Of a DNA stretch of 41,769 nt, positions 1 through 41,769 are shown in pieces. The position numbers and the translations under genes are program-made. Where the stretch lies: contig CAMOJK010000014.1 of the NCBI GenBank assembly GCA_946616835.1, positions 1 through 41,769 of the forward strand. Reading direction: 5' to 3'. Below the pieces are notes generated by a model. It saw only the letters and a list, made by a program, of their open reading frames with translations, was not told where the DNA came from and did no database searches. The DNA is from an uncultured Lachnospiraceae bacterium (lineage in GTDB: Bacteria > Bacillota > Clostridia > Lachnospirales > Lachnospiraceae). Position 1 is the first letter of the stretch. Every line of letters starts with the position of its first letter.

Positions 1-2
1 TA

Positions 3-653
3 AGAGCCGGAAAATATATGATGGTAACGTATGCACTGAAGGCACTGACTGAATGCCTGCATATAGATTGCATCTGTGTTGTGGCGGACACTGCCTGGCG
101 GGATGACATATTAGCTGAAGCTGATTCTGCAGGGTTGGATGCCAGCAAAATAACCTGTTTTGCATCTCAGGGAGAGAACCGTCAGCTGTCGGCTTTAAAC
201 GGCATGCGGGAACTGCTTGGCAATGCAGGTGTTGATGCGGCGGATATACCTATTGTAGATACTGTGCTTATCCATGATGCGGCAAGGCCGTTTCTTATGG
301 GCAGGCTCCTGGATACTTGTTACGAAGCTATAGCAGAGCATGAAGGAGTGATGCCGGTACTGCCGATGAAGGATACGGTATATATCAGTGATGATGGAAA
401 AAAGATTTCCAAACTGATAGACCGGAGTACGGTTTTTGCAGGACAGGCACCGGAGCTTTTTAGATTCAGGCCGTATTATGAAGCAAATATAGCATTGCTG
501 CCTGACAGGATAAAGCAGATAAACGGAGCCAGCGAACCTGCGGTTATGAATGGCATGGATATTGTCATGGTGCAAGGAGACGAGAAGAATTATAAGGTGA
601 CTACGGCAGAAGATTTAAAGCGTTTTCTTGATATGACAGAGTTTGAAGGATAA
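3..653 (+). CDS. TarI/IspD-family cytidylyltransferase, 5' end missing
   Basis: The protein is the C-terminal three quarters of an IspD/TarI-type CTP transferase, which couples CMP to a sugar-alcohol or methylerythritol phosphate. The reading frame is open to the window edge (codons R-A-G-K-Y precede the first ATG at 18) and matches the family's G-K-P-hydrophobic segment, so the true start and the glycine-rich CTP loop lie upstream of the window. Visible motifs are IHDAARP (about residues 85-91 from the ATG at 18), a KDTVY loop, the Q-x-P-x-x-F segment and the C-terminal dimerisation part ending in a V-T-T-x-E-D-L motif. The dehydrogenase gene follows after 38 bases, as tarJ follows tarI in teichoic-acid loci, so CDP-ribitol or a related CDP-polyol is a more likely product than the isoprenoid intermediate. 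That substrate assignment is inference; isoprenoid IspD remains possible. Confidence 0.82.
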   Translation, partial: RAGKYMMVTYALKALTECLHIDCICVVADTAWRDDILAEADSAGLDASKITCFASQGENRQLSALNGMRELLGNAGVDAADIPIVDTVLIHDAARPFLMGRLLDTCYEAIAEHEGVMPVLPMKDTVYISDDGKKISKLIDRSTVFAGQAPELFRFRPYYEANIALLPDRIKQINGASEPAVMNGMDIVMVQGDEKNYKVTTAEDLKRFLDMTEFEG

Positions 654-691
654 TGGAGTTTTACTGAAAAGAACAGGGAGGCATATGAAAG

Positions 692-1774
692 ATGGCAAAA
701 GCGTGGGTCCTGCATGATATAGGAGACATAAGGTATGAGGATGTTGAAATTCCCGAACCGGGGACGGGGGAAGTACTTCTGCGGGTTCGGGCAGCTGGCA
801 TATGTGGGTCTGACATACCGAGAATATATGATACAGGAGCTCATCGGATGCCTTTAATACCTGGGCATGAGTTCTCTGCTGTTGTAGAGAGCGTGGGTGA
901 AAGCGTGCCCGATACGTGGACAGGAAAAAGAGTAGCGGTTTATCCTAAAATCCCCTGCGGAAAATGCAGTGCATGTCTAAAGGGAATGTCGGATATGTGT
1001 GGAAGCTATGATTATGTAGGATCGCGGCGGGACGGGGCTTTTGCGGAGTATGTGACGGCACCGGCTTCTAATCTCTTGGAACTGCCGGATAACGTGAGCT
1101 TTGAGGCTGCGGCCATGCTGGAACCTATGGCAGTGGCGGCGAATGCAGTCCGGACAGGATTGGAATTTGCTGGAGCAGATACCGTTGAAAAGCTGTCTGT
1201 TGCCGTCTGCGGCCTGGGGACGATAGGTATGATGGTCATAATGCTGCTAAGGGAAATGGGGTGTGAAAGGATATATGCGATCGGAAATAAGGATACGCAG
1301 AAGTCCCGTGTTATGTCTTTGGGGATTTCAGAAGATTGTTTCTGCAGCAGCCGTTCGGAAAATGTTCCGGCATGGTTGAAGGATAAGTCAGGTGGCGGGG
1401 TAGATGTATATTTCGAATGCGTGGGGCGTAACGAGAGCGTTACATACGGTTTACAGTGCGTCAGCCCAGGCGGTAAAATCATTCTTGTGGGAAATCCCCA
1501 TTCTGATATGGCATTTTCAAGGAATGAGTACTGGGAGATACTGAGAAAACAGCTGACATTAAGTGGAATATGGAATTCAGTATTTAGGCAGTCAGTTCCT
1601 GCGGGGGGAGCGGCTGATGACTGGAATTATGTACTTGAAAAAATGGGGTCGGGTAGGATAACGCCAGAAAGGCTGATAAGCCACCGCTTGAAGATTAAGG
1701 AACTGGAAAAAGGGTTTAGAATAATGAGGGATAAGACGGAGGATTATTGTAAGGTAATGATGGTTCAGCCCTGA
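692..1774 (+). CDS. Zinc-dependent medium-chain dehydrogenase, GatD/TarJ-like polyol-phosphate dehydrogenase
   Basis: This 360-residue protein is a cytosolic medium-chain alcohol dehydrogenase. The N-terminal GroES-like domain has the catalytic zinc site GICGSD and GHE (about residues 37-60) and a structural zinc site with four cysteines in a C-x2-C-x2-C-x7-C pattern (about residues 89-103). The Rossmann domain has the NAD(P) loop GLGTIG. The closest familiar families are galactitol-1-phosphate 5-dehydrogenase (GatD) and TarJ, which reduces ribulose-5-phosphate to ribitol-5-phosphate for the CTP transferase TarI. The preceding gene is TarI/IspD-like and only 38 bases away, which favours a CDP-polyol pathway; a catabolic sugar-alcohol role is the alternative. 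The start is set by AGGGAGG at 675-681, ten bases upstream. No strong terminator follows before the flagellin promoter region. Confidence 0.85.
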   Translation: MAKAWVLHDIGDIRYEDVEIPEPGTGEVLLRVRAAGICGSDIPRIYDTGAHRMPLIPGHEFSAVVESVGESVPDTWTGKRVAVYPKIPCGKCSACLKGMSDMCGSYDYVGSRRDGAFAEYVTAPASNLLELPDNVSFEAAAMLEPMAVAANAVRTGLEFAGADTVEKLSVAVCGLGTIGMMVIMLLREMGCERIYAIGNKDTQKSRVMSLGISEDCFCSSRSENVPAWLKDKSGGGVDVYFECVGRNESVTYGLQCVSPGGKIILVGNPHSDMAFSRNEYWEILRKQLTLSGIWNSVFRQSVPAGGAADDWNYVLEKMGSGRITPERLISHRLKIKELEKGFRIMRDKTEDYCKVMMVQP

Positions 1775-1821
1775 CAGTTTACAAAAATGGCATGTATTTG
1801 TAAGAATATACAAAAAAGAAC

Positions 1822-1850
1822 TTGAAAAATCGGTTTTTCTTTGGTAGTAT
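1822..1850 (+). promoter_or_regulatory. Candidate sigma-A promoter upstream of flagellin
   Basis: TTGAAA at 1822-1827 is separated by 17 bases from TAGTAT at 1845-1850. It lies about 180 bases upstream of the flagellin start and would produce a longer leader than the sigma-28 site downstream. Seen as a consensus match only. Confidence 0.5.
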
Positions 1851-1910
1851 TTAAGTGTACCGAGTGAGAATTCGGGCAGAAAAATTTTTTAAAAAATTTT
1901 AAAAATGGTA

Positions 1911-1937
1911 TTAAGTATTGGAAGTTAATTCCGATAT
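1911..1937 (+). promoter_or_regulatory. Sigma-28 (FliA/SigD) type flagellar promoter
   Basis: TCCGATAT at 1930-1937 matches the flagellar sigma -10 element (consensus GCCGATAT) at seven of eight positions. A TTAA/TAAG element at 1911-1915 lies 14-15 bases upstream, the spacing used by SigD. The transcript would start near 1945 and carry an 80-base structured leader before the flagellin gene. Late flagellar genes, flagellin in particular, normally use this sigma factor. Confidence 0.75.
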
Positions 1938-1948
1938 ATTTAATACAA

Positions 1949-1966
1949 GGGGTTCGAAAGGATCCC
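1949..1966 (+). promoter_or_regulatory. 5'-end hairpin of the flagellin leader
   Basis: A seven-pair stem (1949-1955 with 1960-1966, including two G-U pairs) closes a GAAA tetraloop. It would sit within a few bases of the 5' end of a transcript from the sigma-28 type promoter. Such a terminal hairpin could stabilise the abundant flagellin mRNA; that role is inference. Confidence 0.45.
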
Positions 1967-1980
1967 AAACCACTAATAAC

Positions 1981-1998
1981 TGCGGCACGGAGGTCGCA
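1981..1998 (+). promoter_or_regulatory. Candidate CsrA-binding hairpin (upstream site) in flagellin leader
   Basis: Bases 1981-1986 pair with 1993-1998 (six pairs, one G-U) and expose the hexaloop ACGGAG. The closing C-G pair and loop give CACGGAGG, an exact fit to the CANGGANG core bound by CsrA/RsmE proteins. GGA lies at 1989-1991. A second site of the same design overlaps the ribosome binding site 26 bases downstream, an arrangement like the two CsrA sites known in the Bacillus subtilis hag leader. Binding is inferred; no csrA or fliW gene lies in this window. Confidence 0.6.
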
Positions 1999-2007
1999 AA
2001 CAAAACA

Positions 2008-2023
2008 TTTTCAAGGAGGAAAA
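2008..2023 (+). promoter_or_regulatory. Flagellin ribosome binding site inside a CsrA-type hairpin
   Basis: TTTTC (2008-2012) pairs perfectly with GAAAA (2019-2023) and leaves AAGGAG as a six-base loop. The Shine-Dalgarno sequence AAGGAGGA (2013-2020) is therefore presented in the loop, and UCAAGGAGGA fits the full CsrA/RsmE consensus. The start codon lies seven bases further on. Occupation by CsrA would block ribosome access, as established for hag in Bacillus. The stem is all A-U apart from its closing C-G pair, so it should still be weak enough to open for translation. Confidence 0.6.
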
Positions 2024-2027
2024 AGTT

Positions 2028-2846
2028 ATGGTAGTACAGCACAATTTAACAGCAATGAACAGCAACAGAATGTTAGGTCTTACGACCAGCTCTCAGGCTA
2101 AGTCAACCGAGAAGTTATCTTCAGGTTACAGAGTTAACAGAGCAGCTGATGACGCAGCAGGTCTTGCTATAAGTGAGAAGATGCGCCGTCAGGTTAAGGG
2201 CTTAACACAGGCAAGCCGCAACGCACAGGATGGTATCTCTTGCGTGCAGACAGCAGAAGGTGCTCTGACAGAAGTTCATGATATGCTTCAGAGAATGAAC
2301 GTTCTCGCAAACCAGGCTTCTAACGACACAATGACAACTGCTGATCGTAGCTACCTCAATCAGGAAGTTCAGGCTCTTAAGAGCGAGATCGACCGCGTAG
2401 CTACAACAACTACATTCAATGAGAAGAACCTGCTTAACGGTAAGTTCACAGGCAAGAACCTTCAGGTTGGTGCAGAAAAGAGCCAGTTCATCAAGATTAG
2501 CATTGCTAAGATGAGCGCTTCAGGAATCGGAATTAACAATGTTTCTGTATCCGGTTCAAACAATTCAAAGGCACAGATCGCTATAAGCACCATTAAGGAT
2601 GCTTTGGCAAAGGTTTCTTCACAGAGAGCTGACCTTGGTGCTGTTCAGAACAGACTTGAGCACACAATCAAGAACCTTGACAACGTAGTAGAGAATACTA
2701 CTGCAGCTGAGTCCCAGATCCGTGATACGGATATGGCTTCCGAGATGGTTGCTTTCTCAAACAACAACATCCTGGCTCAGGCAGGTACTTCGATGCTGGC
2801 TCAGGCAAATCAGTCCAACCAGAATGTTCTTTCACTGCTTGGCTGA
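2028..2846 (+). CDS. fliC: Flagellin (short form)
   Basis: This 272-residue flagellin is the filament subunit exported by the flagellar type III system. The conserved N-terminal D0/D1 helices run from residue 1 to about 160 (LSSGYRVNRAADDAAGLAIS, then the QTAEGALTE segment), and the C-terminal D1/D0 helices from about 185 to the end (ANQSNQNVLSLLG). The surface D2/D3 domains of long flagellins are missing; only a short Ser/Asn-rich stretch at about residues 160-185 joins the two halves and is a plausible site for glycosylation. The codon choice is more biased than in the neighbouring transferase genes, as expected for a very abundant protein. The gene has its own promoters, a structured leader and a strong terminator, so it is a single-gene unit. 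The glycan-modification genes that start 200 bases downstream suggest that the protein is modified. Confidence in identity is very high. Confidence 0.98.
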   Translation: MVVQHNLTAMNSNRMLGLTTSSQAKSTEKLSSGYRVNRAADDAAGLAISEKMRRQVKGLTQASRNAQDGISCVQTAEGALTEVHDMLQRMNVLANQASNDTMTTADRSYLNQEVQALKSEIDRVATTTTFNEKNLLNGKFTGKNLQVGAEKSQFIKISIAKMSASGIGINNVSVSGSNNSKAQIAISTIKDALAKVSSQRADLGAVQNRLEHTIKNLDNVVENTTAAESQIRDTDMASEMVAFSNNNILAQAGTSMLAQANQSNQNVLSLLG

Positions 2847-2879
2847 TAAACAACCATCAATTAAACAAAGCTACCAAAG

Positions 2880-2908
2880 AAAGGGCTGTCCGAAAGGACA
2901 GCCCTTTT
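2880..2908 (+). terminator. Rho-independent terminator of flagellin gene
   Basis: An 11-12 pair perfect stem (2880-2891 with 2896-2907) with a GAAA tetraloop is followed by a short T run. It ends the flagellin transcript 34 bases after the stop codon. Confidence 0.92.
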
Positions 2909-2944
2909 ACTTTATAAATTCATTCAAAGAATGCGTAAATCAGC

Positions 2945-2958
2945 TTGAACTTGTTCAA
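2945..2958. promoter_or_regulatory. Short palindrome TTGAAC-TT-GTTCAA ahead of the LicD gene
   Basis: A perfect 14-base inverted repeat lies in the 135-base gap between the flagellin terminator and the first LicD gene. It could be an operator half-site pair. I see no convincing sigma-A or sigma-28 promoter in this gap, so how the LicD genes are transcribed is unclear. Confidence 0.25.
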
Positions 2959-3043
2959 AAAAATGTTACCATTAATTTGGAAGTCTGTATGCAGAAACTG
3001 TTTGGGATTTATTGATACTGAACAAATCAAATTTGGTTAGATA

Positions 3044-3991
3044 ATGAATTATCAGGCTGATTATTTTAATAGTGAAAAAATAGAAGGATTTGAAGTTTCG
3101 TCAATGATGAAACGTTGCTGGGCGGCACAGATGGAGGTACTGGAGTCCTTTGATGCTGTATGTAAAAAATATTCCGTCAAATATTTTTTGGCATACGGAA
3201 CATTGTTAGGGGCTGTTAGGCATAAGGGATTTATTCCGTGGGATGATGATATAGATATCTGGATGCTGAGAGAGGATATTGACAGACTGACTAATTTGGC
3301 AGTAGATGATTTTAATAGGGTGGGAATGGAACTTATAACACCTTTCACTGATGCGGAATATGATAACTTAGCGTATCGGCTGGTTAATACAAGGAACAGT
3401 TATTGCTTGCAGGAAGATTTTCTAAAGAAATATTGGCTTTTCCCTTTTATGGCAGGACTGGATATTTTTACTTTGAACTATCTGCCACGGGATGAAAAAA
3501 TGCTAAGTGATATGCGGATACTAATGGTTTCCGCGAATGTTTTGGGACAGGAATGGGATAATCCTGATCTTTCTCAGGAAGAAAAAATGGGCCTTTATCT
3601 TCAGCTTTGTGATATGTTAGGTGTGGAACCGGTAAATAATGATGGGATTCGTAATCATTTATGGCAGCTAACAGATCGGATAGGCGGAATGTATTCATCA
3701 GAGGATTCGGATCTGCTGACGACTTGGGGATACTACATAGAAGATGAGCGAAAGGTGTTTCGGAAGGAATGGTTTGAGGACATTGTGGAGCTTGAATTTG
3801 AGGGAATGTTTTTTCCGTGTCCCGCTGGCTATGATAGTGTGCTGAAGGCTGAATTTGGGGATGATTATATGATTCCAAGAAGAGTCGCAGGATCTCACGA
3901 TTATCCGTATTACTCGAGAGCACATGCCCATATGCTTGAGATGTTTGAAACGCAGGGGATACATTGTCCGGAAATATACAGGGGCTTGTAA
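3044..3991 (+). CDS. LicD/fukutin-family phosphotransferase 1
   Basis: This 315-residue cytosolic protein belongs to the LicD family, which moves a phospho-alcohol (phosphocholine in LicD, ribitol-5-phosphate in the animal relatives fukutin and FKRP) from a CDP carrier to a glycan. The nucleotidyltransferase-fold signature is complete: YGTLLGAVRHKG followed by IPWDDDIDI at residues 51-72, with metal-binding aspartates near 67-71. The C-terminal part carries the family segment CPAGYDSVLKAEFGDDYM and a His-Asp-Tyr-Pro tail. It is one of three LicD paralogues in the window. The ATG at 3044 has only a weak ribosome binding site, but its N-terminus aligns with the third paralogue (D-Y-F then E-G-F). 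The acceptor is unknown; the flagellin gene immediately upstream and a TarI/TarJ-like pair before it suggest transfer of polyol-phosphate to a flagellin glycan (inference). Confidence 0.88.
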   Translation: MNYQADYFNSEKIEGFEVSSMMKRCWAAQMEVLESFDAVCKKYSVKYFLAYGTLLGAVRHKGFIPWDDDIDIWMLREDIDRLTNLAVDDFNRVGMELITPFTDAEYDNLAYRLVNTRNSYCLQEDFLKKYWLFPFMAGLDIFTLNYLPRDEKMLSDMRILMVSANVLGQEWDNPDLSQEEKMGLYLQLCDMLGVEPVNNDGIRNHLWQLTDRIGGMYSSEDSDLLTTWGYYIEDERKVFRKEWFEDIVELEFEGMFFPCPAGYDSVLKAEFGDDYMIPRRVAGSHDYPYYSRAHAHMLEMFETQGIHCPEIYRGL

Positions 3992-4028
3992 TACATTATT
4001 TGGTTTAATTAACATATAAGGAGCTTTT

Positions 4029-4955
4029 GTGGAAGAATACGTTGGGAAGAATATAGACGGTTATTATGTCAGGCCGATGCTTCAGCGAATACGTGCTGTG
4101 CAGCTGGATGTGCTGCGTGAAGTGGATGCAATTTGTAAAAGGCACGACCTTAAGTGGTTTGCGGACTGGGGAACGCTTTTGGGGGCTGTAAGGCACAATG
4201 GTTACATTCCGTGGGATGACGATCTAGACATAGGTATGAAAAGGCTTGATTTCGAGAAATTTAAGCGTTATGCAAGAAAAGAGTTGCCGGAATGGTATTC
4301 TTATAATCTTGACAGGGACAGTAATATAAAAAAGCTTACATTCTGCATTTACAACTGCAGTGAGATTAATACGGCACCGGAGTGGTTAGAAAAAAATCAT
4401 GGATGTCCCTATCCAGCTGGTGTTGATATATTTGTATACGACAACATTCCAGATGATACAGGAGCAAGGGAGGATTATTTAGCTGTTTATTCATATACAT
4501 CTGTGGCGGCACAGGCTTTGGAAGACGGTATGACATATGCAGATTGTGATGATGAATTGAAAAAACTTATAGATATGTCATCAAATTTGACAGGAATGGA
4601 TTATGTCAGAGACCAGCCGATGAAGGTTCCTATGCTGATTCTTGCCGATCAGATAGCAGCCATGTATTTTGATGTTGTAACTGATCATGTTGCAATCGCC
4701 GGTTGCCTTACATGGGGAGAACGTTACCTTTTTATGCGTAAGTGGATAGATGATATCGTAACTCTCCCGTTTGAGGATATCGAGATTAATTGTCCGTCAG
4801 GCTATGATGAAATACTGAAGTCGTGGTATGGAGAGGATTACATGATTCCACAAAAGTATGAGGAACATGAGAATTTTTACGGCGAACAGGAAAAAAAGCT
4901 GCATTTATGGTATAAGAGCAGGGGACTAGAGGTTCCAGACCTGTTTTTAGAATAA
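4029..4955 (+). CDS. LicD/fukutin-family phosphotransferase 2
   Basis: This 308-residue LicD-family protein starts with GTG at 4029; AAGGAG at 4018-4023, five bases upstream, decides the start. The catalytic signature WGTLLGAVRHNG then IPWDDDLDI lies at residues 47-68 with aspartates at 63-65 and 67. The C-terminal family block CPSGYDEILKSWYGEDYM is present. It is diverged from the first LicD protein, so the two probably use different acceptors or act in sequence. It sits 37 bases after the first LicD gene and 15 bases before the GT4-DUF1919 gene, consistent with one operon. The donor may be CDP-choline or a CDP-polyol; no choline kinase or choline transporter gene is visible here, so a polyol is favoured. 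Confidence 0.88.
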   Translation: MEEYVGKNIDGYYVRPMLQRIRAVQLDVLREVDAICKRHDLKWFADWGTLLGAVRHNGYIPWDDDLDIGMKRLDFEKFKRYARKELPEWYSYNLDRDSNIKKLTFCIYNCSEINTAPEWLEKNHGCPYPAGVDIFVYDNIPDDTGAREDYLAVYSYTSVAAQALEDGMTYADCDDELKKLIDMSSNLTGMDYVRDQPMKVPMLILADQIAAMYFDVVTDHVAIAGCLTWGERYLFMRKWIDDIVTLPFEDIEINCPSGYDEILKSWYGEDYMIPQKYEEHENFYGEQEKKLHLWYKSRGLEVPDLFLE

Positions 4956-4970
4956 ATAAGGGAAAGACTG

Positions 4971-6953
4971 ATGCATATAAAAAAGATTTTATTCATTACA
5001 CATCAGCTTACAAGGACCGGGGCACCGAATGTTCTGTTGGACATGATAAAGTGCTGCCGAGAGTATGGTCATGCAGTTGCTGTCATATCATTATCAGACG
5101 GACCTGCCAGAAAAGACTGGGAAGAAAGCGGAGTGGATCTGAGCATAATCCCGAATCTATCCGTGCTGGGAGATCAGATGATCGGGATAATGAAGAAATT
5201 TGACACTATAGTAGTCAATACCTTAGTATGCTGTGAGATTATACCGCTCTGCGTTGAAGCTAGGACGGATACTGTATGGTGGATACATGAACATGAAAAC
5301 TATTTTGAATATTACAGGGAAGCTTTACCGTCGTGGGATGAAATAAAGGATGTGGTCAGAGTCTATGGCGTCAGCCCTGTGACTGTACGGCTGTTGACGA
5401 AGATGGCGGGATATCAGGAAGTGGGACTGCTTCCGTTCTATGTGCCGGAAATAATGAACATCCCCCAGAAGAGTAGTGATAGGAGCAGTCAAAGAATATC
5501 CTTTATATGTATAGGTGTATATGCATATGTTAAAGGACAGGATATACTGTGCAGTGCGATACGGCGGCTGCCCGAATCGTTACGGGATAAATGTGTTTTC
5601 CATTTTTTTGGAGACCGTTCCGAAGTGGATATGTCCGTCTATTCTCCGGTTGCTGAACTGGCAGAAGAGTTTGAATGTGTTGAATGCCATGACAGCGTGC
5701 CCCATGATGTAATGCTAAGGATTATTGCTGGTTCTGATTATATGGTAATACCCTCCAGGAAAGAACCGATGCCGACGGTGGCGGTAGAAGCCATGATGCT
5801 GGGAACCCCTTGCATAATATCCGATATTTGCGGTGTGACGGATTTCCTAAAAGACGGCGAGAGTGCATTGTTTTTCCTGGCAGGGGATGATGAAAAGCTG
5901 ACCGAAGTAATAGAAAGTGCTGTTAGTAATATTTCTTCTGAAATATATGAAAATATTTCCATGCAGGCAAGACAGGTTTATGAAAACAACTTTGGCTTAG
6001 AGATTTTCCGGTCAGAAATTCACGAACTTTTTGAATCAGAACATGCAGAATCGGCCAGCAGGAAAATTATACTATGCAGGTGCACTGAAGAAACTCCGGA
6101 GCTTCAGAGATGCCTCGATATCCTTGAAAAAGAGTATGGTACTCTCGAGATAGTTGGGGATATGCGGCTTGAACAGACGGCTGATGGTTACGGAATTTCG
6201 GAGATAGTGACTATGGGAGGAGCATCATTAGACTGTCTTGTATATGACTATATTCTGGTACTGGGAGATGACAGCGTAAACAGGAGCCAGGCTGTCAGGT
6301 TTTTGGAGAATGCTGCCAGTATGGAACGTCGCTGTATCCTGCCGGATAAGGTTGTGTGCCTTTCTGGATTTTCTGTTGAAAGATACGAAGCACTGATCGA
6401 ATCTAATCTGTCGATAATATCAAGTAACTGTGCAGCCGGAATGCTGTACCACCTTTTGGGTCTGCCTTTTCTTTCGCCTACAATCAATATGTTTCAGCAT
6501 AATGATTCATTTCTAAGATTTGTGTCAGACCTGTACGGACATTTATCTAAACCAGTGGTTTTTGAAAAAATGGAAAAGGAAGGCACGAAGGAGTATCCGG
6601 TATTCAGTATAGGCGATGCCATACTGCATATGAATCATTATTCGGATCCGGAAGATGCTGCATCAATATGGTATAAACGTTTAGGAAGGCTGAACCCAGA
6701 TAATATTTTAATAATGATGTTTACGGATGACAAAGAGGAAGTGGCGGCTTTTCATTATCTTCCGTTTAAAAAGAAAGTCTGTTTTGTTCCTTTCCCCTGT
6801 GATCTTCCGGATGTCTACCCTATTCCTCCATCAATTGACAGACAGGCTGAATTCTGGCAGCTGGTATTGGCTGTAGCGGATGGATCCCTTGAGTGCTACG
6901 ATCTGTTTGATATGCTTATAGAGGGGAAAAAAACGCAGATAATGGAGTTTTAG
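4971..6953 (+). CDS. GT4 glycosyltransferase fused to a DUF1919 domain
   Basis: This 660-residue cytosolic protein has two enzymes in one chain. Residues 1 to about 365 form a GT-B fold glycosyltransferase of family 4: an N-terminal hydrophobic strand then a G-A-P-N loop, and the donor-binding E-x7-E motif at Glu265 and Glu273 in EPMPTVAVEAMMLGTP. Residues from about 470 to 625 match DUF1919, a domain found in exopolysaccharide loci, seen as SIISSNCAAGMLYH, LPFLSPTINMF, the H-Y-S-D-P-E-D-A-A-x-x-W segment and a F-T-D block. A region of about 100 residues between the two is unrecognised. The usual GT4 length is about 370, so the tail is a true fusion. The gene lies 15 bases after the second LicD gene and 4 bases before the FkbM gene. 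Substrates cannot be told from sequence. Confidence 0.85.
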   Translation: MHIKKILFITHQLTRTGAPNVLLDMIKCCREYGHAVAVISLSDGPARKDWEESGVDLSIIPNLSVLGDQMIGIMKKFDTIVVNTLVCCEIIPLCVEARTDTVWWIHEHENYFEYYREALPSWDEIKDVVRVYGVSPVTVRLLTKMAGYQEVGLLPFYVPEIMNIPQKSSDRSSQRISFICIGVYAYVKGQDILCSAIRRLPESLRDKCVFHFFGDRSEVDMSVYSPVAELAEEFECVECHDSVPHDVMLRIIAGSDYMVIPSRKEPMPTVAVEAMMLGTPCIISDICGVTDFLKDGESALFFLAGDDEKLTEVIESAVSNISSEIYENISMQARQVYENNFGLEIFRSEIHELFESEHAESASRKIILCRCTEETPELQRCLDILEKEYGTLEIVGDMRLEQTADGYGISEIVTMGGASLDCLVYDYILVLGDDSVNRSQAVRFLENAASMERRCILPDKVVCLSGFSVERYEALIESNLSIISSNCAAGMLYHLLGLPFLSPTINMFQHNDSFLRFVSDLYGHLSKPVVFEKMEKEGTKEYPVFSIGDAILHMNHYSDPEDAASIWYKRLGRLNPDNILIMMFTDDKEEVAAFHYLPFKKKVCFVPFPCDLPDVYPIPPSIDRQAEFWQLVLAVADGSLECYDLFDMLIEGKKTQIMEF

Positions 6954-6957
6954 CCAT

Positions 6958-8214
6958 ATGGATTTCCATAAAAGTGAGATTAATGAAATGCTAACTTTGT
7001 TAAGGGAAAGTACTGCTCTGTTTGAACCAAACAGGTATTCAGATAGCACAGAAGGGCTTATAAATAACCTTGGCATCGTTATGAATACCGTTGCACAGCT
7101 AGTATATGATAAGGAAATACTGTGCGACATTTGCTCTGATGCAGTTAATAGTTTATGCACGGATAGAAATTCTTTGGCATTAAATGAATGGATAGTAGCA
7201 ACAGAAACGGATATTTCCCGCCTTGAGCAAATAAACAATACAGTAGACTATGAATTTGAAAGAATGATTCTTACTGTTAAAAGATCCGGTGAGGATAAGC
7301 TCTGTGAACGGCTTATTGAGAGAATAAATAGAATGCAGGATGAAGACAGGGATAATTATGAAAGGATGGCTTACCTGTATCATTCCTTAAGGCATCTTTG
7401 GGGAGAATTTAATCCGTTCCGGAAGGATTATGAACACTTCGAGAGAGCGGTAAGTGCTATAGTGCATAATGCCGAGAGGATAAGGTGGCTTTATGATTGC
7501 CTTGAAGATTACAGATCAAAGACAATATTATACAGGGTTTTGAGATTCTGGCTGACGCGGGACCTGTCTTTGGTCGATGGTATGCGGGATGAGATATTTG
7601 ATGATTATTTTGATATAGATATTTTAGGAAGATTTTTTGATAAAGATGAGGTTTTTGTGGACTGCGGTGCATGTGACGGAGATACAGCAGAACTCTTTAT
7701 TAGAAATTGTCCTAATTATAAGAGCATTTATCTTTATGAAATGGTTCCTGTTAATATTGAAATAGCGAGGAAGAAACTAAATGAATATCAGGGCATTTTT
7801 TTCAAAAATGTCGGGGTAAGCTCGCTGGAAAATGATAAAGACACAATCGTTGTGAGAAATGTTCAAGGAGGAGATTTCTCGTTAAAGGCGGTAACGAATT
7901 CGGAGGATAGTGCTTCGGTGCCGGGGCAAAGTGCTGAAGTGGGGCTGACTACAATAGATAAGGATATAAAGGAAAAAATCACTTTTATAAAAATGGATAT
8001 AGAAGGAGCAGAGCTTGATGCCATAAGTGGGGCTGTTAACCACATCAAAAATGACAAGCCTGTTCTCACAATTTCACTTTATCATAACTATCAGCATATG
8101 TGGGAGATTCCGGAATTAATACATAGCATTCGGGAAGATTACAGATTCTATATAAGGTATTATGGTGTAAACAGGGGACTTATGACTATGGATTATGTAC
8201 TTTATGCTGTTTGA
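6958..8214 (+). CDS. FkbM-family methyltransferase with long N-terminal helical domain
   Basis: The C-terminal half (about residues 220-418) of this 418-residue protein is an FkbM SAM-dependent methyltransferase. The SAM loop VFVDCGACDGDTAELF is at about 235-250, an acidic residue follows the second strand (I-Y-L-Y-E), and the family motif FIKMDIEGAELDAI lies near residue 345. Such enzymes O-methylate sugars and are common in flagellin and surface glycan loci. The N-terminal 200 residues are rich in charged helices and match no family I recognise. The start ATG lies four bases after the stop of the GT4-DUF1919 gene, so translation is probably coupled. The stop overlaps the area of the next gene's weak alternative start, and a third gene follows closely, all consistent with one operon. 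Confidence 0.88.
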   Translation: MDFHKSEINEMLTLLRESTALFEPNRYSDSTEGLINNLGIVMNTVAQLVYDKEILCDICSDAVNSLCTDRNSLALNEWIVATETDISRLEQINNTVDYEFERMILTVKRSGEDKLCERLIERINRMQDEDRDNYERMAYLYHSLRHLWGEFNPFRKDYEHFERAVSAIVHNAERIRWLYDCLEDYRSKTILYRVLRFWLTRDLSLVDGMRDEIFDDYFDIDILGRFFDKDEVFVDCGACDGDTAELFIRNCPNYKSIYLYEMVPVNIEIARKKLNEYQGIFFKNVGVSSLENDKDTIVVRNVQGGDFSLKAVTNSEDSASVPGQSAEVGLTTIDKDIKEKITFIKMDIEGAELDAISGAVNHIKNDKPVLTISLYHNYQHMWEIPELIHSIREDYRFYIRYYGVNRGLMTMDYVLYAV

Positions 8215-8249
8215 ATCTGCAACAGCAGGTACAAAGAGGACTGGATATA

Positions 8250-9446
8250 ATGAAAAAAATTGCGGTGGTGTCTGGGGCATGTGAGATGACCGGCGGTGTC
8301 CTCAGTTCTATTTCTGAGGATTTTGCTGAAGCATTAACTGAATCAGGAGAAGAGGTGGAGTATGAATTCCTTATGGGATATGAGGATGCTCTTAGGTTAT
8401 GCAAAAATAAAGAACTTGACGCTATAGTCACATTTCAAAGCGGTTTTTTTTCAATGTCCGTAGACGGTCAGGCAGCAGATGCTCTTTTGGGGGATATTAC
8501 GGATGTTCCAAAATTTAATATAATGTTTGATTCGCCTGCACTATATAGATCCTGCCTAATGAATAAACTTCAGAATGTCACATATTTATATCATGATGAG
8601 TATTATGTGGATTTTATAAAAAAAAATTATGCAGGTATCCGGGTAAAACTTTTTCCGTTAGCGGGGAGCATGGGAACAAATGCACTAAGGCATTATGATA
8701 ATAATAAATTTAACGGTGATTTTTTTCCTGATAGAAAATTTGATGTTTCTTTTGTCGGCCGGTACAATGATTATAGGGAAATACTGCAGAACCTGAATGT
8801 TGGCGATGAAGCTGTTATGAACCTTGCTTTAGATTATTTTGATTTTTTGCTGTCACATGCACAGCTGGATGCAGGGGCGTCTATTTTCGAGATGATTGCC
8901 GACAAGGGTCTGGACCTTTCACAAAGTGAAGTGCTGTATCTGTTTGAATTGTTTTATCCTGTAGTTACAGCGGTGGACAGTTACAGGCGGGAACTGGTGA
9001 TAAAAAAACTGATTGATGCGGGAATTGAGATTGATGTTTTTTCAAGCAGTTGGCAAAAGGCACCGTATGCTGATGGTAGAAGAATACATATACATCCGGG
9101 GGTATCATACCGAGGTGGACTTAATGTTATGTCAAAAAGCTTAATGTCGCTTAATGTTTTTTCCGGGCATAAGGGGGGGATGACAGAAAGAATTGCAAAC
9201 AGTATGTTAAACGGTGCTGTGTGTGTGACGGATTCATCAAGCTATATAAGCAAGAATTTCAGAAACGGCGAAAATATCGTAGTTTTTGATCTGAATTATC
9301 TTGATGATATGGTGAATCGCGTTTATGGATTGCTCGATGACAGAACGAAAGCGGAAGCCATTGCGTTAGAAGGTTTTTATAATGCAATGAATAAACATTC
9401 CTGGTCAGTGAGAATTAAAGAGTTCTGTGATTTAATTAATAAATGA
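8250..9446 (+). CDS. CgeB-like glycosyltransferase rich in homopolymer tracts
   Basis: This 398-residue protein resembles the CgeB/DUF3880-type glycosyltransferases (Glyco_trans_1_2 C-terminal domain). The C-terminal half shows FDVSFVGRYNDYR, a VIKKLIDAGIEIDVFSS segment and the block SLMSLNVFSGHKGGMTERIA, which corresponds to the donor site. The ATG at 8250 is preferred over a TTG at 8211 because AAAGAGGA (8233-8240) lies nine bases upstream. The gene contains T8 (8444-8451), A9 (8628-8636) and G7 (9173-9179) runs, all in frame, which make it a candidate for slipped-strand switching like the broken gene next to it. It is the last gene of the 3044-9446 series and meets an opposite-strand gene head-on. 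The sugar and acceptor are unknown. Confidence 0.78.
   Translation: MKKIAVVSGACEMTGGVLSSISEDFAEALTESGEEVEYEFLMGYEDALRLCKNKELDAIVTFQSGFFSMSVDGQAADALLGDITDVPKFNIMFDSPALYRSCLMNKLQNVTYLYHDEYYVDFIKKNYAGIRVKLFPLAGSMGTNALRHYDNNKFNGDFFPDRKFDVSFVGRYNDYREILQNLNVGDEAVMNLALDYFDFLLSHAQLDAGASIFEMIADKGLDLSQSEVLYLFELFYPVVTAVDSYRRELVIKKLIDAGIEIDVFSSSWQKAPYADGRRIHIHPGVSYRGGLNVMSKSLMSLNVFSGHKGGMTERIANSMLNGAVCVTDSSSYISKNFRNGENIVVFDLNYLDDMVNRVYGLLDDRTKAEAIALEGFYNAMNKHSWSVRIKEFCDLINK
9173..9179 (+). repeat. G7 tract inside CgeB-like gene
   Basis: Seven consecutive G residues encode part of His-Lys-Gly-Gly-Met in the conserved C-terminal domain. The gene is in frame with seven. A one-base slip would truncate the protein before its C-terminus. 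Confidence 0.6.
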
Positions 9447-9498
9447 GAAACTACACCCGTTTAGAACCGTTATAGTTTGATTAAGCGGATCATAAGAA

Positions 9499-10651
9499 TT
9501 ACGAAGTAATGATCGTTACTAATTTTTCAAGATCATCTTGCTGTCTTTGGGTTATTTTTCCGATATTTAAATCTATTTTTCTTTTGTATTCATCTCTGAT
9601 CTCATCAGAAAAACTTTGAAGTATTCGGTTTTCTATTTCTCCGACAAAAAGCGGATTGAAATATATTGCCATTTCTCCAAGGATTTCGCAGAGTGAGGTA
9701 GAAGCTGAACATAGACAGGGAACATGGTAGTGCATTGCTTCTAAGGGGGGGGTATCCAAATCCTTCATTAAAAGAAGGGAAGACAAATGTATGGGCATTT
9801 TTATACAGTATCTCTAAGAGTTCTGCAGATAAATAGGGAAGAATGATGAACCTTGTTTTGTTAGCAACCTGGCTGAGTATCGAATCAGGGGTGTCTATCC
9901 CTGTTATGATTACCCTGTAATCACCGCCGACACGGTCGGGACATCTGCTGAAAAAATGATCGTAGGCAATGGCTGCCCTAAGAACATTTTTATAATAAAT
10001 ATTACCGCTAACCATAAGCGAAAAGTAATTCGTTGTGACCTGCAGTGCAGATAAAACAGCATCCTCATCACTGTTTATTACACCCTTCTTTTTCATCGGA
10101 GGGTACAGAACTTCAACCTCATTGTCTTCTAAAAATGGATAGTATTTCAAAAGACTGTATTTAGAGTGGCGGGAATCGGTTATTATTTTACGTTTTGAAG
10201 CATTTTTTATTAGGGTGCCATAGAAGTCGGTTAATTCATTAATAGTTCCCGTGTCATTAAGACCGAAATATTCCCCCTTCATTATTCCGGAGTAATCTGT
10301 TAGCTCTAATTGCCTAAGACCATGATATGTACCAATGTAATTTACCTGTGGGGGGAGAATAACCCCCTGTCGATCGGCCTGATACGGAAGCGGTGAAAAA
10401 AAAGTATCATATCCGTACTGAGTTATCAGTTCCGGAAGTTCATTAAAACTGCTAATGGAGAATATTTCCCAATTAGCGTTAGAGGCCTCTGTAAGCAGAT
10501 CGTCCTTACATTCTAAATTGTCATAATAGAACAAGCCAAACTGGGCATTTTTTTCACATAATAGCCTGCGGATTATGGTATCACCATATTCGCCTCCACC
10601 GTGAAATGTTCCATGCTGGTAATATGTATAATCTATAAGAATACGTTTCAT
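9499..10651 (-). pseudogene. GT4 glycosyltransferase frameshifted at a C8 tract, candidate phase-variable gene (OFF)
   Basis: The first 302 codons (10651 down to 9746) encode a normal GT-B family 4 glycosyltransferase beginning MKRILIDYTYYQHGT, with a glycine loop GGGEYGD, a SGNIYYKN linker and the donor-site start FNEGFGYPP. The frame then breaks at eight C residues (9752-9745) and runs into unrelated sequence ending at 9605. Removing one C restores LEAMHYHVPCLCS and a normal C-terminus to 9499, giving 383 residues, the usual GT4 length. The break falls inside the catalytic E-x7-E motif (Glu296, then Glu304), so the second glutamate is lost in the present state. Both sides of the break are otherwise intact, which argues for a recent or reversible event. 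The gene is the only transferase on this strand and is divergent from the DUF616 gene. A sequencing error in the tract is the main alternative. Confidence 0.82.
9745..9752 (-). repeat. C8 homopolymer (G8 on + strand), frameshift site
   Basis: Eight identical bases encode the end of Tyr300 and Pro301-Pro302 of the GT4 gene. Seven (or ten) would keep the full-length frame; eight puts it out of frame. Tracts of this kind switch surface-glycan genes in Campylobacter and Helicobacter by slipped-strand mispairing. Confidence 0.8.
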
Positions 10652-10755
10652 AGTAAACCTTCATTTTGTGCAGTTTGTTTGTAGTTGTAATTATATATCA
10701 TAAGATCTGTTTTTTCATAAAAAAGAATGTCTTGACTAATTATTTGGATTGTTTT

Positions 10756-10764
10756 TGGTATAAT
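10756..10764 (+). promoter_or_regulatory. Extended -10 promoter for the DUF616 gene
   Basis: TGGTATAAT (10756-10764) is a perfect TG-n-TATAAT extended -10 element. A TTGACT at 10732-10737 lies upstream but with a 21-base spacer, so the extended -10 probably compensates. The transcript would start about 30 bases before the ATG at 10800. Confidence 0.65.
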
Positions 10765-10799
10765 CTATATAAAATCAGTATAGAAAGGGCACAGTGTGA

Positions 10800-11849
10800 A
10801 TGTATGAATCTATAACCCGGCAACTGTATACGCTTGCTGATCAATTGGAAAGAGTGGAGGACTGTGCATCACTGCCGCTGGATGAAATCGTAAGGATAGC
10901 CGGTGAAATGCTTGATAACATAGGACTGGATAAAAATGTACTGTACTGCTCTATGCAGGAAATGGTAGATGATGCAGTAGGAAATAGCAGTATAGTTGAA
11001 CTGAGGTCCGCAATACGAATGCTTGCCCTGCTTATTGAAACGGAGGATAAAGCGGCGGCCTATGGGGCATTGGCAGAATCCTACAAGGAGGTGGTAGTTC
11101 GGCGCATGCCGGAATACAATTACCTGAAAAACAGAGAGCGGCTGATAAAGTATTATGAACAACATGAGCGTAAAATGCGTGATCCTTTTATGGGAAAGGG
11201 CTGCGTATATACGGTACTGACAGGCGGGTATGATGATATAATTCCGCCAGTATTTGTAGATCCGTTAATGGATTATATTGTATTTACTGATACACCGGGG
11301 CTGATTGCAGATGGCTGGGAAGTAAGGATGATTGATAATCATGAGGGATTGGATGTTGCATTTTTATCAAGGCTGCCCAAGATACTGCCATATTCATTTC
11401 TGGAGGGGTATGATTATGCTCTGTATATAGATGCAAATATTCAGATAACCGGGGACGTAAGGGAACTGATAAGACTATATAGCAGTGGCGAACCGATGTT
11501 GTGCCTGAATCACCATATAAACGCAGATATATATGAGGAGGCGGAGCTGTGCATTGAGAATGGGAAGGGAGATCCTGTTCAAATCAAAAAGCAGATTGAA
11601 CAGTATGAAAATGAGGGCTTTCCACATGATTACGGCCTGACACAGAATGGTTTTTTGCTGCGAAACCTGCATGATGAGCGGTTAAGGAAGGTGATGCAGG
11701 ACTGGTGGGAAGAGCTGAATCACTATTCTAAACGTGACCAGCTAAGTCTTACATATTGTTGCTGGAAGAACGACTTTATGTACGATACTTGTCCGATATC
11801 AATAGCGGACAATCCTTTTTTTGAAATACACGGCCATAAAAATAGTTGA
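10800..11849 (+). CDS. DUF616-type putative glycosyltransferase
   Basis: This 349-residue protein has a helical N-terminal region of about 125 residues and then a DUF616 domain, a GT-A-like fold found in plant and bacterial glycan enzymes. The visible motifs are YTVLTGGYD at the first strand, DYIVFTD, RLPKILPYSFL, the metal-binding Y-I-D-A-N block (a D-x-N/DxD-like site at about residue 212) and the acceptor side HDYGLTQNGFLLRN followed by DQLSL. The ATG at 10800 is supported by AAAGGG at 10784-10789. It begins a new operon with its own promoter, divergent from the frameshifted GT4 gene, and its 3' end lies 13 bases from the next start. The specificity is unknown. Confidence 0.82.
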   Translation: MYESITRQLYTLADQLERVEDCASLPLDEIVRIAGEMLDNIGLDKNVLYCSMQEMVDDAVGNSSIVELRSAIRMLALLIETEDKAAAYGALAESYKEVVVRRMPEYNYLKNRERLIKYYEQHERKMRDPFMGKGCVYTVLTGGYDDIIPPVFVDPLMDYIVFTDTPGLIADGWEVRMIDNHEGLDVAFLSRLPKILPYSFLEGYDYALYIDANIQITGDVRELIRLYSSGEPMLCLNHHINADIYEEAELCIENGKGDPVQIKKQIEQYENEGFPHDYGLTQNGFLLRNLHDERLRKVMQDWWEELNHYSKRDQLSLTYCCWKNDFMYDTCPISIADNPFFEIHGHKNS

Positions 11850-11862
11850 TAGCGGGGGATGT

Positions 11863-13029
11863 ATGAAAGTTCTTCTTTACACCTGGTTTGGGTCCTATAC
11901 GGATGATGATATAGAGAGAAATCTCAGGGGCATGGGCCATGAGTGTATTAGAGTACGGAATGAAAAACTTCAGTATTCGGATAATTACGAAGAAGATTCA
12001 TTCTGCGAAGGCTTTGACGGCATGCTAAAGAAAGCGGACTGTGATTGTGTGCTGACAACGAATTTTCATCCTTTGATATCAAAGGTATGTTATGAAAATG
12101 GAATTCCCTATATTGCCTGGTCATATGATAGCCCGCCAAATCTTCCGGATACCAGATATATGGATTATCCGACGAATCATCTGTATTTTTTCTCAAGGGA
12201 TGATGTGGAAGAACTGAGATCCCAGGGGCTGGATACGGTTTATTATATGCCGTTAGCTGTGGACACTGACAAATGGGATGCGGTAAGGCTTTCTGAAAAA
12301 AAACGAAGAACATATGAGGCTGATATTTCCCTGGTAGGAAGTCTTTATAGTTCGACTTTGCCTGCACTGATGCAGATGATGTCTGATGAACAGAGGCTCT
12401 TTTTTGAAACATTGTCTGACCTCCAGCTGAAAAGTTATGATAAATATCTGCTAAAGGACTTTATCACACCGGGAGTGGCGGCGGAGGTGTGCCGCACCTT
12501 AGCTGATAATGGAAAGGATAATATACAGCCTACTGCAAGACAGCTGATATATGCGACAGCGACATATGTGACGCATTTAGACAGGCTTTTGTTGCTGAAA
12601 GTACTGTCAGAAAAATACGATACCCACTTGTATACAGATGAGTCGGCCAGCGGAATAACGGAAGTACTTAAGTCTGTCAGGATTCATGGCCAGGTGGATT
12701 ATGATAAGGAGATGCCGCTTGTTTTTAAGTGCAGCAGGATAAATCTCTGTCCGACATTCAGGGGAAATGTTTCGGGGATACCCCTTCGGATTTTAGATGT
12801 AATGGGATGTTCATCTTTTGTACTGGCTCCTCATCGGCCGGAAATAGATGATTTCTTCATTGATGGCCGTGAAATGATTACTTATCATAGTGCAGAGGAG
12901 GCTTTGGAAAAAGCTGATTATTATTTGAGAAATGAAAATGAAAGAGTAAAAATAGCAAAAGCAGGCTATGAAAAAGTAAAGAAACAGTTTTCATATAAAA
13001 CTCAGCTTGCAAAAATACTAAAAATATAA
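11863..13029 (+). CDS. DUF3880/CgeB-like glycosyltransferase
   Basis: This 388-residue protein has an N-terminal DUF3880-type domain (MKVLLYTWFGSYTDDDI; then WSYDSPPNLPD and the LYFFSRDDVEEL segment) and a C-terminal Glyco_trans_1_2 domain with INLCPTFRGNVSGIPLRILD and a V-x-G-C-S-S-F-V-L-like core. Proteins of this type replace the metal-free GT-B donor site of GT4 enzymes. The ATG at 11863 is chosen because GGGGGA at 11854-11859 lies directly upstream; an ATG at 11821 is in frame but lies within the previous gene. It is a paralogue of the genes at 8250 and 14215. Together with the DUF616 gene it forms an operon. Substrates are unknown. Confidence 0.83.
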   Translation: MKVLLYTWFGSYTDDDIERNLRGMGHECIRVRNEKLQYSDNYEEDSFCEGFDGMLKKADCDCVLTTNFHPLISKVCYENGIPYIAWSYDSPPNLPDTRYMDYPTNHLYFFSRDDVEELRSQGLDTVYYMPLAVDTDKWDAVRLSEKKRRTYEADISLVGSLYSSTLPALMQMMSDEQRLFFETLSDLQLKSYDKYLLKDFITPGVAAEVCRTLADNGKDNIQPTARQLIYATATYVTHLDRLLLLKVLSEKYDTHLYTDESASGITEVLKSVRIHGQVDYDKEMPLVFKCSRINLCPTFRGNVSGIPLRILDVMGCSSFVLAPHRPEIDDFFIDGREMITYHSAEEALEKADYYLRNENERVKIAKAGYEKVKKQFSYKTQLAKILKI

Positions 13030-13162
13030 ATCTAGGATGATGGGTATTGCTGAGGTGGAGTGACAGATGGATAAATTAGTACCAGAAGAATTGGATGATA
13101 CGCAGACTGGAATTATATAGGTGTGAGGAAACACTAAAGCAGGTGGTTTTACTCAGGGTTAG

Positions 13163-14188
13163 ATGATTATGGATACAGGAAAATTAGTGCTGCAACTGAT
13201 GGATTTAGCTTTGAATAGTCCCGATAAGCTTGTGTCAATGAATTGGGATGATGTTAATCTGTGCATCAGCATGGAACTGGATTATAGGGACAAAATTTAT
13301 TCCGAATGTCAGTTCCAGAGGATTCGGAACAGGCAAACGGAGATTGTTGGAGAAATTAAGTATGCAGCAGATTTATCACAGTATGGGAATGTATATTCCC
13401 TGCTGGCTGAACTCTATGGGATGATTTCTGCAATGCCGGATATTGATAGTTATTATGATTTGGTTTGCAGTGAAAAAATGGAGCATGAAGCGGTAAGGCA
13501 CTTGAGAGATAATACGGTGTTAGTTGTTGGAGATTCACATGTTAATTTTTTTAGCGGTAATGAATATCTAAGTTTTAGCCGGGCAGCAGGCGATATTAAT
13601 ATTTGTCCGGTTGTTAATGGTTATCCTTTTTCAGTTTTTCATTTTGGTCAATGTCTGGCATATACTGCCCGAAATCATGATTCAACTACAGGATTTCGAA
13701 GAAAGTTGGATTTCCTGCTTAATAATTATGCAAGAAAAAGCGATGTGATCCTGGTGTCCCTTGGTGAAATTGATATACGTGCTCATGTCTATAAAGAAGC
13801 GAAGAAACAGGGACGAAGTGCTGAGGATATAATAGATGATATATTGGCAAGTTATATGGCTTTTTTATGTGAACTTAAGGAAAAGGTTAGTAAGGTTGCT
13901 GTGTGGGGGCCTATAGCAACGCCGAAGGATATCGCATTCGAGCAGAACGACTATCCGCATTATGGTACTGAAATAGAAAGAAATAAGGCAACGCGTTATT
14001 TTAATGATTCATTAAGAAAATCCTGTGGCGAGGAAGGGATATACTTTTTTTCGATTTTTAACGATATGATAACAGATGACTATAGAACTAAGGAACAGTA
14101 TTTATCACCGGACTATTTCCATTTGGGGCAGGCGGCAATGGTTATAGCTGAGTCGCAGCTTCGTGAAATGGCAGGATTAGTAAGATAA
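13163..14188 (+). CDS. SGNH/GDSL-like hydrolase or acyltransferase
   Basis: This 341-residue protein has an N-terminal helical part of about 115 residues and a C-terminal SGNH-type fold. The nucleophile block VVGDSHVNFF contains Ser125, the oxyanion-type block reads SLGEID (about residues 199-204), and the catalytic pair is Asp317-x-x-His320 in SPDYFHLG. No signal peptide or membrane segment is seen, so it acts in the cytosol. In a glycan locus such an enzyme could add or remove acetyl or other acyl groups on the sugars. There is no close ribosome binding site beyond a weak AGGG, and a 133-base gap precedes it. The gene sits between two CgeB-like transferase genes. Confidence 0.75.
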   Translation: MIMDTGKLVLQLMDLALNSPDKLVSMNWDDVNLCISMELDYRDKIYSECQFQRIRNRQTEIVGEIKYAADLSQYGNVYSLLAELYGMISAMPDIDSYYDLVCSEKMEHEAVRHLRDNTVLVVGDSHVNFFSGNEYLSFSRAAGDINICPVVNGYPFSVFHFGQCLAYTARNHDSTTGFRRKLDFLLNNYARKSDVILVSLGEIDIRAHVYKEAKKQGRSAEDIIDDILASYMAFLCELKEKVSKVAVWGPIATPKDIAFEQNDYPHYGTEIERNKATRYFNDSLRKSCGEEGIYFFSIFNDMITDDYRTKEQYLSPDYFHLGQAAMVIAESQLREMAGLVR

Positions 14189-14214
14189 ATTCTAATAAAG
14201 TATAGTGTAATTAT

Positions 14215-15399
14215 ATGGAGATACTTTTCTACAGATATAAATCAATATGTGAACCGGATATCATAGAGTCTTTTCAAAAGCTGGGGATTACTGTAGTAGA
14301 AGAAAGGCTTGCAGAAAAAACGGAAGGAAATGCGGAACTTTACCTGGTGGACAGAGTAGAGCATCTGATAAAGACGCATCGTTTTATGTTTGTGTTTTCG
14401 GTCAATTTTTTTCCTGTACTGTCGGATGTGTGTGACATTATGGGGGTGCCCTATATATCATGGACTGTAGATGTGCCGGTTCTTGAACTGTTTTCTCATT
14501 CAGTCAGCAATAAGTGCAACCGTATATTCATGTTTGACAGGACACAGTATCAGTATTTTAAGAAATACAATCCAGACGGTATTTTTTATCTCCCGCTTGC
14601 CACAAATGTTTCGAGATGGGAACGGGTACTGGGAGATGCTTCTGTTGCTCACTTTGATAAATACAGATCTGACATTTCTTTTGTAGGTTCTTTGTATAGT
14701 GAAAAAAACGCTTACAGAAAAATAAAGGGAATGAGTGAGTATACAAAGGGATACATACAGGGACTCATCGAGGCACAGCTGCTGATTTATGGCATGAACT
14801 TTATAGAAGATACGGTCACGGATAAAATGCTGGATGAGCTGGCCACATTAATACCTGATATGCATCAGCCTTTATGCGAGAACAATCCTGAGGCTCAAAA
14901 ATACCTATTGGCCAATTCATTCATAGGATCCGAACTGGCACAGGTGGAAAGGACAAGGATCCTGAATAAACTTGCGGAGACGCATAATGTTGAATTGTAC
15001 ACCTTGAGCGATGCGAAGGATATGCCGAGGGTGAATCTTCATGGCGGAGTGGATTCACAGCGTGAAATGCCGTTGGTATTTGCAGCAAGCAGAATAAATA
15101 TGAATATTACAATGCGGCCTATAGCAAGTGGACTTTCTCTTAGGGTATACGATATTTGTGGCTGCGGCGGTTTTCTTATGACCAACTGGCAGGAAGAACT
15201 GCCGGAAATGTATGAGATTGGTGAAGAAGCAGAGTGTTTTGCCTCACAGGAAGAACTGTTGGAAAAAACTGAATATTATTTGAAAAATGAAGATGTAAGA
15301 AGGCAAATAGCTATGCGGGGATATGAACGCACAAAAGCAGAACATACATATGATGCAAGAATTGCGGAAATGATACGCATTGTTAATGGGACATTATAG
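14215..15399 (+). CDS. DUF3880/CgeB-like glycosyltransferase
   Basis: This 394-residue protein is a paralogue of the 11863 gene. The N-terminal DUF3880-type domain has the segments PYISWTVDVPV, NRIFMFDRTQY and FYLPLATN; the C-terminal domain has DISFVGSLYSEKNAYR, MPLVFAASRINMNITMR and SGLSLRVYDICGCGGF, which form the donor pocket. The ATG at 14215 lacks a good ribosome binding site, so translation may depend on the upstream gene 26 bases away. A truncated relative of this gene lies at 18760-19089, sharing the SFIGSELAQ and RTKAEHTYDARIAEMIR blocks, so the gene was duplicated locally. Its stop lies 22 bases before the third LicD gene. Confidence 0.84.
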   Translation: MEILFYRYKSICEPDIIESFQKLGITVVEERLAEKTEGNAELYLVDRVEHLIKTHRFMFVFSVNFFPVLSDVCDIMGVPYISWTVDVPVLELFSHSVSNKCNRIFMFDRTQYQYFKKYNPDGIFYLPLATNVSRWERVLGDASVAHFDKYRSDISFVGSLYSEKNAYRKIKGMSEYTKGYIQGLIEAQLLIYGMNFIEDTVTDKMLDELATLIPDMHQPLCENNPEAQKYLLANSFIGSELAQVERTRILNKLAETHNVELYTLSDAKDMPRVNLHGGVDSQREMPLVFAASRINMNITMRPIASGLSLRVYDICGCGGFLMTNWQEELPEMYEIGEEAECFASQEELLEKTEYYLKNEDVRRQIAMRGYERTKAEHTYDARIAEMIRIVNGTL

Positions 15400-15421
15400 A
15401 AAAAGAAACGGTGAAGTATTT

Positions 15422-16792
15422 ATGCTTGAATTTTCTGAAGATTATTTTAAACCGGAGATAAGAGAAGGCTTTTTCATTGACACAACCATGAAAATGGTCT
15501 GGGCAGCCATACTGGAAACTCTTGCCAGGGTATCCGCTGTCTGTTCTAAGTATGATATTCAGTGGTACTGTGCATACGGTACACTTCTCGGTGCCATACG
15601 TCATGAGGGTTTCATCCCTTGGGATGATGACATGGATATATGGGTGATGCGCAAGGACTATAACAGGATGATGGAGGTCCTTCCAAAGGAATTGCCCGGA
15701 GAATACAAGATATTAAGCCCGCTTACCGATGACGGATATGATCTGTTCCATTGCTGTATAAACAATGGGCGTACGATAACTGCCAATCCGGATCGGCTCA
15801 GGGAGTACCATGGGTGTCCCTTTACTGTTGCGATAGATGTATTTCCTCTTGATAAGGTTCCACGGGATGAGAACAATGGAAAAACACAGCTTCAGATGTT
15901 TTCATTGATATCTGATGCTGCTCTTGCAGCCAGAAGCCTTGGATTGGATGAAATAACTGGGCAAAAGAAAGCTGACACCATGTCTGATCTGCTGCAGGTG
16001 AAGGAAACTATGGAGAATCTGTATGGGTATCATTTTAATGATGCGGTATTTGTGGGGGATGATTACCGGTTGATGTCTTCTGAATTCTGGAAATGTGCTA
16101 ACTGTATAGCTATGCTGTATGATGATGACGATTTTGATTATTATGCTAATTTTTATGACTATAAGCGTTTTGGCAGCAAGTTTGAAAAAGAGTATTTCTC
16201 GGATGTTTACAGTGCGGATTTTGAGAATGTAATGCTTCCTATACCCTCGGGGTATGACGAACTGTTAAAAAAGATATATGGTGATTACATGACACGGGTC
16301 AAGGGAGGTGGCACCCATGAATATCCGTTCTATGCAAAGCAGCTGAGGGAAGCCAGGGAAACAGTAAAAAGACTTGAAAACAGTAAGCCCACAACAGACA
16401 ATATATTTCCTATGAACTGGGAAGAAATGATATCCGGGAAGAAGGTTGTTCTATTTGAGGACGGTATCTCACTCTACACAGAGCATGGACAGAAAGCTCT
16501 GGATAAGCTTAATGAAGTGCTGTGTTTGTTTAGTGAGTGTTCCGACAGCTGTGTTTTATGGTGGCGGCCGCAGTCGCAGATCCGCACTGCACTTGGTCTT
16601 TTGTCTGAAGAACTTTTGGAGAAGTACAATGAAATTGTAGATAAATACTTAGCGGATAGTTATGGTATTTATGATATGGAAATGGATGATGAAATTGCGT
16701 TGTCAAAATGCGATGCATATTATGGTGAGAAGAATACAACTGTAAATCTACTAAAGGGTAAAGTACCGATTATGATAGAGGCTATTTTATGA
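15422..16792 (+). CDS. LicD-family phosphotransferase 3 with C-terminal extension resembling a CDP-glycerol transferase half-domain
   Basis: This protein of about 456 residues has a complete LicD domain (residues 1 to about 325) with AYGTLLGAIRHEG and IPWDDDMDIW at residues 51-74 and metal aspartates near 68-72. A C-terminal piece of about 130 residues is absent from the other two LicD proteins; it contains VLWWRPQ, a Y-G-I-Y-D segment, and SKCDAYYGEKNTTVNLLKG ending at KVPIMIE. These spacings resemble the nucleotide-binding half of CDP-glycerol glycerophosphotransferases (W-R-P-H then D-x-x-x-S-D), although the key His is Gln here. I recall similar LicD fusions in this bacterial group, but this is family-level memory, not proof. 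The ATG at 15422 is chosen by alignment with the first LicD protein; an in-frame ATG at 15386 and a TTG at 15380 overlap the previous gene. Confidence 0.82.
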   Translation: MLEFSEDYFKPEIREGFFIDTTMKMVWAAILETLARVSAVCSKYDIQWYCAYGTLLGAIRHEGFIPWDDDMDIWVMRKDYNRMMEVLPKELPGEYKILSPLTDDGYDLFHCCINNGRTITANPDRLREYHGCPFTVAIDVFPLDKVPRDENNGKTQLQMFSLISDAALAARSLGLDEITGQKKADTMSDLLQVKETMENLYGYHFNDAVFVGDDYRLMSSEFWKCANCIAMLYDDDDFDYYANFYDYKRFGSKFEKEYFSDVYSADFENVMLPIPSGYDELLKKIYGDYMTRVKGGGTHEYPFYAKQLREARETVKRLENSKPTTDNIFPMNWEEMISGKKVVLFEDGISLYTEHGQKALDKLNEVLCLFSECSDSCVLWWRPQSQIRTALGLLSEELLEKYNEIVDKYLADSYGIYDMEMDDEIALSKCDAYYGEKNTTVNLLKGKVPIMIEAIL

Positions 16793-17793
16793 ACGAACAG
16801 TACAGCAGAGATATAAAAAAATACACAACAATCATTGTTATTACTCCTAAGGACTTTCCTCGACTGGTGAGGCATTACAAGAGGCTTGTTACTAATATGC
16901 CATCCGAACGGTTGCTTTTTGTATCCGCTTCAGGGATAGAGGGAGAACTGATAAAAGCCGATCTTGGGGACAATGTCAGTTTCGTGGACGAGAATGAGCT
17001 TCTGAAATTTGAGGATGTTAGAGATTGCATGGCGGAGCACTTGAGACCACTTCTGGGAAACGAACCTGTTCCACGCGGAGCTGTCGGCTGGTATTACCAG
17101 CAGTTTCTGAAAATGGAATATTCCCGTATTTGTGAGGATGAGTTTTATATGGCCTGGGATGGAGACACTATACCCTGTGCATCTTTTTCAATGTTTCAGG
17201 AAGGAACGGGGATGCCATACCTGGATGTGAAGCAGGAATACCACGCTCTGTATTTTGAAACGCTTGAAAAGATTCTGCCGGGTATGAGAAAGGTAATAGG
17301 GAAATCTTTTATATCCGAGCATATGCTTTTTGACAAAAAGATCATGCAGGAGCTTATTGCAAAGATTGAGGAAAATAAAGAACTTGCGGGTACGAAATAC
17401 TGGGAGAAGATAATACATGCCATAAAGCCGGAACAGATAAGTGACAGCGGATTCAGTGAATTTGAGACTTATGGAACCTTTGTGGCTTTTACGGATCCGG
17501 GACGTTATAAGTTGCGTGAGTGGCATTCCTTTAGGCTGGGAGCGGAGTTTTTTGATCCTGAGAACATATGTGACAGGGATTTTGAGTGGCTGGCAAAGGA
17601 TTTTCAGGCTATATCTTTTGAAAAGAATCAGGTGGTAAGGCCTGATAACAAAAATCTTTTTGATAATCCGGAATACCAGAAGAAGCTTTCCGCAAGAAAG
17701 ATGCTTGAAGTGGCCCAGGAGGCTTTTAATGGCGGATATATAGAAATCTGGGGAGAAAATGGAGGCCAGGTCGGCTCGGATCCTCTTGCATAA
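16789..17793 (+). CDS. DUF6492-family putative glycosyltransferase
   Basis: This 334-residue protein belongs to the DUF6492 group of GT-A-like enzymes. After a short N-terminal strand (TIIVITPKDF) it shows GWYYQQFLKME, a metal-binding D-x-D in AWDGDTIP (about residues 123-130), SFISEHMLFDKK, and GFSEFETYGTF. The start overlaps the stop of the LicD fusion gene by four bases (ATGA), so the two are translationally coupled and may act in the same step, for example building the acceptor for the LicD enzyme. It is the last intact gene before the accessory patch; no terminator stem with a T run is seen behind it. The specificity is unknown. Confidence 0.83.
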   Translation: MNEQYSRDIKKYTTIIVITPKDFPRLVRHYKRLVTNMPSERLLFVSASGIEGELIKADLGDNVSFVDENELLKFEDVRDCMAEHLRPLLGNEPVPRGAVGWYYQQFLKMEYSRICEDEFYMAWDGDTIPCASFSMFQEGTGMPYLDVKQEYHALYFETLEKILPGMRKVIGKSFISEHMLFDKKIMQELIAKIEENKELAGTKYWEKIIHAIKPEQISDSGFSEFETYGTFVAFTDPGRYKLREWHSFRLGAEFFDPENICDRDFEWLAKDFQAISFEKNQVVRPDNKNLFDNPEYQKKLSARKMLEVAQEAFNGGYIEIWGENGGQVGSDPLA

Positions 17794-17934
17794 TCTTGCT
17801 CAATGGCAGAATATACTGCAATCATTTGCATGGCAATTATGAGCGGTGTAAAGCTATGGGAGTGGGTAGTAATAATAAAAGCTGCAGGGATAAAAATATT
17901 CAGACATCGATAGAGCGATAAGGAATAGTACTCT

Positions 17935-18327
17935 ATGAAAAAGTATGAGAATTTTGAAAGTGCATTAAAGAATCTAGAGGATATTCACAAATATAAAGAA
18001 CCGTATGAGAATGTGGTGCTTACCGGTCTTGTAGCACTGTATAAAATCTGTTTCGAACAATCGTGGAAAGCTATGAAAGAAATCCTTGAAGCAAATGGGT
18101 ATGATGAAAGCAAGACAGGTTCTCCACGCCAGGTATTAAAAACGGTTTATAAAGCCGGAATGATAGAAGATGAGGAAAAGTGGTTAGATGCTCTTGTATC
18201 AAGGAATAATGTAGCGCATGCCTACAAAAAAGAAATCGCATTAGATATAGTCAGAAAGACTAAGTCTGAGTATTACGACATGTTTGTACAGTTAAGGAAC
18301 ACATTGGAAACTAGTTGGATTACTTAA
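17935..18327 (+). CDS. HEPN-type nucleotidyltransferase substrate-binding protein (HI0074-like), orphan
   Basis: This 130-residue all-helical protein matches the HI0074/HEPN family, the partner of MNT-type nucleotidyltransferases in toxin-antitoxin modules. The catalytic R-x4-H motif of HEPN RNases is seen as SRNNVAHAY near residue 90. The gene has its own ribosome binding site (AAGGAA upstream of ATG 17935). The usual MNT antitoxin, with its G-S-x-A-x-G and D-x-D motifs, is not found on either side in this window: upstream is the DUF6492 gene and downstream is a decayed reading frame. The protein may be a leftover of a broken pair, or the partner may be elsewhere. It marks the start of a patch of accessory genes. 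Confidence 0.8.
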   Translation: MKKYENFESALKNLEDIHKYKEPYENVVLTGLVALYKICFEQSWKAMKEILEANGYDESKTGSPRQVLKTVYKAGMIEDEEKWLDALVSRNNVAHAYKKEIALDIVRKTKSEYYDMFVQLRNTLETSWIT

Positions 18328-18741
18328 ATACCTGTTGAATGGCTGCGGCTTATCGCAGAGGATGATTATGATACCGTGGTTCGGCTGGCTATTGCAGATT
18401 TTGAACAGTCTCTCCGTAATAAGAATTATAATAGGGCTCAGTGGCTATTATTTTCTAATCAGTGGTTTTAAAAGGTTTATAGTGAACAGAAATATAATGC
18501 GTTATTGTCGGACTTGTATTGTTTCTACGATCAGATGATAAAGACCGGTCATTCAGATGCTTTTGACGGCCTTGAGACGATAGAGGATATAGTGGTACAT
18601 TATGGATAACATATAGAAGACAAAGGATATGCTCGGGCATATGCAGCTGATGATAGAGAGATCGTTAAGATAGGTGTCAATTTTAGTTCAGAAAAGAAGA
18701 ATATTGATGGCTGGCTTGTAAAAAGAGAAGCACGTCCATAA
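18328..18741 (+). pseudogene. Decayed coding remnant; last part like the C-terminus of a DUF1703 AAA-ATPase/nuclease
   Basis: One frame, the same as the HEPN gene, reads as plausible protein but has stops near 18470, at 18607 and at 18739. The first part (EWLRLIAEDDYDTVVRLA, then KNYNRAQWLLFSNQ) is unrecognised. The last 40 codons (KGYARAYAADDREIVKIGV, then NFSSEKKNIDGW) resemble the C-terminal PD-(D/E)xK end of proteins that pair an AAA-ATPase-like domain with DUF1703, common in gut Firmicutes and Bacteroidetes. The upstream ATPase part is missing. This is a family-level recollection and the gene is non-functional in any case. Confidence 0.5.
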
Positions 18742-18759
18742 GTACAGGGGGATAGGGGG

Positions 18760-19089
18760 GCGCAGAGATATCTCATAGCCCATTCATTTATTGGCTCTGA
18801 ATTGGCACAGACGGAGAGGCTTCGTCTGCTGAATGCTCTGGCGGAATATTATGGGGTGGATTTGTATACATTAAGTGATACGGAGGAACTGCCGGAAATA
18901 TATGAGCCGGGAGTGGAAGTGGAGTATTTTACATCACAGGAAGAGCTTATTGATAAAGTCGGCTATTATCTGGAGCATGATGACGAACGGAAAGCCATTG
19001 CGCTACGCGGGTATGAGCGCACCAAAGCAGAGCATACCTACGATGCAAGGATTGCAGAGATGATAAGGGTAGTGAATTCGACGCTGTAG
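18760..19089 (+). pseudogene. Truncated CgeB-like glycosyltransferase remnant with internal deletion
   Basis: The fragment aligns with the C-terminal third of the intact gene at 14215-15399: RYLIAHSFIGSELAQTER against KYLLANSFIGSELAQVER, and RGYERTKAEHTYDARIAEM is identical in both. About 59 codons that hold the donor pocket (from LHGGVDS to CGCGGF of the parent) are missing, and the frame passes directly from L-Y-T-L-S-D to E-E-L-P-E-x-Y-E. The 5' two thirds are absent. It is therefore a local duplicate that lost its catalytic core. The in-frame deletion and preserved frame suggest fairly recent decay. Confidence 0.85.
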
Positions 19090-19408
19090 ATTGATGATGC
19101 TTTGAAGGGATAAAAGCTGATACCAAATCAAAAGCAGTAGGAGAATTCCATTCTTTTAAATCCGAGTATATTAAAACGCTGTTGCTATACGCCCAATGCT
19201 TTACATTTTATACAGTAGTTGCTATAATTTTTCTGTAAGCAGTTTTTCGCAAATCAGATGTAAATTGTAGTTTTCTATAATCAAATCCTAATTCATTCGA
19301 AAATTCTTGCTTATGAATCCAAACATTATTATAGGCAGGAGACGGATGATGACAGGAATCGTTGAATCATTTTTGTTTTTTCTGCCACATATCAAGGAAG
19401 GAGAGAAC
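19090..19408. other. Gene-free stretch before the Rpn nuclease gene
   Basis: No coding frame with a ribosome binding site is seen. It holds a good promoter at 19200-19228 and otherwise AT-rich sequence. Confidence 0.6.
19200..19228 (+). promoter_or_regulatory. Sigma-A promoter for Rpn nuclease gene
   Basis: TTTACA (19200-19205), a 17-base spacer and TATAAT (19223-19228), with TGC in front of the -10 as an extended element. It would give a leader of about 170 bases. Confidence 0.7.
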
Positions 19409-20254
19409 ATGAGTGAAACAACGAGAGCAATGAAGAGTTATGAGGAGCTTCAGTTTCGGGATGACTTTATGTTTGGTAAGGTCATGGAGGATCCGGAACT
19501 TTGTCGAGAGGTTTTGGAATGTCTGCTACAGGAACCGATAGGGGAACTGAGGGAAGTCCAAACACAACGGGAGTTTCGCTATACCGTGGATGGCAAGCCG
19601 ATCCGGCTGGATGTGTACAATGAGGATGGTCATGGAACGGTGTATGATGCGGAGATGGAAAATCTGAACCATAAATCGGTGGAATGGCATCAGCTGCCAA
19701 AGCGAAGCCGATACTATCAGGGTGCAATCGATATCGATTATATGGATAAAGGAAATACATACAAGAAGCTTCCTGAGAGCAGAGTAATGTTTATCTGTAC
19801 CTTTGATCCGTTTAAGAAAGGACTGAGCAAGTACACTTTTCTGGAGAGTTGTGAGGAGATGCAGGGACTGAGATTGGAAGACGGCACGAAAAAAGTTTTT
19901 TACAACTGCAGGTATCAGGGCGGTGATATTCCGGAAGAGCTGCAGAAACTATATGAATATGTGGAATATGGTCGGGTTGACAGTAACCTTACACGCAAGA
20001 TCGAGCAGGCAGTGGATAAGGGGCGGAAAAATGCATTGTGGAGGACACAGTATATGAAGGAATGGGTTGTCATACAAGATGCGAGAGAAGATGGCTTTGA
20101 AGATGGCATAGAGCAAGGCATAAGTCTTAGGGATAGCGAGATGATCAGTGATATGCTTCGCAGGGGTAAAACCGTGGAAGAGATTGTAGATTTTTGTGGG
20201 TATCCTTACGAATTGGTGAAAAAGATTGAAGACGGCATTCTTGTAAATGCCTGA
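19409..20254 (+). CDS. Rpn-family recombination-promoting nuclease (PD-(D/E)xK)
   Basis: This 281-residue protein belongs to the Rpn/COG5464 family, DNA endonucleases related to transposase-like PD-(D/E)xK proteins. The N-terminal family segment FRDDFMFGKVMEDPELC is followed by the nuclease core: Arg-Leu-Asp68 in IRLDVY, then YDAEMEN (Glu82 and Glu84), and the conserved RSRYYQGAID. The C-terminal region is helical and holds repeated D-G-x-E-x-G-x-E-x-G units (EDGFEDGIEQGI), typical of this family. The ATG at 19409 is chosen because AAGGAG (19398-19403) lies five bases upstream. It lies alone with its own promoter in a patch of decayed genes, which fits a selfish or recombination-linked element. 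Confidence 0.9.
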   Translation: MSETTRAMKSYEELQFRDDFMFGKVMEDPELCREVLECLLQEPIGELREVQTQREFRYTVDGKPIRLDVYNEDGHGTVYDAEMENLNHKSVEWHQLPKRSRYYQGAIDIDYMDKGNTYKKLPESRVMFICTFDPFKKGLSKYTFLESCEEMQGLRLEDGTKKVFYNCRYQGGDIPEELQKLYEYVEYGRVDSNLTRKIEQAVDKGRKNALWRTQYMKEWVVIQDAREDGFEDGIEQGISLRDSEMISDMLRRGKTVEEIVDFCGYPYELVKKIEDGILVNA

Positions 20255-20474
20255 GTGCGGAGAACCATTAACAAGAGCTGATGATAAGGAATATGATCTA
20301 TTCCGGGAAACAGCAGCACAACTACGGCTGATGCTCTTCGTATGTTCATATATGCTTTTTAACGATTATCTTGGATTTCCATATCCGGTTCAGAGCCGAA
20401 GGCTGCAACAGATCCTGCTATGGAGATGATGAAACGAAAAGTGGAGAAATATGTATATTGGCGGAGCTATAATT

Positions 20475-20927
20475 ATGCATAGAATATATGAAAACAATGA
20501 CATAACAGTTTTCTGGGATTCAGAGAAGTGCCATCACGCGAAGGAGTGCGTGCATGGTGCACCACAGGCTTTTGACCGAAACAAGCGCCCGTGGATAGAT
20601 GTGAATGCCACATCGAATCCGAGACTGTGGCGGGCTATATCAAAATGCCCATCGGGGGCGCTCACCTGCGTATACAATCATGACATCCGCGTTGTTTTTT
20701 CTGAAGATGAAAACCGGAGCATTGCTTATGACGGTGACAGGGAAATCGGAGAATGCTGTTATGATGTGTCAGCTGAGGCCTGGACCATCATCCATACCGG
20801 CGTGAATCCTGACTACAGGGGCAAGGACATCGCTAGGCGCCTGGTATATAAGGTGGTGGAAGCGGCGGAGAAGAGGAAGCTTAAGGTCATTCCGGTCTGC
20901 TCATATGCGGCAAGGGTTCTGACATGA
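20475..20927 (+). CDS. Divergent 4Fe-4S mono-cluster (Fer4_19) fused to YjdJ-type GNAT domain, C-terminus clipped
   Basis: This protein of about 150 residues joins a small Fe-S domain (WDSEKCHHAKEC, then PW-I-D and SKCPSGALTC, the cysteine spacing of the YjdI/Fer4_19 family) to a short GNAT acetyltransferase of the COG2388/YjdJ type (IIHTGVNPDYRGKDIARRL, the acetyl-CoA loop, and VIPVCSYAA). Related proteins continue about ten residues past the C-S-Y motif; here a stop follows five residues after it, so the end may be lost. The ATG at 20475 is preferred because GGCGGAG lies eight bases upstream; an in-frame ATG at 20451 is possible. The function of this family is not established. Confidence 0.75.
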   Translation: MHRIYENNDITVFWDSEKCHHAKECVHGAPQAFDRNKRPWIDVNATSNPRLWRAISKCPSGALTCVYNHDIRVVFSEDENRSIAYDGDREIGECCYDVSAEAWTIIHTGVNPDYRGKDIARRLVYKVVEAAEKRKLKVIPVCSYAARVLT

Positions 20928-20956
20928 GAACAACGCTTTGTAAATAAATTAAAAAA

Positions 20957-20985
20957 TTGACAATATTATTTCAAACCTCTATACT
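20957..20985 (+). promoter_or_regulatory. Near-consensus sigma-A promoter for the HipA-like operon
   Basis: TTGACA (20957-20962), exactly 17 bases, then TATACT (20980-20985). Transcription would start near 20992, only about 14 bases before the ATG at 21006, so the leader holds little more than the ribosome binding site GGAGG (20994-20998). Confidence 0.85.
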
Positions 20986-21005
20986 GTGTGTATGGAGGTT
21001 TTTTT

Positions 21006-22271
21006 ATGAAAAACACCAGGAATGCGGGAAGAAAACCGGAATTGACGCTGTCACAGATATGTGACCTGAAAAAAAGATGGCAGGCTGGTGAGAAGGCATC
21101 TGCATTGGCAGAAGAGTGTGGTGTTTCACGGCAGGCACTATATAAGCATTTTAGAAATACTGAATATGTGCCCGCAAAAGTAGAGTACTATACGGACGAT
21201 ACACTTAGCACATTGATAGAAGCAGACCTTAAGCGGGAACAGATCCGCATTGTCAATTATGTATCGGAACTTTCCAGGCGTGCTTTCGGATATGAGGAGA
21301 ATCCGGAGTGGGAAGATTTCCTGGGATTTATGGAAGACTGTTTTTTGCGTGCCAGTGGTGTTACTGGCGGTGACATATATCTGCTTTGTGAGGAAGGGAC
21401 AGGTTTTTCTCCTTCGGATATAGGGGTTAATACAGATGGGGAGATGCTTAGGTTTACGCCTGACAGCTGTGGAAATGTTCCTTTTTTTCGTTTTTCTAAA
21501 AAAGATCTGCTCCTTTACAGAAGTGATACGGACGGATTTCAGCTTAAGGCACTTAGTGCGGACCGCAGATTTTTTGTAAAAGCGCAGGCAGTCATGGCCG
21601 GAGTACTGTTACGTGACTGGGCAGTGGAGATAGTTGCCACCGGACTGTGTCATCAGTTTGGCATTGCATGTGTGGAGCAGAAACACTGTCGTTTTGCTTA
21701 CGCCAGCCAGGTTTATGATGCTGTTTATTCACCGAATTATGAACTGGACGGATATACTTTCATCTCCTTCGAAAGCCTCCTGGAAAGAAAGAATATGTCT
21801 TCCGGATCGGATGAATTTATCCGTCTGGATGCAGTTTCCAAGCTGAAGTGGTGCGCAGGACATCTGGCATTGGTCGGGAATATTCCATATGAGAAAGCAG
21901 AGCGATATATGCTTGATCTGGCGGTAATAGACTGTCTTGTGGGAAATGTGGACAGACATACGAGAAATTTTGGCCTTTTTTTTCATAATGGGAAATTTGA
22001 GGTTCCCCTCATTTTTGACAGTGGGATGGGGCTTTTTGAGCATGACTGTTACAGGGATCAGTATATGGATTTTGATGAAGCGATGCGGAATGTATATGTA
22101 TCGCCTTATGGTGAGGATCCCTTTGATTTTTTGGAAATCTTGGATCGTGAGTTTTGTTTGAAGAAAACATATCCGGGTATTGCTGAACCGGACTATGGGG
22201 ATGTATTGAATACACCTTTTGCACTGGAGTATATGAAGAGGATGAAGGCTTTATGGCAGAAGTTAGGCTGA
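21006..22271 (+). CDS. HipA-like kinase with N-terminal helix-turn-helix
   Basis: This protein of about 421 residues starts with a DNA-binding helix-turn-helix (AGEKASALAEECGVSRQAL, residues 28-46) and ends in a HipA-like kinase core. Near residues 305-345 the motif CLVGNVDRHTRNFGL carries the catalytic Asp and metal Asn, and LIFDSGMGLFEHD carries the second metal Asp. HipA kinases phosphorylate a tRNA synthetase or other targets and act in growth arrest, and the DNA-binding part is usually a separate HipB. Here the two functions are in one chain, and the usual HipA N-terminal domain is replaced by an unfamiliar region. The ATG at 21006 is set by GGAGG at 20994-20998. The next gene starts within its last codons. 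Confidence 0.82.
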   Translation: MKNTRNAGRKPELTLSQICDLKKRWQAGEKASALAEECGVSRQALYKHFRNTEYVPAKVEYYTDDTLSTLIEADLKREQIRIVNYVSELSRRAFGYEENPEWEDFLGFMEDCFLRASGVTGGDIYLLCEEGTGFSPSDIGVNTDGEMLRFTPDSCGNVPFFRFSKKDLLLYRSDTDGFQLKALSADRRFFVKAQAVMAGVLLRDWAVEIVATGLCHQFGIACVEQKHCRFAYASQVYDAVYSPNYELDGYTFISFESLLERKNMSSGSDEFIRLDAVSKLKWCAGHLALVGNIPYEKAERYMLDLAVIDCLVGNVDRHTRNFGLFFHNGKFEVPLIFDSGMGLFEHDCYRDQYMDFDEAMRNVYVSPYGEDPFDFLEILDREFCLKKTYPGIAEPDYGDVLNTPFALEYMKRMKALWQKLG

Positions 22272-22642
22272 TTAAAAATTTGAAAGGCATACTGTATTAC
22301 CTGGACACTCCCCTGCTGGACTTTGAGATACATAACAGGGAGCTGATAAGGTCGGTGGACCTGAGTGGCGGGGAACTCTATCCTCCGGAGCTTGCTGTAT
22401 GGGGGGTCAGTTATGGAAATATTAATGCTTTCTTTGAAAGACGGACCATGAAAGAGGGCTGCATGTTTTACCGTGAGCATCTGAAGGCTATCGGGATGGA
22501 GAGTTTTGACTTCGATGAGTACATCAGGCACAACAACGGAAACAATAACCTGGATAATTACTGGGTGAAATTTCCGGATTTCGGAGCCGGGTGTTTCCGG
22601 GACATCGCCGAGCATAATAGTGGCCCTGATGCACGGCATTGA
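22253..22642 (+). CDS. Small unrecognised protein overlapping the HipA-like kinase gene
   Basis: This 129-residue protein starts 19 bases inside the kinase gene, with GAAGG upstream, so the pair is translationally coupled. Its sequence contains FEIHNRELIRSVDL, a LYPPELAVWGV segment, NINAFFERRTMKEGC and DEYIRHNNGNNNLDNYWVKF. I do not recognise a named domain. The overlap suggests it works with the kinase, possibly as its antidote, substrate or adaptor (inference). A terminator-like hairpin with a TTTT tail ends the unit at 22678-22710. Confidence 0.72.
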   Translation: MAEVRLIKNLKGILYYLDTPLLDFEIHNRELIRSVDLSGGELYPPELAVWGVSYGNINAFFERRTMKEGCMFYREHLKAIGMESFDFDEYIRHNNGNNNLDNYWVKFPDFGAGCFRDIAEHNSGPDARH

Positions 22643-22677
22643 AAAAACAAGTGCATAGGAGTGCAAAATATAGTATA

Positions 22678-22710
22678 ATAACTTTGGTTTTTTGTGCCAA
22701 AGTTATTTTT
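22678..22710 (+). terminator. Terminator of the HipA-like unit
   Basis: ATAACTTTGG (22678-22687) pairs with CCAAAGTTAT (22697-22706) around a nine-base loop and is followed by four T. A TATAAT at 22674-22679 overlaps it, but I see no matching -35. Confidence 0.65.
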
Positions 22711-22726
22711 GTGTGGAGATTTTTGG

Positions 22727-23440
22727 ATGCTGATACTTCCCTCTGAGGATCTGTCTGAATATAAGGACGAACACGGCGAATTCACTGCAGAAGGGGCGGC
22801 ACGCCTACGTGCGGATACTGACCGTTTTTATGAGGAAGGGGCTGAGAATAAATCGGCCATCTATACGGCTGTCTGCGTGGTGAAGGGGCGCATAAATGAA
22901 AAGCTTCAGGAGCGCAGCCGCAAGGCTTACGATGAGCTTGTGGCCTACTGCAATACTGAGGAATTCAGGAATGTCATGGGATACGATTCGGAGCTTTACT
23001 ATTTTGCCGAGACCATTCCTATTTATATGATGGAGTGTGAAAAGGGCGGAGAAGAAGGCATCACGGGACGCTCTGCGGGAGACAGCAATTTAGTGGTCTA
23101 TGACTGCATCAACTATATAAATGATTTTCACAGCCTGTATATGACTCTGCTTTTTTATTTCAGGAGAATGCAGATGGGGTTTACAGGCCCGGATATATTG
23201 GGACTTTTCAGCTACATAAGGGAAAAGGGGCTGTCGGTTTTTCTGATCGCTCAGCTTCTGTGTGACATGCCGGTGGGCAATAAGGACCGTGTTACCATTG
23301 CTGTGGCAGATATGTACTGGAGCGTAGGACGCAAAAATGAGGCCCTGTTCATTACCGCATTTCTGGAGCAGCATACGGAAGATGAGGTGCGGGATGCCAT
23401 TGCGGCCAAGAGGGCTGCGCTGGTGGCAAAGTTTGTGTAG
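22727..23440 (+). CDS. Unrecognised protein of about 237 residues
   Basis: The frame from the ATG at 22727 encodes an acidic, mostly helical protein (MLILPSEDLSEYKDEHGEF at the start, then EGAARLRADTDRFYEEG). No signal peptide is evident; there are two moderately hydrophobic helices (LYMTLLFYFRRM and LSVFLIAQLLC) that are short for membrane spans. The ATG at 22727 is preferred over a GTG at 22694 because GGAG lies eight bases upstream and the GTG falls inside the upstream terminator loop. It follows the HipA-like unit and precedes a GT2-like gene. I cannot assign a family or function. Confidence 0.65.
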   Translation: MLILPSEDLSEYKDEHGEFTAEGAARLRADTDRFYEEGAENKSAIYTAVCVVKGRINEKLQERSRKAYDELVAYCNTEEFRNVMGYDSELYYFAETIPIYMMECEKGGEEGITGRSAGDSNLVVYDCINYINDFHSLYMTLLFYFRRMQMGFTGPDILGLFSYIREKGLSVFLIAQLLCDMPVGNKDRVTIAVADMYWSVGRKNEALFITAFLEQHTEDEVRDAIAAKRAALVAKFV

Positions 23441-23549
23441 GATCGTGATGTGTTGCCTTCGGCGAAAATGAGTTTGAGGCTGCGCTTCTGCCGTTGGATG
23501 AGGCGACGGTTATAAAAATGCAGAAACGGTGGTTATTGCGGGGATACGG

Positions 23550-24242
23550 ATGGGACTCAGGGATCTGTTTGGAAAAAAGCATGAGGATAAAAAGGGCTTT
23601 TGCTTCATTATCTGCGTGAGTAATGAGGCTTATTTTAGTGAGGCTTCTTTCTATATAAACAAGCTTAAGATACCCGATGGGTATTCTGTTGAGATTTTCC
23701 CCGTAAGGGATATCCCCGGGATGGCTGCGGGCTACAATATGGGCATGACAACCACAACCGCTAAGTACAAGATTTATATGCACCAGGATGTTTTTGTACT
23801 GAATCCCAATTTTTTGTCAGATATCCTTACTGTTTTCTCTATGGATAAGAAGATCGGCATGATCGGCATGATCGGCAGCAGGAAGCTGGCGCCGGATGCA
23901 TTGCCGTGGCATTCCGACAGGGTAGGGAATATCTACGAGCTGGACAGGGACAATGTGAATTTTACAGGCTATTCATATAAGCCGGATGACGGGCTTACGG
24001 AAGTGGAGGCGGCAGAAGGATTTCTGTTAGCTACCTGCACTGACATAGCTTGGCGCGATGATCTTTTTGACGGCTGGGATTACTATGATATGGCCCAGTG
24101 TTTTGAATTCCGGAAAGCTGGCTATAAAGTGGTGGTGCCGGAGCAGCGCAGACCCTGGGTGGCACATGACGAGAGCATAAACAACAGGTGGACCTTTGAC
24201 AAGAGCCGCAGGGTATTCATGGAACAGTATATGAAATCATAA
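23550..24242 (+). CDS. Glycosyltransferase, Glyco_tranf_2_5 type (GT-A-like)
   Basis: This protein of about 230 residues matches the compact GT2-like family: FCFIICVSNEAYFSEASFY at the first strand, IPDGYSVEIFP, the metal-site block YKIYMHQDVFVLNPNFL (H-Q-D-V), an IGMIG core, and a C-terminal acceptor block YDMAQCFEFRKAGYKVVVP with WVAHDES. The ATG at 23550 has GGGG just upstream; a GTG at 23529 is in frame. A nine-base tandem repeat (GATCGGCAT twice plus a partial copy, 23852-23877) encodes the I-G-M-I-G-M-I-G stretch. The genes on both sides include an O-antigen-ligase-like protein and another GT2, so this is the second glycan-building block of the region. Confidence 0.85.
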   Translation: MGLRDLFGKKHEDKKGFCFIICVSNEAYFSEASFYINKLKIPDGYSVEIFPVRDIPGMAAGYNMGMTTTTAKYKIYMHQDVFVLNPNFLSDILTVFSMDKKIGMIGMIGSRKLAPDALPWHSDRVGNIYELDRDNVNFTGYSYKPDDGLTEVEAAEGFLLATCTDIAWRDDLFDGWDYYDMAQCFEFRKAGYKVVVPEQRRPWVAHDESINNRWTFDKSRRVFMEQYMKS

Positions 24243-24480
24243 GAAAGTACCGGAGGTATCATCCTCATAATGGCGAAGTGGGCCTAAGCTCCGTGAACGC
24301 CTGAATGTGTGGAGGACTGCGGTAGTGCGCAGCGTAAAAAGCTACTTTGGGATAGCTAATCATAAAAGAAAGCATGCCGAATAATACTGCTTGTTACAGC
24401 CCGGGGCACTTGCTGCCGGGAATGTAAAAAGAGAATAAGCATTTATTGCTGAACGGTATTAAGGCATCAGGTGGAAGGAA

Positions 24481-26169
24481 ATGGCGAAGAATAAAGTACC
24501 GAAGAGGAAAGAGCCGGCAAAGACTCCGGCGCAGGCAGCAGCGGATTACATAATGAAGATCGTGCTGTTTTTTTATGTGTTTGTAATGCTGGTGATATAT
24601 CCTATATTCTACGATACTGCACCGAGCGGCCGGTATTTTACAATGGGCGAGACCAAGTATCAGTTTTTTCAGTGGTTTTCTTATTTCGGAATTGCTGCCA
24701 TGGTACTTGGGGGAATCTTTTTTGTATACGCATATAACGATAAGATAAGCTTTCTGGAGGCAATTAAGAATACCTCTCTGCCAGATCGTTTTGTGGTGGC
24801 TTATTTTTTCATGAGCTGGCTAAGCTACCTTCTGGCAAGCGATAAGGCCATGGCTTTCTGGGGATATAATAATTGGAACATGGGCTTCATCACCCAGGTG
24901 TTCCTTGTGATAATCTATTTCTTTGTGTCAAGGTTCTGGGTATGGAGTCCCTGGACTGTCGGGCTTACTGTACTGGCAGCTGCGGGCATATTCCAGATGG
25001 TCATACTGCAGAGGTTTGGATTTGACCCTATGGATATGTATGTAAATGTTGCAGCGGAATCCGTGGAAAAATTCGTTGGTACACTTGGGCAGACCACCTG
25101 GTTTTCTTCGTATGCCGTGTTGATTGTCCCTATAGGAATGTACCTTTACTGGGCAGATGACAGGCTTTGGATGCGGATATGCTCAGGTATATTTGTGGCA
25201 CTGTCTTTCGGAATGCTGACAGTAACTAACTCCGACAGTGCTTATGTGGCTTTCGTACTGATATTCATGGTATTTTTCTGCTATTCATTAAAGAGCAATG
25301 AAAAGATGTACCGTTTCCTGGAGATGACGGTTATTGGATTGCTGTCTATGCGTATAATTGGCTGGATGCGGCTGCTTTTCCCGGAACGCACTCCTAATCT
25401 TATCACCGGAGATGAAAAGATAACCGAGTTCGCTACCAGGTCGACATTTATGCTTGCTGTACTTATAATAATGATCATTGCCTATGCGGTTTTCCGTTTT
25501 GTACTCTGTGCTGACAGACCCTGGGAAGAAGCAAAGAATCATAGGAAGGGCGGCTTTAATATTGCGGATTACAGCAACATTATCTGGCGTGTGACGCTTA
25601 TTGCTGCGATTCTGGTTATATGGGCAGTACTGATGATGATCCTTTTGGTAAGCAATCACAAGCTTCCTGCTGCATGGGCAGTCAATAATGTAAATTTCTT
25701 TAATTTCACAAATGAGTGGGGGAATCACAGAGGCTTTAACTGGCGGATGGCGGCAAGGGCATTTACGCATGCTTCCTTTAAGGATCTTATCTTCGGTATA
25801 GGTCCGGACTGCTTTGCTGTGGCGATGAATAAGTACTGTTACGAGGATGTGGCTTCGTACTGGCGTGGGCAGCAGCTTGCCTGTGCGCATAATGAATTTC
25901 TGAATCTCCTTATCACGGAAGGTGTGCTGGGCATGGTGGCATATCTTGGGATATTCATTACGGCTTTCAGGGAGAGTATGAAGATTGCATGGAAAGAGCC
26001 GGCAGTGGTTGCTTTTATGGCGGCAATCCCTGCGTATATAGGTCATAATTTCTTCTGTTACCAGCAGTGTATATGTACTCCGGAGATTTTTATTATCATG
26101 GGGATATGCATTATGATGGTCCGTGCAGTTAAGGCAGAAAATGCAGAGCAGGGGGGAGATTCAAAATGA
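24481..26169 (+). CDS. Wzy_C/WaaL-like O-antigen ligase-type membrane protein
   Basis: This 562-residue integral membrane protein has about ten to twelve hydrophobic segments after a basic N-terminus. The O-antigen ligase/polymerase signature lies in the C-terminal half: a large loop with RMAARAFTHASFKDLIFG, then GIGPDCF and AHNEFLNLLITEGVLGMVAYL. Members polymerise lipid-linked glycans or transfer them to lipid A or to proteins (the PglL/PilO oligosaccharyltransferases). A Gram-positive cell has no lipid A, so a polymerase or a protein-targeting enzyme is more likely. It is the only multi-spanning protein of the glycan block; no flippase, ABC exporter or initiating phosphoglycosyltransferase is seen in the window. 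Its stop overlaps the next start (ATGA). Confidence 0.85.
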   Translation: MAKNKVPKRKEPAKTPAQAAADYIMKIVLFFYVFVMLVIYPIFYDTAPSGRYFTMGETKYQFFQWFSYFGIAAMVLGGIFFVYAYNDKISFLEAIKNTSLPDRFVVAYFFMSWLSYLLASDKAMAFWGYNNWNMGFITQVFLVIIYFFVSRFWVWSPWTVGLTVLAAAGIFQMVILQRFGFDPMDMYVNVAAESVEKFVGTLGQTTWFSSYAVLIVPIGMYLYWADDRLWMRICSGIFVALSFGMLTVTNSDSAYVAFVLIFMVFFCYSLKSNEKMYRFLEMTVIGLLSMRIIGWMRLLFPERTPNLITGDEKITEFATRSTFMLAVLIIMIIAYAVFRFVLCADRPWEEAKNHRKGGFNIADYSNIIWRVTLIAAILVIWAVLMMILLVSNHKLPAAWAVNNVNFFNFTNEWGNHRGFNWRMAARAFTHASFKDLIFGIGPDCFAVAMNKYCYEDVASYWRGQQLACAHNEFLNLLITEGVLGMVAYLGIFITAFRESMKIAWKEPAVVAFMAAIPAYIGHNFFCYQQCICTPEIFIIMGICIMMVRAVKAENAEQGGDSK

Positions 26170-27251
26170 TCACAGTCAGCTTTTGCGCAATAGTAAAAAA
26201 TGAGGAAGCTGTACTGGAACGCTGCTTAAATGGGTTTGCTCCTGTGTGCGACGAGATAATAATTGTGGATACCGGATCTACTGACAGGACGAAGGAAATT
26301 GCCCGTAGATTTACCGATAAGATTTATGATTTTGAGTGGATTGATGATTTTTCGGCTGCTAGAAATTTTGCTTTTTCAAAGGCAAGCTGTGATTATATTT
26401 ATTCCGCGGATGCTGACGAGGTGCTGGATGAGGTTAACAGGGAGCAGTTTAAAATATTGAAGGAAGCGATGCTGCCCGAGATAGAGATCGTCCAGATGTG
26501 GTATATAAACAGGCATGAGTTTAGGACTACTGAGAATTACGAGAGGGACTTGCGTCCTAAGCTTTACAAGCGGCTCAGGAACTTCACCTGGATAGAACCG
26601 GTGCACGAAGAAGTTCGTCTGGATCCGGTGGTATACGACAGTGATGTGGAAATCCTCCATATGCCTGTAAGTGCCCATCAGAAAAGGGATTTTCGTATTT
26701 TTGAAAAAATTACCGCAGAGCTTGAAGAAGGTAAGCTGTTATCAAGGCGCATTCATAATATGTATGCAATGGAGCTGATGCTTTCTGGTGATGCGGCTGA
26801 CTTTAAGAAAGCTTATGACTATTTTGATATGGCTATGCACTCACCGTCCGCAGATAGCGGTCTTAAGGCTGAATGCTGCTGTGTGCTTGCAAAGGGCTCA
26901 AGGCTTGCAGGCAGGCGGGATGATTTCTTCCGCTGGAGCCTTAAGAATGTGAGTACTCAGCCCTGCGCGGAGATCTGCACAGAGCTGGGAATGTATTATT
27001 TTGATGCGGCTTGTGAAAGTGAAAAGAGCGGAGATCTTAAATCGGCATCCTCGTTCCTTGAAGAGTCGAGCGTGTGGTTTCTGAATGCGTCGGGAGAGAC
27101 AGAAGCTGTTCTCAGCGCTGATTCTGCCGGAAAGATTCCCTTAGAGATGCTTGCCCATGTATACGAAAAAATAGCCGGATTGGATCCGGCTATGAGAGAT
27201 CAGGCTCTGAGCATTGCTGCTGAATATAAATATAGGGCACAAAACAGTTAA
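26166..27251 (+). CDS. GT2 glycosyltransferase with C-terminal TPR-like helices
   Basis: This 361-residue enzyme starts with a GT2 catalytic domain (residues 1 to about 210): SFCAIVKNEEAVLERCL, the nucleotide-binding IIIVDTGSTDRTKEIA, the metal site SADADEVLD, and a FTWIEPVHEEV acceptor block. Residues 210-360 are a string of helices resembling TPR units, as in SunS-type and other protein- or peptide-glycosylating GT2 enzymes. It overlaps the O-antigen-ligase-like gene by four bases, so the two are co-translated. The stop is only five bases from the stop of the convergent FliD-like gene. Transfer of a sugar to a flagellar protein is an attractive guess, but the acceptor is unknown. Confidence 0.87.
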   Translation: MITVSFCAIVKNEEAVLERCLNGFAPVCDEIIIVDTGSTDRTKEIARRFTDKIYDFEWIDDFSAARNFAFSKASCDYIYSADADEVLDEVNREQFKILKEAMLPEIEIVQMWYINRHEFRTTENYERDLRPKLYKRLRNFTWIEPVHEEVRLDPVVYDSDVEILHMPVSAHQKRDFRIFEKITAELEEGKLLSRRIHNMYAMELMLSGDAADFKKAYDYFDMAMHSPSADSGLKAECCCVLAKGSRLAGRRDDFFRWSLKNVSTQPCAEICTELGMYYFDAACESEKSGDLKSASSFLEESSVWFLNASGETEAVLSADSAGKIPLEMLAHVYEKIAGLDPAMRDQALSIAAEYKYRAQNS

Positions 27252-27256
27252 GAAAA

Positions 27257-28612
27257 TTACATATAAGAATTGAATAACATTCCACTGTATGCGCTGGTTA
27301 CATAAGGATTAGCATAGTGGGCGGTTGTGGGATTCTTATATGCCACAATCCGCTTGTCTACATAATCCATGGGATTTAACTGTATGCCTTTTGCTTTGCG
27401 CAGGGCGAATTTTGTGAAATTCTTCAAAGTATCAAGATCTTCTGTACGGTCTTCATTCTTTAATGCTTCGGAAAGTTTTTCTGCATCAACCGACAATGTG
27501 CCATCCTCATTCTGGGTGACACCTATCTCTTCGAGAGAAGAAGTGTAGTATCTGCTGTTGTTCTTCATATCGGCAACAAACAGATTGGTACGGGGCTGCA
27601 CATCCACATATTCAGCTGTTGCCCGGAGGAAATCATTGTAGGATCCTGCAAGGGATATGATATTATCCTTAACTGCCTCATAGTCGGGCTTAAAGCCGAT
27701 GGTGACGGGCTTCCCATCCGGAGTGGTTTCTTTCAGGGAAACATTGAATACTCCGTCAAGGGATATTTCGTTTACGGAGGAGGTGCGTTCCTCACCGTTT
27801 ACTTCATATATGGCGTCACGCCCCTGGGAGGTAACCTTGCCTATTCCAAAATAATCTACAATGCCGGCCTGCTGGCTGGTATTGTCATCGGAAATAATGA
27901 AATGCCCTCCGGCAGACTCTCTGTCACCGGAAGAATTGGAACGGATCACAAGTGCTGATTCCGCATTGGAATTTTCAATAACCTCTGCATTGAGCCCCAG
28001 GTTGAAATTGTTTATAAGCCTCGCCATGCGGCGCTGTATGTCATAATTGGTATCGCCGTCAGAAATAGTGAACTGCAGCTCATAGGTTGAGGTGGCTGTG
28101 CTCACATCAAAGGAGTAGTTGCCGCCGGGGAGATCTGAGTCAATCTTGTCCAGGAATTTTCCGGTGTTCTCCTGACAGCCTGCAAGCTGTTTTACCGTCA
28201 GTTCATACTGTGTGTTGGCTTCATCAGCGGTTGCCACGCTGTCGGTCTGGAATGTACCTTCAGCAGCCTGATCGGCAGCTTTCTGCGCAAAGCCGGTAAC
28301 TTCCACTGCATCCGGGTCGGAAGAGTAGGCGGTCTGACCTGTGAAAAGCTCACCGTCAGCTGAACCGCTGATAGAGGATACATTGTTGGAAAACGCAAGA
28401 GCGTTTTCTTTCATATGTATAGTATAATCTTCCAGCTCCTTGGAATGGTCGAGAAGAAATACAGGCTCGTCTTTGCTGATGTTCACGATGCTCTTATAAA
28501 CATCCTGAAGATCTTTTTTCTTGTGAGAATCAAAACGCGAAGAAGATCGGGGCGTCAGCTCAGACCGGTAGTAATTATAGACATTGCTGTATATAGCAGA
28601 ATTAACGGCCAT
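27257..28612 (-). CDS. FliD-like flagellar cap (hook-associated protein 2-related)
   Basis: This 451-residue protein is related to FliD, the filament cap that folds flagellin monomers at the tip. The central and C-terminal parts show the family pattern: a domain with QTDSVATADEANTQYELTV then VKQLAG, DIQRRMARLINNFN, the SVNEISLDGVFNVSLKET block with a TIGF strand, and VKDNIISLAGSYNDF. The usual N-terminal helix and the long C-terminal coiled coil are diverged or shortened, and the tail ends in NPYVTSAYSGMLFNSYM. The leader has AAAGGAGGGG just upstream of the ATG at 28612 and, before it, a CAAGGAAG sequence that fits the CsrA core. It converges with the GT2 gene with only a five-base gap. Together with the flagellin at 2028 it brackets the island. 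Confidence 0.8.
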   Translation of the reverse strand: MAVNSAIYSNVYNYYRSELTPRSSSRFDSHKKKDLQDVYKSIVNISKDEPVFLLDHSKELEDYTIHMKENALAFSNNVSSISGSADGELFTGQTAYSSDPDAVEVTGFAQKAADQAAEGTFQTDSVATADEANTQYELTVKQLAGCQENTGKFLDKIDSDLPGGNYSFDVSTATSTYELQFTISDGDTNYDIQRRMARLINNFNLGLNAEVIENSNAESALVIRSNSSGDRESAGGHFIISDDNTSQQAGIVDYFGIGKVTSQGRDAIYEVNGEERTSSVNEISLDGVFNVSLKETTPDGKPVTIGFKPDYEAVKDNIISLAGSYNDFLRATAEYVDVQPRTNLFVADMKNNSRYYTSSLEEIGVTQNEDGTLSVDAEKLSEALKNEDRTEDLDTLKNFTKFALRKAKGIQLNPMDYVDKRIVAYKNPTTAHYANPYVTSAYSGMLFNSYM

Positions 28613-28627
28613 ATCTACCCCTCCTTT

Positions 28628-28635
28628 CTTCCTTG
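28628..28635 (-). promoter_or_regulatory. Possible CsrA-type site in FliD-like leader
   Basis: On the minus strand CAAGGAAG (28635 to 28628), flanked by U and A, fits (A/U)CANGGANG(U/A) and lies about 16 bases before the ATG. No stable stem encloses it, and the same core occurs by chance before the Rpn gene at 19393-19400. Confidence 0.3.
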
Positions 28636-28768
28636 ATGAACCGGTGGTTTTGAATTAATAATCATCAGATCATTGAATCCAATTCGCCGGCTGCGGCATT
28701 CTCCGGAAATCCATAACCAGATAAAAACAATGCACGCAGGCAGATTTGTCCTTTTTATAGTTACTACA

Positions 28769-28797
28769 ATCATAGCACGAAAAAATCAAGCATTCAA
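28769..28797 (-). promoter_or_regulatory. Sigma-A promoter of FliD-like gene
   Basis: Reading the minus strand: TTGAAT, 17 bases, then TATGAT preceded by TGC (extended -10). No flagellar sigma -10 (CCGATA) is seen upstream of this gene, in contrast to flagellin. Confidence 0.65.
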
Positions 28798-28951
28798 GGG
28801 CTTTTCGGGGTTTTTGGAGGAAAATTTGCGACTTTTTTCGGAACACTAAATGTATGCTTTCGCAGTCTTTTCACTACTATATTCAGGTGGGGATTATGCA
28901 TTGAAAAGTTATGTTAACTGAAAGATCTGCTGCCTGTGGGCGGAAGATTTT

Positions 28952-28980
28952 TTGACCATGTCATCATAATAATTTATAAT
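28952..28980 (+). promoter_or_regulatory. Sigma-A promoter of the CD1871A-like/Fe-S operon
   Basis: TTGACC (28952-28957), a 17-base spacer and TATAAT (28975-28980). It predicts a leader of about 150 bases before the ATG at 29138. Confidence 0.75.
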
Positions 28981-29137
28981 CAATCTGTGAGTCTTCGTTC
29001 TCTTTCCACAGACTATATGTGGGAAGTTTTAGTAAGTGAAATATATAATTCTGCTTACTACAACAGTTCCGCATGGATGCACACGGATTTTGTAAGAAAA
29101 CATATTTCAAAAATAATATACGGGGAAGGGTGATGTA

Positions 29138-29593
29138 ATGAAAAAAAAGAAAGTATTCATGATGATCCAGTCGGTCTTATGCTTTCTGACTATGGCATAT
29201 CCTGCCGTCTGTGCACTTATAATTTATAGCCGGGGGCTTGCCGCCAAAGCTGCGGATCCGACAGCGTGGATCTATTCGCGGGAAATTGTCGGAGAATATA
29301 TACTGCCTTTTGTCATTCTTGCCATTGCGACTATCGTCATGGCCTTAGCTGGGATTCTGGCAGGTATTCGTGATGAGGATCAGGACAAGCCTGTAAAAAG
29401 CATCGAAATAAAGAAGAATCCGGCGGATGATGAAGCTTTAGGAAAAAGGAAAAATACGATACTCACTATAACCCGCTGCGTGGTTTTGGCTGCAGCCATC
29501 GCTTTGATAATAATCGGTATTGTAAACGGAAGTGCACGTGATACGCTTTATAAAGCAATCACTATCTGCACGGAATGCGTGGGCTTAGGATGA
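29138..29593 (+). CDS. CD1871A-like small membrane protein with C-terminal CxxC
   Basis: This 151-residue protein has three predicted membrane segments (about residues 8-28, 51-76 and 107-127) and ends with ITICTECVGLG, a C-x-x-C (Cys144, Cys147) at the extreme C-terminus. That ending is the hallmark of the CD1871A family of CxxC membrane proteins found beside membrane Fe-S proteins in Clostridia. The two cysteines could relay electrons or thiols at the membrane face. The stop codon overlaps the start of the Fe-S/thioredoxin gene (ATGA), so the two are translated together. GGGGAAGGG serves as the ribosome binding site. Confidence 0.8.
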   Translation: MKKKKVFMMIQSVLCFLTMAYPAVCALIIYSRGLAAKAADPTAWIYSREIVGEYILPFVILAIATIVMALAGILAGIRDEDQDKPVKSIEIKKNPADDEALGKRKNTILTITRCVVLAAAIALIIIGIVNGSARDTLYKAITICTECVGLG

Positions 29594-31107
29594 AGAATAT
29601 CTGGGAAAAGATCAGACCGTCAAAAAGAAAACTTGTTCAGCTGTATGCTGCCCTTTTATACAATGCCTACTTAAAAGGTTTTATCAAGGGTGAAATCTAT
29701 ACCGGCAAGGCAAAATATGCTTGTGTTCCGGGCTTCAACTGTTATTCCTGTCCGGGAGCTGTTGGGGCGTGTCCTTTGGGTTCCCTTCAGGCGGCGCTGG
29801 CAACCGCGCATGACCGTGCGGGATTTTACGTATTCGGAATCCTGCTCCTTTACGGGCTCATTGCCGGACGTACCATCTGCGGCTGGATCTGCCCGCTGGG
29901 GCTTTTTCAGGAGCTCCTCCACAAGATTCCCACACCGAAGCTTAAAAAAAGCAGGGCTACAAGGATTCTGTCCTATCTGAAATATGTGTTTTTAGCTGTT
30001 TTTGCGATTTATATTCCGCTCTATATGGGCTTTTCCCGGGGCATGACCGTTCCGGGCTTCTGCAAATACATCTGTCCCGCCGGAACATTTGAAGGTGCCA
30101 TCGGTCTTCTATCCAATACGGCCAATGATTCCTTATACGGAATGCTTGGCGTATATTTTACGAGAAAATTCGTTATATTAACGGCTCTGGTTCTGGCCTG
30201 CATTTTTGTTTATCGCGGCTTCTGCCGTTTTGTATGCCCTCTTGGTGCGATTTACGGCCTGTTTAACAGATTCTGCTTAATAGGTGTAAAAACGGACGTG
30301 GGTGCATGCAATAACTGTGGACTTTGTGTTAAAAAATGCCAGATGGATGTCCTGCATGTAAGCGATCATGAATGCATCCAGTGCGGAAAATGTGTCGATG
30401 TCTGTCCTCAGGGTGCCCTTTCCCTGAAGGCCGGGAAAATCGTCCTTAAGGAAAATGAAGTCAGGACAAAAGCACTGCGTGACGAGGAACGGACAGAAGT
30501 ATTGAAGAAGCGCAGGACGGTTTCTGCAGTTGTCTGGGGCGTTGCCGCTGTCATACTGGTATTTGCGCTTTTGTGGTTTAACATTATTGAACCGTCTGTA
30601 AATGAAAACGGAAATCTGGCGGCTGAAAATGTCGGAGACTCACCTTCCGCTGATGCCGGTACGCAGGCTATTGGCTATGAACCCGGAGAGATACTGGAAG
30701 ACTTTACGATTACCTGCGTAGACGGAAGCACCTTCCATCTGAATGAATGCAGAGGAAAGATTGTCGTCATCAATCTCTGGGCAACCTATTGCGGTCCCTG
30801 TGTGGAGGAGCTTCCTTATTTCTGCGAATTTGCCGAAACTCATGCCGATGACACGGTGCTGCTTGCAGTACACCATCCTCTTGTAACGAAGGAAGTGGAA
30901 CCTTTCATTGCGGAAAAAGGATGGACCATTCCCTTTGCAATCGATGAAAAAGAACCGACAATTGTATGGGATAAAGTCGGAGGAACAACGGCAATGCCGC
31001 AGACGATCGTCATTGACAAAAACGGTGTCGTTGTAGAGAACCATCGCGGAAGCGTTACAAAAGAAATGCTTGAAAGCTATTATGAAGAAGCCGCAGCAGC
31101 TGAATAG
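29590..31107 (+). CDS. NapH/NosR-like membrane 4Fe-4S protein fused to a TlpA-type thioredoxin domain
   Basis: This protein of about 505 residues joins electron-transfer parts in one chain. The N-terminal part has several membrane spans with cysteine motifs of the NapH/NosR (Fer4_5) type: NCYSCPGAVGACPLG, TICGWICPLGL, CKYICPAGT and CRFVCPLGA. Two 4Fe-4S ferredoxin motifs follow (CNNCGLCVKKC and CIQCGKCVDVC, about residues 240-272), then a membrane span near 313-333, and a C-terminal thioredoxin-like domain (from about 360) with NLWATYCGPCVEEL, active site Cys401-x-x-Cys404. This layout would carry electrons from the cytosolic ferredoxin side through the membrane to an exterior thiol-disulfide site. 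The ATG at 29590 overlaps the previous stop by four bases. Confidence 0.87.
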   Translation: MKNIWEKIRPSKRKLVQLYAALLYNAYLKGFIKGEIYTGKAKYACVPGFNCYSCPGAVGACPLGSLQAALATAHDRAGFYVFGILLLYGLIAGRTICGWICPLGLFQELLHKIPTPKLKKSRATRILSYLKYVFLAVFAIYIPLYMGFSRGMTVPGFCKYICPAGTFEGAIGLLSNTANDSLYGMLGVYFTRKFVILTALVLACIFVYRGFCRFVCPLGAIYGLFNRFCLIGVKTDVGACNNCGLCVKKCQMDVLHVSDHECIQCGKCVDVCPQGALSLKAGKIVLKENEVRTKALRDEERTEVLKKRRTVSAVVWGVAAVILVFALLWFNIIEPSVNENGNLAAENVGDSPSADAGTQAIGYEPGEILEDFTITCVDGSTFHLNECRGKIVVINLWATYCGPCVEELPYFCEFAETHADDTVLLAVHHPLVTKEVEPFIAEKGWTIPFAIDEKEPTIVWDKVGGTTAMPQTIVIDKNGVVVENHRGSVTKEMLESYYEEAAAAE

Positions 31108-31168
31108 AATATAGCATCTTCACGGAGCGTTTATGGCAAGCAAAATTAGAAAAACTGCTTGCTATAAG

Positions 31169-31202
31169 AAAGGCCTGCCCTTTGCGGGACAGGCCTTTTT
31201 TA
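31169..31202. terminator. Bidirectional terminator between convergent redox genes
   Basis: AAAGGCCTG (31169-31177) pairs with CAGGCCTTT (31190-31198), with an inner CCC/GGG extension, then a T run; A residues flank the other side. It can stop both the Fe-S operon and the convergent lipoprotein gene. Confidence 0.88.
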
Positions 31203-31237
31203 ATGCTTATTCATTCAATGTTTCTATTAGATGATTC

Positions 31238-32653
31238 TTAATTTGCGGATTTCAGTGCTTCCTCTACGGCTGTCTTGTATCCGTCAAAATCAGCTCCCTC
31301 TATAATGCTTACAATAACTCCGTTGCTGTCAACGATATATGTAGTAGGGTATCCGCTTACCTTCGGGAATGCTGTTTCATAATCTTCAATGATCACATTC
31401 GTATAAGTAACGCCGGCTTCACTAAGCAGCTCCTGAGCCTTGTCTTTTTTCTTTACCCCGTCCTGGCAGACGCCCACAATGTGGCAGCCCTGTTCTTCAA
31501 GATCTTTGCTGTATGCTTCAAGGTCCGGCAGTTCTTCCACGCACCAGTGGCACCAGGTTCCCCAGAGGTTAACCATTGTTAATGTGTGGCCGGCAAATAA
31601 ATCTTTGCTGCTGGCTGTATTTCCTTCAAAATCCGTCCCTTCAAATTCGACTATGTCACCGACTGCAAGAGGATATACCGGTTTAGCATCGATCAGAGTG
31701 ATCCCTTTTGCAAACTCATTCACGTCAATACTTTTTAGCGCGGCATATTCATCTGCGATTTCTTTTTCGGGAACGGGAATATCATCTTCCGAAGCATAGG
31801 CAAGGCTGAACAGCTTGTCCTGATCTATTGCTAAAAGATAATACTGATAATCACCTTTTGTTCCTAAATCGTATGTATCACCTATATACTCACTGAGAGC
31901 TATCTCCTCAGGAGCCCTGTTAAGTATCTCGTCTATGCTTTCCCCGTTATTGACTGCATATACGTAGAAAAACTCCGTATTAACTGTGTTTTCATATTCT
32001 TGCATATAGGTAATAAAGTCATTAACAAGATCTTCATTATCATGGTTATCAAGGGCTTCTTCATACCGTCTTTCAAACTCCGCTGTTTCATCCGGGGTTC
32101 TGCCGATATAATCCAGGCGGGCAAAATTAACCCCTTCTTCTTCAGTAAACTCGACCCAGGATAAAGTTCCGTGAAGATTCTGCATTTTTTCCGGCAGTAC
32201 GATCTCAAATCCTGTTTCTGCCAGAACCTGTTTTTCTGCATTGCTTTCCGGGGCTGAAGAACTTTTTAATACAACCTTGATCTGGCCGTAGGTATCTTCT
32301 GTAACATATTCTGTTTCATCCTCTGCATAACCTTCCGGCACGTCCAGCATGTGAACGGTAAATACGCCGGGAGCCTCGGTTTCAAAAACTGCCACGCCGC
32401 TGTCATCGGTGGTGCCAAGATTACATGTGGTATCATCGCAGAACTGTACCGTTACTCCGGGAACGGGGTTATCGCTTTCATCTACAACCAGCACGCTGTA
32501 TGCAGAATCTGAAGCCTCCGCTGTCTGTGCCTGCGAAGCCGGCTCATCTGATGTGCCGTTGTTTCCCTGCTGATTACTTCCCTGTCCTGCACAGCCGGCA
32601 AGCAGTATACCTGCCGTTAAAAGCGACAGTCCGCGTATCAATTGTTTTTTCAT
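31238..32653 (-). CDS. TlpA/ResA-type thioredoxin-fold lipoprotein with an SpaA/Cna-B-like domain
   Basis: This 471-residue protein has a lipoprotein signal (ILLAGC, lipidated Cys21) and a low-complexity Q/N/S linker, so it is anchored outside the membrane. Residues about 50-130 look like a Cna-B/prealbumin-type beta domain (YSVLVVDESDNPVPGVTVQF, then GVFTVHMLDVPEGY). A middle acidic region of about 200 residues is unrecognised. The C-terminal domain is a TlpA/ResA-type thioredoxin with NLWGTWCHWCVEELPDLEAY (Cys368, Cys371) and the cis-Pro GYPTTYIVD. It converges with the Fe-S/thioredoxin fusion gene and probably receives electrons from it, to reduce disulfides or sulfoxides outside the cell (inference). 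Confidence 0.87.
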   Translation of the reverse strand: MKKQLIRGLSLLTAGILLAGCAGQGSNQQGNNGTSDEPASQAQTAEASDSAYSVLVVDESDNPVPGVTVQFCDDTTCNLGTTDDSGVAVFETEAPGVFTVHMLDVPEGYAEDETEYVTEDTYGQIKVVLKSSSAPESNAEKQVLAETGFEIVLPEKMQNLHGTLSWVEFTEEEGVNFARLDYIGRTPDETAEFERRYEEALDNHDNEDLVNDFITYMQEYENTVNTEFFYVYAVNNGESIDEILNRAPEEIALSEYIGDTYDLGTKGDYQYYLLAIDQDKLFSLAYASEDDIPVPEKEIADEYAALKSIDVNEFAKGITLIDAKPVYPLAVGDIVEFEGTDFEGNTASSKDLFAGHTLTMVNLWGTWCHWCVEELPDLEAYSKDLEEQGCHIVGVCQDGVKKKDKAQELLSEAGVTYTNVIIEDYETAFPKVSGYPTTYIVDSNGVIVSIIEGADFDGYKTAVEEALKSAN

Positions 32654-32684
32654 ATGTTCTCTCCCTTCTGTTGATTGTCATCCT

Positions 32685-32693
32685 AGTATATCA
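32685..32693 (-). promoter_or_regulatory. Extended -10 promoter of TlpA lipoprotein gene
   Basis: On the minus strand TGA-TATACT, an extended -10 element about 32 bases before the ATG at 32653. No clear -35 is seen. Confidence 0.5.
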
Positions 32694-32760
32694 TTTTTTC
32701 CATAAAAGCTGTTATTTTTATACCTTTTTATGGAATCACAGCCCCTTTGCCAATTTGCTG

Positions 32761-32789
32761 TTGACAAAGGGGAAGGGGCGTGGTATATT
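32761..32789 (+). promoter_or_regulatory. Strong sigma-A promoter of rpmG-secE-nusG
   Basis: TTGACA (32761-32766), 17 bases, TATATT (32784-32789). The predicted start near 32796 is only a few bases before the small hairpin and T8 run at 32801-32822. Confidence 0.85.
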
Positions 32790-32800
32790 TCTTACTGCTG

Positions 32801-32822
32801 AGAGCGAACGGCTCTTTTTTTT
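32801..32822 (+). terminator. Very early hairpin plus T8 in rpmG leader (possible attenuator)
   Basis: AGAGC (32801-32805) pairs with GCTCT (32811-32815) around a five-base loop and is followed by eight T residues. It would form within the first 30 bases of the transcript. It could act as a pause, reiterative-synthesis or attenuation site, or protect the 5' end. Confidence 0.4.
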
Positions 32823-32851
32823 GTGATATATGTATTTAGGAGGAAGACAAA

Positions 32852-33001
32852 ATGCGTACCAGAATCACTCTTGCTTGTACAGAATGCAAGCGTCGCAACT
32901 ACGATACAACAAAGGATAAGAAGGCTCATCCCGAGAGGATCGAGACCAAGAAGTACTGCCCTTTCTGCAAGGCGCATACAGCCCACAAGGAGACTAAGTA
33001 A
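32852..33001 (+). CDS. rpmG: Ribosomal protein L33
   Basis: This 49-residue protein has the L33 pattern [17 protein letters not shown] at the N-terminus and [16 protein letters not shown] at the C-terminus. Its four cysteines in two C-x2-C pairs mark the zinc-binding form of L33; organisms often keep a second, cysteine-free copy for zinc shortage. The ribosome binding site AGGAGGA precedes the ATG by about seven bases. The order L33, SecE, NusG, L11, L1 is the standard Firmicutes arrangement. Confidence 0.97.
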
Positions 33002-33036
33002 TCCGCACTGCACTATCGTGCTATGGAGATTTGACT

Positions 33037-33270
33037 ATGGCAGAAGAAGAAAAGAAAGACTCTGCACCCAAGAAAGCTAAAAAAGGCAAGAAAAAAGTCA
33101 GCTTCATGAAGGGTGTAAAGCAGGAATTCAAGAAGATTACATGGCCTGATAAGGAAGCACTTACCAAACAGTCGATTGCAGTGGTTACCACCAGTGTGGT
33201 GCTTGCCGGTATGATCGCTCTGCTTGATATGATATTCAAGTATGGCATAGACTGGCTGATAAAACTGTAA
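33037..33270 (+). CDS. secE: Preprotein translocase subunit SecE
   Basis: This protein of about 77 residues has a lysine-rich N-terminus and the SecE core VKQEFKKITWPDKEAL followed by one membrane span (about residues 50-72), the single-span form found in Gram-positive bacteria. SecE clamps the SecY channel. The ATG at 33037 is chosen because GGAG lies nine bases upstream; a TTG six bases earlier is less likely. It is 35 bases after rpmG and 44 bases before nusG, in the same operon. Confidence 0.96.
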   Translation: MAEEEKKDSAPKKAKKGKKKVSFMKGVKQEFKKITWPDKEALTKQSIAVVTTSVVLAGMIALLDMIFKYGIDWLIKL

Positions 33271-33314
33271 CAGACCGGTGTTTTTCACGAATTAATGAAA
33301 GGGTTATCTCAATA

Positions 33315-33986
33315 ATGGCAAAGATTAAGCGAATGGCAGAGCTTAAGGCCCTGTTAGCAGATGATACGGAAATAAGCGGCGAGGCTTATACTCCTGCTGT
33401 TGTAGCATCCGAAGAAGAAGTCCGCGCTATAGAGGATCAGGACATCGGAGCAAGCGAAAATAAGAGCGGCCGTGGCATGGGCTGGTATGTAATCCACACA
33501 TATTCCGGCTATGAGAATAAGGTAAAGCTCAACATCGAGAAGGCTATAAGAAACCGTCATCTTGAGGACAAGATACTTGAAATCCAGGTTCCTACTCAGG
33601 AAGTAATGGAAGTTAAGTCCACAGGCAAGAAAAAAGTTCAGCGTAAGGTTTTCCCTGGATATGTGCTTATCCAGATGGATGCTGATGACAATGACGCATG
33701 GTATGTAGTAAGAAATACCAGAGGCGTTACCGGTTTCGTTGGACCCGGATCCAAGCCGGTTCCTCTTGATGAGACAGAGAAGGATTCTCTGGAGCAGGAG
33801 AGAGTTGTAAAGGCAGATTTCGCAGTGGACGATACTATCATGGTAATAGACGGTCCCTGGAAAGATACTGTCGGAAAGGTCACAAAGATCGACGAGAACA
33901 AGCAGACTGCAACTATCATGGTCGAGATGTTCGGTATGGAGACACCTGTTGAAATCGGCTTCTCCCAGGTTAAGAAGCTTGACTGA
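33315..33986 (+). CDS. nusG: Transcription termination/antitermination factor NusG
   Basis: This 223-residue protein has the NusG N-terminal domain beginning at about residue 55 (GWYVIHTYSGYENKVK, then KVFPGYVLIQMD and a GVTGFVGPGSKP loop) and the C-terminal KOW domain (VDDTIMVIDGPWKDTVGKV, then EIGFSQVKKLD). An extra N-terminal acidic extension of about 50 residues precedes the core and is longer than in most NusG proteins. NusG binds RNA polymerase and tunes pausing and termination, coupling to ribosomes and Rho. It is the last gene of the rpmG-secE-nusG group before the rplK leader. Confidence 0.97.
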   Translation: MAKIKRMAELKALLADDTEISGEAYTPAVVASEEEVRAIEDQDIGASENKSGRGMGWYVIHTYSGYENKVKLNIEKAIRNRHLEDKILEIQVPTQEVMEVKSTGKKKVQRKVFPGYVLIQMDADDNDAWYVVRNTRGVTGFVGPGSKPVPLDETEKDSLEQERVVKADFAVDDTIMVIDGPWKDTVGKVTKIDENKQTATIMVEMFGMETPVEIGFSQVKKLD

Positions 33987-34212
33987 TATACCAGATTGGT
34001 ATATCATAACGTGGCTTGATGCATTTGATGCTGATGTCACGCAAACGAATGGATTGATTCGAGCAGCCTGTCTGTTTGCGAAGCAAACGCCTGAATCGCA
34101 GGCTGTATAGATCGGAGCCTCCGTGGGAGGCAGATGATTTGTCCCTTCGTGGGAGCAGGGGAGCATAAGCGTCCTTGCGACATTACCACTTTATTTATAG
34201 GAGGAAGCCAAA
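33986..34212 (+). promoter_or_regulatory. Structured leader of rplK-rplA, candidate L1-responsive leader
   Basis: A perfect nine-pair hairpin with a three-base loop (33986-34006, not followed by T) comes first. A cloverleaf-like element follows: CAGCCTG (34064-34070) with CAGGCTG (34099-34105) enclosing GTTTGC-GAA-GCAAAC (34074-34088). Then come hairpins at 34117-34131 and 34142-34154. Leaders of L11-L1 operons are often bound by free L1 protein. That role is inference; no clear promoter was found within it. Confidence 0.5.
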
Positions 34213-34638
34213 ATGGCAAAGAAAGTTGAAGGCTACATTAAGTTACAGATTCCGGCCGGCAAAGCAACTCCGGCACCCCCCGTGGGTCCCGCTCTTGGTC
34301 AGCACGGAGTCAACATCGTTGAATTCACAAAGCAGTTCAACGCAAAGACAGCTGATCAGGGTGATCTGATCATCCCGGTTGTCATCACAGTTTATGCGGA
34401 CAGGACCTTTTCGTTCGTCACGAAGACTCCTCCTGCAGCTGTACTTATCAAGAAGGCTTGCAATCTGAAGAAAGCATCCGGCGAACCTAACAAGAACAAG
34501 GTTGCTACAATTTCCAAGGATAAGATCAAGGAAATCGCTGAGCTCAAGATGCCGGATCTCAATGCAGCATCTCTTGAAGCAGCTATGTCAATGATCGCAG
34601 GCACATGCAGAAGCATGGGCGTTAAGGTAGAAGAATAA
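34213..34638 (+). CDS. rplK: Ribosomal protein L11
   Basis: This 141-residue protein has the L11 N-terminal domain ([20 protein letters not shown], then [16 protein letters not shown]) and the rRNA-binding C-terminal domain ([13 protein letters not shown], ending [14 protein letters not shown]). L11 sits at the GTPase-associated centre of the 50S subunit. AGGAGGA at 34199-34205 sets the ATG. It is followed by rplA after 16 bases, the usual pair. Confidence 0.98.
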
Positions 34639-34654
34639 GGGGAGGTGCAGATAA

Positions 34655-35344
34655 ATGAAACACGGAAAGAAATACAATGCGGCACTTTCTCAGTATGACC
34701 GCGCAACACTTTTTGATTCAGCAGAAGCTATTGAGACTGTCAAGAAGACAGCAACCGCAAAATTTGATGAGACCGTAGAGGTGCACATCAGGACCGGATG
34801 TGACGGACGTCACGCAGAGCAGCAGATCCGCGGCGCTGTAGTACTTCCTAACGGTACCGGTAAGACTGTACGTGTACTTGTATTTGCTAAGGGCGACAAG
34901 ATCGCTGAGGCAGAGGCAGCAGGAGCTGACTATGTAGGCGGCGAGGAACTTATCCCGAAGATCCAGAACGACGGCTGGCTTGATTTCGATGTTGTCGTTG
35001 CTACACCTGACATGATGGGTGTTGTTGGTCGTCTCGGTAAGGTACTCGGACCTAAGGGCCTTATGCCTAACCCTAAGGCAGGAACTGTTACTATGGATGT
35101 TACCAAGGCTGTTAACGATATCAAAGCCGGTAAGATCGAGTACAGACTTGACAAGGCTAATATTATCCACTGCCCTATCGGAAAGGCATCTTTCAGCACA
35201 GAGCAGCTTACACAGAACTTTGATGCGTTCATGGAAGCTATCGTTAAGGCTAAGCCCTCGTCACTTAAGGGTCAGTACTTAAAGAGCATCACTCTGGCTA
35301 CAACAATGGGACCTGGCGTTAGAGTAAGCACAGCTAAGTATTGA
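34655..35344 (+). CDS. rplA: Ribosomal protein L1
   Basis: This 229-residue protein has the L1 pattern [15 protein letters not shown] at the start, the conserved [20 protein letters not shown] block and the C-terminal [21 protein letters not shown]1 forms the mobile stalk at the E site and commonly represses its own operon by binding the leader mRNA. GGGGAGGTG lies upstream of the ATG. A hairpin terminator follows at 35398-35424, so the operon ends here and does not run into rplJ. Confidence 0.98.
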
Positions 35345-35397
35345 TGAGGACACACTGCGAAAGCGGTGTCTCTGTAATGGATGAAATTTTAAGAAAG

Positions 35398-35424
35398 CCT
35401 GTCGGTGAAAGCCGGCAGGTTTTT
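35398..35424 (+). terminator. Terminator after rplA
   Basis: CCTGTCGG (35398-35405) pairs with CCGGCAGG (35412-35419) around TGAAAG and is followed by five T residues. It separates rplK-rplA from the inserted capA-like gene. Confidence 0.85.
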
Positions 35425-35483
35425 GCTTCATCAGGAAAAGATGAATATGGCTAAATATCTACTGTGTATTGCGGCGTGGCATT

Positions 35484-35492
35484 TGTTATAAT
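35484..35492 (+). promoter_or_regulatory. Extended -10 promoter of the capA-like gene
   Basis: TGT-TATAAT (35484-35492) is a perfect extended -10 element. The -35 position is poor. The transcript would begin about 40 bases before the ATG at 35538. Confidence 0.65.
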
Positions 35493-35537
35493 AAACCATT
35501 CGGAAACAAAAATGTTCAATTGCAAGAGGAAGGCAAT

Positions 35538-36878
35538 ATGAAAAAGTATTTATTGATTTTTATAGTGGCACTTACTATTGTGATGGCGGTGGGCGGTGTA
35601 ATGCTGTATGTCATGAATGGTCAGAAAAATGGGAATACGCAGAGCGCTGAGACAGCTTTGCAACAAGCTTCCGCAGATGGAAGTGGTGAGGCGGCTGCAG
35701 AAGGCAATGTAGCAACTGAGGGCGTGAGTGGAAATGTAACGGTGGATCTTGCGGGACTCGGCGGTGCTGATGCCGGCACGGTTTCCGATGATGCCATTTC
35801 CGAGGAAGAGGAACTGAAAAAGGCAGAACAGGAACATCAGGAAATGCTTCAGGCTATAAAGGACGGAAACCCTGCACTTACCATGGAAATGGTAATTGAG
35901 GAGACCGGAAGTGATCCTGACGGTGTATACACGCTCGGATTTGCAGGGGATATTCTTTTCGACCCGAACTATGCAATATATAACCATTTCAGGCAGACAG
36001 GTTTTGATCTGAACAGCTGCGTAAAGAATGGGCTTCTGGAAGAAATGAACAGCGTGGACTTCATGATGGTGAATAACGAGTTCCCATATTCCGATGAAGG
36101 CTCGCCTCAGGCAAATAAGACCTATACTTTCAGGGCGCCTCTGGACGCCATTGAGTATATGAAAGGAATGGGAGTGGATGCTGCGTCCGTGGCCAATAAC
36201 CATGCCTTTGACTATGGCGAGGCTGCTTTCCTGGATACGCTGGAAGTTATGGAGGAAAATGAAATCCCTCATGTGGGCGGCGGCATGAATCTTGAAGAAG
36301 CTTCAAGACCTCTTTATCTTTATATGGATGATCACAAGGTAGCCATAGTGGCTGCATCCCAGATAGAAAGGATGGGGACTCCCCATTCTAAAGGCGCTAC
36401 GGCTGACGGACCGGGAATGCTTCGCTCGTATGCGGACATAGAACCGACTCTGGCTGCTATCCGGGAAGCCAAGGAAAACAGCGACTATGTGATCCTTTTC
36501 ATACACTGGGGGACAGAGAAGGAAGTGTATCCTGACTGGTGTGAAGCTGAGCAGCTGCCACAGTTTATTGATGCCGGTGCTGACTGCATCATAGGAGCGC
36601 ATCCCCATATTTTACAGCCCATAGATTATGTGAGTGGTGTGCCTGTGGTATACAGCATGGGCAATTTCTGGTTTAATTCCAAGACTCTGGACAGCTGTAT
36701 GATAGAGCTGGAAATGAAGGACGGTGAGCTTGCGGGGCTTAAGTTTATCCCCTGTCTCCAGAGCGGATGTACTGTCAAGAAGCTGGATGGTGCGGATGCG
36801 GACAGGCTGCTTGACTATATGCGATCCATTTCGCCCAATGTGAATATCGATGATGAGGGTTATGTCACACCGAAGTGA
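35538..36878 (+). CDS. CapA-family metallophosphatase-like protein, membrane-anchored
   Basis: This protein of about 446 residues has one N-terminal membrane anchor (LLIFIVALTIVMAVGGVML) and a Ser/Ala/Glu-rich linker to about residue 115, then a CapA domain (PGA_cap family): TLGFAGDILFDPN, VNNEFPYSDEG, SVANNHAFDYGEAAF, FIHWGTEKE, CIIGAHPHILQPID and VVYSMGNFWFN. CapA proteins belong to capsule (poly-gamma-glutamate) systems and also occur as single surface enzymes of unknown function. No other capsule genes (capB, capC) are nearby. The ATG at 35538 is set by GAGGAAGG. It lies between rplA and rplJ, which are usually adjacent, with its own promoter. Confidence 0.87.
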   Translation: MKKYLLIFIVALTIVMAVGGVMLYVMNGQKNGNTQSAETALQQASADGSGEAAAEGNVATEGVSGNVTVDLAGLGGADAGTVSDDAISEEEELKKAEQEHQEMLQAIKDGNPALTMEMVIEETGSDPDGVYTLGFAGDILFDPNYAIYNHFRQTGFDLNSCVKNGLLEEMNSVDFMMVNNEFPYSDEGSPQANKTYTFRAPLDAIEYMKGMGVDAASVANNHAFDYGEAAFLDTLEVMEENEIPHVGGGMNLEEASRPLYLYMDDHKVAIVAASQIERMGTPHSKGATADGPGMLRSYADIEPTLAAIREAKENSDYVILFIHWGTEKEVYPDWCEAEQLPQFIDAGADCIIGAHPHILQPIDYVSGVPVVYSMGNFWFNSKTLDSCMIELEMKDGELAGLKFIPCLQSGCTVKKLDGADADRLLDYMRSISPNVNIDDEGYVTPK

Positions 36879-36886
36879 ATTTCTTC

Positions 36887-36916
36887 TTGACACCGCTATG
36901 TATCAGATGGTATCAT
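36887..36916 (+). promoter_or_regulatory. Sigma-A promoter of rplJ-rplL
   Basis: TTGACA (36887-36892), an 18-base spacer and TATCAT (36911-36916), just after the capA-like gene. The predicted start near 36923 places the whole L10 leader in the transcript. Confidence 0.8.
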
Positions 36917-36935
36917 ATCTTTCGTCTGTTAAGAC

Positions 36936-37020
36936 ATGCCGAAGACAGCAGGCGGGTAGACCCGCAACGAGATGGTTTTAATATCATCCGGCCTGCCGAG
37001 GAGAAGTCAGTTAATGTTTT
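36936..37020 (+). promoter_or_regulatory. L10-type ribosomal protein leader
   Basis: The sequence has the known L10 leader layout: CAGGC (36949-36953) pairing with GCCTG (36991-36995), the arms GCGGGT/ACCCGC (36952-36965) and GATG/CATC (36971-36988), and the G-A-A-G-A / C-G-A-G-G flanks. The L10(L12)4 complex binds this RNA and represses rplJ-rplL. A competing terminator follows at 37040. Confidence 0.8.
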
Positions 37021-37039
37021 ACATTTTCGAATGAACTTG

Positions 37040-37063
37040 CTCCGGTCTCGCACCGGAGTTTTT
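37040..37063 (+). terminator. rplJL transcription attenuator
   Basis: CTCCGGT (37040-37046) pairs with ACCGGAG (37052-37058) and is followed by five T residues, upstream of the rplJ start. Placed right after the L10 leader, it is the expected premature terminator when L10 is in excess. Confidence 0.8.
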
Positions 37064-37114
37064 GCATTTATGACTCCTCAGATTTGGCTACGAAATCTAT
37101 AAGGAGGTAGAAAG

Positions 37115-37678
37115 ATGGCAAAGGTTGAACTTAAAGCACCGGTGGTTGAAGAAATCTCCGGCGTGATAGGGGATGCAGCAAGCGTTGTGCTGGTAGACCA
37201 CAGAGGTCTTACCGTTGCTCAGGATACTGAGCTCCGCAGACTGCTTCGTGCTGAAGGTGTTACTTATAAGGTATACAAGAACACCATGATGGTACGTGCT
37301 TTCCAGGGAACACCCTGTGAGGAGCTGACAAAGTATCTCGAAGGCCCCAGCGCACTGGCAGTATCCAAGGACGATGCTACCGCAGCAGCAAGAGTACTGG
37401 TTAAATTCGCAAAGAAGGCACCTGCTCTTGAGGTTAAGGCCGGCATAGTTGAAGGTACTGTTTATGATGCAGAAGGCATTATGCCTATCGCAGAGATCCC
37501 TTCAAGGGACGAGCTCCTTTCAAAGCTGCTCGGATCACTGCAGAGCCCGATCACGAATTTTGCCCGCGTTATGAATCAGCTTGCTGAGAAAGGCGGAGCA
37601 TCAGGCGAAAGTGCTGCAGAAGCACCCGCTGCAGAGGAAGCAGCACCCGCAGAAGCCACAGAAACAACTGAGGCTTAA
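37115..37678 (+). CDS. rplJ: Ribosomal protein L10
   Basis: This 187-residue protein has the L10 pattern KVELKAPVVEEISGVIGD, VLVDHRGLTVAQ, TYKVYKNTMMVRAFQG and FAKKAPALEVKAGIV. The C-terminal helix that binds L7/L12 dimers is followed by an Ala/Glu/Pro/Thr-rich tail of about 25 residues that is longer than in most L10 proteins. AAGGAGGT precedes the ATG. L10 is the base of the flexible stalk and represses its own operon through the leader upstream. Confidence 0.97.
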   Translation: MAKVELKAPVVEEISGVIGDAASVVLVDHRGLTVAQDTELRRLLRAEGVTYKVYKNTMMVRAFQGTPCEELTKYLEGPSALAVSKDDATAAARVLVKFAKKAPALEVKAGIVEGTVYDAEGIMPIAEIPSRDELLSKLLGSLQSPITNFARVMNQLAEKGGASGESAAEAPAAEEAAPAEATETTEA

Positions 37679-37741
37679 TGCAGAATCAAAACAAACAACA
37701 GGCAGAAGTATTTCTGCAAATCTAATTAGGAGGAAATTAAA

Positions 37742-38113
37742 ATGGCAAAGTTATCCACACAGGAAATTATTGATGCAGTTAAAGAGCTTTCCGTGCTTGA
37801 ATTAAACGAGCTGGTTAAGGCTTGCGAGGAAGAGTTTGGCGTATCCGCAGCAGCAGGTGTTGTTGTGGCTGGTCCTGCAGCAGGTCCCGCAGCTGAAGAG
37901 AAGACTGAGTTCGATGTTGAGCTTACAAGCTTCGGTGAGAAGAAGATGGAAGTTATCAAGGTTGTTCGTGCAATCACAGGTCTTGGCCTCAAGGAGTCCA
38001 AGGAGATGGTTGAGGGTGCACCTAAGATGGTTAAGGAAGGCGCTTCCAAGGAAGAGGCAGAGGACATCAAGAAGAAGCTCGAAGAAGCTGGCGCTACTGT
38101 TACTCTTAAGTAA
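37742..38113 (+). CDS. rplL: Ribosomal protein L7/L12
   Basis: This 123-residue protein has the N-terminal dimerisation helix ([18 protein letters not shown]), an Ala/Gly/Pro hinge at about residues 38-55, and the C-terminal domain that recruits translation factors ([33 protein letters not shown]). AGGAGG at 37729-37734 sets the ATG. It follows rplJ in the usual order and is closed by a terminator. Confidence 0.98.
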
Positions 38114-38133
38114 TCTGTTATTACATCAATTTG

Positions 38134-38165
38134 GAGGAAGTGTCGATACGGCACTTCCTCTTTGT
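38134..38165 (+). terminator. Terminator after rplL
   Basis: GAGGAAGTG (38134-38142) pairs with CACTTCCTC (38152-38160), followed by a broken T run (TTTGTTGTTTT). It may be partly read through towards rpoB. Confidence 0.75.
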
Positions 38166-38254
38166 TGTTTTGTAGGGGGCTAGTATTATGTAAACTTGCA
38201 TAATGCCCCGGTTCATCTCTTGTAAAAAATTACTCTAAAAAGTTAAATTTCTTA

Positions 38255-38283
38255 TTGACTTAAAACTCCCAAAATGATACTAT
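38255..38283 (+). promoter_or_regulatory. Sigma-A promoter of rpoB
   Basis: TTGACT (38255-38260), 17 bases, TACTAT (38278-38283). The transcript would start near 38290 and include the direct repeats of the leader. Confidence 0.65.
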
Positions 38284-38292
38284 GGAAAATGC

Positions 38293-38341
38293 GTCATTAT
38301 GATGTGAGGGGTGTATTATGCCCTTGCCTGTCATTATGATG
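38293..38341 (+). repeat. Direct repeat pair in rpoB leader
   Basis: GTCATTATGATG occurs at 38293-38304 and again at 38330-38341, 37 bases apart. Each copy would be in the mRNA leader; the function is unknown. Confidence 0.6.
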
Positions 38342-38381
38342 CTGTAGCGTAAACAATCTATCAGACGGGGTGAATGTCAGA

Positions 38382-41300
38382 ATGGAAAAAAACAGAATTA
38401 GACCCATTGTACATGGAAACTCGATGCGAATGAGCTTTCAGCGCAGGAGAGAAGTGCAGGATATGCCTAATCTCATCGAGGTTCAGAAGGATTCTTATCA
38501 GTGGTTTCTTAAAGAAGGACTGAGGGAAGCTTTTGATGATATTTCTCCAATCAAGGATCACGGTGAAAATTTGAGCCTGGAGTTTGTTGATTTCTATCTT
38601 GCCAAGGATGAAATCAAGCACAACATCAAGGAGTGCAAGGAGAGAGACCTTACTTACGAGGCACCTCTCAAGGTCAAGGTGAGACTTTACAACAAAGAGA
38701 CCGATCAGATCAGGGAACATGAGATATTCATGGGTAATTTCCCTCTTATGACGGACACCGGAACATTCGTTATAAACGGCGCTGAGCGTGTAGTTGTCAG
38801 CCAGCTCGTTCGTTCCCCCGGTATTTACTATACTATATCAAGAGACAAGACCGGTAAGAAGCTTTATTCCACGCAGGTTATTCCTAACCGTGGTGCTTGG
38901 CTTGAGTACGAAACGGACTCAAATGATGTCTTTTATGTTAAGGTAGACCGTAATAAGAAGATGCCTATTACTGTGCTTCTTCGTTCATTGGGGCTTGGCA
39001 GCAATGAGCAGATCATTGAGACATTCGGTGATGAGCCTAAGCTTATGGCTTCATTTGCGAAGGATATTGCTACATCTTATGAGAGTGGTCTCAAGGAGCT
39101 TTACGGCAAAGTACGTCCCGGCGAGCCTTTCAAGGTAGAAGTTGCAAAGAAATATGTTGATGATACTTTCTTTGATCCCAAGAGGTATGACCTTGCAAGG
39201 GTAGGAAGATTTAAGTTCAATAAGAAGCTTGCGCTTAGAAACCGTATAAGCGGTCATGTGCTTGCTGAGGATGCAATGAATCCTTTCACAGGCGAGATAA
39301 TCGCTAAAGCAGGTACGGTTGTTGACGAACAGCTTGCAGATACAATACAGGATGCGGCTGTTGAGAGCGTTGTGATCAGGACTGATTCAAGGAATGTAAA
39401 GGTTCTTTCCAACCAGATGGTAGATATCGAGGAATGGCTTGATATCGATGCTGAGAAGCTTGGCATTAAGGAAAGGGTTTACTGGCCTACTCTTAAAAAG
39501 CTCATAAGAGAGTACAGTGATAAGCCTGAGCAGCTTGAAAGCGCAATCGCTCGTAATATTCACGATCTCATACCTAAGCACATCACCCAGTGTGATGTAC
39601 TTGCATCAGTTAACTACAATCTTGCTATAGAGTACGGCATTGGAAATGATGATGATATCGACCATCTCGGAAACAGGCGTATCCGTGCGGTTGGTGAGCT
39701 CCTTCAGAACCAGTATCGTATAGGCTTGAGCAGAATGGAGAGAGTAGTAAGAGAGCGCATGACTACACATGACTCAAATGCTACTGAAGAGATCTCTCCC
39801 CAGAGCCTTATAAATATCAAGCCCGTTCAGGCAGCTCTTAAGGAATTCTTCGGTTCATCACAGCTGTCACAGTTCATGGACCAGAACAACCCTCTGTCAG
39901 AGCTTACACATAAGAGACGTCTTTCTGCATTGGGTCCCGGTGGTCTCTCAAGAGAACGTGCCGGATTCGAGGTTCGAGATGTACATTATACCCACTACGG
40001 TCGTATGTGTCCTATCGAGACTCCCGAAGGTCCTAACATCGGTCTTATCAATTCACTTGCTTCCTATGCAAGGATCAACGAGTATGGCTTTATAGAGGTT
40101 CCTTACAGAAAGATCAACAAAAAGGATCCTGCTAACCCGGTGGTTACAGATGAAGTTGTATACATGACTGCAGATGAGGAAGATAATTACCATGTGGCTC
40201 AGGCTAACGAAAAGCTTGACGAAAAGGGCCATTTCGTAAATAAGAATGTTGCAGGAAGATATCGTACAGAGATTCAGGCTTATCCCCGTGAAATCTATGA
40301 TTACATGGATGTATCACCTAAGATGGTCTTCTCTGTATCGGCAGCGCTCATTCCTTTCCTTGAGAACGACGATACTACCCGTGCTCTCATGGGATGTAAC
40401 ATGCAGCGTCAGGCAGTGCCTCTTCTCTTTACGGATGCACCTGTTATAGGTACAGGTATAGAGACAAAGGCTGCAGTTGATTCAGGTGTCTGCGTAGTGG
40501 CTAAGAAGGCCGGAACTGTTACTTATGTGGCATCTGATCTTATCAAGATTAAGAGTGATGATGATGGTAAGGTTATAGACTATACCGTTCAGAAGTTCAT
40601 GAGAAGCAACCAGTCTACATGCTACAACCAGAAGCCTATCGTTCTGACAGGTGACCATGTAGCGGATGGCCAGGTTATAGCTGATGGCCCTTCCACTCAT
40701 GAGGGTGAGCTTGGTCTCGGAAGAAACCCGCTCATCGGTTTCATGACTTGGGAAGGCTACAACTACGAGGATGCCGTACTTCTCAGCGAGCGTCTTGTTA
40801 AAGAAGATGTTTATACATCTGTACATATTGAAGAGCATGAAGTAGAGGCAAGACAGACCAAGCTCGGCGATGAGGAGATCACCCGTGATATCCCCGGTGT
40901 CGGTGAGGACGCTCTTAAGGATCTTGATGAATCCGGTATTATCCGTATCGGTGCTGAGGTTCGTGCCGGTGATATCCTGGTAGGTAAGGTTACACCTAAG
41001 GGCGAGACAGATCTTACTCCCGAAGAAAAGCTTCTTCGTGTAATCTTCAGTGAGAAGGCTCGAGAAATCCGCGATACATCGCTTCGTGTACCTCACGGTG
41101 AATACGGTGTCGTTGTTGATGCTAAGGTGTTCTCCAAGGAAGAAGGCGATTCTGAGCTTAATGCAGGCGTACTTAAGAAGGTAAGGATATATATCGCACA
41201 GAAGAGAAAGATCTCTGTTGGTGATAAGATGTCCGGTCGACACGGTAATAAGGGTGTCGTTTCCAGAGTGCTTCCCGTAGAGGATATGCCTTATCTGCCT

Positions 41301-41769
41301 AACGGTCGTCCCCTGGATATCGTGCTGAATCCTTTGGGCGTTCCTTCCCGTATGAATATCGGTCAGGTGCTTGAGATTCACCTTTCCCTGGCTGCAAGAG
41401 CTCTTGGTTTCAATATCTCAACTCCTGTCTTTGACGGAGCAAATGAGAACGACATCATGGATACTCTTGATCTTGCAAATGACTATGTAAATCTTGAGTG
41501 GGATGAATTTGAGAAGAAGCACAAGGCAGAACTACTTCCTGAGGTTATGGAATATCTCGAGAAGAATAAGGATCACAGAAAGCTCTGGAAAGGAGTGCCT
41601 ATCTCCAGAGATGGTAAGGTAAGGCTTCGCGACGGTCGTACCGGTGAGTATTTTGACGGACCTGTTACAATAGGACACATGCATTATCTGAAGCTCCACC
41701 ATCTGGTAGACGATAAGATCCATGCTCGTTCTACCGGCCCGTACTCACTCGTAACACAGCAGCCTCTCG
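38382..41769 (+). CDS. rpoB: RNA polymerase beta subunit, 3' end beyond the window
   Basis: The frame from the ATG at 38382 encodes about 1129 residues of the beta subunit without a stop: [19 protein letters not shown], the [16 protein letters not shown] segment, the rifampicin-region block [20 protein letters not shown] with the following [20 protein letters not shown], the REFFG-like KEFFGSS region, and near the end [14 protein letters not shown] and the [13 protein letters not shown] block. GGGGTG about ten bases upstream supports the ATG; a GTG four codons earlier is in frame. The last residues and rpoC lie past the edge. The rifampicin cluster I can read looks like the common sensitive form. 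It has its own promoter and leader. Confidence 0.97.

Follow-up and report, generated by a model that had tools for sequence, protein, structure and literature searches.

A frame break at a run of eight C in a GT4 glycosyltransferase gene of a Lachnospiraceae flagellin locus: a candidate recent, slip-broken OFF allele

Inactivation at homopolymeric tracts has been described for Listeria inlA, B. subtilis swrA and C. coli flhA. Switching rates of about 10^-3 to 10^-7 are given there for short tracts, poly(A)/poly(T) in most cases, and poly(C)/poly(G) runs are described as not biased to the 5' end (PMC2831843). In Campylobacter jejuni, the flagellin-glycan-locus gene Cj1295 and genes like it carry a G/C homopolymer whose length sets the reading frame, and the maf genes are reported to be partially rescued by translational frameshifting at G/C runs (PMC3068675). 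Frameshifting of the +1 type is also described on slippery proline codons when tRNA-Pro lacks m1G37 (PMC7577736). A search of open-licence titles and abstract beginnings returned, among the matches listed, no report of phase variation at a homopolymer in Lachnospiraceae, Clostridia or rumen bacteria. The kind of system considered here is already known; phase variation of the GT4 gene described below is unproven.

The window, by which we mean the whole stretch of DNA analysed, is an entire contig (C14, 41,769 bases) of the draft genome G000, which comprises 178 contigs, is 85.6% complete and is the one genome of its species among those compared. The features needed for the argument are as follows.

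9499..10651, minus strand: GT4 glycosyltransferase gene with one frame break, at the C-run
9745..9752, minus strand: run of eight C, where two frames are offset by one base
9605..10651, minus strand: upstream open reading frame (ORF) of 348 aa; genuine GT4 up to residue 303, off frame beyond it
9499..9798, minus strand: downstream ORF of 99 aa; genuine GT4 C-terminus from residue 17 on
9739..9766, minus strand: region of the E-x7-E motif, NEGFGYPPLEAM, interrupted by the run
2028..2846, plus strand: flagellin gene, which marks the locus
8211..9446, plus strand: Glyco_trans_1_2 gene, convergent to the GT4 gene, with T8, A9 and G7 runs in its open frame
10800..11849, plus strand: TOD1/MUCI70-like glycosyltransferase, with a homologue near the GT4 homologue in genome G024
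18622..19086, plus strand: decayed remnant of a DUF3880-type transferase, 34.7% identical to residues 178-394 of the product of 14215-15399

The ORF translations place the break at the run. The upstream ORF reads through NEGFGYPPL and then continues off frame for 45 codons, and the sequence from PPLEAMHYH to the stop is encoded by the downstream ORF. Aligned to a same-genus relative (L002 in G024), the upstream half is identical at 118 of 316 positions (37%), ending in NEGFGYPPL with its last two aligned residues already off frame; the downstream half is identical at 39 of 81 positions (48%), from PPLEAM to near the end. Since each half aligns to its own, adjoining part of this relative and the two meet at the run, they represent one gene with one break. 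This agrees with the first-pass annotation, which had described a GT4 gene open on both sides of an eight-C run; the one-base offset and the match of both halves to a single relative bear it out. The 383-residue enzyme that it had reconstructed also matches our count (302 residues through the Pro-Pro pair plus 81), a count that is a sum of lengths only.

No second lesion was seen in the gene. Both halves are open and jointly cover the G024 relative nearly end to end, with none of the further stops, indels or truncation that would characterize a decayed pseudogene. Outside the run, no nonsense codon occurs in 1140 bases, which points either to a recent break or to continuing selection on the gene. 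If the gene has been neutral since the break, divergence is bounded at about 5%, counting substitutions only. Given that the run makes up 0.7% of the gene, the location of the lone break precisely within it argues for slippage or a homopolymer error and against a random indel. The presence of such a run is not unusual, with one eight-C run found in the window and 0.98 expected from dinucleotide shuffling. As in phase-variable genes, a simple repeat within the coding sequence (eight C, with a one-base offset between the flanking frames) sets the reading frame by its length.

The run separates the two Glu codons of the E-x7-E region (the first at 9764-9766, the second at 9739-9741), as had been stated before, and these codons lie in different frames, leaving the window copy with no in-frame E-x7-E. 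The accompanying proposal that the donor site hangs on the second Glu stands only in part: the Glu pair is split, but the second Glu is not universal, being Glu in 40, Gln in 33 and another residue in seven of the 80 named homologues. The Gln-bearing homologues (within loci L082-L144) come in many cases from Fibrobacter. The missing C-terminus is a better argument than the second Glu for loss of GT4 function. To the extent that the structural model of the G024 relative can stand for it, the truncated product, which lacks a portion of the C-terminal donor-binding domain, should be inactive. In this model the Pro-Pro pair begins a helix at residue 311 of 396, so a break there costs the C-terminal domain about 85 residues.

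Family and fold were assigned from intact relatives. The upstream ORF, in which the domain is cut, scores 23.3 bits for Pfam Glycos_transf_1, below the cut-off of 26.4 bits, and three intact relatives score above it (59.7-74.8 bits). The model of the G024 relative, which was modelled in place of the window copy, has a GT-B fold with a mean pLDDT of 88; it was built from an alignment of 25 rows, in which this relative was joined by both window pieces and 22 of the 79 other named homologues. Its Foldseek matches in the PDB are the GT4/GT-B enzymes BshA (5d01), MshA (3c4q), WaaG (8b5q) and PimA (2gej), at 11-15% sequence identity. A phmmer search against PDB sequences returned only one match, at E 0.82.

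We compared the run and its frame across homologues, using the best 80 of 171 confirmed loci and leaving out the other 91. The motif is in frame in all 80 of these best-ranked homologues. Among the 76 of them whose runs were measured, the longest C-run at the motif is six C, found in two, and none is longer; the four homologues without an upstream anchor, whose runs were left out, are all in frame at 385-405 aa. The GT4 genes of the genus and family likewise reach a maximum of six C, in two of 41 motif copies, some of which come from overlapping loci and all of which were found with a search pattern that required an intact motif. The retention of the run in homologues that would support a phase-variable gene is therefore not seen in this set, where the maximum is six C. 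The closest same-genus homologue also has Tyr-Pro-Pro-Leu here, spelled with six C and likewise with TTA for Leu, which makes a shorter run before the slip plausible. One measured homologue, L136, has an open frame that stops 36 codons past the motif start, unlike the other 75.

Homologous loci in same-genus genomes include L079 (contig C6 of G024) and L154 (contig C35 of G031). A protein scan of GTDB genomes found no close relative of the 348-aa ORF; among 397 genomes of the family, only G000 itself and G351 had matches at E <= 1e-20. Viral contigs, searched for an exact 23-base DNA match, held no other copy.

The surroundings of the gene suggest a surface-glycan function. The GT4 gene is the sole gene-like minus-strand ORF in 18-17793 that is not covered by a longer plus-strand ORF, which confirms the lone inverted orientation remarked on in the first-pass annotation. 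The plus-strand genes around it encode an IspD-family cytidylyltransferase (which also matches a D-ribitol-5-phosphate cytidylyltransferase model, below that model's cut-off), a zinc dehydrogenase, flagellin, three LicD-family proteins, members of several glycosyltransferase families, an FkbM methyltransferase, the TOD1/MUCI70-like protein and a GDSL-like protein, the last below Pfam cut-offs. The IspD-family gene, the dehydrogenase gene beside flagellin and the three LicD-family genes are found at 18-1774 and at 3044, 4029 and 15380; as a set they could direct a phospho-polyol decoration of the flagellin glycan. As suggested by the neighbourhood in this one window, the GT4 enzyme most likely acts on the flagellin glycan encoded here. 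The GT4 homologues in G024 and G031 sit amid other surface-polysaccharide-type genes; no flagellin was recognised by eye near them among ORFs of at least 180 aa over about 20 kb.

In G024, the TOD1/MUCI70-like homologue lies two genes away from the GT4 homologue, which hints that the two act in one pathway. The TOD1/MUCI70-like protein was found in three of 35 genus genomes at E <= 1e-15, G000 included, and we rejected a conserved neighbourhood of the two genes as strong evidence, since it is shared with one other genome, G024. A scan for promoters and terminators gave three promoter-like sites (5.1 in shuffles) and two terminator-like sites (1.0 in shuffles). The only Rfam match in the window is a ribosomal protein L10 leader (RF00557) at 36921-37074 on the plus strand. 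The remnant at 18622-19086, which is paralogous to 14215-15399, seems to have lost an internal segment. Its decay indicates that gene loss occurs at this locus, and this favours ordinary gene loss.

Taken with modest confidence, our preferred reading is that the GT4 gene is a recent, probably revertible, slip-broken OFF allele of a surface-glycan gene. The intact product would be a GT4-family glycosyltransferase of GT-B fold that adds a sugar to a surface glycan. The run would have arisen incidentally where the conserved Tyr-Pro-Pro motif is encoded, and a recent slip by one base, from a shorter run, would have altered its length and left the gene OFF in the assembled genome. Across 21 window ORFs, 18% of the Pro codons are CCC and 27% of the Tyr codons are TAC (114 TAC, 313 TAT); an unbroken C-run over Tyr-Pro-Pro is thus uncommon but needs no special cause. 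The OFF product, without about 85 residues of its C-terminal, donor-binding domain, would be inactive. Short homopolymers slip back measurably in other bacteria, and we infer that the allele is probably revertible, so that the gene might act as a crude on/off locus whose run would not have been shaped into a conserved switch. That an incidental run in a conserved motif slipped by one base is the most economical account of the break.

Less probable, and in our view doubtful, is a true phase-variable switch, in which selection keeps the run, cells flip between frames and a flagellar or other surface glycan varies. The run does lie inside a glycosyltransferase gene of a flagellin-glycan locus, and the lack of decay elsewhere in the gene is consistent with a gene still in use. 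The run is located in the last quarter of the gene, however, and no homologue run exceeds six C, neither in the 76 measured nor in the 41 motif copies found with the intact-motif pattern. The first-pass annotation had proposed such a switch of a surface glycan. Its slip at a C-run, breaking a GT4 gene in a flagellin/LicD glycan locus, survives our analysis; the switch itself loses ground to the absence of any measured homologue with more than six C. The same annotation had counted a homopolymer-rich neighbour as adding to the signal. The convergent gene at 8211-9446 is indeed rich in such runs, but its frame is open across all three.

The distribution of runs in the rest of the genome also bears on a switch. 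The 3.05 Mb of G000 contain only nine distinct C8+ runs, rarer than the shuffled window predicts, and with regard to an enrichment of long runs in surface genes, one of these nine is in uvrA. Together with all 38 exact C7 runs they make up the 47 G/C runs considered, of which 36 (at least seven bases long) fall within open frames of at least 150 aa or at their edges. Only two of these 36 are associated with breaks, so long G/C runs are not concentrated in broken genes; one of the two is the GT4 gene and the other, the single break accepted among the C7 runs, is a gene for a DUF6273 protein. In the genus, 28 of 54 distinct C9+ runs listed were examined (27 from other genomes, one from G000), and one broke a frame. 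This case, L185 (contig C98:29295-29343 of G008), is a run of 49 G with N nearby, and we rejected it as probably an assembly artefact.

Four further candidates in G000 (L203, L211, L212 and L251; three at C7 runs and one at an A9 run) were rejected on ORF length alone, a longer opposite-strand frame covering the run in each (209, 263, 642 and 652 aa). Three of the covering frames look by eye like a permease, an ABC ATPase and a helicase, with L203 the least sure. At L041 (contig C33:26360-26370), a C11/G11 run lies where an open frame starts, directly before a sequence that by eye resembles a lipoprotein start, and could affect expression rather than frame.

The DUF6273 gene (G000 contig C30:20774-20782; L216, L260) is split near a G7 run into frames of 183 aa and 406 aa. 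The frame is open in its relatives (579 aa in G021, 598 aa in G006), and as a second break in the same genome the split gene lends some weight to a switch. The comparison with G021 shows a weakly conserved segment of about 16 residues that includes the G7 run, and the second part aligns to the G006 relative from a residue just before the run; the break can therefore not be pinned to the run. By eye the protein has a signal-peptide-like start, and neighbours on both sides of the gene match PHROGs families; the gene may be mobile cargo. The wider idea that slippage at G/C runs forms a small surface contingency system in this rumen/gut-type Lachnospiraceae, with the GT4 gene and the secreted-looking DUF6273 gene both caught OFF, strikes us as unlikely.

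More unlikely again is an assembly or sequencing error at the homopolymer, in which case the real GT4 gene would be intact. Homopolymers are a classic site of such errors. An error would fit the draft state of the genome, the lesion-free remainder of the gene and the position of the second break, likewise near a G7 run. Other runs of the same genome argue against it: the four coding G/C runs of at least eight bases elsewhere in G000 are in frame (uvrA on contig C67 with G8, a frame of 744 aa with G9, and two large frames on contig C82, each with G8), and 30 of the 51 A9/T9 runs found were examined, 25 of them inside frames of at least 150 aa or at their edges, with no convincing break. The T8, A9 and G7 runs of the neighbouring gene, all within its open frame, point the same way. 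The caution given earlier, that an assembly error would yield the same picture, is correct in principle but loses force with so many homopolymers in frame.

Recoding, in which ribosomes (or RNA polymerases) slipping at CCC-CCC-C would make some full-length enzyme from the eight-C allele, is very improbable: slippery Pro codons can be shifted (PMC7577736) and maf genes rescued (PMC3068675), and the Pro anticodons found are AGG, CGG and TGG with GGG not seen, but the missing GGG is weak evidence in tRNAs from an 85.6% complete draft, relatives lack a long run, and the 45 off-frame codons leave no stop close behind the run to pace a programmed site.

The two leading readings differ in what they would mean. 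If the run toggles, this commensal-type Lachnospiraceae would have a flagellar or surface glycan gene under homopolymer switching. If the break is a recent slip, which we consider more likely, it calls for caution: GT4 motifs can, through their conserved Pro-Pro, create a slippery C-run of their own, and a frame break there is therefore not callable as a switch without reads.

Compared with the retaining GT4 enzymes BshA, MshA, WaaG and PimA, the gene is alike in the GT-B fold, as seen in the intact relative, and in the E-x7-E region; it differs in that the frame break cuts the window copy short and that the relative shares only 11-15% identity with these enzymes. Listeria inlA, B. subtilis swrA and C. 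coli flhA resemble it in that a one-base slip at a short run inactivates a surface or motility gene, reversibly in those cases and probably so here, but their runs are poly(A)/poly(T) at the 5' end (PMC2831843), unlike the 3'-ward C-run of the GT4 gene. The nearest parallel in gene context is C. jejuni Cj1295. There, according to PMC3068675, the run lies in the 5' region, has been shown to differ between variants and belongs to a locus with ten tracts. The window GT4 gene, in contrast, has one run, near its 3' end and not conserved, and is known from one assembly. Both genes place a G/C homopolymer in a flagellin-glycan locus, where its length sets the frame, and in both eight is the out-of-frame length (PMC3068675). 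By analogy, the window GT4 gene could work like these known homopolymer-switched genes.
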